A stretch of 64,000 bases of DNA from Ilex aquifolium. Lineage: Eukaryota; Streptophyta; Magnoliopsida; Aquifoliales; Aquifoliaceae. Numbering within the stretch: the stretch's first letter is position 1; each line of letters opens with the position of its first letter. Shown piece after piece: positions 1-64,000 of this stretch. A program made the translations under genes and the position numbers. The DNA lies in the NCBI GenBank assembly GCA_951799425.1, contig OX637394.1, positions 48,797,142-48,861,141 of the forward strand, given 5' to 3'. A model generated the notes under the pieces. The model did no database searches, was not told the DNA's origin, and saw only the letters and a list, made by a program, of their open reading frames with translations.

Positions 1-626
1 GTCAGAGCTGCTTTGCCACAGAGAGAGAGAGAGAGAAATTGGTGGACATAATAGCAAATAAAAAAGAAAGAAAATGAACTATTGGAACTACTTAAAAAAA
101 AGTACATAACATGTGTATTTAATAATTAAAAAAGATTGTCCCTGAATCTATTGACAAAAGAGATCCTTATATTATATTTTATTCCAATTTTCACTTAAAC
201 TTTTGATGTGGACTAACTACATAACAAATTAGAGGAATTCTCAAATTGTGGGGCTTACAGCCTATGCGCTCTAGCAGCCGTAAGGTTGGGCTGGCCTTAG
301 ATACGGGCACGATGCAACTTAAAATTCCGGCTCTCAAAAAATTACTTTTACAATAGTAAATTTTCTTTTCTTTCATTTTTTTAATTACATAATTTAAAAT
401 TAATTTCTATCAATTATTTTTTTAAAAAAAATTAACAATATTTTTTCAAAATACATGACCTCAAAAAAATGTCAACATTTGTACACTATCTTATATCAAC
501 AATGTCAGAAATAAAAAGTGTATTGAGCCTCAAATTAGTCAAAAAATTAAATGATTCTGCTTATGATAGAAATTGATAGAAAAAATATGAAAATAAAATT
601 CAAAGTGTTATCTATTTTTTTAGATA
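1..626. other. AT-rich intergenic DNA, short GA microsatellite
   Basis: No gene is supported. A short (GA)n run lies at about 19-37. The rest is A/T-rich with scattered stops in all frames. Confidence 0.6.
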
Positions 627-670
627 GATGTTTCTTTTCGACCTGCTAGATTTTCTTTGTTATCAATTGG
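627..670. repeat. Segment shared with the upstream region of the TPS relic at 16764-16883
   Basis: These 44 bases are nearly identical to 16933-16976, just upstream of a TPS first exon on the minus strand. The next homologous stretch (2405-2510 here, 17009-17110 there) is continuous at the second site but separated by about 1.7 kb here. That suggests this copy was split by an insertion. No TPS exon follows at the expected place below 627. Confidence 0.5.
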
Positions 671-2045
671 TAAGCACTTTTAAATAAAAAAATGGTGTTC
701 GGAATTACTTTTGAATAAGCTAATATTGATTATACCACTTAAAATGAGCTTATAAGCAGAAACCAAAAAAAAGAAAAAAAGAAGGATAATTCTAACTTCT
801 CCAAAAATACTTTTACACAGGCGCATTTCATTTTAGATACATCATCACCAACACCACTATCCCACAATTGTAAAAGAGTTTTATTATTTTTGTAAAGAAT
901 ACAAATGAGAGATGTTCAAACTCTCTATTTTTCCGAGAATAATGCTGTAGACACCACTTTTATACACCACATCTCTTATAATCAAAGTCATTGAATATTT
1001 AATACACTCAGTGAGACTTACAAATCTAATGAGCAATGTTGATGTGATGTACAAAAGTGATAGTATTGTTGTCTTTCCAATATACATTTCAAAAAGAAAG
1101 AATTCTAATTTATACAGAAGAAGTGTCGTCGTGTACATTTGACAATCAAAGATTTACAATTAATGAATCGTTGAGATCTGCTGACCAACCTTCATAGCAT
1201 GCGCCAACGACCAACCTTGAGAAAAATATGTACAATCCATGCTAGTTGGCAAAGGTGCATTATCTCTACAATAAATGGCATGGTAGGCATAGCGTCTTAC
1301 ATCGATGGCATGATAGATATGGAAGAGAAAGGCCCCAAGCAATGCTTGCAAAAGTTTATGGATTGGTTGAAATAGTCTCACAATTTATGGTGTCCTATGT
1401 GTCTGTTGGTGTCCTTGTCTCTACTATCATTTGGTGATGCTTTACCACACTGTCGCTGCCATTGATACAACCATACCCACCACTGTTAATGTATCTTATA
1501 ATCCACCTTCTATGAAATACTTCTTTAAGAGATATTTTTTAAATTTCTTTAAAAAAATCACAAGTTTGCTACCACGACGGAGTAAATTATGCGACGGTTA
1601 TACTATTGAACTCTTAAATAAGTACTGGCAAGAATAAAGATTTCTAGCCTAACTAGAGTTACCATTTAGTATCCATGGTAGTTTATAGGTAGGTAACCTA
1701 CTGTGACCCAATCGGTCGGCACAACTCAGGAAAACATAAAGTAGAGTGCCGTATAGCTTGAGCATGGAACTCTTGATGGTTAGTAATTTCCGAGGATGTC
1801 TTTTTGTATACTTGTATAAGAACGTATCAGAGGAGATTTCCCTATAATATAATAACATCCAACTCAAACAAAGAGTTTTCAGATGACATAGGCAAGTGCC
1901 ATTGGGGGCCAATGTGAGGGTGCAAAAAAGAATTCCACATGACATAGGCAAGATATAAAATATAAGACCTATATATTACGAGTGGAAGGAGCTACACATA
2001 AACCTAGGTTTCCTAAGTCCGTATTCTACCACTTGGTGGTTTTCT
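671..2045. other. Intergenic DNA, probably part of an old insertion
   Basis: This stretch separates two pieces that are contiguous near 17 kb. No intact reading frame or recognisable domain was found. It leads into the copia fragment beginning near 2046, so at least part may be decayed retrotransposon. Confidence 0.35.
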
Positions 2046-2270
2046 ATCTTTAACCATGGGAGTTCTTATTTTACAAGACACTTGATTACAAGTTGTTAGG
2101 TACTTTTGGATGTGGCTGTTACCCAGTCGTACGCTAATCATAAACTTGATTCACGAGCTATTCAGTGTCTTTTCTTGGGCTATAAGTTCCCGACATAGAG
2201 GGTATCGTTGCTTTGACCTCAACTGGTCATCTTATCATGCAAGAAGTCTACAATACTTAAGTATAAGGAT
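2046..2270 (+). pseudogene. Ty1/copia pol fragment (integrase to RT linker), frameshifted
   Basis: Reading across two or three frames gives pieces in the order DYKLL-TFGC-CYP, then HKLDSRAIQCLFLGYK, then GYRCFDLN. This is the conserved copia linker region after integrase (FGC.CYP...HKLD.RS..C.FLGY...KGYRC). In-frame stops and frameshifts separate the pieces, so it is a decayed fragment. No LTRs or other pol domains are recognisable beside it. Confidence 0.6.
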
Positions 2271-3237
2271 GAAAATAAACTGCGCGCTTTGTATTGAGGC
2301 TTAAACTTTTGGGTTCGACTTGTAGTTTGTATCTAATTGTGCATAAGCCGAGATTCTAACAGTTGTTGGTTCTCTCTGGCTTATTGCTCTCTACGAATCC
2401 AAAATGTAGGCATCAATTGGTCATCTTCTCATACAAGAAGCCGCCATGTTCCAACAAAGAAGTGGTCGGACTCAAGTACCTAAGCCATATATGTGAGTAA
2501 TGCTCCAAACGTCAACTGTTTTCACACTGCAAATTCCTTAATTTTTTGAAAACCAGTTAAGCAATGGGACCTGGTACAATGCATGTTAATGTCCAAATCC
2601 GGAGCAGCAACTTGTTTTACGCCTCACATGACGATCTTGCCACCATCTGCAATACACCAACTAATACAATGTTCATGTGTTTAAACCTTCAAAGTTTTCA
2701 TTGTTTTTTTTTTTTTTAAAATTCAATATTGATCATCCACAGGGATGGAAGAGAAGAAAAAGAATTGAAGGAGCATATTTGAACAGGGTTGTTGAAGATT
2801 TCAAATTTTAAGGTTGGGGGCGGCCCAACATAAACGGGGCTGGCGAAAATTAATATATTGCATATTTAATTGATTTAAAAATTATTTTTCTTATTTTTTA
2901 AAATACCAAAATATTGATCAAATTTTTATACTCAAGTTTTGTCAATAAATTTTTTTCAATAGATTATAGTTAATCCATTCAATTTTTCTTATGACCTAGT
3001 TGGTTGTAAATAAGATTTTATTAATTTAAATTTTGAATAGCTTCTTTCTATTGAAGTGACTATTATTAACAAAATTTTATAAGTAATGCATGTATTAAGG
3101 AAAAAAAATTTAGTCTTTTTATGTAGTTTAGTATTTCATTGGAATGTTAGTTTCAATTTTTTAATTTTTTTTTAAAACTTTTAATTTTGAAAATAAAATT
3201 AAACCATCAATATCAATACATGCATCATAAACAAGGA
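2271..3237. other. Intergenic DNA without recognisable genes
   Basis: It contains the second half of the segment shared with 17009-17110 (about 2405-2510), a poly-T run near 2704-2718 and A/T-rich sequence. It ends at ATAAACAAGGA (3227-3237), the left target duplication of the large element that follows. Confidence 0.5.
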
Positions 3238-3295
3238 GTTGGCTTCAGTACCGAAAAGGTAAAAATCGGTACGATACCGAAAAATTAAAACAACT
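3238..3295 (+). repeat. Left terminal inverted repeat of the 9.3 kb element
   Basis: It contains two AGTACCGA/GATACCGA-type boxes and ends in an A-rich run. It pairs with the sequence at about 12500-12552, allowing small indels. Confidence 0.6.
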
Positions 3296-3359
3296 GACTG
3301 CTCGCCACGTGTACACTCCAAAATTCACAAAAACCTATAACCGGTTTCACCGGTTTCGG

Positions 3360-3900
3360 TATATATTTTAAAGAATTTAAAATGATAATTATTCCCTCAT
3401 ATTTAAACATGAAATAAAAATATAAGAAAAAATTTAAAAGTTATTGAGTGAACATGAACATAAACCCCTATACACTTTAAAAATAAGTGATAATATAAAT
3501 TAAAATAATAATTATTTATTATATTTAAACATGAAATAAAAATATAACAAAAAATTTACAATAGTTAGGCTTATTGAGTGAACAGGAACATGAACCCCTA
3601 TACACTTTAAAAAATTTAAATATGAACCCCTATACACTTTAAAAATAAGTGATAATAGAAATTAAAATGATAATTATTTATTATATTTAAACATGAAATA
3701 AAAATATAACAAAAAATTTACGATAGTTGGGCTTATTGAGTGAACATGAACATGAACCCCTATACACTTTAAAAAATTTAAACATGAATCCCATATACAC
3801 TTTGAAAATAAGTGATAATAGAAATTAAAATGATAATTATTTATTATATTTAAAAATAAAATTAAAATATAACAAAAAATTTACAATAGTTGGGCTTATT
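3360..3900. repeat. Tandem repeat, about 130 bp period
   Basis: The motif AACCCCTATACACTTT recurs near 3463, 3593, 3624 and 3754, with a degenerate copy near 3786. Spacing alternates between about 130 bp and a 31 bp partial duplication. Flanking TTATATTTAAACATGAAAT blocks repeat in phase. Non-coding. Confidence 0.7.
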
Positions 3901-4129
3901 GGATGAATTTAATAAAATGAAATTTTATTGGATTAGTTTAATAAAATGAATTTTTATTGGATGTTAATTGAATGAATTAAATGTTAATTGAATGATTATG
4001 GATATAAATTAGATGAATTTAATATTAATTAAGTTCAATTTTAATGCTAATTTGATGAATTGAATGTTTTAATGTAATATTAATTTGTTATGTTAATTAA
4101 ATATATTAATTTTGATTGCTGCTGCGATG

Positions 4130-4436
4130 ATCCGTTGATACCACTTGATCGCTATTGCATCGATCGGTATGAAGCTCTTTGATCGCTACCTTGATCTGAT
4201 CGCAATAGTGCACTTGATCCCACTTGATCGCTAGTCTTGATGGCAAGAGTGCACTTGATCCCAATCTTGATTGCTACTTGATGCTAGTATAGCCAGAGTG
4301 CACTTGATCCCAATCTTGATCGATCCACTCTTAATTGCTAGTCTTGATCGCAACAGTGCACTTGATCCCAATCTTGATCGATCCACTCTTGATCGATCGC
4401 TACTCTTGACCGCACTTGATCACAACTTTTTTGTTA
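4130..4436 (+). repeat. CTTGATCG-rich tandem array (array C, left)
   Basis: Repeats built on GTGCACTTGATCCCAATC and CTTGATCGATCCACTC, with GTGCACTTGATC at about 4208, 4249, 4298 and 4357. The same unit with a regular 57-58 bp period occurs at 10119-10400, and its reverse complement at 4736-5010. Confidence 0.75.
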
Positions 4437-4725
4437 TGAGTATCATTTTTTTGGTTAACATTACCACTGTTTTGATTAAGAGTATCACTTTTTTGGTTAA
4501 CATTACCATTTTTTTTGGTTAAGAGTACTATTTTTTTGGTTAACATTACCACTATATTGGTTAAGAGTACTACTGTTTTGGTTAACATTACCACTATTTT
4601 GGTTAAGAGTACCATTTTTTTGGTTAACATTACCACTGTTTTAGTTAAGAGTACCATTTTTTTGGTCAAGAGTACCATTTTTTTTGTTAACATTACCACT
4701 TTTTTTTGTTAATATTACCATTTTT
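4437..4725 (+). repeat. GGTTAACATTACCACT tandem array (array B, left)
   Basis: Alternating 21 bp monomers, one with TTAACATTACCAC and one with TTAAGAGTACCA, form a dimer of about 42 bp (GTTAACA at 4454, 4496, 4539, 4581 and 4623). The reverse complement of the same dimer fills 10520-11990. Open frames here encode only heptapeptide repeats, because 21 is divisible by 3. Confidence 0.8.
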
Positions 4726-4735
4726 TGGAGCAATC

Positions 4736-5010
4736 AAGACTAGCAATCGAATTGAATTTAGCAATCAAGAGGGATGGAGCGATCAAGAATAGCAATCGAA
4801 TTGAATTTAGCAATCAAGAGGGGTGGAGGGATGGAGCGATCAAGAATAGCAATCGAATTGAATTTAGCAATCAAAAGGGATGAAGCGATCAAGAGGGATC
4901 AAGTAGCGATCAAGAGAGATCAAGTAGTGATCAAGGGGAATCAAGTAGCAATCAAGTGAGATCAAATGGGATCCCAACTAGCGATCAAGTGGGATCAAGT
5001 AGCGATCAAT
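4736..5010 (-). repeat. GATCAAG-rich array (array C, inverted copy)
   Basis: A unit of about 57 bp (ATGGAGCGATCAAGAATAGC at 4774 and 4831) decays into shorter GATCAAGTAGC units. It is the reverse complement of the CTTGATC arrays at 4130-4436 and 10119-10400. Confidence 0.7.
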
Positions 5011-5029
5011 TGTGGTAATTTATAATTAA

Positions 5030-7393
5030 CATTTTTTTTATAATTAACATTAAAATCATCAAATTAACAATAAATTTCAATTAATTAATATTAAATTCAT
5101 CCAATTTATATCCAAAATCATTCAATTAACATTCCATTTATTTGGACGAAATTACATGTTAATTTAATTTCATCCAATTAAAATTTAATTTATCAAATTA
5201 ACACCAAATTAACATTCAATTCATCAAATTAACACCAAATTAACACTCAATTTCATCTAATTAACATTCAATTTTTTTCTAATAAGCATTTAATTCACTA
5301 AATTAACATTCAAATACAACTAGTTAACATTAAGTTAATCAAATAAACTTTTAATTTCATTCAATTAACACAAAATTCATCAAATTAACATTCAAATTAT
5401 CAAATTAACAGTCAGATTTATCAAGTAGCAATTCAATTTAATCAAATTAACATGTAATTTCATCAAATCAACACCAAATTAACATGTAATTTCATCCAAA
5501 TAAAATTTAATTTATCAAATTAAAACCAAATTAATACTCAATTCGTCAAATTAACACAAAAATAACACTTAATTTCATCTAATTAACATTCAATTTTTTC
5601 TAATAAGCATTTAATTCACTAAATTAACATTCAAAATTAACTAGTTAACATTAAATTAATCAAATAAGCTTTAAATTTCATTCAATTAACAATCAATTCA
5701 TCAAATTAACATTTAAACTATCAAATTAACATTCAGATTTATCAAATTGACATTTAGTTTCATCAAATTAACATGTAATTTCATCAAATCAACTCCAAAT
5801 TAACATATAATTTTAACCAATTAAAATTTAATATATCAAATCAACACCAAATTAATAATTAATTATCATCTAATTAACATTCAGTTTTTTCTAATAAGCA
5901 TTTAATTAACTAAATTAACATTCAAATTCAACTACTTAACATTAAATTAATCAAATAAACTTTCAATTTCATTCAATTAATACTCAATTCGTCAAATTAT
6001 CATTGAAATTATCAAATTGACATTCAGATTTATCAAATTGATATTCAATTTCATTAAATTAACATGTAATTTATCAAACCAACACCAAATTAACATCTAA
6101 TATCATCCAATTAAAATTTAATTTAACAAATTAACAATTAATTTCATCTAATTAACATTTAATTTTTTCTGATAAGCATTTAATTCACTAAATTAACATT
6201 CAAATTCAACTAGTGAACATTAAATTAATCAAATAGACTTTCAATTTCATTCAATTAACACTCAATTTCATCAAATTAACATACAAATTATCAAATTAAC
6301 AATCAAATTTATCAAATTGACATTCAATTTCATCAAATTAACATGTAATTTCATCAAATCGACTTACAATTTCATTAAATTAACATTCGATTTATCAAAT
6401 TGACATTCAATTTATGAAATGGACTTTCAATTTCATCAAAGTAACATGTAATTTCATCAAATCGACTTTCAATTTCATTAAATTTACATTCGATTTATCA
6501 AATTGACATTCAATTTCATCAAATTAACATTCAATTTCATCAAATTAACATGTAATTTCATCAAATCGACTTTCAATTTCATTAAATTAACATTCGATTT
6601 ATCAAATTGACATTCAATTTCATCAAATTAACATTCAATTTATGAAATGGACTTTCAATTTCATCAAAGTAACATGTAATTTCATCAAATCGACTTTCAA
6701 TTTCATTAAATTTACATTCGATTTATCAAATTGACATTCAATTTCATCAAATTAACATTCAATTGATTAAATTGACATTCAATTTCATCAAATTAACATT
6801 CAATTTCATCAAATTAACATGTCATTTCATCAAATCGACTTTCAATTTCATTAAATTAACATTCGATTTATCAAATTGACATTCAATTTCATCAAATTAA
6901 CATTCAATTTATCAAATTGACATTCAATTTATCAAATTGACATTCAATTTATCAAATTAAAATGTAATTTCATTAAATCGACTTCCAATTTCATTAAATT
7001 AACATTCGATTTATCAAATTGACATTCAATTTCATCAAATTAACATTCAATTTATCAAATGAAAATTCAATTTCATCAAATTAACATGTAATTTCATGAA
7101 ATCGACTTTCAATTTCATGAAATTAACATTCGATTTATCAAATTGACATTCAATTTCATCAAATTAACATTCAATTTATTAAATTGACATTCAATTTCAT
7201 CAAAGTAACATGTAATTTCATCAAATCGACTTTCAATTTCATTAAATTAACATTCGATTTATCAAATTGACATTCAATTTCATCAAATTAACATTCAATT
7301 TGTTAAATTGACATTCAATTTCATCAAATTAACATGTAATTTCATCAAATCGACTTTCAATTTCATTAAATTAACATTCGATTTATCAAATTG
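5030..7393 (+). repeat. 21 bp satellite array, left arm (array A)
   Basis: Monomers of 20-21 bp, such as CATCAAATTAACATTCAATTT and CATCAAATCGACTTTCAATTT, repeat throughout. From about 6300 rightward they form a higher-order unit of about six monomers (about 124 bp). The outer part (5030-6200) is more diverged. The arm is the reverse complement of 7394-10118. Confidence 0.85.
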
Positions 7394-10118
7394 AATGTTA
7401 ATTTAATAATTTAAATGTTAATTTCATGAATTTAGTGGTAATTGAACGAAATTGAAAGTTTATTTGAGTAATTTAATGTTAACTTGTTGAATTTGAATGT
7501 TAATTTAGCGAGTTAAATGCTTATTATAAAAAATTGAATGTTAACTAGAAGAAATTGAGTTTTAATTTGGTGTTAAATCAGTGAATTAAATATTAATTTG
7601 ATGAATTGAATGTTAATTTGGTTTTAATTTGATAAATTAAATTTTATTTAGATTAAATTACCTGTTAATTTGGTGCTGATTTGATGAAATTGAATGTCAA
7701 TTTGATAAATCTGATTGTTAATTTGATAATTTGAATATTAATTTGATGAAATTGAGTGTTAATTGAATGAAATTGAAAGTCTATTTGATTAATTTAATGT
7801 TAACTAGTTGAATTTGAATGTTAATTTAGTGAATTAAATGTTTGTCAGAAAAAATTAAATGTTAATTAGATGAAATTAATTGTTAATTTACTGTTTATTT
7901 GTTAAATTGAATTTTAATTGGATGAAATTAACATGTCAATTTGATAAATTGAATGTTAATTTGATGATATTAAATGTCAATTTGATAAATCGAATGTTAA
8001 TTTAATGAAATTGAAAGTCGATTTGATGAAATTACATGTTAATTTGATGAAATTGAATGTTAATTTGAAGAAATTGAATGTCAATTTAATCAATTGAATG
8101 GTAATTTGAAAAAATTGAATGTCAATTTGATAAATCGAATGTTAATTTAATGAAATTGAAAGTCGATTTGATGAAATTGAATATCCATTTCATAAATTGA
8201 ATGTTAATTTGATGAAATTGAATGTCAATTCGATAAATCGAATGTTAATTTAATGAAATTGAAAGTGGATTTGATGAAATTACATGTTAATTTGATGAAA
8301 TTGAATGTCAATTTGATAAATTGAATGTTAATTTGATGAAATTTAATGTCAATTTAGTAAATCGAATGTTAATTTAATGAAATTGAAAGTCGATTTGATG
8401 AAATTACATGTTAATTTGATGAAATTGAATGTCAATTTAACAAATTGAATGTTAATTTGATGAAATTGAATGTCAATTTTATAAATCGAATGTTAATTTA
8501 ATGAAATTGAAAGTCGATTTGATGAAATTACATGTTAATTTGATGAAATTGAATGTCCATTTAAGAAATTGAATGTTAATTTGATGAAATTGAATGTCAA
8601 TTTGATAAATCGAATGTTAATTTAATTAAATTGAAAGTCGATTTGATGAAATTACATGTTAATTTGATGAAATTGAATATTCATTTGATAAATTGAATGT
8701 TAATTCGATGAAATTGAACGTTATTTTGATAAACCGAATGTTAATTTAATGAAATTGAAAGTCGATTTGATGAAATTACATGTTAATTTGATGAAATCGA
8801 TTGTTAATTTGATGAAATTGAATGTCAATTTGATAAATCGATTGTTAATTTAATGAAATTGAAAGTCAATTTGATAAATCGAATGTTAATTTAATGAAAT
8901 TGAAAGTCGATTTGATGAAATTACATGTTAATTTGATGAAATTGAATGTTAATTTGATGAAATTGAATGTCAATTTAATCAATGGAATGTTAATTTGATG
9001 AAATTGAATGTCAATTTGATAAATCGAATGTAAATTTAATGAAATTGAAAGTCGATTTGATGAAATTACATGTTACTTTGATGAAATTGAAAGTCCATTT
9101 CATAAATTGAATGTTAATTTGATGAAATTGAATGTCAATTTGGTAAATCGAATGTTAATTTAATAAAATTGAAAGTCGATTTGATGAAATTACATGTTAA
9201 TTTGATGAAATTGAATGTCAATTTGATAAATTTAATTGTTAATTTGATAATTTGTATGTTAATTTGATGAAATTGAGTGTTAATTGAATGAAATTGAAAG
9301 TCTATTTGATTAATTTAATGTTAACTAGTTGAATTTGAATGTTAATTTAGTGAATTAAATGCTTATCAGAAAAAATTAAATGTTAATTAGATGAAATTAA
9401 TTGTTAATTTGGTGTTAATTTGTTAAATTAAATTTTAATTGGATGAAATTACATGTTAATTTGATGTTGGTTTGATAAATTACATGTTAATTTAATAAAA
9501 TTGAATGTCAATTTGATAAATCTGAATGTCAATTTGATAATTTCAATGATAATTTGACGAATTGAGTATTAATTGAATGAAATTGAAAGTTTATTTGATT
9601 AATTTAATGTTAAGTAGTTGAATTTGAATGTTAATTTAGTTAATTAAATGCTTATTAGAAAAAACTGAATGTTAATTAGATGATAATTAATTATTAATTT
9701 GGTGTTGATTTGATATATATAATTTTAATTGGTTAAAATTATATGTTAATTTGGAGTTGATTTGATGAAATTACATGTTAATTTGATGAAACTGAATGTC
9801 AATTTGATAAATATGAATGTTAATTTGATAGTTTAAATGTTAATTTGATGAATTGAGTGTTAATTGAATGAAATTTAAAGCTTATTTGATTAATTTAATG
9901 TTAACTAGTTAATTTTGAATGTTAATTTAGTGAATTAAATACTTATTAGAAAAAATTGAATGTTAATTAGATGAAATTAAGTGTTATTTTTGTGTTAATT
10001 TGACGAATTGAGTATTAATTTGGTTTTAATTTGATAAATTAAATTTTATTTGGATGAAATTACATGTTAATTTGGTGTTGATTTGATGAAATTACATGTT
10101 AATTTGATTAAATTGAAT
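7394..10118 (-). repeat. 21 bp satellite array, right arm (array A inverted)
   Basis: Monomers are the reverse complement of the left arm, for example AAATTGAATGTTAATTTGATG. The marker GAAAGTCGATTTGATG recurs at about 8384, 8508, 8634 and 8757 (period 121-126), then with two longer spacings. The axis lies near 7370-7405, where AAATTAACATTC and GAATGTTAATTT face each other across about 13 bases. Confidence 0.85.
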
Positions 10119-10515
10119 TGCTCCCAATCTTGATCGATCCAGTCTTAATTGCTAGTCTTGATCGCAAGAGTGTACTTGATCCCAATCTTGATCGATCCAC
10201 TCTAGATTGCTAGTCTTGATCGCAAGAGTGCACTTGATCCCAATCTTGATCGATCCAGTCTTGATTGCTAGTCTTGATCGCAAGAGTGCACTTGATCCCA
10301 ATCTTGATCGATCCAGTCTAGATTGCTAGTCTTGATCGCAAGAGTGCATGATCCCAATCTTGATCGCTACTCTTGATCGCAAACTGCACTTTATACCACT
10401 CTTGATCGCCACTATTGATCGCTACTCGATCCCGATCGCTACTCAGCTCTTGATCGATCGAATCGTGATTCAATCGCAATTCTTGATCGCTAAAAGCAAT
10501 TGATCGATCAAAAAA
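10119..10515 (+). repeat. CTTGATCG array (array C, right)
   Basis: Four regular units of about 58 bp carry AGTGCACTTGATCCCAATC (GTGCACTT-type positions about 10170, 10228, 10286 and 10343), then degenerate CTTGATCGCTACT units. Confidence 0.75.
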
Positions 10516-11990
10516 AGTGGTAATATTCACCAAAAAAGTGGTAATATTAACCAAAAAAGTAGTAATTTCAACTTAAACAGTGGTAATGTTAACCAAAAAA
10601 GTGGTACTCTTAACCAAAACAGTGGTAATGTTAACCATTAAACTGGTAATATTATCCAAATCAGTGGTACTCTTAACCAAAATAGTGGTAATGTTAACCA
10701 AAAAAGTGGTACTATTAACCAAGACGGTGGTAATGTTAGCAAACAAAATGGTAATCTTAATCATTTGAATTGTAATTTTAACCAAACAAGTGGTACTCTT
10801 AACCAAATAAGTGTAACCTTAACCAAAAAAAGTTGTAATCTTAACCAAAGAAATGGTAATGTTAACCAAAAAAGTAGTAATTTCAACTTAAACAGTGGTA
10901 ATGTTAACCAAAAAAGTGGTACTCTTAACCAAAACAGTGGTAATGTTAACCATTAAACTGATAATATTATCCAAATCAGTGGTACTCTTAACCAATATAG
11001 TGGTAATGTTAACCAAAAAAGTGGTACTATTAACCAAAACAGTGGTAATGTTAGCAAAAAAAGTGGTAATCTTAATCATTTGAATTGTAATTTTAACCAA
11101 ACAAGTGGTACTCTTAACCAAATAAGTGTAACCTTAACCAAAAAAAGTTGTAATCTTAACCAAAGAAATGGTAATGTTAACCAAAAAAGTAGTAATTTCA
11201 ACTTAAACAGTGGTAATGTTAACCAAAAAAGTGGTACTCTTAACCAAAACAGTGGTAATATTAACCATTAAACTGGTAATATTATCCAAATCAGTGGTAC
11301 TCTTAACCAAAATAGTGGTAATATTAACCAAAAAAGTGGTACTATTAACCAAAACAGTGGTAATTTTAGCAAAAAAAAAATGGTAATCTTGACAAAAAAA
11401 ATGGTAATATTTAACCAAAATAGTAGTACTCTTAATCAAAATAGTGGTAATGTTAACAAAAAAGTGGTACTCTTAACCAAAAAAGTTGTACTCTTAAACA
11501 AAAAGTGAAATTTTAACCAAAAAAGTGGTAATCTTAACTTAAACAGTGATAATGTTAACCAAAAAAGTGGTACTGTTAACTAAAATAGTGGTAATGTTAA
11601 CCAAAAAAGTGGTACTCTAAATCAAAACAGTGGTAATATTAACCAAAAAAATGGTACTCTTAACAAAAAAGTTGTAATCTTAACATAAAAAGTGGTAATG
11701 TTAACCCAAAAAGTGTTAATCTTAACTTAAACAGTGGTAATGTTAACCAAAAAAGTGGTATTCTTAACCAAAATAGTGGTAATGTTAACCAAAAAAGTGG
11801 TATCTTAATCAAAATAGTGGTAATATTAACCAAAAATGTGATACTCTTAACCAAAAAAGTTGTAATATTAACCAAAAAAATGGTACTCTTAACCAAAACA
11901 GTAGTAATGTTAACAAAAAAGGTCGTAATAATGTTAACAAAAAAAGTGGTATCCTGGTAATTTTAACCAACAAAAGTAGTACTCTTACTA
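10516..11990 (-). repeat. 21 bp array with 315 bp higher-order unit (array B inverted)
   Basis: Monomers such as AAAAAGTGGTAATGTTAACCA are the reverse complement of the 4437-4725 array. Between about 10550 and 11400 they form a higher-order repeat of 315 bp (15 x 21): matching points fall at 10580 and 10895, at 10765 and 11080, and at 10888 and 11203. The distal part (11400-11990) is less regular. Confidence 0.85.
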
Positions 11991-12420
11991 TAATCTCAAC
12001 ATTAGTTTTAATAAATGATGATGATTTTATAATCTCTTGAATGGTTCATGCGGATAAAAATAATTCTGCAACTCCATCTTCTTCTTTCTCCTTCTTCTTC
12101 GTTTGAGTTTTTTTTTTTTAATAAATTTACTATAATATTAATCTTTGTTTTAATAAATGATGATTTTATAATCTCTTGAACGATTCATAGGATAAAAACA
12201 ATTATGCAACGATATTTCTCCTTCTTCTTCCCTATCTGATTTTTTTTTTTTTGAATTTTTTTTTTTTTTATGAAAAGACTATGGCTTAATCTTAGTTTTA
12301 ATAAATGATGATACTTTTATAATCTGTTGAAGCATTTACAGGATAAAAACAATTATGCAACTCCATCTTCTTCTTCGACTGTGTTTTTTTTTTTTTTTTT
12401 TTATGAAAGCGTAAGGCTCA
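11991..12420 (+). repeat. Three-copy tandem repeat, about 145 bp
   Basis: TTTTAATAAATGATGAT recurs near 12008, 12149 and 12296. Each copy continues into TTTATAATCT-TTGAA, GGATAAAAA-AATT-TGCAAC and a CTTCTTC tract followed by poly-T. Non-coding. Confidence 0.7.
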
Positions 12421-12494
12421 GTGGAGTGGGTAGCCGGTAAAAAGTGTTAGATTTGATCAACGGTCAAAATTCTTCGTTATATATCAACCGTTCA

Positions 12495-12552
12495 TTTTAT
12501 TTTTTCGGTACCGTACCGAAAAGTGAATATCGGTACTGTAGTCGAACCCAAC
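12495..12552 (-). repeat. Right terminal inverted repeat of the 9.3 kb element
   Basis: It includes TTTTTCGGTACCGTACCGAAAA and ends in CGAACCCAAC. It is followed at 12553 by ATAAACAAAGT, the right target duplication. Confidence 0.6.
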
Positions 12553-12563
12553 ATAAACAAAGT

Positions 12564-15477
12564 GTTTAATAATAAAAAATCTATATTACTAATAAAAGTA
12601 CCTTAGATGAAAAACTTTTGAATTCCTCTTCTACCCTTAAACAAAATTATAAAGACAATTATACCTCACACTAATAATTTCATTTAAAACTTTGAGTTTC
12701 TATTTTGTCCTTAAATAAATATATGAATACTTATGACTTAAATCATAAAAATTGACATTGTGTGTACCCTTAAAGAAGCCTATAAATTCAATGATTACTA
12801 ATATATAATTCATAAAAGTCACTAATCGCAGAAACAAAAAATTAATTTTTAATTTTATCCCAGCACAATTTAATAAAATCCATATTATAATTTCGTAACT
12901 GTGATTAAACAATAATATAAAATCAATATTATCCTTAATCCAAAGATTACTCTAATTGATTTTTTTTTTTTTTTTTATAGATTCATAATATAAAACTAAA
13001 TTTTTTTATTGGTCTAATATGTGTTGTAACTTATCTAAATTGTAGACCTTACAGATTCTAGAAAATAGTGCAAACAAGTCCTAAAAGTTCTTGAGAGTAA
13101 ATATCAAGTTATAACAATGACTTATGAAATTTATACGAAGTCAAGCTCTTTAAAAATCTGACTTTTGAACATTCCATCAGTTACTAATATCTTATATATT
13201 TAGATAAATCTAACAATGAATCTAAAATTAAATTTCTTTAACTAGAGATAAGTTAGTCACAGGGAATTTCCAAAATTCTAATATCGCAAGATAAATGTTG
13301 CAAAAGAAACAAGTCTTTGTAGCTGAAACATATACGTCTTCTATTTATTGGTTTGTATGGAATATAAAGCTGCAGCTCGCTCTGGATCTATATTTGAAGG
13401 CGTGTTATGATGATTTACTTGATTATCCTGTTATTTTGTGTTCTATTATAAAAATGCAATATCTTTTATAGTGATTTTATCAAACTTTTCTATCGCAAAA
13501 TTTGTATCACCGTGATTCATGCAACAAATGATTATAGACTCTTAGCAAGTATAGTAGATTTACCACACAAAAACGTAAAGTCTCAATCAGCCTTTCAGTA
13601 TTCATGGGATGATCAATCAATTTTGAAGTAATTAATTTAGCATGTAGTCTACCTTCTTAGAAGATTATTGTGGTTGGAACACATAGTAACATATAATATA
13701 TCTAGACAACAAGTATATTTAGGGACATATACTTTGATTTGTTGGTGTATATTTAATTATTTCAACATAAGGATAAGAAATTACATCGCCACTATAAATT
13801 AAACTTGTCCACGTGCAACGCACATATGTACCAATGTGTCAAGTGATAACTTCACATTAAAAAATATTGTTGATAAATAAAATTGTGTATTCGTCTAATA
13901 GGAGTATGCATTGGAATATCAATATTATAGGTTTAGCACAATGCATCTATATAAAAGAACAAAAAATTTACAGAGAGTTAAATAAAAATTCGAAAAAGGA
14001 CATAATAGAATCCTAAAAAAGGACGATTTAAAAAACTAAGTCTTACATTTGAAAAAAATTGTTTGCTTGACCTCTTAGCTGATTTAGTCTTAAGAAATCG
14101 AAGGATTGCCAATTAGACTAGACTAAATTGGTTTGATCATTAATTATCTTTAAACTTTAAAAGAGGATATTATTATGGTAGGTATGTGTGGATATATAGT
14201 CAATGTATTTTACCATATTTACAATTAAACTATAAAATAGGACCCATAAATTACAAAAACTACATTTTGAGGTAATTTTTGATAATATTCCAATTCTAAA
14301 TAAATTAACCCATATACCGATATGATAAATACAAAATCAAAATTATTGTCAAAAATAATTAATGTGCAACGCACGTGTGCAATATATAGTTATTCTATAA
14401 AAATACACTAACCGCCCAACCCTATATGTTCGCGCCCACACAGAGACTACATGCAATTTGTTTAAAATACTGAGGATCTTTTTATATATTAAAAATTTGA
14501 TAGGACTAAAATTAGTTTACACATCAAAAGAAAGACCCTAACTTAATTAACTATTTTATATTTTATATCATGATTGCTTGTATTTTTCTATCCCCAAAAA
14601 AGTTAGCCTTCTCTCTCTTTCTCTCTCGTTAAATGCACCTTTGTGCTTACCAACTCACTCCTAAAACCTTTAGCAGCTACAAAGCAAAATAGGTAAATTT
14701 TTCCTTAGTCTTTTTTATATAATTTTTATCTTGGAGAGCATATAATTTTTAAGTACAACCTATTTTACCCTCATCACATGATTTCAATCTAAAATACAGT
14801 TAATTTTTTTTTTCATTTGTTATTGAGGATTTTGTGGTATTGTCTATTAATTTTGAATTTCAAATTTGTGAACCAACTAATTTGGAATATACCAGTCGTT
14901 TATCTTAAGCGTTGATTTTGAAGGTACACAAATTAGATCGCAGTAGTTAAATTTTACATATTCGTTGGTAGGTTTACATACATGTTCGTTATGATTTACT
15001 TAATTTTGAATTTGTCTTGTTTTATATACTTGTGTACTTATAATGACGTATATGTATCTTCTTTTCAATTAAATATTGATGTATCTATCTCGTGGATTTA
15101 TATGTTCATATAATGTACTTGAATGATCCTGTATGTTATTCGTCGGATATGATATGTCTTATACATATGTAAACACGTATATATTAATTACGTACTTATT
15201 GTGTTTTTTAATGCAATTTTTTATGTGTATAATCATGAATGTTTATGAGCGTGATTACATTTCATATTCAATTTTTAGTTTTGCTGAGGATGGATATGTA
15301 ACTCCTGTGATAAAATTTTAGTTATTTGTTAATGTACTTGTTATTCATTTGTTGAGGATGGATACGTAACCAGCGCCACCTTCATTTTAATACAATAACA
15401 AAATAACCCAACAATTAAAAAAAAGTACAAAATAACTTCAATATGTCCAAAACTTATTCAGACATGTCTGAAACGTG
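12564..15477. other. AT-rich intergenic DNA
   Basis: No coding region is supported; the few open frames are short and without recognisable domains. Two GTGCAACGCAC motifs (near 13820 and 14350) resemble the palindromes seen near the ends of some plant transposons, but no element could be delimited. Confidence 0.45.
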
Positions 15478-16020
15478 TCTTGTCACGCTCCAAACCTGAA
15501 CTCCCGAATCTGGTGCGTGAACTACTTCCAATCAATACAGAACACTAAAAATCCTTAATAATTGATAAATTCTCCAACATTAAAATTACAATTGACGTCA
15601 AATATTACATATTTTATTAATAAAAATTACAATATGTAGTTCTTTACTCAATTCGATCCTCTATCGATTTCCATTACAAACTAAACTTGCATCGGAGAGG
15701 GATAAATGAGGGTGAGCTTAGGAGACCCAATAAGCATTTAACACGGTCAAACGATAATTCAGTAATCAACCGCATAATCAACAAATAAAATAAGCATTTA
15801 ACACAAATCCCCTCATAAAATTATACCAAACCCAACAATTCAATCTTTCAATCACTCGTGGCTTTGCACTTGACTACATACTAGGCGCTACTTGGTACTT
15901 GATTTGTCTCGACTATATGCTAGGCACTACTTGGTACATCTCATTGTAGAATAGGCCTCTTAGGGCACAATCACATCTTAAAATCATATCGATGTCACTG
16001 AGTGATACCCTATTCGAACG
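15478..16020. mobile_element. Possible LTR fragment (TGTCACGCTCC... type)
   Basis: The start TGTCACGCTCCAAACCTGAA resembles the terminus of a common class of plant gypsy-type LTRs. A partial internal repeat (CTAGGCGCTACTTGGTAC / CTAGGCACTACTTGGTAC) lies near 15885-15935. No matching second end or target duplication was found, so the right limit is approximate. Confidence 0.35.
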
Positions 16021-16046
16021 CATGGAAAAAAAATTCGAGCCTATTT

Positions 16047-16300
16047 AATTTTTTTTTACGTATTAAAATTTGAGTCAATTTGAGCTCAACCTGAACTGTT
16101 AGCACCGATTAAAATTCAATTCGATTCGATTCGATTAAAATCTATATTTTTATTTATTAAATTTGTGTCAATTAAAATTCGAGTCGATTAAAATTTAATG
16201 CGAGTTGATTAAAATTTGATTCGAGCCGATTAAAAATGAATTTTAATCGGCTAGAATTGAATTTTAATCGGCCTGAATTTTAATACGTAAAGAAATTCAT
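16047..16300. repeat. Small inverted-repeat (MITE-like) element
   Basis: TACGTATTAAAATT (16057-16070) is exactly mirrored by AATTTTAATACGTA (16276-16289), and similarity extends about 10 bp outward on each side. The interior holds several GATTAAAATTCGAGTCGATT-like units in both orientations. No clear target duplication. Confidence 0.5.
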
Positions 16301-16398
16301 AAAATAAAGGGGGTCTTATTGAAGATATATCTATCTAGAGAGGGTGTAGATGAAATTTTTCCTAAAATATATCACGGACAATTTAGTAAAATTATATT

Positions 16399-16883
16399 CT
16401 AATTAATCGAAAACGGAGGGCCGTAGTGAATAGGTCATCATCGTCTTCTTTGTAATCACATTCATGACAAGCATCAAATATGTACTCTAGAGCTGCGTCA
16501 ATCTCAGTTTCAAAATGATTAGACAAGCCTAGGCGTTGCATTGCATCGATCAAGTTCATGAGTTGTTGTGAAGTCTTATGATCAGCAGTTGTGCCTAGCA
16601 TCTTCTTCACTTCTTCTTTTAACTGTTGATGATTTTGTTGCTCTGCAAGACCATCGATTTCCTGAACAAGCAATTATTTAGAACTCATAATCATATGAAT
16701 GCATTATGCCTCAAATCCGCTAATAAGGGAAGAATACATGATAGTTTACGAGTTAATTTATACCGTAGTGCCAGAAGCATATGCAAGAAAATGGTCTCCC
16801 CGAATGCTAGAATGGAAATGTACAGAGCGGCGGGTAACATCTGGAACAACATTTTGAGCTGAAACTGGTACATTCGTTTCCAT
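16399..16883 (-). pseudogene. Terpene synthase relic, exons 1-2 only (copy A1)
   Basis: Exon 1 (16764-16883) encodes 40 residues starting METNVPV, with RRSVHFHSSIRGDHFLAY, the N-terminal RR...W motif of TPS-a enzymes. The usual tryptophan is arginine here. Exon 2 (from 16661 down to about 16399) encodes EIDGLAEQQ to ALRFRLIR, then homology stops and a TAA follows. The donor after exon 1 (G|GTATAA) and the acceptor (TTCAG|GAA) match the intact genes. Exons 3-7 are absent downstream (below 16399). It is more diverged than the other copies. Confidence 0.8.
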
Positions 16884-16932
16884 TTTTATGGCTGGGGACT
16901 TGAGTTTGAGGGACCAAGTGTTATGTAAATTT

Positions 16933-17110
16933 GATGTTTCTTTTCGACCAGCTGGATTTTCTTTGTTATCAATTGGGGAACGTGCTAACAAAGAAAAAGG
17001 CATCAATTGGTCAATCTTTCTTCGAAGATCATCAATTGGCGAATCTTGTCACGCAAGAAGCCTCCCTGTCCCAATAAAGATTTGATCTGACCTAAACAAT
17101 GTGAAAAATG
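16933..17110. repeat. Upstream segment shared with 627-670 and 2405-2510
   Basis: It lies directly upstream of the A1 first exon and has partial open frame on the minus strand continuing into METNVPV. Homologous pieces near the window start suggest an old second copy of this TPS upstream region. Confidence 0.45.
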
Positions 17111-17339
17111 CTCCCAACTTGAAAAATGTAAACACGACCAGATCATTAGTATACTTTAATTATGAATAAAATAGTGGCTCAAAGTTGATAGAAAAAATGT
17201 TGGTTATCCTATTTAAAATTCAAACGTTCTGTTCCACTAATAAACTTGGTTACAAAACATTTAGGATAATTAGGACTCAATGACTTAAAAGTTTATGCAA
17301 TGTACTTTTTGACAAATAAGTAGTATATGGTATACCTCT

Positions 17340-18326
17340 TGACAATTTTCCCTTTTTAAATTTGGTTTGAGCTTGGGCTAAAAAACTTTAACTCGAATTG
17401 AATTCAGACCATACTCGAGTGAAGCTTGGGTTTATGGGTTCAACTTACACTAGGCCCGAATTACTAAAATTAGGCTCAACTTGAATATACAATTCGGGAT
17501 CAACCCAAATTAAAATATATATACATATACATACACAAATTTTAAGTGTATTTTAGGGTTTTATTGAATTTATTTTAAATCTAGGTTAGTCAAACTATTA
17601 TGTCATTTCTAAAATTAAGTCTAAAATTAACTTAGGTAATATTCGGGTTGGAAGTCGAGCTCAAGTTGGGTTAAAATTGAAAGTTTTACAATTGGAGTTG
17701 GACTTGAGTTGATCCTCTAACCCACTTAACCTAGCCGAGTTGCACCCCTAAGCAGGGGCGTGGGACTAAGCCTCTCTAAATGGCACGTTCCGGTCTATTA
17801 GCTCCAAAGCTCACCGAACTTTGGTCGGGCTATTTTGGCAATTTCCCTGGGCATGCCATGGATTGGACTTGTGTCCCGTTAGCCTATCTTGACCCGGCCT
17901 AGGAAGCTTTACCATCAGACAACAGTTTGCAAACTTGAAGGGTGGCAACCCCACGGTTGGGCTTAAGATTTTTCAAAGAATACTTGGCTTAAATTCAAAC
18001 ATGATTCTTGTAAAAAAAATTAATAGTAAGAGTTGCAATACTGCACACACCGAAGTGATGAGCACTGAGGTTTCAACATGATTTTACAATTTGGATACTC
18101 ATCTTCATCCATGTAGAGAGGATTTATAACACGTGCATGCAAGATTGAGAACCCGCGTAAGAAGATTTTTCCCCTTCTTATGATTATTGTTTTATCCATT
18201 AAACAGAAATAAAATGAAATTGGAAATATTTTTTCTCCTATTTCATTATTATTACAAAGGCAGGATTAGACACTATTAACGCAAAAAAAAATTTACATTA
18301 TTTTCACAAACAAAGATTAAGGATTT
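17340..18326. other. 3' flank of TPS relic A2 with repeat-derived sequence
   Basis: No gene. 17340-17750 has repeated words (CGAGT, TTGGGTT, GAGTTG) like those of small hAT-type elements. 17755-18050 is homologous to the 3' flank of gene B (TAAGCCTCTCTAA, CAAATTCAAACA-GATTCTTGTAAAA), so the relic and gene B share downstream DNA. Confidence 0.5.
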
Positions 18327-19227
18327 TTATTCAGGCACAAAATCGACAAGAAGTGAGGTAACATAGGTTTTAAAGCTAGTTTTGGAATTTGTATACCCAT
18401 CTTCATCCTTGTAGAGAAGATCTATGATGCGCACAAGATTGAGAACCCGTGTAACTAGAGGCATTCTTGGTTTATATCCTCCCATGAATTTGTAACTTAT
18501 TTGTCAAACTCAGCATATGCTCTTGTTTTGAGGCTCCATGTTGTTTCATGTAACACTCTGTTTTGAGGCTCCATGTTTTTTCATGTAACACTCCATAGCT
18601 GATGCTACGTCTCCTCTCTCTTGCTCAAGCTACAATTATCGAAGAAACCTAAAATTTAGTGAGATGAAAAATAAGAAAAAGAAAAAATAATTCATAATGA
18701 GATGAATTGTTCAACGGTTACAACCCAAATCTCAGTCACACATCGATTAAACTCGAGTTTTATACGGTCAAGACGTACATGTTTTTAAAGCAAGATATTT
18801 CTACTTCTCTTTCTTACCTCATGTCCTACCATGTCGTCCATGAGTCTACCAATTACGGCTGACGCTCTAACAATCAAAGGTTCACTGGAAACCCAATCAA
18901 AGGCCTCCTTGGTTACCAATTTTCCCATGCCAACAAAGGAAGTGGTGGAAAGCATCACGTAACCACTGGAAACTAGAGTGACTTTCATTTACTCCTCCAT
19001 TGTTGGAGTATAGCCCTCATTAAACCACTTGGCCTCTTGAAAGCTTACTCTGATTAATTTTTTCATCTGAAACATGGAAAAAAAGAAAAAATATATTGTT
19101 ACTTTGTCCATCCGTCTAAAGATAGTTTTTTTCCTCGTAAACTAATTAATAACTGGAAAGTATAAGAGTACTTACTACTTCTTTAGCTTAGTTGACGCAG
19201 TATGTTTTGCCTTCCTTGACCATATCA
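18327..19227 (-). pseudogene. Truncated terpene synthase, exons 5 (part) to 7 (copy A2)
   Basis: Exon 6 (18818-19066) matches gene B but has a stop (18989-18991) where EEYM is expected. It retains LMDDMVGHE, the NSE/DTE-type metal-binding motif. The exon 5 remnant (19176-19227) encodes KEGKTYCVN-stop-AKEV and breaks off upstream. Exon 7 (18327-18629) has a short tandem duplication (CTCCATGTT-TTTCATGTAACACTC twice) and a deletion between two AGGCATT repeats. Exons 1-4 are missing. Clearly nonfunctional. Confidence 0.9.
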
Positions 19228-20145
19228 AAATATATATAGTATATGTATAGGGTAAATTTATGGAACCGAATAAGTATTTTCTTGTATCACATCCAAAGTT
19301 GATGCTTATTAAAGATTAGAGTACGAGTCCCTAAATTGACCTATTTAATTCATAACCCGACTCGAAATAGATTATAACTCTAATTTACCTGCACATTTAG
19401 ATACAATGCCTTAGTGATACACAAGTTTATTTCATATAATCAACACCTCTAAGATAGAAAACAGTGGGTGACTATGGCATAGACAGATAAGACAGACCAA
19501 GAAAGAACATCTTTTAGACAGAGAGAGAGAATTTAGAGAGAGAATCGGATGATGTACCTATCATGCAGCCATCAAAAAACAAAGCCTGGACCAATCCAAC
19601 CTTGTACTTTTGTCCACATAGTAAACTTTTGTGGCTTGAGAACCTTTATGGCTTTGGCCAGAAGATAAATATTGGCATTAAATTTTAACAAGTTTGTGGC
19701 TTAAAGTCAAGGGGTGTGGGCTGTATGTGAATGGCTTAATGATGCACAGTTCAGATCAAATTTGCTCAGATTTGATTCTTTGTCCATTTCCTCACCGAAT
19801 TGCGTTCAAGCATCCGAAAATCACTTCAGAGTGTTATCAGAGCTTGAAGTTTTCAAATAGAGTTAAGTGATATTTCAGTATCAATTTGAGTATTATCAGA
19901 TCTATAAGAGATATCAGAGTGATCCTCTTTTGTTGGAGTGAATACTTGTGAGGTTTGACATAACTATCTTGTACTCCTGTTTTACTCCATAGTGAAAACA
20001 TCTAAGCATTATTGTCGTGGACGTAGGCAATAGTTGAATCATGTAAATTGATTTGTCTTGTGTGATTGTTCTTTTATTTTTCTACTTGAGTGTGAGTGTC
20101 AATATCAATTCAAATTCGATTCCAAGGATATTTTCGACAATAAAT
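19228..20145. other. Flank and probable truncated 5' LTR of the copia element
   Basis: The end of this stretch (about 19980-20145) has copia U5-like sequence (GTGGACGTAGGCAATAG-TGAATCATGTAAATTG) directly before the primer-binding site. No clear LTR start was found, and it does not match the sequence after the polypurine tract near 24197. Confidence 0.4.
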
Positions 20146-20158
20146 TGGTATCAGAACC
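20146..20158 (+). promoter_or_regulatory. Copia primer-binding site
   Basis: TGGTATCAGAACC here and TGGTATCAAAGCC in the second copy (42527) give the consensus TGGTATCAGAGCC, the usual initiator tRNA-Met site of plant copia elements. Confidence 0.75.
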
Positions 20159-20281
20159 AATACTGATTTTGAGTACTATTCACGGTTATTATTCATTGGG
20201 TACTATTTAAATAGTACTATTTAAGTAATAGTAATCGTATGCACCAGTTTCTTGGACCTCACCAGATTAAGTTTTAAACTC

Positions 20282-20459
20282 ATGACTACAAATTTTTCAA
20301 AGATCTCGAATGCTAAGTTCGAGGTGGAGAAATTTGATGGAAGAAACAATTTTGGGTTTTGGCAATTTCAAGTTAAAGATGTCCTAATCCAACAGGGACT
20401 ACACAAAGTATTAGAGGGTAAACCTAAAGATACAGAGGCTCACTCGCAAAGCAATAGTG
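20282..20459 (+). pseudogene. Copia gag N-terminus (truncated)
   Basis: The frame MTTNFSKISNAKFEVEKFDG then FWQFQVKDVLIQQGLHKVL is the typical gag N-terminus of plant copia elements. It is interrupted after about 60 residues by the MULE fragment. An upstream in-frame ATG exists at 20252, but the family usually starts close to 20282. Confidence 0.75.
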
Positions 20460-21775
20460 ATATTTGTTACAATTGATGAAATTCTGTATGGTTGCACATT
20501 AGAATGAGGAAGGCCACTTGATAGGGATAATGTCTTGGCAGGGGATGGTGACCTTGAGAGGGATAATGTATATGGTTTGAGCTCAGAGGATAATGACTAT
20601 GGGGATGACAGTAATGCACATGAAGTCCAAATCCATCTAATTTTTTTATTAGAGGAAATGGCCTCCCTGCACTTGGTGATCCTTTTGATCCTCCACCTTT
20701 GAGAAGGCTACCAGGAAGACCAAAGAAAAATAGGAGGGAAGCTGATGAGACAAATACTAGGACTAGTATTGCTAGAAAAAACTTGATTGTTAAATGTGCC
20801 ATGTGCAAAGAGTATGGGCACAATAAGAGGACATGTCAAAGGGCACCTGTGAGGGACAGAGGGAGCACAAGCAATGAGACATAATTGGTACAGTATTCCT
20901 GCTATTTGGATAAACATTTACTAATTTCTGTTACATGAGTTGCTTCTCATACTATTAATTTTGATAAGGGAAGTGGTACTCTAGAACCACCAGCACAAAC
21001 ATCGCAGGCAACCCAAGCACCACTTAACAGTGAAGCAAGACAAACAAGTGTTGTAACTACTAGCCCAGTCAGCACAGGCAACACAGTTGCATCAAATGTA
21101 AGGAAAGGTAGAGGGAGATGCAAAGGTAGAAAGGGAGTGGACCCTACATAGGATTGAAGCTGTAGAAAGAAACTAACCATAAGATAAAAAGTTTTTGTAT
21201 ATGGGGATTACTGGGATGCTGCTGCTTTTGTTTTTGTTGCACCAGCATACAAGAATGCACATAAGATAGTTTTGGGGGGTTTTTGTTAACTGGTATTCGG
21301 GCAATATGTTGCTGCTTTTGTTTTTTCTGTTGCAGCAATGTATTATGTATGTTGTTGATGCTTTTTTGTTTTTTGCTACAGCAGCAAGAATGCACATAGG
21401 GTTCTTGCATTTTTTTGTCTTAACAGATGTACTGGAACTTTATTATGGTATGGGAATGAAGAATAGTAGAAAAGTTTGTTATAATACTATGGTATGTCAA
21501 GTAGAACAGTTGTAGAAATCATGCTAATTATTGCATTCTATTGGACCAAACATTACAAGATCACACAGTGAATGGAATTAGTACATGATAAACTAATACA
21601 TTGTTGAACCAAAAATTACAAGAACACACAATGTTTAGAACACATTGTTCGACCAAAAATTAGCAAACCCAATCCAACAACCATTCATAGATAAACTAAT
21701 ACATTAACATAACATTAGCAAGGCATCAACAACCAATCGCTTATTCTTGCTCATTGACACAATTGTAACAAATAT
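20460..21775 (+). mobile_element. MuDR-like (MULE) fragment inside copia
   Basis: It is bounded by a perfect 16 bp inverted repeat, ATATTTGTTACAATTG (20460-20475) and CAATTGTAACAAATAT (21760-21775). Inside is the C-terminal part of a MuDR-family transposase. The flanking bases do not form a matching 9 bp target duplication, so one side may have been deleted. The same insert, 1320 bp, is at 42832-44151. Confidence 0.65.
20640..21155 (+). pseudogene. MULE transposase C-terminus with zinc knuckle
   Basis: The frame reads DPFDPPPLRRLPGRPKKNRR, then CAMCKEYGHNKRTC, a CX2CX4HX4C zinc knuckle typical of MuDR transposases. A likely intron (20886-20968, GTACAG to GATAAG) leads into GSGTLEPPAQTSQ ... 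GRGRCKGRKGVDPT-stop, a usual low-complexity tail. A TAA stop at the end of the first exon (ET-stop) is absent in the second copy. The MULE catalytic domain is missing. Confidence 0.7.
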
Positions 21776-23107
21776 AAGACCCAACTCATAGCAAAAGGGT
21801 ATACCCAAATGAGGGTATAGATTATGAAGATACATTCTCCCCTGTGGTGAGATTTACTGCTATTTGTGTGATTCTAGCCATAGTAACTCATTTGGATTTA
21901 GGGCTTTATCAGATGGATGTCAACATTACATTCATCAATGGAGGACTAGATCGGATTTATAGCTGAGGGGCAGGATAGCAAAGTGTGCATCCTTAAACGA
22001 TCCATTTATGGTCTCAAATAGTCATCTAGACAATTGTACCTCTAGTTTCATGCAACAATTATGACATTGGCTTATCTATGATAGAGAAAGACCATTATGT
22101 GTATGTCAAACATATAGGGAAGGGAATTTAGATCCTATATCTATATAAGGATGACATTTTATTCGCTGGAAACGATATAGAGATGATCAATGCCACTAAA
22201 GAGTGGTTATCCTCTACTTTTGAGATGAAGTATATAGTTGAGACGAATTATGTACTCGGAGTTGAGATGCTAAGGGATCGTTCTAAAAGGTTTCTTGGTT
22301 TGTCACAAGAAACCTATATCAAGAAAATTTTAGAACAATTCTGGATGCACTATTCAAAACCCGTTGATACCCCAGTTGAGAAGGGCCGAATTTAAGCCTT
22401 GATCATTATCCTCGATCAAATGAGGAGAAGGAAATCATGAAGAGGGTCCCTTATGCGAGTGCAATAGGGAGTTTAATGTATGCTATGTTGTGTACTCGTC
22501 TTGATATTTGTTATGCGGTTGGCTTGGTAAGTCGTTACCAAAGTAACCTAGGACCAGTTCAGTGGCAGGCTGTTAAGAGAATTTTTCGTTACCTTCGTGG
22601 TACCACAGATCTCGTCCTATGCTATTATGGTGGGGACTTGAGATTGAGAGGATTCTGTGATGCAGATTTGGGTGGCGATAGAGATGAACGCAAATCACCT
22701 CGGATTATGCGTTCACCCTTGGAGGAGGAGTTGTTTCTCGGTGTAACAAGAAACAAGATTGCCTTGCTACTATGGACTCTAAGTATATCACCTGTTTAGC
22801 AGTAGTTCAAGAGGCAGTTTGATTGAGGAGATTCATTCAGCGATTAAGGATTGTGGCCCACGTTGATGACGATGTTGAGATTTGATCCGATAGCATGGCT
22901 GCATTATCATATGCAAAGGATCCTAAATATCATGGCAGGACCAAGCATATTGATATACAATTTCACTACATTCGAGACATGGTTAGGCAAGGAGAGGTGG
23001 CTCTAAAGCATATCTCCACTAGCAGAATGGTAGTTGATCTATTCACTAACATTGCTGGAGGTATCTTCCAAACTCATGTCAGAAGTTTGGGGACACGTAG
23101 GATTTGA
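21776..23107 (+). pseudogene. Copia reverse transcriptase and RNase H, broken
   Basis: The pieces include [17 protein letters not shown] (near 21815, spanning a frameshift), DDILFAGND, YVLGVEMLRDRSKRFLGLSQ, SAIGSLMYAMLCTR, the RNase H signature FCDADLGGDRDERKS, and AALSYAKDPKYHGRTKHID. Several frameshifts and stops occur, and a deletion of about 30 bp near 21950 is absent in copy 2. Nonfunctional. Confidence 0.85.
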
Positions 23108-24186
23108 TTTGCTTTGGATAATATGATGGATATATGGATATTTATATTTCATGCATTTATCGTTTTATCTCCTACTTGTGGTTGCATGAATGATACTATT
23201 TTTACTGAGGCACATAATTGTAATAATGTCACCATGTTGAGATCAGGCCATTCACACGGGTGATCACCTTGGTGCTAAGATAGGATGAGACAAAGTGATC
23301 ATATTGGTGCTTGTATAATGAGCTTATGATGGCCTATATGCATGAGTTACATAATAGGCATTAATGATTGATAATGTTGTCGCCTCGGTTTCGGACTGAG
23401 ATGAGACTTGAGTAAGTCGATTGTGGAATGCCTCCACGATGCCATATAAAACCTAAGTAGAGCCGAATGTGAGCGCTCAAGAAGCGTGTGGAGAGCGGCT
23501 GGCCGAGAGTAGCTCAGGTTAGAAGCCTACATGGCAACTAGACCCAGATTTGTACGGTGTTTGAGAGTGACAGGTCCCATTTAGTGGGAGCTCCACCGTA
23601 GCAAACATATCATACTATAGGTGCTATAGTTGACCAAATATGGGAGTGATAAGATTGATACCCTCTATGTCACTGTGTGAGTCCTAAAATTCACTATACC
23701 TTTAGACCTAGAGCTATGTCATGCAGTCGAGGTTCGAAATAACTACTTTAGCATGTCACCCAAGATCATGATAGATACGGTCACATGGGACATGTCTAGG
23801 AAAGTGCACGAATCAAAATGGATTGATATGAGATTCTAGGGAAGGTGCTTTTAGATCACACCTAGTTTGGTAGTTCATTGCTCGGGCTATTATTGCACTT
23901 AGCTGCGTAAAATAATCATGAACACAAATATGAAAAGTCGAGTATTACTCTGAGACGAGTCTCAAGAGGGATAGAGGATACTTGATTTGTGTGATTTAAG
24001 GTATCTAGGGTATGGAAGATAACTCGTCGATGACGTGCTATGTTAGTTAGATGGTGGTTTAATATAGCACTCCTACTACATGTGATTTCGTCAGTTCGCA
24101 CGCTCCATTACTTGTATGAGGACAGTGAAATGTTTACAAGAGATTTAAAGAAAGTATGTAAGGAAAATGGGATAACTAATGTGAAC
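23108..24186. other. Non-coding 3' region of the copia element
   Basis: About 1.1 kb between the RNase H end and the polypurine tract with no open frame of note. It is conserved in copy 2 (45530-49571), where it is split by two LTR insertions. Confidence 0.5.
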
Positions 24187-24196
24187 AAGTGGGAGA

Positions 24197-24700
24197 TGTA
24201 ATCTTGACCCGATTAAGAGGCCGAGTTAACTCAGTGTCCTCAAGGTTATTAGAAACCTAATGGGGTGAGGCTCTTCTCCTTTATCCTAATCTATCTATAA
24301 GTTGAGATAACCATTAGTGGGGATTAGGATAGGATTTGAATCCTCATCAAACTCTCTTCTATATATAGAATGAGAGTTATACAAAAAATATATAAGTAAA
24401 ATTGGAAACTTTCTCTCTCTAAGAATCACCATCTCAATGGATTCCTTGGTTTTATAAGTGTGGATGCTAAGAGGACTCTGATAGTCCTCTTTTCGGCAGA
24501 TTATCAAGCTTGTAGACACCAAGCCATGAGAATACAAGCAAGATTCATAAAATAAATCGATTTAATCCATTTCCGCGCATTAATAGGTAACTCGTGTGTA
24601 CTCTCTATTTCCAAGACACCAAATTGGATTTTAGTTGGATACCAAAAAACTGTCAGGCGGTTTAGCCACTTTGAACATGTGAAAAATTGCACTATCCATA
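24197..24700 (+). mobile_element. Presumed 3' LTR of copia copy 1
   Basis: It begins TGTAATCTTGACCCG directly after AAGTGGGAGA, as expected for a polypurine tract and LTR start. It contains a TATATATAG promoter-like stretch and TCTCTCTC. The corresponding sequence in copy 2 begins at 49582. The 5' side near 20.1 kb does not resemble it, so the LTR pair is not demonstrated. Confidence 0.45.
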
Positions 24701-25244
24701 GTCCCTACCAGTTTGGTCATCATACATGAAGCTCTGTCATGATTATTTTTTGTTGGCACTCAGAAACACAACCTGTTTCCTCCCACGCAAGGGAGTGGGA
24801 TTAAGCCTCTCTAATCAAAGCATATTTGGCTCAAATTCAAACACGATTCTTGTAAAAAATTAATAGTAAACTTCAACACTCATCTCATCTGCACATGCCA
24901 CTCCTACTTGCACATCTAAATAGACAGTACAATCATAACTAGTGATTTACTTTTTTGTTTTTTGAAAGGTGAAAAAAAAACATATAACTCCAGATTTTTT
25001 ATACCACGATATGCATGGATACAGATTTTTATTCATGAGAGAATCATCATATCGAGAGGGGCGTATGGGAGAAACGTTAATTTTCACTTCTCATACTAGC
25101 ATAGAAGTCTATTAAACAGAAATAAGATGAAAATTTTAATACTTTTTCTCCTATTTCATTATTATTACAAAGGCAGGATTACACACTATTAGAACACAGG
25201 GAAAACAAAAGTTACATTATTTTCACACACAAGAATTAAGGATT
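24701..25244. other. 3' flank of gene B
   Basis: No gene. The sequence is shared with the 3' flanks of copy C (50100-50541) and gene D (59257-59916), starting around GATTATTTTTTGT-GGCACTCAG. This is the left limit of the DNA common to the three complete TPS units. Confidence 0.6.
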
Positions 25245-25250
25245 TTTATT
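25245..25250 (-). terminator. Polyadenylation signal, gene B
   Basis: AATAAA on the minus strand, about 49 nt after the stop codon. It is conserved in copies C (50542-50547) and D (59917-59922). Confidence 0.6.
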
Positions 25251-25298
25251 CAGTAGAACTAGAATCATCATATGGAGGACAGGAGAAAATTTTCACTG

Positions 25299-28200
25299 TC
25301 ATTTTGTCACGGAATCAACAAGAAGTAAGGTTACATACGTTTTAAACTTGGTTTTGGAATTTTTATACGCATCTTCATCCTTGTAGAGAAGATTTATGAC
25401 CCGCGCAAGATTGAGAACCCGCATTAGAAAAGGCATCGGGACAGCGGTTGGATGGAGGCATTCTTGGTTTATATCCTTCCATGCATTTGTAACTTGTTTG
25501 TCAAACTCAGCATACGCCTCTTGCTTTGAGGCACCGTGTTGTTTGATGTAACATTCCACAGCTGATGCTACGTGTCCTCTCTCTTGCTCATGCTACAAAA
25601 TGTAAAAGAACCATAAAGTTTAGTCAGCAGAAAACCAAGAATTAGTACAAAATAATTAGGAAAAAGAAGGTGTTTTTTTGGTAATGGAGAATTGTTTTAG
25701 GGCTGCAACACAAAATCGGTGCACATATTTTTACAATTATTCACTTATCCAAGCATACCTAATCTTTTTGATAACTTCAATCAATAGTCCTATTTTTATT
25801 GGACTTAACTATGGTATCGACAAAAAAAAATTTAGTACGGTATATCTAGAATTTATTATTTTAATGTGTATTTTTATAATTTTTGTGGTTATTCTATAAT
25901 AAAAAAATTTATCACTTTTATATGTGTATTTTACCACTGTTGTGATAACTATTTTTACCACTTTTTTCGGTTAAAAAAATTATAATTTTTGGGTTGGATT
26001 TATTACATTTATGAGTGTTTTTACTGAATAAAAATAAAAATAATCACAATAGTGATAAAAGTATTCACAAATGTGATGAATAAATGTATGATACTATTTT
26101 TTTTTCGATACCATAAACAACTCCATTTCTATTACTCGTGGTAATCATTCGTTGCATTTATGAATTTGTGCTGGGAAATTATAAAGTCTAATTAAAGCCT
26201 AGAGAATAAGAGAGCAAAATAATCTTTGCACGTTGGTGGGAGAGGGATAACGAAGTTTAAACCCACGTTGCTTTTCTTCAACGACGAGAACGGTGAGCAT
26301 AGGTTATCTGCTATCCTCAACAGTCTTTGCACTTGGTGGCTCCAAAACTTTAAAGCACTTGGCAAAACGACATCTTTGCTGTCGTATTGTGATGGGGCTA
26401 TAATTTCAATTGGCACATGATCATTTCCCAAGTCCAGCTAGTTGCAGTTCAAATTTTCCGAGGGCCACTAGCTTTGTGGTTGGGCTGGGCTGCGCTGGGC
26501 ATAATTGGGGCTTACCATGACAAGCTCATAGAGCAATGTCCAAAGTCAAAGCTAGTCTCCAAAATCAAACAAAAAAAAGAAAAAGAAAAATAGGTTTTTT
26601 TATTTGTTATAATATTATTTAAACCTAATATGTTGATCTAATTTAATAGGACACCCCTACTCATATATATCAATTAAATCTGGGTTTTATGCAAATAGGA
26701 GATTGGAACTTATGACAAGTAGGTTTTTGCAATAAGATATTTCAAACTTCTCTTTCTTACCTCGTGTCCTACCATGTCGTCCATGAGTCTACAAATCACG
26801 GATGAAGCTCTAACAATCAAAGGTTCACTGGAAACCCAATCAAAGACCTCCTTGGTTGCCAGTTCTCCCATGCCAACAAAGGAAGTGGTGGAAAGCATCA
26901 TGTAAGCACCGGAAACCAGTGCCACCTCCATATACTCCTCCGTTGTTGGAACATAGCCTTCATTAAGCCACTTGGCCTCTTGAAAGAATGCTCTAATTAA
27001 TTTTTTCATCTGAAACATGGAAAAAAGAAAAAGAAGAAGAAGAAGAAGAAGAAGAAGATGTTAGTTTGTCCATCAGTCTAAAAATAGGTTTTTTTTTTGC
27101 AAATAACGTAATAACTGTTAAGTGTAAAAGTACTTACTGCTTCTTTTGCATAGTTGACACAATATGTTTTGCCTTTCTCGGCCATCTCTTTCTCCATTTC
27201 ACTATACACATCTAAGAGTGCACGATAACATAATCTCATGTATTCTGGTAGTTGATCTAAAGCACTGATGTCCCACCTGTTACTCATGTAGTGCACATAA
27301 ATAGAGTTACTAATTAGTTCCTATATGTCAATTACAACTCAAAAAAAGCTTGAAAAAGAATGATAAGATCTAAAACTGGGAGTGCTCTATTTGATTAAAT
27401 TGGTTGAATTTGACCTGTCGATTGCATCACTGAAGAGCACAAGTTCTTCGAGGGTCCCATATACATCATAGATGTCATCCACAATGGAAGTCATGTACAT
27501 TAATTTGGTTAATATCTTTCGTGAAATGGAATATTGGGGCTCAAAGTACACTCCCAATGTCCAAAAGTAGATCTCCACCAATCTGTCTCTTGCAAAAGGT
27601 AGTTTTCTCGAAAAGTCTAAATCTTTCCACCACCTAAAACGTAAAAATAAAATAGAATCAATTGTATCAAATCCAAACTCTTCCTTAATCCATATGTTAA
27701 TGGTGATGACAAGCCTCTGACTTTGTCAATAGACCAACCTTGTAATACCACTTAGCTCCTTCTGATGCACTTTCTGCAATAGGTTAAAATCCAGTTTTGC
27801 AAAGTTTAGTACAACTTGATTATGCAAATTGTCTTCTTGGTAAATAGACATGTAATGCCTCGACTCTAGCCTTGTTAAGCAATTGCGGATGGGCCAATGT
27901 AGAGCATGATTTACTTGTTCAGCCAGAGGATTGGTCAAGTGGGGTAACAAGAGCTTGAGGTTGGTGGTAGTAAATGCTAGTGCTTCCTCTAGTATACCTT
28001 CTCCATGCACCCTGAGTTGTGTTGCTTCGTACAAGCTTAACAATCCCTGAATGTTAGTGTTGAGGGATTCCTTGAATTTCCCTTCGTCATCCTTAAACTT
28101 CTTGAACACATCTGTTTTGACAATTGACATCAAAAAATGGTACAAATTGAACCAGTAAAATGACTTTGCATATCAGAGCGCAAAAACGTGTGTTGCACAC

Positions 28201-28867
28201 ATGCATGTTTATTAATTGCTACATATTATTTAGTGTAACCAAGTCCCCCTCCCCCTCCCCCTCTCCCCAAAAAAAAAATTGCATATTGACCAAAAAACAT
28301 CAATCTTGTATAATTATTAATATTTAAAAAAAATATATTATTTAGCCTAACAAAGAAAAAAATTAGATACTTACCACAAGAGACATTATGTCCTTGTTGT
28401 CTAAGCAATCGGAAACGAAGGGCTGAAGTGTAAAGGTCATCGTCATCTTTATTATCACAATTAGTACAACAGTTATAAATGAGTCCTAAAGCTGAATCAA
28501 CCTCAGTATCGAAATGGTAAGACACGCCTAGACACTGGATTGCATCAATCAAGTTCAGTAGCTGGGAAGGCTTATTAGCAACTGCGCCTAGCAGCTTCTT
28601 CACTTCTTCTTTCAGTTGTTGATGTTGTTGCTCCAAATGAGCATCAATTTCCTGCACAAGCAATTAGAACTCATAATCACGAATGCATTATGACTCAAAT
28701 CCGCTAAGAAGGGAAGAATACACAAGAGTTTACGGGCAAATTTATACCATAGAGTCAGGAGCATATGTGAGAAAATGGTCTCCCCAAACGCTAGGATGGT
28801 AATTTGCAGAGCGACGGGTAACATTGGGAACAACATATTGGGTGGCAGCTGAAACATACATTGCCAT
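25299..28867 (-). CDS. Sesquiterpene synthase, TPS-a type (gene B)
   Basis: Seven exons: 28748-28867, 28375-28651, 27739-28111, 27415-27633, 27138-27276, 26761-27009 and 25299-25592. All introns are GT-AG and phases agree, giving 556 residues with no internal stop, normal for TPS-a enzymes. N-terminus MAMYVS, then [15 protein letters not shown]; no plastid transit peptide is apparent, so it is probably cytosolic and uses farnesyl diphosphate. Class I motifs: RDR at 272-274, DDIYD at 309-313, and DDMVGHEHE at 453-461 (NSE/DTE type), which bind the Mg-diphosphate. The product cannot be told from sequence. Intron 2 has a 112 bp insertion and intron 6 a 0.9 kb insertion relative to copy C. Closest relatives are copies C and D in this window. 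The family assignment is firm; activity is inferred. Confidence 0.92.
25725..26659. mobile_element. Composite insertion in intron 6 of gene B
   Basis: It is absent from the corresponding intron of copy C. The right end (GGACACCCCTA followed by CTCATATA) matches the right end of the hAT-like element in gene D. The left end is lost. Near its left side is a separate inverted repeat (TATGGTATCGA-AAAAAAAA near 25812; mirrored TTTTTTTTCGATACCATA near 26100-26117), suggesting a nested MITE. An open frame at 26192-26431 (minus) is not recognised. Confidence 0.5.
28234..28345. mobile_element. 112 bp insertion in intron 2 of gene B
   Basis: The flanks are 11 bp direct repeats ATATTATTTAG (28223-28233 and 28335-28345), which occur once in genes C and D. 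The inserted part is C-rich (CCCCCTCCCC) followed by A-rich sequence. Class unknown. Confidence 0.55.
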
Positions 28868-29880
28868 TTTGTGGCTGTGGAGGGGCGAGGGAGAGGGGAA
28901 TGACAAGAACACTTGCTAGTTGCGAAGGATTTATAAGTTAAAAGTATGATTTTTTCCCTCCAATTGCTGGTATGGACTATAGAGCTTTCGTAGGCTATTT
29001 ATAGTTCCACTTCCTGGTATTGGAACTTAAGGCACCAAATAACATGTGAATTTTATGATTCTTTTCAATTTGGGAAACGGGGTAAAGATAGAAGTGGCAA
29101 TTGAGTCTGTGTGAAATTGTTTAGGGAATGTCATTTTAAGTTCGTGTCGAACATTAATCAACGTTAATCCAATTTATTTAATTAATAGTGTTAGGCATTC
29201 TGACACCGACCTATTTATATCATGTCGTATTTGACTTAATTTATAGGAATTAAAAATTCAAAAGCAAGATTTAAATACCTCTAATTTAATCCCATGACTC
29301 CTAGTTTTTCAATAAATTACAAAACGATTAAATCCATATGATACTAAAAATAGAGAAGAAATCCGCTTAATTTAAAAAGAGAAAAATACCAAAATTTGGT
29401 ATTTTGTTCCTACAATGCTAGTTGGATTATTCTTGGTTGGTATTTTATTTCTACAACACTTGTTAGATTCTTCTTACTCTTAAGTCGTGTTATTTTTGAG
29501 TTTGTGTCAAGAATTTGTCAATTTTAACTCGTTAATTTTGCGTGTAGTTTGTGTCATGCTAACATTTTGTGTCAAAAATTAACCCAACTCTTCAACTAGT
29601 TAGTTGTTTATTATTATTATTTTTGTTATTAGAACTCAAGTCACTTTGTCGGTTCTTGCCACATAGGATTTTAGTTATCTTATATTTGTATGCTAGGGGT
29701 AACCAGTGTTTGAAAATACGATACAACGTAAGTGATAAGTAATAGATTTAGGAGGAAAAAAATTTAATGTAAATAGTTTTGAGATAGATGTTTGTGACCG
29801 TTGGATGAGTCTATTTGAAATCGTCAGATAAACTTATTGAAGTCTGCTCTATTTTATATTATAGATTTTTAGATGTAGCA
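28868..29880 (-). promoter_or_regulatory. Upstream region of gene B with TATA box
   Basis: CTATAAATAG on the minus strand at 28995-29004 lies about 130 bp before the ATG, a good core promoter placing transcription start near 28970. The same box is at 53109-53118 (C) and 63399-63408 (D). The ATG context is AAAATGGC. About 1 kb of upstream sequence is shared with copy C, but only about 190 bp with D. Confidence 0.65.
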
Positions 29881-31180
29881 TACTCTGCCAGTGTTGTATT
29901 CAACACTGCATGTCCCAAGTTAGGATAAAGGAGGAGGGTTGCGTTAGGTAGCCGACAGCCAGCGTAAAACTGTGTCAGATCCACTATGATGAGTCCAAAC
30001 AATGATATATGCATTAATGCTAGGTCGTTCCCCTTAACTGACGTGTTGTGCCTGCCTTGGGACGTTTCGACAAATAAGTTAGGGGCGCCGCATCGGTGCT
30101 CGGGTGCGGTGATAAATGGGCAAAGGTCTCCGCACCATGGACGGACGTGGGGGGGTAAGGAAGTTAGTCCACAATGATAAACTTAGATTAGCAACATGAA
30201 ACATAGGTACACTCACAGGCAAAACAATGGAATTAGTTGACACTATGAGCATGAGGAAAATTAGTATAACATGCTTACAAGAAACTAAGTGGGTAGGTGA
30301 GTAGGCAAGGGAGATAGAAAATATAGGATTTAAGATTTATATTTTACTATACAGGAAATGATAGACGAAGAAATGGAGTAGAAATAGTTGTAGATAAATG
30401 TGTAAAAGATAGTGTAGTAGCAGTTACAAGGACAGGGGATAGGATTATATCTATCAAACTTATAGTCGGAGAGAATATAATTAATGTGATTAGCGCTTAT
30501 ACCCCTCAAGTAAGGTTAGAAGAACATATTAAAAAGCAATTTTGGGAGCAAATGGATGAATTAGTTCAATATATACTTATAGAAGAAAAGATAATCATAG
30601 GTGAAGATTTCAATGGACATGTAGGAAAAGAAGGGCAACAATATGAGAGGAGTCATGGTGGTTATGGATGTGGTGATCAAAATAAAGCCGGAGAGAGTAT
30701 TTTAGAGTTTTCAATGATATATGACCTTGTAGTGGTAAATACCTTGTTTAGAAAACGAGAAGAATATCTAATAACCTTTAAGAGCAGATCAAACAAAAGT
30801 CAAGTAGACTACTTCTTAAGTAGAAGAATGAACCGATTATCATGTAAAGATTATAAGGTTATCCCGGTAGAAAGCTTAACATCTCAACATAGGCTAACAA
30901 TTCTAGATTTGTATATTAAAGGACATCATAGAGTAAAGAGAAGCATTAGAAAAACAAGAACGAGATGATGAAATCTAAAAAATGAGAAACTAGTACTATT
31001 TAGGAGTAGAATGCTTAAAGAGGCCTTATGAAACCTAGAGGATAAGATTAACATTATGCCGAGTAGGATGACGGAAGACATTGGGAAAATTTCGAAAGAG
31101 GTTTATGAGGAGTCAAAGGGTAGAGGGCTTGTGGGAAAAGAAACTTGGTGGTAGAATGACGACGTACAAAAGGTAGTTAA
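29881..31180 (+). pseudogene. RTE-type LINE, 5' part only (L1)
   Basis: Endonuclease domain pieces: LRLATWNIGTLTGK (spanning 30180), ITCLQETKWVG, then 30486-30968 with VISAYTPQVRLEEHI, DFNGHVGKEGQQYERSHGGY, SNKSQVDYF and SQHRLTI. These are the apurinic-endonuclease motifs of plant RTE LINEs, often labelled craniofacial development protein 2-like. Stops occur between the pieces. Homology to the full copy at 32513 ends at 31180, before the reverse transcriptase. Confidence 0.8.
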
Positions 31181-31185
31181 AACTA

Positions 31186-31370
31186 AGAGGACTCTGATTT
31201 TTAAATTTTTAAATAATATTACATAATTTTTTGTAGAATTAAATAATTTTTTATTGACACGAATTCGACACGTATTGCAAGTAATCTGACACGAAATAAT
31301 ACAATTGAAAATTACATGACACGAAAATGACATAACATGACACGACACGATGGACACCGGTACCACCTAT
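31186..31370. mobile_element. Fragment of hAT-like element (GACACGA family)
   Basis: Sequence such as TTTTTTATTGACACGAATTC and GACACGAAAATGACA matches 57110-57235, part of the delimited element at 56896-57240. The left end is missing. Confidence 0.55.
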
Positions 31371-31379
31371 AGGCTATCC

Positions 31380-31925
31380 CACCCAAAAAAATATTTTAGT
31401 GGCAGAACGGCATAGAGTTGAAAAAGACGTAGAAAACAACACCACCAAAAACAAAAAAAAAATCAGCCAGAGTTGAAAAGCAAGTCAAAAAATATCCAGC
31501 CCTATCTTTTTCTTCTCTGATCAATTAAGTGGTTAGTATTTCAGATTTTTTTCATATAAAATTTTTTTCTGTTTTGAATATTTTTTTCAAGTGAAGAAAA
31601 ATAACTCATATGTTCTTTGCACAGTTTATTTATACAAAAGTTATATTGTGTTTTTGATTCACTATTTATTTGAGAAGGTGAATTCTTTGATAAGTTTATT
31701 TTTTATGTGAAATTGAATATTGTCTAGTAGGAAAGATGCATTTTAAGATATATTTTTTTTATATATATTTGTTGTTTTTCTTACTCTAAATAATTCATTT
31801 GAAATTGTAGGTAGTGTTTTTTGAACTTTTTGAGGGATCATATGACTGGAATTTGATGGTTCTTGCCGACAGTCATCTTTTTCTTTCCCAACAATTCATG
31901 AATGGCTAAAAATGGTTGATGAACC
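31380..31925. repeat. Dispersed repeat R, copy 1
   Basis: Homologous to 36344-36830 and 57299-57632. Shared marks are GGCAGA-AG-TTGAAAAA, TTTTTCTTCTCTGATCAATT and CATTTGAAATTGTAGGTAGTG. Its 3' part (TGAGGGATCATATGACTGG) also occurs at 36160 and 36773. Non-coding, identity unknown. Confidence 0.65.
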
Positions 31926-32069
31926 ATAAGGAGGATGGTGAAGAGAGTGAGATCTGTTGGAGAGGGAACGTAAGAGTAAGAGGTGAGGGAGATATTTTTT
32001 AGAATCTACATTAGATATTTTAGTATCTGCGAGAGAGAGAGATTTAAAATGAGACAGAGATTGCGACTA

Positions 32070-32512
32070 ATGGTATTTTATTTCTACAACACTAGTTAGA
32101 TTATTCTTACTCTTAAGTCATGTTATTTACGAGTTTGTGTCAAGAATTTATCAATTTTAACTCGTTAATTTTGCGTGTAGTTTGTGTCATGCTAACATTT
32201 TGTGTCAAAAATTTACCCAACTCTTCAATTAGTTAGTTGCTTATTATTATTATTTTTGTTATTAGAACTCAAGTCACTTTATCAGTTCTTGCCACATAGG
32301 ATTTTAGTTATCTTATTTTGGTATGCTAGGAGTAACCAGTGCTTAAAAACACGATACAACGTAAGTGATAAGTGATAGATTTAGGGAAAAAAAATTTTAA
32401 TGTGAATTGTTTTGAGAGGAATGTTTGTGACCGTTTGATAAGTCTATTTGAAACCGTCGATAAACTTATTAAAGTCTGTTCTATTTTATATTATAGATTT
32501 TTAGATGTAGCA
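32070..32512. repeat. Extra copy of the TPS upstream region without a gene
   Basis: It is homologous to 29439-29880 upstream of gene B and 53550-53995 upstream of copy C, ending at the same LINE insertion point. The TPS itself is absent; repeat R copy 1 lies where it would be. Confidence 0.65.
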
Positions 32513-32757
32513 AACTCCACCACTGCATGTCCCAAGCTAGGATAAAGGATGAGGGTTGAGTTAGGTAGCCGACAACCAACGTAAAACTGTGTCGGATCCA
32601 CTATGATGAGTCCAAATAATGATATATGCTCTAATGTTAGGCCATTTCCCATAAGTGACATGTTGCGCCCGCCTTAGGACGTTTCGAGAAATATGTTAGG
32701 GGCACCGCATCGGCACCCGGGTGCGGTGATAAATGAGCAAGGGTTTCCGCGCCATGG

Positions 32758-33545
32758 ATGGACGTGGGGGTAAGGAAGTTAGTCCACGATGATAAACTTA
32801 GATTAGCAACATGGAACATTGGTACACTCACCGACAAAATAATGGAATTAGTAGACACTATGAGCAAGAGGAAAATTAGTATAACATGCTTGCAAGAAAC
32901 TAAGTGGGTAGGTGAGAAGGCAAGGGAGATAGAAAATACAGGATTTAAGATTTACTATACGTGAAAGGATAGACGAAGAAATGGAGTAGGAATAATTGTA
33001 GATAAAGGCCTAAAAGATAGCGTAGTAGCAGTTACAAGGAAAGGGGATAGAATTATATCTATAAAACTTGTAGTCAGAGAGAATATAATTAATGTGATTA
33101 GCGCTTATACACCTCTAGTAAGGTTAGAAGAACATATTAAAAAACAATTTTGGGAGCAAATGGATGAATTAGTTCAATATATACCTATAGGAGAAAAGAT
33201 AATCATAGGTGGAGATTTCAATGGATATGTAGGAAAAGATAGGCAACAATATGAGAGGAGTCATGGTGATTATGGATATGGTGATCGAAATGAAGCCGGA
33301 GAGAGTATTTTAGAGTTTACAATGACATATGACCTTGTAGTGGCAAATACCTTATTTAGAAAACGAGAAGAGCATCTAATAACCTTTAAGAGCGGATCAA
33401 ACAAAAGCCAAGTAGACTACGAAGTAGAAGAACGAACTGATTAGCATGTAAAAATTGTAAGGTTATCCCTAGAGAAAGCTTAACATATCAACATAGGCTA
33501 ACAATTCTAGGCAAACAATTCTAGAAAAACAAGAACGAGATGATG
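32758..33545 (+). pseudogene. L2 endonuclease domain
   Basis: KLVHDDKLRLATWNIGTL, CLQETKWVGEK, then after a stop near 32962 RRNGVGIIVD, VISAYTPLVRLEEHI, GGDFNGYVGKDRQQYERSHG and GESILEFTMTYDLVVANTLF. A small deletion near 33420 removes the DYFLSRR segment seen in L1. Catalytic N, E and D-x-N positions are visible. Confidence 0.8.
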
Positions 33546-33639
33546 GAATCTAAAAGATGATAAACTAGTACTATTTAGGAGTAGAATGCTTAAAGAGGCC
33601 TTATGGAAACCTAGAGGATGAGATTAACGTTATGTGAAG

Positions 33640-35410
33640 TAAGATGATGGAAGACATTAGGAAAATTTTGAGAGAGGTTCTTGGGGAGTCAAATGGTAGA
33701 GGGCTTGTGGGAAAAGAAACTTGGTGGTGGAATGATGACGTACAAAAGGTAGTTAAAGGAAATAATAAATCCTTTAAGAGATGGCAAAATGATAGAAATA
33801 AAGAGAACTTCCAAATATATAAAGTTGCTAACAAAGAGTTTAAAAAGATAGTTAGAGAGGCCAAGTTAAAAGCCTACGACGAGTTGTACAAAAACTAGAT
33901 AGTAAAGAGGGAGAAAAAAACATCTACAAACTAGTTAAAATTAAAGAAAGAAAAACAAGACACTTTAACCAAGTAATGCATCAAAGACGAGGACTCAAAG
34001 ATTTTAGTTAAAGATGAGGAAATAAATGATCGGTGGAAAGACAATTTTGAGAAACTATTAAACGAAAATCACTTAGGAAACCTAGAAGAGATAGAAAATG
34101 GGAGGATCCATGAAACTTTCTTTTGTAGAATAAAGAATTCGGAGGTAGAGTTTGCATTGAAGAAAATGAAATTAGGCAAGACTTTAGGACCGGATGAGAT
34201 TTTAATTGAGGTTTGGAAGTGCTTAGGGAATGAGGGGGTATCGTGGTTAACGAAATCATTCAATAGAATTATTGCTACTAGGAAAATGCCCGATGAATGG
34301 AGAAATAGTATTTGAGTACCTATCTATAAAAATAAAGGAGATATTCAAAATTGTAATAGTTATAGAGGTATAAAATTGATTAATCATACAACGAAATTAT
34401 GGAAAAGGGTCATTGAAAGGGGCCTAAGAGTTGAGACTACAGTGTTGAAAAATCAATTTGGGTTTATGCTGGGTAGATCAACTATGGAGGCTATATATTT
34501 ATTGAAGACACTCATAGAAAAGTATAGAGAAAAGAAGAAAAAAAATCTTTATATGGTATTTATAGATCTAGAAAAGGCGTATGATAAAGTACCTAAAAAT
34601 ATAATATGGAGTGTACTTGAGAGAAAAGCGTGATGAATATGTATATTGAGGTGATAAAAGACATGTATGAAGGGGCTATGACTATAATTAGGTCTTCCAT
34701 GGAAGAAAGTAAAGAATTTTTAATCACGGTGGGATTACACCACGGATCGGCCCTAAGTTCATACTTATTCGCCCTAATTATGGATGAACTCATTAGGCAC
34801 ATTGAAGATGATGTCCCACGGTATATGCTATTTACAGATGATATTGTATTAGTAGATGAAACTTGAATGGGGATTAACAATAATTTAAAATTTTTGAGAG
34901 AGACACTCGAATCGAAAGGGTTTAAAATAAATAGGATTAATACTGAATATATGCAATGCAATTTTAGTAATAAAAAGAAGTAAACATAGTGGAAAAGTTA
35001 AGATTGAAAATCAAGAAATACCAACGAGTATACAATTTAGATATTTAGGATCGATCATTACAAATAATGGGGCGATTGAAGATGATGTAACTCATAAAAT
35101 TAATGCTGGTTAGCTTAAGTGGAGGAAAGTCTTTGACATATTATGCGATAGGAGGATACTAATAAAATTGAAAGGTAAATTTTATCGAACGGCTATAAGG
35201 AAAGCAATGTTGTTTGAGACAGAATGTTGGGTAACTAGGAAACAACATAGTGACAAAATGAGTGTAGCAGAAATGAAAATAGTAAGGTGGATGTGTGAAA
35301 AAATTAGAAATGATAGAATAAGAAATGACCGTATTAGAGAAATTGTAGGAGTAACTTCAATTGAGGATAAATTAAGAAAAAATAGATTAAGATGGTTTGA
35401 CCATGTTTAA
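33640..35410 (+). pseudogene. L2 reverse transcriptase and C-terminal region
   Basis: Pieces in order: ETWWWNDDVQKVVKGNNKSF (33720), KMKLGKTLGPDEILIEVWK, NCNSYRGIKLINHTTKLWKR, FIDLEKAYDKVP (motif A), GLHHGSALSSYLFALIMDEL (motif B), MLFTDDIVLVDET (motif C; the usual FADD is FTDD), and KIVRWMCEK ... LRKNRLRWFDHV near the end. Interrupted by TGA at 34313, TGA at 34864 and others. Confidence 0.85.
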
Positions 35411-35610
35411 TGGAGACCGATAGAGGCACCGGTTCGAAAAAATGAGATAATATCTCTTAATGATAATAAGAAAAAAAATAAAAATATTTAACTTAAATGA
35501 GCGTATAGTGCATGATCGAAATGAATAGCGAAGATGGACTCATATAGTCGACCACAAATGATTGGAACATAAGACTTGATTTGATTTGATTTAGATTTTG
35601 AGATGTAGCA

Positions 35611-36343
35611 GTCTACTATGTTTTGAAATCTTTCTTAAAGCAGCAGACAATTTTTTTGAAAGAAAACAAAAAAAAAAAAAATCAATAAATCGAACTATAA
35701 TTGACTCACTAAAATTGTAAAACTTATGAATTATCACTCAAACCATCTAATTAGCCCTGAAAAATTCGGCGCCTATACAAGGCACTTTTTTTTTTTTTAA
35801 TTCTAGTTAAAATGTAAGTAGGTAATTAAATTTTTTGTTATGATTAAAATATATATATGAGTGATCAAAATGTGAGTGTGTAATTAAAATGTAAATATGT
35901 TAAAATATTTATTATAATTAAAATATAATTCATAGCAGTTAAATTTAAGCAATTTAAATCAATACTAGTTTTAGGGTTGAGAACCGGTGACTACTCACTC
36001 TCATTCTAACCGCGTCTTTGAAGACCAAAATCAAATGTTAATAGTGCATTGAGTTACTTCTTATCTCTTCCGTGATGTCGAATTTATGCTCTGATTAGCA
36101 TGTCTAACAATGTCGTGTGGTCCAGGGTACATCACTTTTTCAGGTGTTGGAAGTTTTTGAGGGATCATATGACTGGAATTTGATGGTTCTTGCCGACAGT
36201 CACGTTTTTCTTTCCCAACAATTCATGAATGGCTAAAAATGGTTGATGAACCATAAGGAGGATGGGGTTTGCCGACAATCACTTTTGCCGACGTACTATT
36301 ATGTAATGATAATAATTTTTAGTGATTCTTTAACAATAATATC
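35611..36343. other. Non-coding DNA after L2
   Basis: A/T-rich. 35975-36070 (ACCGGTGACTACTCAC, CTAACCGCGTC) recurs at 55303-55395, and 36144-36268 duplicates part of repeat R. No gene seen. Confidence 0.5.
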
Positions 36344-36830
36344 TACCCCCACCCACCAAAAAAAATATCTCAATGACAAACAATTTAGAACGGCAGAAAG
36401 TTGAAAAAAACGTAGAAAACAACAACATAAAAAAAATATCAGGCCCTATGTTTTTCTTCTCTGATCAATTAATTGGTTAATATTTCAGATTTTTTTCACA
36501 TAATTTTTTTTTTCTGTTTTGAATTTTTTTTCAAGTGAAGAAAAATACCTCATATGTTCTTCGCACAGTTTATTTAAACAAAAGTTATAGTGTTTGTGAT
36601 TCAGTATTTATTTGAGTCGGTGAATTCTTTCATAAGTTTATTTTTTTATGTGAAATTGAATATTGTCTAGTAGAAAAGATGCATTTTAAGATATATTTTT
36701 TATATATATTTGTTGTTTTTCTTACTCTAAATAATTCATTTGAAATTGTAGGTAGTGTTTTTGGAACTTTTTGAGGGATCATATGACTGGAATTTGATGG
36801 TTCTTGCCGACAGTCACCTTTTTCTTTAGG
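36344..36830. repeat. Dispersed repeat R, copy 2
   Basis: Parallel to 31380-31925 with the same order of marks, preceded by ACCCACCAAAAAAAATATCT as in copy 3 (57299). Confidence 0.65.
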
Positions 36831-37624
36831 ATATAGATGAAGATTCTTTAGGAGACTGTGTGAGATTTTTTAGGATATAGATGAAGATTTTTAGGATTTG
36901 TATTTATTTTAGGGTATTTATTGTCTTTTTTCATCTACTTGTCCTTAATGACCCAAAAGGTAAGCACATGGACTAATTGACCAAAATTATTACTACATAG
37001 GATTGGCCTCCAAAAATCCCAAAAAAAAAAGGACTTGAGTTGAAGTCTTAAAAGGATCCTTTCGAGGCGGGGACACCAAAACGTACTTATTTGTCAAAAT
37101 CCTTTGCGAAAAACATTTCATTTTTAAGTCCATTTTACTCGAAAAATGTATGTTTTTCCTTATGTTAAAAATAAGAGTAAAGAAATCTTCGAAAATGGAA
37201 GGAGTTAAATAACTCAACTGCCACCAAATCTCCATTAACACATGGAATGAAATCGCAAGATTGAAGGAATAAAAAAACCGACTATGGAAAATCCCCCACA
37301 AATCTTATTTACCTACTAATTTCGTTGTTCAAACACACAAAAAAAATGGGATTTGAAGAAACATGTTTTCCAGCATTTGGAAGATGAACATACAAATAAA
37401 CTAATGGATGAAAACTAATGCCCAATTAATATAAGATTATAACGTTTTTATAGAAGAAAATTATTGAAAATCTAAGTATGTGATTAAAAAATAACTAAGT
37501 CTGTTAAAAAAAACAAAAATGAAATCAAAATTTTATACCTGATATGATGCTCCTCCATTTGAGAAATTCGAACGTAAATTCCGTTTAATACAGTCGTATT
37601 TCGGTGACTGATTTTTGGAGAATG
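36831..37624. other. Non-coding DNA
   Basis: No recognisable gene. A 102-codon open frame on the minus strand (36993-37301) has no domain I recognise and is probably chance. Confidence 0.45.
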
Positions 37625-37800
37625 TGAATTTCGGCTGGTAGTTTTGAGAAATTCGAAAAAAATGAATTTAAGTGACGATTGAATTCATCAATGACTGAAA
37701 GTAGATAAAAATGAGAATTTCAGCAGGTGATTTTGAGAAATTCGAAAAAGATGAATTTCGGTGAAGATGAAATTCATCAGTGGCTCAAAGTAAATAGAAA
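37625..37800. repeat. Two-copy tandem repeat, about 90 bp
   Basis: TTTTGAGAAATTCGAAAAA-ATGAATTT and GAATTCATCA-TG-CT-AAAGTA occur twice in a row. The second copy runs into the left boundary of duplication block 2. Confidence 0.6.
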
Positions 37801-38340
37801 AAATGTTGGTTATCCTATTTAAAATTCAAACGTTCTGTTCCACTAATAAACTTGGTTACAAAACATTTAGGATAATTAGGACTCAATGACTTAAAAGTTT
37901 AATCAATGTACTTTTTGACAAATAAGTAGTATATTGTATACCTCTTGATAATTTTCTATTTTTAAAACTTGGTTTGAGCTTGGGCTAAAAAACTTTAACT
38001 CTGATTGAATTCTGACCATACTCGAGTGAAGCTTGGGTTTACGAGTTTAATCTGAACTAGGCCCGAATTACTAAAATCGGGTTCAACCCAAATTAAAATA
38101 TATATACATATACATACACAAACTTTAAGTGTATTTTAGGGTTTTATTGAATTTATTTTAAATCTAGATTAGTCTAACAATTATGGCATTTCTAAAATTA
38201 ACTTAGGCAATACTTGGTTTGGAAGTCGTGCTTAGGTTGGGTTAAAATTAAAAGTTTTACAACTTGAGTTGGACTTGAGTTGATCCTCTAACCCACCCAA
38301 CTTAGCCGAGTTGCACACCTAAGCAGGGGTGTGGGACTAA

Positions 38341-39499
38341 TGCTCCGTTTGGTATGACGGAAAAATGGAAGGATGAAAAGTTAGATGGATAAATAAAACA
38401 TCATGTTTGGTAAGAGAGGAAAATAGGAAGGATGGAAAAGTGGATGAATTAACTTTCCTTCCAACTCATCATTATCAATTCCTCCAAAATTGGAAGAAAG
38501 GTGGATGGAAAGTTAGTTATTTGTATTGAGATGTATGTTATTTGTCTATATATATTTTTATATATACATATATTATGTATACATTAATTTTATATAAAAA
38601 TATAATGATAAAATATGTATTTATATATATATATTTTTAAAAATTTTAAAAATAAAATTTAAAAATAATAAAATAAAAAATAAAAAATAAAAATAAATAT
38701 TTTAAATTAAAAAAATATATTTTTTTCATCTTAACTAGGGGTGAAAATTTTCGACTCTACACGATGACACGACTCGAACTCAATACGAATTTTATGACAC
38801 GAACTTGATTATAACTCGACACGAACTTGAAATTGACCTGACACGCGAATAAGAAATATAAAAGGCTCATATTCAGTTCAATCATCAAACTCAAAATTGA
38901 CACCATCATCCCGTTTATTTAAAAATAAATACTTTCTCTATTTTCTTGTTTATATGGTAACACGAAACTAACATGTTCAACTAGTATTATAGACATAAAA
39001 TGTTAATTATTTGTAACTATTTATTAAGTACTAACATAATTATTATATAAAAAGATATTTTTACTTATTATTATTATATTTATTTAAGTTAATTTTTAGT
39101 TTGTAGAAAAAATATTAATATGGATTCAATTAAGTAAAAATAGAATATTAACATTAAATTTTTTATTCAAAGTTTATGTGAGTCAACACGATACGAAAAT
39201 AAACAGGTCAACTTGTAACTCGACACGACACAATTAGTTAAATGAGTTGAATTAGATTTGACTAATGTTCGACACAAACTTGTAATAACTCAACACGAAT
39301 CTGACACGACTCGACTCGATCGTCACCCCTAATCTTAGCCAACGCAAAAAAAAAAAATATTTATTTACTCATTTTTATTTTCCATCCATCCAACCAAACA
39401 CAAAGGAAGAAGATACACTTTTCTTCCTTGAAGGATAGAAAGTGTATTCTTCATATTTTTCATCCTTCCTACTTTCCATAATTCCTACCAAACGGAGCA
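38341..39499. mobile_element. Harbinger-like MITE, TIR TGCTCCGTTTGGTA
   Basis: Termini TGCTCCGTTTGGTA and TACCAAACGGAGCA are perfect inverted repeats, flanked by TAA on both sides (38338-38340 and 39500-39502). The empty site in block 1 reads GGGACTAAGCCTCTC (near 17762). A 3 bp T-A-A type duplication fits PIF/Harbinger. About 555 bp once the nested element is removed; no transposase. Confidence 0.8.
38736..39331. mobile_element. hAT-like element nested in the MITE
   Basis: Ends TAGGGGTGA and CACCCCTA with 8 bp target duplication ATCTTAAC / ATCTTAGC (38728-38735 and 39332-39339). The interior is A/T-rich with GACACGA-type words. No transposase. Confidence 0.75.
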
Positions 39500-40066
39500 T
39501 AAACCTCTCTAAATGGCACGATCCAGTCTATTAGCCCCAAAGCTCACCGAGCTTTGGTCGTGCTATTTTGGCAATTTCTCTAGGCATGCCATGGGTTGGA
39601 CTTGTGTCCCGTTAGCCTATCTTGACCCGGCCTAGGAAGCTTTACCGTCAGACAACAGTCTGCAAATTTGAAGGGTGGCAACCCCGGTTGGGCTTAAGAT
39701 TTTTCAAAGAATACTTGGCTTAAATTCAAACATGATTCTTGTAAAAAAAATTAACAGTAAGAGTTGCAATACTGCACACACCGAAGTGATGAACACTGAG
39801 GTTTCAGCCTGATTTTACAATTTGGATACTCATCTTCATCCATGTAGAGAGGATTTATAACACGTGCATGCAAGATTGAAAACCCGCGTAAGAAGATTTT
39901 TTCCCTTCTTATGATTATTGTTTTATCCATTAAACAGAAATAAGATGAAATTGGAAATATTTTTTCTCCTATTTCATTATTATTACAAAGGCAGGATTAG
40001 ACACTATTAACGCAAAACAAATTTACATTATTTTCTCAAACAAGGATTAAGGTTTTTTATTCAGGC

Positions 40067-41190
40067 ACGGTATCGACAAGAAGTGAGGTAACATAGGTTT
40101 TAAAGCTAGTTTTGGAATTTGTATACCCATCTTCATCCTTGTAGAGAAGATCTATGACGCGCGCAAGATTGAGAACCCGTGTAACTAAAGGCATTGTACC
40201 ACCGAGCGTTAGATCAGTTGGTAAGTGACTGTTCTAACTTAACCAAGGTCTCGAGTTCGAGTCTTGGGAACGCAGCTGCGTTCGGTAGGGAGAGCTTTGC
40301 CGCCCTTGTGGTCCTTCCCAGCTCGAATCCGGATTAGTCGGAGCCCAAAGTAACTTTCGGATACCGGATGGTCTTACCCAAAAAAAAAAAATAACTAAAG
40401 GCATTGGGACAAAAGTTGGATGGAGGCATTCTTGGTTTATATCCTCCCATGAATTTGTAACTTATTTGTCAAACTCAGCATATGCCTCTTGTTTTGAGGC
40501 TCCATGTTGTTTCATGTAACACTCCTGTTTTGAGGCTCCATGTTGTTTCATGTAACACTCCATAGCTGATGCTACGTCTCCGCTCTCTTGCTCATACAAT
40601 CATCGAATAAACCTAAAATTTAGTGAGATGAAAAATAAGAAAAAGACAAAATAATTCATAACGAGATGAATTGTTCTACGGTTGAAACCCAAATCTCAGT
40701 CACACATCGATTAAACTCGAGTTTTATACGGTCAAGACGTGCATGTTCTTAAAACAAGATATTTCTACTTCTCTTTCTTACATCATGTCCTACCATGTCG
40801 TCCATGAGTCTACCAATTACAGCTGAAGCTCTAACAATCAAAGGTTCACTGGAAACCCAATCAAAGGCCTCCTTGGTTACCAATTTTCCCATGCCAACAA
40901 AGGAAGTGGTGGAAAGCATCACGTAACCACTGGAAACTAGAGTGACTTTCATTTACTCCTCCATTGTTGGAGTATAGCCCTCATTAAACCACTTGGCCTC
41001 TTGAAAGCTTACTCTGATTAATTTTTTCATCTGAAACATGGAAAAAAAGAAAAAATATATTGCTACTTTGTCCATCCGTCTAAAGATAGTTTTTTTCCTC
41101 ATAAACTAAGTAATAACTGGAAAGTATGGGAGTACTTACTACTTCTTTAGCTTAGTTGATGCAGTATGTTTTGCCTTCCTTGACCATCTC
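40067..41190 (-). pseudogene. Truncated terpene synthase, exons 5 (part) to 7 (copy A3)
   Basis: Duplicate of the relic at 18327-19227. Exon 6 is 40782-41030 with the same stop before MKVTLVSSG. The exon 5 remnant is 41140-41190. Exon 7 (40067 to about 40595) carries the same short tandem duplication, has lost the splice acceptor (ATTGTATGAG), and is interrupted by a SINE at 40197-40391. Unlike A2 it keeps the segment between the two AGGCATT repeats. Confidence 0.9.
40197..40391 (+). mobile_element. tRNA-derived SINE in TPS exon 7
   Basis: A box TTAGATCAGTTGGTAAG (40209-40225), B box GAGTTCGAGTC (40253-40263), a body of about 185 bp and a short A-tail. Flanked by a perfect 15 bp target duplication TAACTAAAGGCATTG (40182-40196 and 40392-40406). 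The relic in block 1 lacks it. Confidence 0.9.
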
Positions 41191-41558
41191 AAAACATATA
41201 TAGTATATGTATAGGATAAATTTATGGAACCGAATAAGTATTTTCTTGTGTCACATCCAAAGTTGATGCTTATTATAGATTAGAGTACAAGTCCCTAAAT
41301 TGACCTATTTAATTCATAACTTGACCCCAAATAGATTATAACTCTAATTTACCTGCACATTTAGATACAATGCCTTAGTGATACCCAAGTTTATTTCATA
41401 TAATCAACACCTCTAAGATAGAAAACAGTGGGTGACTATGGCAGAGACAGATAAGACAGACCAAGAAAAAACATCTTTTAGAGAGAGAGAAAATTTAGAG
41501 AGAGAATCGGATGATGTACCTATCATGCAGCCACCAAAAAATAAAGCCTGGACCAATC

Positions 41559-41964
41559 CAGGGCCGGCCCTATAGTATTAAAAAAAAAGCATGGGCTTTA
41601 GGTTCCAAATTTTTAGAAGGCCCATAATTGTAGATACATAACTAGTCCACATAAAAAATTTAAATCCATGAAAATTTTAGGTCTTATAAAAAGGCCCCAA
41701 AAAATTTAAGCCCAATCAAAAAATTATAATTTCAATAATTTAGGCTTACAATTCAATTCATAATATTAGAAACTCAAAAATTAAAATTTTAAAAAATAAA
41801 TAAATAAAATCTCTCCCTCTCTTAAAAAACAAAAACAAAGTATCACATCCTCCTCTTTCACTTAAAAAAAATTAAAAATATTTTTTTAAAAAAATAATAC
41901 TAAAAATAAAAAAGCCTCATTTATATTACCGTTTTAAGTCTCAATTTACCTTGAGCCACCCCTG
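41559..41964. mobile_element. hAT-like MITE, CAGGGCCGGC type
   Basis: Begins CAGGGCCGGCCC and ends GCCACCCCTG. Perfect 8 bp target duplication GACCAATC (41551-41558 and 41965-41972). Block 1 has the single GACCAATC empty site near 19587. No coding capacity. Confidence 0.85.
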
Positions 41965-42831
41965 GACCAATCCAACATTTGTACTTTTGTCCACATATAT
42001 AGTAAACTTTTGTGGCTTGAGAGCCTTTATGGCTTTGGCCAGAAGGTAAATCTTGGCATTAAATTTTAACAAGTTTGTGGCTTAAAGTCAAGGGCCGTGG
42101 GCTGTACGTGAATGGCTTAATCATGCACAGTTTGGATCAAATTCGCACAGATTTGATTCTTTGTCCATTTTCTCACCGAAGTGCGTTCAAGCTTCCAAAA
42201 ATCACTTCAGAGTGTTATCAGAGCTTGAAGTCTTCAAATAGAGTTAAGTGATATTTCAGTATCAATTTGAGTATTATCAGATCTATAAGAGATATCAAAG
42301 TGATCCTCTTTTGTTGGAGTGAATACTTATGAGGTTTGACATAACTATCTTGTACTACTATTTTACTCCATAGTGAAAACATCTAAGCATTATTGTCGTG
42401 GATGTAGGCAATAGCCGAACCATGTAAATTGATTTGTCTTGTTTGATTGTTCTTTTATTTTTTTACTTGAGTGTGAGTGTCAATATCAATCCAAATTCGA
42501 TACCTAGGCTATTTTCAACAATAAATTGGTATCAAAGCCAATACTTATTTTGAGTACTATTCACGGTTATTATTCATTGGGTACTATTTAGATAGTACTA
42601 TTTAAGTAATAGTAATCGTATGCACCAGTTTCTTGGACCTCACCAGATTAAGTTTTAAAGTCATGACTACAAATTTTTCAAATATCTTGAATGCTAAGTT
42701 CGAGGTGGAGAAATTTGATGGAAGAAACAATTGGCAAGTTCAAGTTAAAAATGTCCTAATCTAACAAGGACTACACAAAACATTAGAGGGTAAACCTAAA
42801 GATTCAGAGGCCCACTCGCAAAGAAATAGAG

Positions 42832-44151
42832 ATATTTGTTACAATTGATGAAATTATGTATAGTTGCAAATCAGAAAGAGGAAGGCCACCTGATAGGGAT
42901 AATGTCTTGGCAGGGGATGGTGAACTTGAGAGGGATAATGTATATGGTTTGAGCTCAGAGGATAATGACTATGGGGATGACAGTAATGCACATGAAGTCC
43001 AAATCCATCTAATTTTTTATCAGAGAAAATGGTACCCCTGCACTTGGTGATCCTTTTGATCCTCCACCTTTGAGAAGGCTACCAGGAAGGCCAAAGAAAA
43101 ATAGGAGGAGGGAAGCTGATGAGACAAATACTAGGACTAGTATTGCTAGAAAAAACTTGATTGTTAAATGTGCCATATGCAAAGAGTATGGGCACAATAA
43201 GAGGACATGTCAAAGGGCACCTGTGAGGGACAGAGGAAACACAAGCAATGAGACAAAACTGGTACAGTATTCTTGCTATTTGGATAAACATTTAATAATT
43301 TATGTTACATGAGTTGCTTCTCATACTATTAATTTTGATAAGGGAAGTGGTACTCTAGAACCACCAGCACAAACATCGCAGGCAACCCAAGCACCACTTA
43401 ACAATGAAGCAAGACAAACAAGTGTTGTAACTACTAGCCCAGTCAGCATAGCCAACACAGTTGCATCAAATGTAAGGGAAGGTAGAGGGAGATGCAAAGG
43501 CAAAAATGGAGTGGAACCTACATAGGATTGAAGCTGTAGAAAGAAACTAACCATAAGATAAAAAGTTTTTGTATATGGGGATTACTGGGATGCTGCTGCT
43601 TTTGTTTTTGTTGCACCAGCATACAAGAATGCACATAAGATAGTTTTGGGGGGGGTTTTGTTAACTGGTATTCGGGCAATATGTTGCTGCTTTTGTTTTT
43701 TTTTGTTGAATCAATGTATTATATATGTTGTTGATGCTTTTTTGTTTTTTGCTATAGCAGCAAGAATGCGCATAGGGTTCTTGCATTTTTTTGTCTTAAC
43801 AGATGTACTGGAACTTTATTATGGTATGGGAATGAAGAATAGTAGAATAGTTTGTTATAATACTATGGTATGTCAAGTAGAATAGTCGTAGAAATCATGC
43901 TAATTCTTGCATTCTATTGGAACAAACATTACAAGATCACACAGTGAATGGAATTAGTGCATGATAAACTAATACATTGTTGAACCAAAAATTACAAGAA
44001 CACACAATGTTTAGAACACATTGTTCGACCAAAAATTAGCAAACCCAATCCAACAACCATTCATAGATAAACTAATACATTAACATAACATTAGCAAGGT
44101 ATCAACAACCAATCGCTTATTCTTGCTCATTGACACAATTGTAACAAATAT
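42832..44151 (+). mobile_element. MuDR-like (MULE) fragment, copy 2
   Basis: Same 16 bp inverted repeats as copy 1 at both ends. The transposase C-terminus with CAICKEYGHNKRTC is at about 43030-43525. Here the first exon reads ETKLVQY where copy 1 has a stop. Confidence 0.65.
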
Positions 44152-45529
44152 AAGACCCAACTCGTAGCAAAAGGGTATACCCAAATGGAGGGTATAGATT
44201 ATGAAGAGACATTATCCCCTGTGGTGAGATTTACTGCTATTTGTGTGATTCTAGCCATAGTAACTCATTTGGATTTAGAGCTTTATTAGATGGATGTCAA
44301 AATTGCATTCCTCAATGGAGGACTAGATGGAGAGATCTATATGGATCAACCTCTCGGATTTATAGCTGAGGGGCAGGAGAGCAAAGTGTGCATCCTTAAA
44401 CGATCCATTTATGGTCTCAAACAGTCATCTAGACAATTGTACCTCTAGTTTCATTCAACAATTATGACATTGGCTTATCTATGATAGAGGAAGACCATTA
44501 TGTGTATGTCAAACATACAGGGAAGGGAATTTAGATCCTATCTCTATATAAGGATGACATTTTATTCGTAGGAAACGATATAGAGATGATCAATGTCACT
44601 AAAGAGTGGTTATCCTCTGCTTTTGAGATGAAGGATATAGTTGAGGCGAATTATGTACTCGGAGTTAAGATCCTAAGGGATCGTTCTAAAAGGTTTCTTG
44701 GTTTGTCACAAGAAACCTATATCAAGAAAATTTTAGAACAATTCTGGATGCACTATTCAAAACCCATTGATACCCCAGTTGAGGAGGGCCGAACTTTAAG
44801 CCTTGATCATTATCCTCGATCAAATGAGGAGAAGGAAATCATGAAGAGGGTCCCTTATGCGAGTGCAATAGGGAGTTTAATGTATGCTATGTTGTGTACT
44901 CGTCCTGATATTTGTTATGCGGTTGGCTTGGTAAGTCGTTACCAAAGCAACCCAGGACCAGTTCAGTGGCAGGCTGTTAAAAGAATTTTTCGTTACCTTC
45001 GTGGTACCACAGATCTCGTCCTATGCTATTATGGTGGGGACTTGAGATTGAGAGGATTCTGTGGTGTAGATTTGGGTGGCGATAGAGATGAACGCAAATC
45101 ACCTTGGCTTATGCGTTCACCCTTGGAGGAGGAGTTGTTTCTCGGTGTAGCAAGAAACAAGATCGCCTTACTACTATGGAGTCTGAGTACATCACCTGTT
45201 CAGCAGCAGTTCAAGAGGCAGTTTGATTGAGGAGATTCATTCAACGATTAAGGATTGTGGCCCACGTTGATGACGCTGTTGAGATTTGATCCGATAACAT
45301 GGTTGCATTATCATATGCAAAGGATCCTAAATATCATGGCAGGACCAAGCATATTGATATACGATTTCACTACATTCCAGACATGGTCAGGCAAGGAGAG
45401 GTGGTTCTAAAACATATCTCCACTAGCATAATGGTAGCTGATCCACTCACTAACGTTGCTAGAGGTATCATCCAAACTCACGTCAAAATTTGGGGATACG
45501 TTGGATTTGATTTGCTTTGGATAGTATGA
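44152..45529 (+). pseudogene. Copia reverse transcriptase and RNase H (copy 2)
   Basis: Better preserved than copy 1. It has MDVKIAFLNGGLDGEIYMDQ near 44290, GLKQSSRQLYL, then an open stretch 44586-45230 covering DIVEANYVLGVKILRDRS to RNase H FCGVDLGGDRDERKS (usual CDAD is CGVD). A frameshift follows and ends the domain. 45299-45529 holds ALSYAKDPKYHGRTKHIDI. Nonfunctional. Confidence 0.85.
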
Positions 45530-46053
45530 TGGACATATGGATATTTATATTTTATGCATTTGTCATTTTATCTCCTACTTGTGGTTGCATGAATGATACT
45601 ATTTTTACGAGGCACATAATTGTAATAATGTCACCAGGTTGAGATCAGGCCACTCACACGGGTTGCTACAACTTTAGAATTGATTACTCAAGTGCAGGTT
45701 GTGCGAAATAATAAATTTCTCGGGAGTCCGAGGTCGAACCACATGAAATTGTGAAAACAAGAGACACAAAACAAATAAAAGAAAATTGTTTCGAAATTTA
45801 TTTGAGTAAGAATTTATCCAACAGAAGAAAAGTGGGTTGGTTAAAACAATAATTGAAATACTAAAGCATCGGGGATACCCTTTCAAATTCACACAGTAAT
45901 TATTAAAGATCCAGTTTTCGAACTCAATTGAGAATCAACTGAGGAGTGATCCCAATCGGAATATTTAGCGGCAATAATAAGAAAACATGAAAAGTTATAA
46001 TTAATGAATTATATGAATAAATATAAGAAATTTACTTGTAGATCACAAGCATT

Positions 46054-46217
46054 TTTTTTTTTTGGTGAACCTCGACGGAGCGAGAGAATTTTATTAATTA
46101 AAAATTAAATTACATCTAGCTAGGGAGACGTATCCCTCGATGCAATCTAATTACATAGAATAAAAATTAAAAAATTAAAGGGGAACAAGTGCATGCTTGT
46201 TACTAAACATGCTATTC
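46054..46217 (-). mobile_element. 3' end of an L1-type LINE or similar retroposon
   Basis: Minus-strand tail poly-A preceded by AATAAAATTCTCTCGCTCC, like 3' ends of plant L1 elements. Target duplication CACAAGCATT at 46044-46053 and 46218-46227. Confidence 0.7.
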
Positions 46218-46558
46218 CACAAGCATTCACCGTGCCCAGAGTCTACGATAAATCAAGTTTTCTAACTGGTAAACCTTATTTTATTGCAAATAATAAATTA
46301 ACTATCTTATGAGAAATTCTAATTAATTAATTCAAACATGGAATAATCAGACTCACAGGGCATCTCAAGCATTCGATGTACGTGGCACAACAAATTAAGA
46401 AATTATACAGAGCAAAAATTTTACTAAAAGACAAGAATTAAATTAAAATAATAAATCATACATTAAAAATAATATTGAATCACTAATAAATATCGTGTTT
46501 CATTGAAAGTATATCCCTTAATTTTAGTTGAGCTTTTAGCAAGCCATAGAACTAGAAA

Positions 46559-47395
46559 CAGGGGCGGAGGTAGGGTGGGGGCAGTGGGAGTAATTGCGCC
46601 CACTGAGATTTTGAAAATTTTTGGGGCTACTTTAAAAATACAAAAAAATTAAAAAATTTCAATATTTGCCCCCACTAATTTTTTTTTGAAGTTCGTGAGG
46701 CTTAATCTCACTATTATTTCTTTACTCTCTAGTTTTTTCTCTTCTTTCTATAATGACACATTAAGTTATCAAATTCATCCTCCTCTAAACTCGATTATCT
46801 AGATATGGATTGATATGTTTAATTAATTATCCAAGTTCGAATATGCTATTATATTTCAGGAATTTAAATTTAGAAATACCAAAATTTGACATAATTACAC
46901 ATGCACACACGCATATATATATAAGATTTAGTTTTTGATCAAATTTTTAATATTTAATGGATATGAATATGGGTATGAATTGTAAAGACGAAATTTGATG
47001 AATAATCAAATCATATTCAAAATGGAGTTTTCAAATCGAACTTGGATTTGAATCATTCAAAATTTGATGGTTGACATGTCTATTTATAATTGTTTACAGA
47101 ATAATTTGTTAAAACAACATTTTCTATGAAAATTATTCTAATACTAGTACTTTCTATAAAATAACTTTCATATAACTCTTCTGAATTATGTTCTATATTT
47201 TTACGTGTAATTTATGCGTGACAAACTTTTAAAGTAACAAAATAAAAAATTACCATGAAAAATTACTTTATAAATAGTGTAAATGGCAAAACACTCATAT
47301 TTACAAGACACGACAAATTTTAATGATTGTTCTTTAATTGTTCCTTTGAACTTGATGATTGCCCCCACTGGAAATGGATTTTGGCTCCGCCCCTG
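46559..47395. mobile_element. hAT-like element, CAGGGGCGGAG TIR
   Basis: Ends CAGGGGCGGAGG and GGCTCCGCCCCTG. Perfect 8 bp target duplication ACTAGAAA (46551-46558 and 47396-47403). 837 bp, no transposase visible. Confidence 0.85.
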
Positions 47396-48342
47396 ACTAG
47401 AAAGATGGGAAGAAAAAAATAATAATCATCTAAATCCTCCACTCTCAATAGATGAGAGTCTTTATTTATAGTAAAATAAATCTACGTATAGGTAGAAGAT
47501 GTAAGGTTGGCTTGACAAGAATTCTTTTCCAAAAAGAAGTCTTTTAAGGTTAAATTCCGTACATAAAATCTTAGGGGCTGCGGGTACAAAATCTGGCAAT
47601 ATTTCGAGCTTGAATTTCGCATATTTAGAGGCTGAATCACGAAATTTTCATGAAATACACTTTTGTAACCATTGAAATATTCTTTCCAACACCACAAAAA
47701 TCAGGTCAATCCGATATCGGAGTCAAAAGTTATGACCAAAATACTGAAGACGTGTTCAATCCTTATCTTCTAGGATACTTTTCTAATCCAACTTTAAATG
47801 AGTTTTCTTCTAACTTGGACTCTTATAAGGAATAAATTACTGCTTTATCTTCAAATCTTCCTATCTCAATCTTGACTCTTCAATCCTTATAGTTATGATT
47901 CTTCATCTAGTGATTGCTTCACTTGCATTATCTATTATTACTTTAAATCAACTAATTTACCTACAAAATAAACCAAACAACTAGAAAAAGTATCAAACTA
48001 GAAAATGAAGGAATTTAACACATTTTAATCACAAATAATATGAAATTAACCAATCATTAAATATAATAAATTAGCACTTTTGATGGTTAATCACGGGTGA
48101 TCACCTTGGCGCTAAGATAGCGAGCAGGATGAGACAAAGTGATCATATTGGTGCTTTTATAATGAGCTTATGATGGCCTATATGTATGAGTTACATAATA
48201 GGCATTAATGATTGATAATGTTGTCGCCTTAGTTTCGGACTGAGATGAGACTTGAGTAAGTCGATTGTGGAATGCCTCCACGATGCCATATGAACCTAAA
48301 TAGAGCCGAATGTGAGCACTCAAGAAGCGCATGGAGAGCAGC

Positions 48343-48873
48343 TGACGCCAGAAAGAATAGCGATTATTCTGTAGACTAGTTTTCACAGATAATTCACAGT
48401 GAAGAACACAAGATAATCGCCCAAAAAACTGACTAAGCAGCCACAATCTTTATAAAAACAGAGTAATAAGAGTTAACCCTAAAACACATGAAAACATCCT
48501 TTAAATACTAAACAATAAGCTGGAAACCCTAATTACGCAAGGAATAATTAAATTACGAAAAAATCCAAATAAACCCAAAACTGGGAAAACTTCAGAAGGC
48601 CCAAACACATATTTCTAGGCCTTTTTTTGGGCTTTTAATGGTGTCTATCACATCCAAAGGCGATGAATATTGTAGGGCTCGTCGTAAGTTTCGATTTGAT
48701 ATATTATGGGCCCCGTAACTCCAACGGATCAAAAATTATGGTCAAAACAGTGTCAACCCTTCTTGGACTTGGGTCTGTCATGTTTGCGCTGATCTGCTAA
48801 CTCAAGGTATCTTAGCGTCATCAACGTTCCATCTGATAACTCAACATCATCTGACTCGGATCCTCCCACATCA
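48343..48873. mobile_element. Solo LTR, 531 bp
   Basis: Starts TGACGCCAG and ends CCACATCA, flanked by GCAGC / GCTGC, a 5 bp duplication of the block 1 site GCGGC (near 23500). A fragment of the same family in opposite orientation is at 59105-59250. Confidence 0.7.
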
Positions 48874-49581
48874 GCTGCTGGCCGAGAGTAGCTCAGGTTA
48901 GATGCCTACGCGGCAACTAGACCCAGATTTGTATAGTGTTTGAGAGTGACATGTCCCATTTAGTAGGAGCTCCACCGTAGCAAACATACCATATTGTAGG
49001 TGCTATAGTTGACCAAATATGAGAGTGATAAGATTGATACCCTCTCTGTCACAGTGTGAGTCCTAAAATTCACTATACCCTTAGACCAAGAGCTATGTCA
49101 TGAAGTCGAGGTTCGAAATATCTACTTTAGCATGTCACCCAAGATCATGATAGATACGGTCACATGGGACATGTCTAGGAAAGTGCACGAATCAAAATGG
49201 ATTGATATGAGATTCTAGGGAAGGTGCTTTTATATCACAGCTAGTTTGGTAGTTCATTGTCTGGGCTATTATTGCGCTTAGTTGCGTAAAATAATCATGG
49301 ACACAAATATGAAATGAGTTTAGTCAAGTATTGCTCTGAGACGAGTCTCAAGACGGATAGAGGATACTAGATTTGTGTGATTTAAGGTATCTAGGATATG
49401 AACGATAACTCGTCGATGACGTGCTATGTTAGTTAGATGGCGGTTTAATATAGCACTCCTACTACATGTTTTTCGTCAGTTCGCACGCTCCATTACTTGT
49501 ATGAGGACAATGAAATGTTTACAAGAGATTAAAAGAAAGTATGTAAGGAAAATGGGATAACCTATGTGGACAAGTAGGAGA

Positions 49582-50100
49582 TGTAATCTTAACCCGGTTA
49601 AGAGGCTGAGTTAACTCAGTGTCCTCAAGGTTATTAGAAACCTAATGGGGTTAGGCTCTTCTCCTTTATCCTAATCTATCTATAAGTTGAGATAACCATT
49701 AGTGGGGATTAGGATAGGATTTGAATCCTCATCAAACTCTTTTCTATATATAGAATGAGAGTTATACAAAAAATATATAAGTAAAATTGGAAACTTTCTC
49801 TCTCCTCTAAAATTTCTCTCTCCAGGAATCACCATCTCAAAGGATTCCTTGGTTTTGTAAGTGTGGATGCTAAGAGGACTCTGATAGCCCTCTTTTCAGC
49901 AAATTATCTAGACATCAAGCCATGAGAATTCAAGCAAGGTTCATAAAATAAATCGATTTAATTCGTTTCCGCGCATCAATAGGTAACTCGTGTGTACTCT
50001 CTATTTCCAAGACACCAAATTGGATTTTAGTTGGATACCAAAAAACTGTCAGGCGGTTTAGCCACTTTGAACATGTGAACAATTGCACTATCTATAGTCC
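49582..50100 (+). mobile_element. Presumed 3' LTR of copia copy 2
   Basis: Counterpart of 24197-24700, with a small TCTCTCTCC insertion near 49800-49822 and a deletion near 49905. Confidence 0.45.
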
Positions 50101-50595
50101 CTACCAGTTTGGTCATCATACATGAAGCTGTGTCACGATTATTTTTTGTCGGCACTCAGACAAACAACATGTTTCCTCCCACTCAAGGGAGTGGGACTAA
50201 GCCTCTCTAATCAGAGCATACTTGGCTCAAATTCATAACTAGTGATTTACTTCTTTGTTTTTTGAAAGGTGAAAAAAACATATGACTCCAAATTTTCTAT
50301 ACCACGATATGCATGGATACAGATTTTTATTCGTGAGAGAATCATCATATCGAGAGGGGCGTATGGGAGAAGAGTTAATTTTCACTCCTCATACTAGCAT
50401 AGAAGTCCATTAAACAGAAATAAGATGATATTTTTAATACTTTTTCTCCTATTTCATTATTATTACAAAGGCAGGATTACACACTATTAGAACACAGGGA
50501 AAAAAAAGTTAAATTATTTTCACATACAAGAATTTAGGATTTTTATTCAGTAGAACTAGAATCATAGTATGGAGGACAGGAGAAAATTTTCACTG

Positions 50596-52982
50596 TCATT
50601 TTGGCACGGAATCGACAAGAAGTAGGGTTACATAGGTTTTAAACTTTGTTTTGGAATTTCTATACCCATCTTCATCCTTATAGAGAAGATTTATAACGCG
50701 CGCAAGATTGAGAACCCGCATTAGAAAAGGCATCGGGACAGTGGTTAGATGGAGGCATTCTTGGTTTATATCCTTCCATGCATTTGTAACTTGTTTGTCA
50801 AACTCAGCATACGCCTCTTGCTTTGAGGCACCGTGTTGTTTCATGTAACATTCCACAGCTGATGCTACGTGTCCTCTCTCTTGCTCTTGCTACAAAATGT
50901 AGAAGAACCATAAAGTTTAGTCAGCAGAAAAACAAGAATTAGTACAAAATAATTAGGAAAAAAAAGGTGTTTTTTTGGTAATGGAGAATTGTTTTAGGGC
51001 TGCAACATAAAATCGGTGCACAAAATGACTCACAAACTGCTCATATATATCAATTAAATCTGGGTTTTATGCAAATAGGAGATTGGAACTTATGACAAGT
51101 AGGTTTTTGCAATAAGATATTTCAAACTTCTTTTTCTTACCTCATGTCCTACCATGTCGTCCATGAGTCTACAAATCACGGATGAAGCTCTAACAATCAA
51201 AGGTTCACTGGAAACCCAATCAAAGACATCCTTGGTTGCCAGTTCTCCCATGCCAACAAAGGAAGTGGTGGACAACATCATGTAAGTACTGGAAACCAGC
51301 GCCACATCCATATACTCCTCCGTTGTTGGAACATAGCCTTCATTAAGCCACTTGGCCTCTTGAAAGTATGCTCTAATTAATTTTTTCATCTGAAAGATGG
51401 AAAAAAAGAAGAAGAAGAAGACATATTGTTAGTTTGTCCATCAGTCTAAAAATAGGTTTTTTTTTGCAAATTACGTAATAACTGTTAAGTGTAAAAGTAC
51501 TTACTGCTTCTTTTGCATAGTTGACACAATAAGTTTTGCCTTTCTCGGCCATCTCTTTCTCCATTTCACTATACACATCTAAGAGTGCACGATAACATAA
51601 TCTCATGTATTCTGGTAGTTGATCTAAAGCACTGATGTCCCACTTGTTACTCATGTAGTGCACATAAATATAGTTACTAATTAGTTCCTATATGTCAATT
51701 ACAATTCAAATGGAAGTCATGTACATTACTTTGGTTAATATCTTTCGTGAAATGGAATATTGGGGCTCAAAGTACACTCCCAATGTCCAAAAGTAGATCT
51801 CCACCAATCTGTCTCTTGCAAAAGGTAGTTTTCTCGAAAAGTCTAAATCTTTCCACCACCTAAAACGTAAAAATAAAATAGAATCAATTGTATCAAATCC
51901 AAACTCTTCCTTAATCCATATGTTAATGGTGATGACAAGCCTCTGACTTTGTCAATAGACCAACCTTGTAATACCACTTAGCTCCTTCTGATGCACTTTC
52001 TGCAATAGGTTAAAATCCAGTTTTGCAAAGTTTAGTACAACTTGATTATGCAAATTGTCTTCTTGGTAAATAGACATGTAATGCCTCAACTCTAGCCTTG
52101 TTAAGCAATTGCGGATGGGCCAATGTAGAGCATGATTTACTTGTTCAGCCAGAGGATTGGTCAAGTGGGGTAACAAGAGCTTGAGGTTGGTGGTAGTAAA
52201 TGCTAGTGCTTCCTCTAGTATACCTTCTCCATGCACCATGAGTTGTGTTGCTTCGTACAAGCTTAACAATCCCTGAACGTTAGTGTTGAGGGATTCTTTG
52301 AATTTCCCTTCGTCATCCTTAAACTTCTTGAACACATCTGTTTTGACAATTGACATCAAAAAATTGTACAAATTGAACCAATAAAATGACTTGGCATATC
52401 AGAGTGCATAAACGCGTGTTGCACACATGCATATTTATTAATTGCTACATATTATTTAGCCAAACAAAGAAACAAATTAGATACTTACTGGTAAGAGACA
52501 TTATGTCCTTGTTGTCTAAGCAATCGGAAACGAAGGGCTGAAGTGTAAAGGTCATCGTCATCTTTATTATCACAATTAGTACAACACTCATAAATGTGTC
52601 CTAAAGTTGAATCAACCTCAGTATCGAAATGGTAAGACATGCCTAGACGTTGGATTGCATCAATCAAGTCCAGTTGCTGTGAAGGCTTATTAGCAACTGC
52701 GCCTAGCTGCTTATTCACTTCTTCTTTTAGTTGTTGATGTTGTTTCTCGGAATGAGTATCAATTTCCTGCACAAGCAATTAGTACTCATAATAATGAATG
52801 CATTATGATTCAAATCCGTTAACAAGTGAAGAATACACAAGAGTTTACGAGCTAATTCATACTGTAGTGTCAGAAGTATATATGAGAAAATGGTCTCCCC
52901 AAACGCTAGGATGGTAATTTGCAGACCGACGGGTAACATTGGGGGCGGCATTTTGGGTGGCAACTGAAACATACATTGCCAT
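50596..52982 (-). pseudogene. Terpene synthase pseudogene lacking the DDxxD motif (copy C)
   Basis: Exons 1 (52863-52982), 2 (52489-52766), 3 (51965-52337), 4 (51711-51859, truncated), 5 (about 51505-51640), 6 (51141-51389) and 7 (50596-50889). A deletion of about 140 bp removes the last 23-25 codons of exon 4, including [13 protein letters not shown], plus its donor and the start of intron 4. Exon 2 is one base longer (278 vs 277) because of a change at its donor, giving a frameshift. The exon 5 acceptor CAG|G became CAAG, shifting the junction by one base. The NSE-type DDMVGHE remains. Coding sequence is otherwise very close to gene B. Nonfunctional as a class I synthase. Confidence 0.92.
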
Positions 52983-53995
52983 TTTGTGCTGTGGAGGGCG
53001 AGGGAGAGGGGAATGACAAGAACACTTGCTAGTTACAAAGGATTTATAAGTTAAAAGTATGATTTTTTTCCCTCCAATTGCTGGTATGGACTATAGAGCT
53101 TTCGTAGGCTATTTATAGTTCCACTTCCTGGTATTGGAACTTATGGCACCAAATAACATGTGAATTTTATGATTCTTTTCAATTTGGGAAACGAGATAAA
53201 CATAGAAGTGGCAATTGAGTCTATGTGGAATTGTTCAGGGAATGTCATTTTAAGTTCGTGTCGAGCATTAATCAACGTTAATTCAATTTATTTTAATTAA
53301 TTGTGTTAGGCATTCTGACACCGACCTATTTATATAGTGTCGTATTTGACTTAATTTATAGGAGTTAAAAATTCAAAAGCAAGATTTAAATACCTCTAAT
53401 TTAATCCCACGACTCCTAGTTTTTCAATAAATTACAAAATGATTAAATCCATATGATACTAAAAATAGAGAACAAATCCGCTTAATTTAAAACGATAAAA
53501 ATACCAAATTTTGGTATTTTGTTCCTACAATGCTAGTTGGATTATTCTTGTTTGGTATTTTATTTCTACAACACTAGTTAGATTATTCTTACTCTTAAGT
53601 CATGTTATTTTCGAGTTTATGTCAAGAATTTGTCAATTTTAACTCGTTAATTTTGCATGTAGTTTGTGTCATGCTAACATTTTGTGTCAAAAATTAACCC
53701 AACTCTTCAATTAGTTAGTTGTTTATTATTATTATTTTTGTTATTAGAACTCAACTCACTTTATCAAGTTCTTGCCACATAGGATTTTAGTTATCTTATA
53801 TTTGTATACTAGAGGTAACCAGTGTTTGAAGGCACGATGCAACATAAGTCATAACTGATAGATTTAGGGGGGAACAATTTAATGTGAATAATTTTGAGAG
53901 GGATATTTGTAACCATTGGAATAGTCTATTTGAAACCATCGGATGAACTTATTGAAGTCTGTCATATTTTATATTATAGATTTTTAGATGTAGCA
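52983..53995 (-). promoter_or_regulatory. Upstream region of copy C with TATA box
   Basis: CTATAAATAG on the minus strand at 53109-53118. About 1 kb is homologous to 28868-29880, up to the LINE insertion point. Confidence 0.6.
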
Positions 53996-55035
53996 AACTC
54001 CGTCAGTGTTGTATTCAACACTACATGTCCAAAGTTAGGATAAATGAGGCGGGTTGCGTTACATAGCCGACAACCAGCGTAAAACTGTGTCGAATCCACT
54101 ATGATGAGTCCAAACAATGATATATGCCTTAATGCTAGGTCGTTCCCCATAAGTGACATGTTGCGCCTGCCTCAAGACGTTTTGACAAATAAGTTAGGGG
54201 CGCCGATGGTGCGGTGATAAATGGGCAAGGGTCTCCGTGCCATGGACGGACGTGGGGGGTAATGAAGTTAGTCCACGATGATAAACTTAGATTAGCAACA
54301 TGGAACATAGGTACACTCACCGGCAAAACAATGGAATTAGTAGACACTGTGAGCAGGAGAAAAATTAGTATAACATGCTTATTTGAAACTAAGTGCGTAG
54401 GTGAGAAGGCAAGGGAGATAGAAAATGCAGAATTTAAGATTTATTTTACTATACAAGAAAGGATAGACGAATAAATGGAGTAGGAATAGTTGTAGACAAA
54501 TGCCTAAAAGATAGCATAGTAACAGTTACAAGGAAAAGGAAAAGGAAAAGGAATAGGAATAGGATTATATCTATCAAACTTATAGTCGAAGAGAATATAA
54601 TTAATGTGATTAGCGCTTATACACCTCAAGTAAGGTTAGAAGAACATATTAAAAAGCAATTTTGGGAGCAAATGGATGAATTAGTTCAATATATATCTAT
54701 AGGAGAAAAGATAATCATAGGTGGAGATTTCAATGGACATTTAAGAAAAGATAGGCAACAATATGAGAGGAGTCATAGTGCTTATGGATAAAAGAGGTCT
54801 TATGGAACCTAGAGGATAAGATTAACATTATGTCGAGTAGGATGATAGAAGACATTAGTAAAATTTCGAAAGAGGTTCTTGGGGATCAAAGGGTAGAGGG
54901 CTTGTGGGACCGGATGAAATTTCGAAAGGGTAGTTTACATTGAAGAAAATGAAATTAGGCAAGACTTTAGGATCGGATGAGATTCCAATTAAGGTTTGGA
55001 AGTGCTTAGGGAATAATGGGGTGTCGTGGTTAATG
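53996..55035 (+). pseudogene. RTE-type LINE remnant with internal deletion (L3)
   Basis: 5' part as in L1 and L2, endonuclease start KLVHDDKLRLATWNIGTLTG (54253 on), VISAYTPQVRLEEHI, GGDFNGHLRKDRQQYERSHS. It then jumps to the segment before RT (KLGKTLGSDEI near 54955) and stops at 55035, where a MITE fragment begins. Confidence 0.8.
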
Positions 55036-55295
55036 TATATATAATATATGTATATATTAAAAGATATATAGACAAATAAGATACATCTCAACATAAATAA
55101 TTAATTTTTCATCCACTTTTCTTCCGATTTTGGAGAAATTAACTTTGGTGAGTTGGAAGGAAAGTTAATATATCTATTTTTCCATCTTTCCTATGTTCCT
55201 TCTTTTCCAAACATGATATTTTATCTATTATTTCTATTTTCTATTCTTTTAACTTTTCATCTTTCAATTTTTTCATCGTACCAAATGATGTATTA
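55036..55295. mobile_element. Fragment of the Harbinger-like MITE, reverse orientation
   Basis: Reverse complement of part of 38341-38600 (AACTTTCCTTCCAACTCA, TATTTGTCTATATAT). It ends near TTTTCATCGTACCAAATGATG, a degraded TIR. Confidence 0.6.
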
Positions 55296-55524
55296 GAATT
55301 GAATACCGGTGGCTACTCACCTTCATTCTAACCGCGTCCTCGAAGATCAAAATCAAATGTTAATAATGCATTGAGTTACTTCTTGTCTCTTCCGTCCTCT
55401 CAAACCAATGGACAGTGACGTAGTCGTCCCACGGTACAGATATTTAATTTTTTTACACGACAAACCATTAAGGACAGGGCAAGTTGCGTGATGGTCTTAT
55501 TTTTTTTTGTTGGGGGGGGGGGCG
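55296..55524. other. Non-coding DNA
   Basis: 55303-55395 is shared with 35975-36070. A G-run (GGGGGGGGGG) lies near 55515. No gene. Confidence 0.45.
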
Positions 55525-55920
55525 GCCTACGGTACAGATATTTAATTTTTCGGTACCACATGAAAAAGCTGTTAGGTTCGTAAGGCAGTATATTTTGTCA
55601 TGTGGAAAAGTAAAAGGTAAGACAACCTTTAGTACAACAATAGTAGAAAATTTATAATATTAATGAAAAATTTATAATATCAATGAAAAAATTATAATAT
55701 CGAATAAAAATTTACCATAATAGTGAGAAAATTTATAATATCAATAAAAAATTTACAACAAGAGTGAAAATTTTATTACAGTAGTGGACAAAATTATAAC
55801 AATAGTAGACAAACTTAAACTAATATGTTGGTAAAAATACGATTGACACCTATAACCACATTTGTCTTAAATACAACACTGTTGCATTTCAACGATGTCC
55901 AAATCAAAAAAAAAATTGGT
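55525..55920. repeat. Dispersed repeat S, copy 1
   Basis: Homologous to 63605-64000: GGTACAGATATTTAATTTTT, AAAAAGCTGTTAGGTTC, CAACAATAGTAGAAAATTTA and ATACGATTGACACC. Contains short A/T-rich tandem words. Non-coding. Confidence 0.7.
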
Positions 55921-55958
55921 ATTATACAAAAAGTTATTCTTTTTTGAGATTAAATTAA

Positions 55959-56055
55959 ACATTTTAAAGGTGAAGTTATAACTGATCAAAGGATGTTTAT
56001 GTTGCGATCGACCATGAACATCTCTTGATCAGTTATAATTTCACCTTTAAAAAGT
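55959..56055. repeat. Hairpin repeat H, copy 1
   Basis: Arms of about 37 bp (TTTTAAAGGTGAAGTTATAA then CTGATCAA-GGATG; mirrored CATCTCTTGATCAGTTATAA then TTTCACCTTTAAAA) flank GTTGCGATCGAC. A second copy lies about 303 bp to the right. Confidence 0.7.
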
Positions 56056-56262
56056 GTAATTTTTTTACCTTTAAAAGTTATAACATTCTTGATTGTTGCT
56101 AACTCGAGTAGTACGAATTGTTCTATGGCACACAGATACATTACTATCCAACTCAAACAATGTGTAAAACAACTGTTTTTCATGGGAAAAAAATCTTAGG
56201 AACTGTCTAAGAATTTTTTTTTGGTATGTTACCAAAAGTTATTATTTTTCGTGGTTAAATTA

Positions 56263-56360
56263 CATATTTTTAAGATGAAATTATAACTGATCGAAGGATG
56301 TTCATGTTGCGATCGATCATGAACATCTCTTAATCAGTTATAACTTCAATTTTAAAAGGT
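56263..56360. repeat. Hairpin repeat H, copy 2
   Basis: Same hairpin, with GATCGATCATGAACATC at the loop. The flanks are also duplicated (TTGGTAT-TTAC-AAAAGTTATT at 55917 and 56221), so the unit is a tandem duplication of about 303 bp. Confidence 0.7.
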
Positions 56361-56895
56361 GTAATTTTATGATCGTTGTAATTTTTACCTCAAAAAATTA
56401 TAAGTTTTGACACCGTACCGATCATCGGTACCATAGACTTTCCGAAATATGTTTTTCATTTCAACAGGAAAAATAATTTTATAAAATAATAAAAATATTT
56501 TAATAACTATTTTTCAAAAGTACTTAAACAAAAAAGTACATTTAAATATTATTTTGGGATTGTATGTTTTTCTCTTTTTGTGCAATAGAAGAAGAAGTAA
56601 TTATGTCAGCATTTCGCAAACCCAATTTTAGATCCTGCGCCACAAGACCTCAAAGACATTAGACTTGTAAGACTCCTCCAACACTCCCATGTGGTTAGCA
56701 AGTGTTGTCCGATTCACTGAAACTCGCGCTGTTCTTATTGACAGTTATGTTGTACGGGAGTTGGACTATTATTCAAATCAACATTTGAGATCGCTGCAAT
56801 TTTTGGAGTTCCATCTAGGCCTCACTAGTGGTGGACTTTCATTGTGGGTTTGAACTGGTCAGGGCCGGAGCCATGCAATGGCCATGTACTTCTAG
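56361..56895. other. Non-coding DNA
   Basis: No gene recognised. It ends at ACTTCTAG, the left flank of the next element. Confidence 0.45.
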
Positions 56896-57240
56896 TAAGC
56901 GTGTCAATTTTACCTATTAACACAAACTCGACTTGAATTCGATCTGACACAAAACTCGAAAATAACATGATATGGGTCAAATTAAAGTTTGACACGAATA
57001 ATACGATTAACGAGTACTGTAGATAAAAAATAAGTATTAAGGAATATTGTGGATAGAAAGTAAGAATTTTTTAATTTTTTTAATAGTATTATATGAGTTC
57101 TTGTGGAATTAAATAATTTTTTATTGACATGAATATTGATACAAATCCGACACATATCAAAAGTAACCCGACACAAAAATAATACGATCGAAAATTACTT
57201 GACACGAAAATGACACGACACGACACAATTGACACCCTTA
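56896..57240. mobile_element. hAT-like element of the GACACGA family
   Basis: Ends TAAGCGTGTCAATTT and AATTGACACCCTTA are inverted repeats with one or two mismatches. Flanks ACTTCTAG / CTTTCTAG form an imperfect 8 bp duplication. 345 bp, no coding capacity. Related pieces at 31186-31370, 39150-39330 and about 58600-58850. Confidence 0.65.
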
Positions 57241-57298
57241 CTTTCTAGACCACCTATAGCTATCCTATTGAAATTACACCTCTTGTTGTGCTTCTACC

Positions 57299-57632
57299 CG
57301 ACCCACCAAAAAAAATATCTCAGTCGCAAACAATTTAGAACGGCAGAGAGTTGAAAAAGGCGTAGAAACAACAACAAAAAAACAGCAAAACCAAAAAAAA
57401 AAAAACAAAAAATCAGCCAAAGTTGAAAAGCAAGTCAAAAAATATCAGGCCCTATGTTTTTCTTCTCTGATCAATTAATTGGTTAATTGAGAGGGTGAAT
57501 TCTTTGATAAGTTTATTTTTTATGTGAAATTGAATATTGTCTAGTAGGAAAGATGCATTTTAAGATATATTTTTTATATTTGTTGTTTTTCTTACTCTAA
57601 ATAATTCATTTGAAATTGTAGGTAGTGTTTTT
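57299..57632. repeat. Dispersed repeat R, copy 3
   Basis: Parallel to 31380 and 36344. As with copy 1, it is preceded by a GACACGA-family element. Confidence 0.65.
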
Positions 57633-59104
57633 TTTTTTTTGGGGTGTTTTTTCTTTTCCTTAGAGTAATGTAAGTTCATGAAATTATTAGTTGCTTTCAA
57701 TGTTTTTACAATAAGATGGAAGACGATTTTCTTGAAGACTCTTTGATTGTATATATAAAAAAGGAAGTTGCTAAAAATTTTAGCACAGATTTTAAGTACC
57801 ACTTTGATAAACGAGTGATAGACACTTGTTAAAAAAACTATTGTTTTTGTTCATTTTTTATCAAGTATTTTAGCTTATATTAATTTTTGATTATATTGAA
57901 TATATTCTTTGATTGATATGGTTTTATACACTGTGCAAATAGTTCTCAAGATTGATATGAATTTTTGTATATAACGCTTGATTCCCCCAAGGACAAAATC
58001 TTAGTTCCATCCCTGACTATAGTCACGTCCAGACAATAATTCTACTTTTTACCGATTAAAAAAAAAAATAATAACAAGTACTAAACACAATACTTAAAAA
58101 AAACGTCATCTAATGGTCTATTAATTTCTCATGAGATCCGTATGAAAAATGTATAGAAAGAAATGTTATCATTAAATTTTAGGATCAAGTATTGCAGAAT
58201 GACAAAATCCTTGGACTCGGGGAACTATGGAGTGGAGGGGGGTGGGGTTGGAGAAATCCTTTGCTTTAGATATTGGGTTTGAATCATGGACTCAAACCAA
58301 GTCATTTATGATGGGTCGATCCAATTATAATGTCCATGGAACATGATTTTTGGAGGAGTTCTGTATCACCTCAAAGACGTGTCTATCAAACACAATACAT
58401 TGTGTTGACTCATTTTCGCCTACATCATCTTCCCCTCTCCCATGGGCAGGCCTAGAGTCCTATTCCCAATTTTCATCCACTAAAAACAAGTTACGTTTAG
58501 AGTTTTTATATTTTATTATTTTTAATCAACAATTACAAATTAAATCATATGAGATGTCTTGTTAATACGAAATGAAATTAAAGGATTTGAGTCTTTTTTT
58601 AAACCACTCGTTTCATAAACGAGTGGACCTGATACGACGCAATTAATAAACAAATTTGGAATGAGTGAATCTAATCAAATATATATACGACTTATTTATA
58701 CACCGATTATACGTGAATCATACACAACATGAATCCGATATAATACGACTCGTTAAACACGAATTAAGAAACGAATCGAGTATAGGTGAAATATTTTTTG
58801 ACACGAATTCGTCTCACCTGACACAATTGACAAACTTAATTGTAAGTACTACCTTATCCAAATAAACTATTTTTAGGTCTTTTTAGTGGAAGAGTTGGGA
58901 GTTATTTATTTACATGACAAGTTGGTTATAAACTTTTGTGGGGTGCATTCATTCATTTGTTTTAATATTATTAGTTGGTGATACCACATCGCATTATCAT
59001 GTAATATAATCGTTGTAATGAATATTTTCTCTTACATCACCTTCTCTCTTATACCTTCCTCTTCTTCATGTTGATTCATCAAATACAAGGGATGTTTTTT
59101 GACC
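57633..59104. other. Non-coding DNA with a decayed hAT-like piece
   Basis: 58600-58850 has GACACGA/TTGACAA words of the family delimited at 56896. Otherwise A/T-rich sequence without a supported gene. Confidence 0.45.
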
Positions 59105-59250
59105 GATTCTACGAAACTCTCCACGAGCCCTACAAGACTCACCGCCTTTGGGGGTGACTGATACTATTTAAAGCCCCAAAATGGCTTGGAAACGTGTGTT
59201 TGGGTCTTCCGAAATTTTTCCCAATTTTGAGTTTATTTGGATTTTTTCAT
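59105..59250 (-). mobile_element. LTR fragment at the edge of the gene D duplication
   Basis: In reverse complement it matches part of the 531 bp solo LTR at 48343-48873: CGAGCCCTACAA, CGCCTTTGG and GTGTGTTTGGG-CTTC, then TTTATTTGGATTTTTTC. It stops within a few bases of where homology to the other TPS units begins (about 59257). Confidence 0.65.
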
Positions 59251-59256
59251 GAATCT

Positions 59257-59916
59257 CTGTCAAGATTATTTTTTGTCGGCACTCAGAAACACAACCTGTT
59301 TCCTCCCACGCAAGGGAGTGGGACTAAGCCTCTCTAATCAATGCATATTTGGCTCAAATTCAAACAAGATTCTTGTAAAAAATTAATAGTAAGCGCAGCA
59401 ATCCTACACACGCCAAATCTTTTACTAAATTTGTCACCTCTCAAGAGTTTTCAAATCAATAAGAAAAATTGTTTCCCGAAGTTGTACTTTGCTTCCAAAA
59501 CTTACTTTTAGACAATAAGCAACCAGTAAACAAATTTGGTTAACCAAATTTAATCATTAATCTCTTTATCTGTACAGGAGTTGATATTTTATTAACATGG
59601 GACAAACATCAACACTCATCTCATCTGCACATGCAACTCCTACTTGCACATCCTAAATAGACAGTACAATCATAACTAGTGATTTACTTCTTTGTTTTTT
59701 GAAAGGTGAAAAAAACATATAACTCCAAAGGGGCGTATGGGAGAAGAGTTAATTTTCATTCCTCATACTAGCATAGAAGTCCATTAAACAGAAATAAGAT
59801 AAAAATTTTAATACTTTTTCTCCTATTTCATTATTATTACAAAGGCAGGATTACACACTATTAGAACATAGAGAAAAAAAAAGTTACATTATTTTCACAT
59901 ACAAAACTTAAGGATT
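59257..59916. other. 3' flank of gene D
   Basis: Homologous to 24735-25244, with an added stretch of about 170 bp (59410-59605) missing from the B and C flanks. No gene. Confidence 0.5.
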
Positions 59917-59922
59917 TTTATT
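59917..59922 (-). terminator. Polyadenylation signal, gene D
   Basis: AATAAA on the minus strand about 45 nt past the stop codon, at the same place as in B and C. Confidence 0.6.
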
Positions 59923-59964
59923 CAGTAGAACTAGAATCATCATATGGAGGATAGGAGAAAATTT

Positions 59965-62900
59965 TCACTGTCTTTTTGGCACAGAATCGACAAGAAGTGA
60001 GGTTACATAGGTTTTAAACTTGGTTTTGGAATTTGTATACCCATCTTTGTCCTTGTAGAGAAGATTTATGACGCGCGCAAGATTGAGAACCCGCATTAGA
60101 AAAGGCATCGGGACAGCGGTTGGATGGAGGCATTCTTGGTTTATATCCTTCCATGCATTTGTAACTTGTTTGTCAAACTCAGCATACGCCTCTTGCTTTG
60201 AGGAACCGTGTTGTTTCATGTAACATTCCACAGCTGATGCTACGTGTCCTCTCTCTTGCTCATGCTACAAAATGTAGAAGAACCATAAAGTTTAGTCAGC
60301 AGAAAAACAAGAATTAGTACAAAATAATTAGGGAAAAAGGTGTTTTTTTGGTAATGGAGAATTGTTTTAGGGCTGCAACACAAAATCGGTGCACAAAATG
60401 ACTCACAAACTGCTCATATATAGGACTGTCCATGGGTTGAGCCAGACTAGGCCCGCGAATTTTTTTTCGGGCTTGGCCTTGGTAATGTAGGTCCTAGCGC
60501 TTATCCAAGTGAGTTATCGAACGAGTTAGGCCGGGTTTCAGGCAGGGGTAGACTACCCGCAAGCCTATTAGGCGGGCCTGCTCGCTGACTTTTTTATATA
60601 TAATTTTATTTAAAAATAATGATATTTTTGTAATTTAATATTCGTGTAAATTATATTTTTGAATCAAAAATATAGTCAAAATGGATAAAAATAAAATAAT
60701 GAATAATTTTATTTTTAATTAAAAGATGAACTACATGCAATAGAATGAATACATCCTAACTAGATTCACACCTACTCACTTATCTATTATTTGCATTACT
60801 TTACCATTTAAAACTTGTATACTTAATACATGAAAAATAAAATAATACATTATTTATAGGATCTAAATTTTTAAAACTTTAAAATTCTGACATTGGTAGA
60901 CTTATTTCAAAGTTTCAAATTTAATGGTCTAAAAGTATAACTTTTTTTCAAATAAAAGGAAGGTGGGCTATGTGGGTAGGTTGGGCTTGGCGGGCGAGCT
61001 CTTGGGCCAGGCTTCGGGCCGAGTAATGGGTTTGAGGGCAAATCTAAGCCCTCTTTTTAAGGATATTGGTCTTGGGGCGGGCCAACTATCGGACCTATCA
61101 TATTTCGGGCCTATTTTTTTCGGACCTATTTTTTTCGAACTAGGTAATGGGACCCGTGGTTAACCCGGCCCATGGACACCCCTACTCATGTATATCAATT
61201 AAATCTGGGTTTTATGCAAATAGGAGATTGCAACTTATGACAAGTAGGTTTTTGCAATAAGATATTTCAAACTTCTCTTTCTTACCTCGTGTCCTACCAT
61301 GTCGTCCATGAGTCTAGAAATCACGGATGAAGCTCTAACAATCAAAGGTTCACTGGAAACCCAATCAAAGACCTCCTTGGTTGCCAGTTCTCCCATGCCA
61401 ACAAAGGAAGTGGTGGAAAGCATCATGTAAGCACCGGAAACCAGCGCCACCTCCATATACTCCTCCGTTGTTGGAACATAGCCTTCATTAAGCCACTTGG
61501 CCTCTTGAAAGTATGCTCTAATTAATTTTTTCATCTGAAACAAGGGAAAAAAAAAAAGAAGAAGAAGACATATTGTTAGTTTGTCCATCAGTCTAAAAAT
61601 AGGTTTTTTTTTGGCAAATTAGGTAATAACTAGGAAGTGTAAAAGCACTTGCCGCTTCTTTAGCATAGTTGACACAATATGTTTTGCCTTTCTCGGCCAT
61701 CTCTTTCTCCATTTCACTATACACATCTAAGAGTGCACGATAACATAATCTCATGTATTCTGGTAGTTGATCTAAAGCACTGATGTCCCACCTGTTACTC
61801 ATGTAGTGCACATAAATAGAGTTACTAATTAGTTCCTATATGCCAATTACAACTCAAAAAATGCTTGAAAAAGAATGATAAGATCTAAAACTGGGAGTAT
61901 TCTATTTGATTAAATTGGTTGAATTTGACCTTTCGATTGCATCAGTGAAGAGCACAAGTTCTTCGAGGGTCCCATATACATCATAGATGTCATCCACAAT
62001 GGAAGTCATGGCAATTACTTTGGTTAATATCTTCCTTGCAAGAAAGTATTGGGGCTCATAGTACACTCCCAATATCCAAAAGTAGCACTCCGCCAATCTG
62101 TCTCTTGCAAAAGGTAGCTTTCTCGAAAAGTCTAAATCTTTCCACCACCTAAAACGTAAAAAAAAAATAAAATCAATTGTATCAAATCCAAACTCTTCCT
62201 TAATCCATATGTTAATGGTGATGACAAGCCTATGACTTTGTCAATAGACCAACCTTGTAATACCACTTAGCTCCTTCTGATGCACTTTCTGCAATAGGTT
62301 AAAATCCACTTTTGCAAAGTTTAGTAATACTTGATTATGCAAATTGTCTTCTTGGTAAATAGACATGTAATGCCTCGACTCTAGCCTTGTTAAGCAATTG
62401 CGGATGGGCAACTGTAGAGCATGATTTACTTGTTCAGCCAGAGGATTGGTCAAGTGGGGTAACAAGAACTTGAGGTTGGTGGTAGTAAATGCTAGTGCTT
62501 CCTCTAGTATACCTTCTCCATGCACCCTGAGTTGTGTTGCTTCGTACAAGCTTAACAATCCCTGAACGTTAGTGTTGAGGGATTCCTTGAATTTCCCATC
62601 GTCATCCTTAAACTTCTTGAACACATCTGTTTTGACAATTGACATCAAAAAATTGTACAAATTGAGCCCATAAAATGACTTGGCATATCAGAGCGCATAA
62701 ACGCGTGTTGCACGCATGCATATTTATTAATTGGTACATATTATTTAGCCTAACAAAGAAACAAATTAGATACTTACCACAAGAGACATTATGTCCTTGT
62801 TGTCTAAGCAATCGGAAACGAAGGGCTGAAGTGTAAAGGTCTTCGTCATCTTTATTATCACAATTAGTACAACACTCATAAATGTGTCCCAAAGCTGAAT

Positions 62901-63270
62901 CAACCTCAGTATCGAAATGGTAAGACACGCCTAGACGCTGGATTGCATCAATCAAGTTCAGTTGCTGTGATGGCTTATCATCAACTGACCCTAACATCTT
63001 TTTCACTTCTTCTTCTAGTTGTTGATGTTGTTGCTCTGAATGAGTATCAATTTCCTGCACAAGCAATTAGTACTCATAATAATGAATGCATTATGATTCA
63101 AATCCGTTAACAAGTGAAGAATACACAAGAGTTTACGAGCTAATTCATACTGTAGTGTCAGAAGCATATCTGAGAAAATGGTCTCCCCAAACGCTAGGAT
63201 GGTAATTTGCAGACCGACGGGTAACATTGGGGGCGGCATTTTGGGTGGCAACTGAAACATACATTGCCAT
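59965..63270 (-). CDS. Sesquiterpene synthase, TPS-a type (gene D)
   Basis: Seven exons: 63151-63270, 62778-63054, 62254-62626, 61930-62148, 61653-61791, 61286-61534 and 59965-60264, giving 558 residues without internal stops. Sizes match gene B except exon 7, which ends DSVPKRQ. Motifs: [15 protein letters not shown] near the start, RDR 35 residues before DDIYD, and DDMVGHEHE. Intron 5 begins with GC (GAAGCG|GCAAGT) instead of GT; all other introns are GT-AG. An in-frame ATG upstream (MQLASV...) is not conserved, so MAMYVS is preferred as the start. Compared with gene B, ten substitutions cluster in the 28 residues before DDxxD, while exon 5 is identical. Intron 6 holds a 764 bp hAT-like element. 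Likely active if the GC donor is spliced; product unknown. Confidence 0.88.
60421..61184. mobile_element. hAT-like MITE in intron 6 of gene D
   Basis: Ends TAGGACTGTCCATGGG and CCATGGACACCCCTA are inverted repeats with few mismatches. 8 bp target duplication CTCATATA / CTCATGTA. Copy C has the empty site (CTGCTCATATATATC, near 51040). The interior is rich in GGGC-type words, and the open frame inside is not a known protein. Confidence 0.85.
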
Positions 63271-63604
63271 TTTGTGGCTGTGGAGGGCGAGGGAGAGGGG
63301 AATGACAAGAACACTTGCTAGTTGCAAATGATTTATAAGTTAAAAGTAGGATTTTTTTTCCCTCCAATTGCTGGTATGGACTATAGAGCTTTCGTAGGCT
63401 ATTTATAGTTTCACTTCTTGGTATTGGAACTTATGGCACCAAATAACATGTGAATTTTATGATTGTACATCACTGTCCAAATCAAACAACGCGTAAAACA
63501 ATTCAATGCAACAGTGTCGGTACAAGACATTTTAGTATCATCAGCATGCAATGTGTACCCTCGGACTAAAACAGCTACCGACCATTCAATGCAGATACAC
63601 GGGG
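63271..63604 (-). promoter_or_regulatory. Upstream region of gene D
   Basis: CTATAAATAG on the minus strand at 63399-63408, same spacing to ATG as in gene B. Homology with B and C stops near 63462. Beyond it, 63463-63500 resembles 56140-56175 instead. Confidence 0.6.
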
Positions 63605-64000
63605 AAAGGGGCGGGCTACGGTACAAATATATTTAATTTTTCGATACCACGTGAAAAAGCTGTTAGGTTCATAAGGCAGTAGATTTTGTCACGTGTAAAA
63701 GTAAAAAGTAAGACAATCTTTAGTACAACAATAGTAGAAAATTTATAATATCAATGAAAAAATTATAATATCGGAGAAAAATTTACCATAATAGTAGAAA
63801 ATTTTAAAACAGCAGTGAAAAATTTATAATATCAGTGAAAATTTTATTACAGTAGTGGACAAAATTACAACAATAGTAGACAAACTTTAACTAATATGGT
63901 GATAAAAATACGATTGACACCAATAACCACATTCGTCTTAAATACGACAATGTTGCATTTCAACGATGTCCAAATCAAAAAAAAATTTGGTATTGTACAA
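63605..64000. repeat. Dispersed repeat S, copy 2
   Basis: Colinear with 55525-55920 with scattered differences, running to the window end. Confidence 0.7.

Follow-up and report, generated by a model that had tools for sequence, protein, structure and literature searches.

A satellite-rich 9.3-kb unit in the holly genome as a probable foldback member of a Mutator-like transposon family

A 9317-bp unit in the genome of holly (Ilex aquifolium; 800 Mb, 103 contigs) very probably belongs to a Mutator-like (MULE) transposon family, as a non-autonomous member of the foldback type. It occupies positions 3235-12551 of the window, the whole stretch of 64,000 nucleotides that was analysed (C4:48797142-48861141). 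Several features carry this assignment. Its ends recur as pairs across the genome and are often bordered by target-site duplications (TSDs) of the size typical of MULEs, its termini contain a short and imperfect inverted repeat, members that share its ends carry a MULE-domain transposase, and its interior is composed of long inverted arms of tandem repeats.

The original prediction proposed one transposed unit at 3238..12552. A single unit does lie there, with a left end that is 3 bp further out. In copies of the family GGA precedes GTTGG at the left and GAACCC closes the right. Because GGA is common to the copies, we set the left end at 3235, where the element starts with GGAGTTGG. At the right the element finishes with GAACCC at 12549, or at 12551 with two extra bases counted. 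The TSD, CATAAACAA, agrees at 9/9 positions between 3226-3234 and 12552-12560, where the right copy is offset by 2 bp from GAACCC. Copy C4_0.5M also requires a 2-bp offset on this side, and random flanks given the same offset freedom reached 9/9 in 3 of 20000 trials. The flanking duplication of 9-11 bp proposed earlier is this same one: the 9-bp form is perfect and the imperfect 11-bp version was slightly mis-set. The left terminus (GGAGTTGGCTTC..., 3235..3345, plus strand) holds the core of the imperfect terminal inverted repeat, and the right terminus (...GTAGTCGAACCC) spans 12426..12551, also on the plus strand. The best match between the two is 25 bp long at 92% identity, about 31-56 bp inward from each end, and none of 5000 random pairs equalled its score, in agreement with the imperfect inverted repeats claimed from the sequence.

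Genome searches were made with a left-end query of 93 bp (3238-3330) and a right-end query of 121 bp (12432-12552), for which at least 39 and at least 42 matches, respectively, are among the matches listed. A 20-base right-end motif has 99 genome matches at up to one mismatch, compared with 0 for the reversed control. A left end was counted as paired if it had a right end of matching strand on the proper side, no more than 60 kb away. Among the matches listed, 28 of 39 left ends are paired in this way, at distances of 2955-49644 bp (3.0-49.6 kb), and the controls for the opposite strand and for the wrong side each gave 0 pairs. Thus, these termini are found at many other loci, as the transposon reading had anticipated.

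The TSDs were scored in the flanks of 22 of the 28 pairs (C17, C12, C7_10.1M, C3_28.6M, C19 and C2_54.5M were left out). Twelve pairs, the window included, have perfect 9-bp duplications, within the 8-11 bp expected of MULEs; one pair matches at 8/9 positions, four at 7/9, one at 6/9 and four at 5/9 or fewer. As a control, flanks were paired with those of other loci: out of 462 mismatched pairings none reached 8/9, 4 reached 7/9 and 43 reached 6/9. Matching duplications at other loci had also been anticipated, and together with the recurring paired termini they support one transposed MULE-like unit. The four pairs with missing or poor TSDs (5/9 or fewer) and the five more at 6/9-7/9 count against the transposon reading, as do the 2-bp offset in the window and in C4_0.5M and the shortness and imperfection of the terminal inverted repeat. 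One copy, C7_6.9M, directly adjoins another right end of the family, which may be the reason that its TSD fails.

Tandem arrays (TRF score of at least 100) cover 84% of the element, so the description of its interior as tandem arrays holds. From left to right, the order is terminus, 162-bp array, a short stretch resembling D, B+, C-, B-, D-, D+, B+, C+, right subterminal region and right terminus. The left subterminal array (3346..3907, plus strand; TRF 162 x 2.7, 94%) also accompanies the left end in other copies. It is followed by an extra left copy of array B (TTGATCGC-type; 4197..4417, plus strand), recognized by self and copy matches, and by a 21-bp GGTTAAGAGTACC-type array C (4418..4729, minus strand), which was detected by TRF and is inverted relative to the right C array, to which it has a minus-strand match. 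The B-type array of the left arm (4730..5009, minus strand) rests on TRF and on a minus-strand match over part of its length, 4835-4929. The main 21/124-bp array, D, was delimited by TRF and self matches and makes up a left palindrome arm (5017..7394, minus strand) and a right palindrome arm (7395..10118, plus strand). To the right of it lie the B-type array of the right arm (10119..10500, plus strand; 58-bp unit x 4.3), array C with a 21-bp unit, AAAAAAGTGGTAATCTTAACC, and a higher period of 315 bp (10507..11990, plus strand; TRF 21 x 68.6 and 315 x 4.4), and a right subterminal region of about three diverged units of 140-150 bp (11991..12425, plus strand; self matches) that is common to other copies.

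As predicted, the interior lacks a transposase: we found no stop-to-stop frame of at least 120 aa in the element and no trace of a transposase at E 1e-5 in a search with an 837-residue protein. For host gene fragments, a feature of Pack-MULEs, the analysis covered frame length, with the same result in the window element.

Taken as a whole, the interior makes up a single large inverted repeat in which the D, B and C arrays are mirrored, and D- plus D+ constitute a palindrome roughly 5 kb long. This palindrome is absent from the original prediction. The inverted arms match between 5427-6164 and 9385-10122 (738 nt, 97%) and between 6127-6413 and 9125-9411 (287 nt, 98%), with the axis mostly near 7774. 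Compared in 200-bp pieces, the outer arms are 92-100% alike, mostly 97-100%, and the best direct matches of this region elsewhere in the element are mostly at 85-93%, with two at 96-97%. For the mirrored parts of B and C the similarity is lower, about 77-88%. In the window element the inverted arms do not extend to the very ends, and the 162-bp array and B+ at the left end have no mirror partner at the right. Thus, the element is foldback-like with an asymmetric left end.

We read 11 copies including the window, of which C12, C4_6.1M, C13_25.0M and C17 were read in part. Transposase sequence was detected in four of the 11 (837-residue query, E 1e-5 or better); the other seven copies read, the window among them, gave no match. 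The query comes from C12_19.9M, which has an open frame of 837 codons. This frame matches MULE (PF10551, 6.8e-28), FAR1 (PF03101, 6.5e-23) and SWIM (PF04434, 4.4e-5), and further matches the ZSWIM RNaseH-like and Transposase_mut models. The transposase of Jittery, a MULE of maize, is FAR1-like. In C4_6.1M and C13_25.0M the full length of this protein is represented, split over two frames in each copy and 94-98% alike, and C9_32.6M matches transposase residues 538-834. A second frame, in C4_6.1M, matches Transposase_32, a 'putative plant transposon protein'. Two stretches shared by C4_6.1M and C13_25.0M, of 5.2 and 6.5 kb, show similarities of 97.6% and 99.0%, respectively. The former is 49.6 kb and the latter 28.9 kb from end to end, both with perfect 9-bp TSDs, and these lengths may include nested insertions in the part not read. 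The left 679 bp of the window element are 97% alike to C13_25.0M. We suggest that the FAR1/MULE/SWIM transposase of such relatives would bind the termini and move the element in trans. The repeated 21-bp subterminal sequences could perhaps serve as extra transposase binding sites, by analogy with Galileo as presented in the Tetris paper (PMC4079207).

Array length differs between copies, as was expected of the family. The array of the C17 copy has 17 units of 435-436 bp. Units three apart are on average 99.6% identical and those one or two apart 97.0%, so that the array is a three-unit higher-order repeat. In C3_55.5M and C4_0.5M the number of such units is about 3.4 each, with a unit length of 443-444 bp. 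The two copies show 98.8% similarity across 8.2 kb and occupy different targets, where their TSDs match at 8/9 and 9/9 positions, respectively. Near-identical sisters at different targets imply that the arrays travel with the element. Because the C17 units are near-identical, growth rather than loss seems the likelier history of that array. The similarity between C17 and C3_55.5M, 92.9% at the left and 84% at the right, speaks against a simple story of array change, and the part of C17 that was read has no near-identical right D arm (best match 82%). Once the palindrome was in place, arrays may have gained or lost length through unequal exchange, slippage or post-excision repair, and such change in length would extend into higher-order repeats.

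An ordinary satellite array between two chance-like ends, with no mobile unit, is extremely improbable. The predominance of tandem arrays and the dispersal of the main repeat, with 2709 first-look candidates for array D in the genome, would fit that account, but it is contradicted by the sister copies at different targets, and chance ends were rejected on the paired ends (28/39) and the TSDs (12/22 perfect against 0/462 mismatched) when set against their controls. An assembly artefact was likewise rejected: such an error is unlikely because four other loci among the 20 whose left ends were read repeat the layout of the window and because the assembly, drIleAqui2.1, was made from PacBio HiFi data (PMC11109700).

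With regard to the palindrome, we suppose that the right part of the element (arrays C-B-D) was duplicated and inverted behind the left end, possibly via post-excision repair or unequal exchange, which could also underlie array growth, and that this took place before the present copies spread. Two other histories bear on this step. A survey of layouts at 20 left-end loci, covering about 1.6 kb of each element, found the layout of the window (162-bp array, then B+ and C-) at five loci, Rsub- C- immediately following a short left end, as a more complete foldback, at seven, and neither layout at eight. At three loci a D array lies between two right ends in inverted orientation (C1:51780150/51789343, C12:32820857/32830282 and C12:14196553/14202662), and by their coordinates these are symmetric foldbacks. 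Such loci, the seven Rsub- C- left ends beside the five with a B+ C- junction, and the order B+ then C- without mirror symmetry in the window would all be accommodated by two events, in which a symmetric foldback bounded by two right ends joined a short MULE derivative, by insertion or recombination, and so created the junction of left end, B+ and C-. The five copies with this junction now move as one unit, however, and we give the two-event origin somewhat less than an even chance. It concerns how the palindrome arose and is compatible with the foldback MULE reading. The other history, in which gene conversion inside each copy keeps the arms alike rather than their inheritance from one inverted duplication, could draw on the outer arms being more similar to each other than to most direct matches in the element, and we consider it unlikely. 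It was judged on a 733-bp piece of the arms with gaps left out, and the ranges below omit the left arm of C12 (86%) and the right match of C17 (82%). The two arms within one copy are 98.4-98.6% alike in the window (98.5%), C2, C3_55.5M and C4_0.5M, whereas corresponding arms of C3_55.5M and C4_0.5M are 99.8-99.9% alike; thus, the arms of the sister pair have not been kept alike copy by copy. Arms of other copies are 98.0-99.1% alike to each other, which is indecisive on one early origin. Only the sister pair clearly favours the early origin, because for the window and C2 the similarity within a copy (98.5%) is about that between copies (98.1-99.0%). As the arms within a copy are no more alike than those between copies, gene conversion was rejected as the main cause of their likeness. 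Nothing in this comparison requires copy-by-copy upkeep of the arms in non-sister copies.

The unit had been thought to look unusual. Within our literature searches this holds for its size and array content and less so for its architecture, since Tetris, Tm1 and Muta1 are foldback MULEs with repeats in their arms, or likely ones, and make this a known kind. Tetris, a foldback element of Drosophila virilis with tandem repeats in its inverted arms, resembles the holly element in its foldback layout, arm repeats, TSDs of 8-10 bp and suggested membership in Mutator (PMC4079207). Its repeats also form longer satellite-like arrays, which is established for Tetris and not for holly, and its authors found no transposase-bearing copy, whereas the holly family has such relatives (PMC4079207). 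The host of Tetris is an animal, and the likeness of Tetris to the holly element is one of description. Tm1, a Mutator/Foldback element of root-knot nematodes, shares with the holly family 9-bp TSDs, composite and variable inverted repeats and the occurrence of both transposase-bearing and non-coding members (PMC3169594). By description, its transposase resembles the Phantom subclass, whereas that of holly is FAR1-type, and the arms of the holly element are kilobase arrays, unlike those of Tm1 (PMC3169594). Muta1 of Aedes aegypti is a MULE of 3198 bp with TSDs of 8-9 bp, subterminal tandem repeats, many non-coding derivatives and variable repeat number; its inverted repeats, with 12-bp units, are 145 bp long, in contrast to the kilobase arms in holly (PMC5225508). 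Among plant MULEs, FARE (Arabidopsis), MuTAnT (Medicago; about 0.2 to more than 1.6 kb) and Jittery (maize) are described as foldback or as having long inverted repeats (PMC4486113). The longest Pack-MULE of one 2004 study was 7 kb, according to a review (PMC6431247), a figure far exceeded by the 28.9-kb and 49.6-kb holly members with perfect TSDs. Among the papers listed by our searches of the open-licence literature there was no plant foldback MULE with satellite arms. Within those searches the size, the array content, the transposase-bearing relatives and the internal higher-order repeat are new.

The family bears on the question of how satellites reach new chromosomes. The holly genome holds transposase-bearing members, short derivatives, foldbacks, varied array lengths and many intact TSDs side by side, so that insertions can be dated and array change at transposition can be addressed separately from change after it. 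One tentative possibility, which we think doubtful at present, is that the MULE family acts as a satellite nursery, in which subterminal repeats would grow within mobile palindromes to kilobase higher-order arrays, be transposed and then break free. We hold the release of satellites with much less confidence than the identity of the unit as a transposon.

The distribution of the arrays outside known termini bears on such release. For array B, 34 of the 41 matches considered have a known terminus no more than 15 kb away; the seven elsewhere comprise a moderately strong one at 298 bits (C14:30202394) and six of at most 116 bits. Among matches of at least 134 bits, 31 of 32 are near family termini. 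Because the stronger matches are almost only found there, we conclude that B is a repeat of the family, and a captured genomic satellite was rejected as its source, with a single stronger match of the 32 off known termini. For array D, 26 of 34 clusters among the matches listed have a terminus within 15 kb. The other eight could represent either free arrays or elements whose ends have diverged. They include an 18-kb series, all on the plus strand, at C3:55132049-55149846, which is perhaps a released, stand-alone array.

The copy of the family at C12_19.9M carries both a foldback-type left arm with an array of the D repeat in the D- orientation and an open 837-codon frame for a FAR1-type MULE transposase. 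Therefore, one unit can combine foldback arms and a transposase. A second frame, on the strand opposite the transposase, is similar across four large copies (C4_6.1M, C13_25.0M, C12_19.9M and C9_32.6M). When that of C4_6.1M, the sole copy tested, was searched, it matched Transposase_32 (PF20167), a plant transposon protein.

At three loci, one on contig C1 (G000:C1:51780150-51789343) and two on C12 (32820857-32830282 and 14196553-14202662), a D array is bounded on both sides by inverted right termini. Judged by coordinates alone, each would be a symmetric foldback that has a right end at either side. On C3, D-repeat matches form a series at G000:C3:55132049-55149846 and 55180203-55182267, all in the plus orientation and with no known family terminus within 15 kb. 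This is a candidate free satellite array.

The copy at C7_6.9M lies immediately next to a second member of the family, inserted where that member's right end stops (L019, 1449-1607). Such an abutting insertion may be the cause of its absent target duplication.

Beside the element, the window contains tandem duplicated blocks whose main pieces are ~87-98% alike (17173-31181, starting ~4.6 kb from the element, 37779-54790 and 59706-63464). Within these blocks, frames with the terpene synthase N-terminal domain (PF01397) lie at 27726-28663, 51952-52371 and 62608-63066, all on the minus strand.
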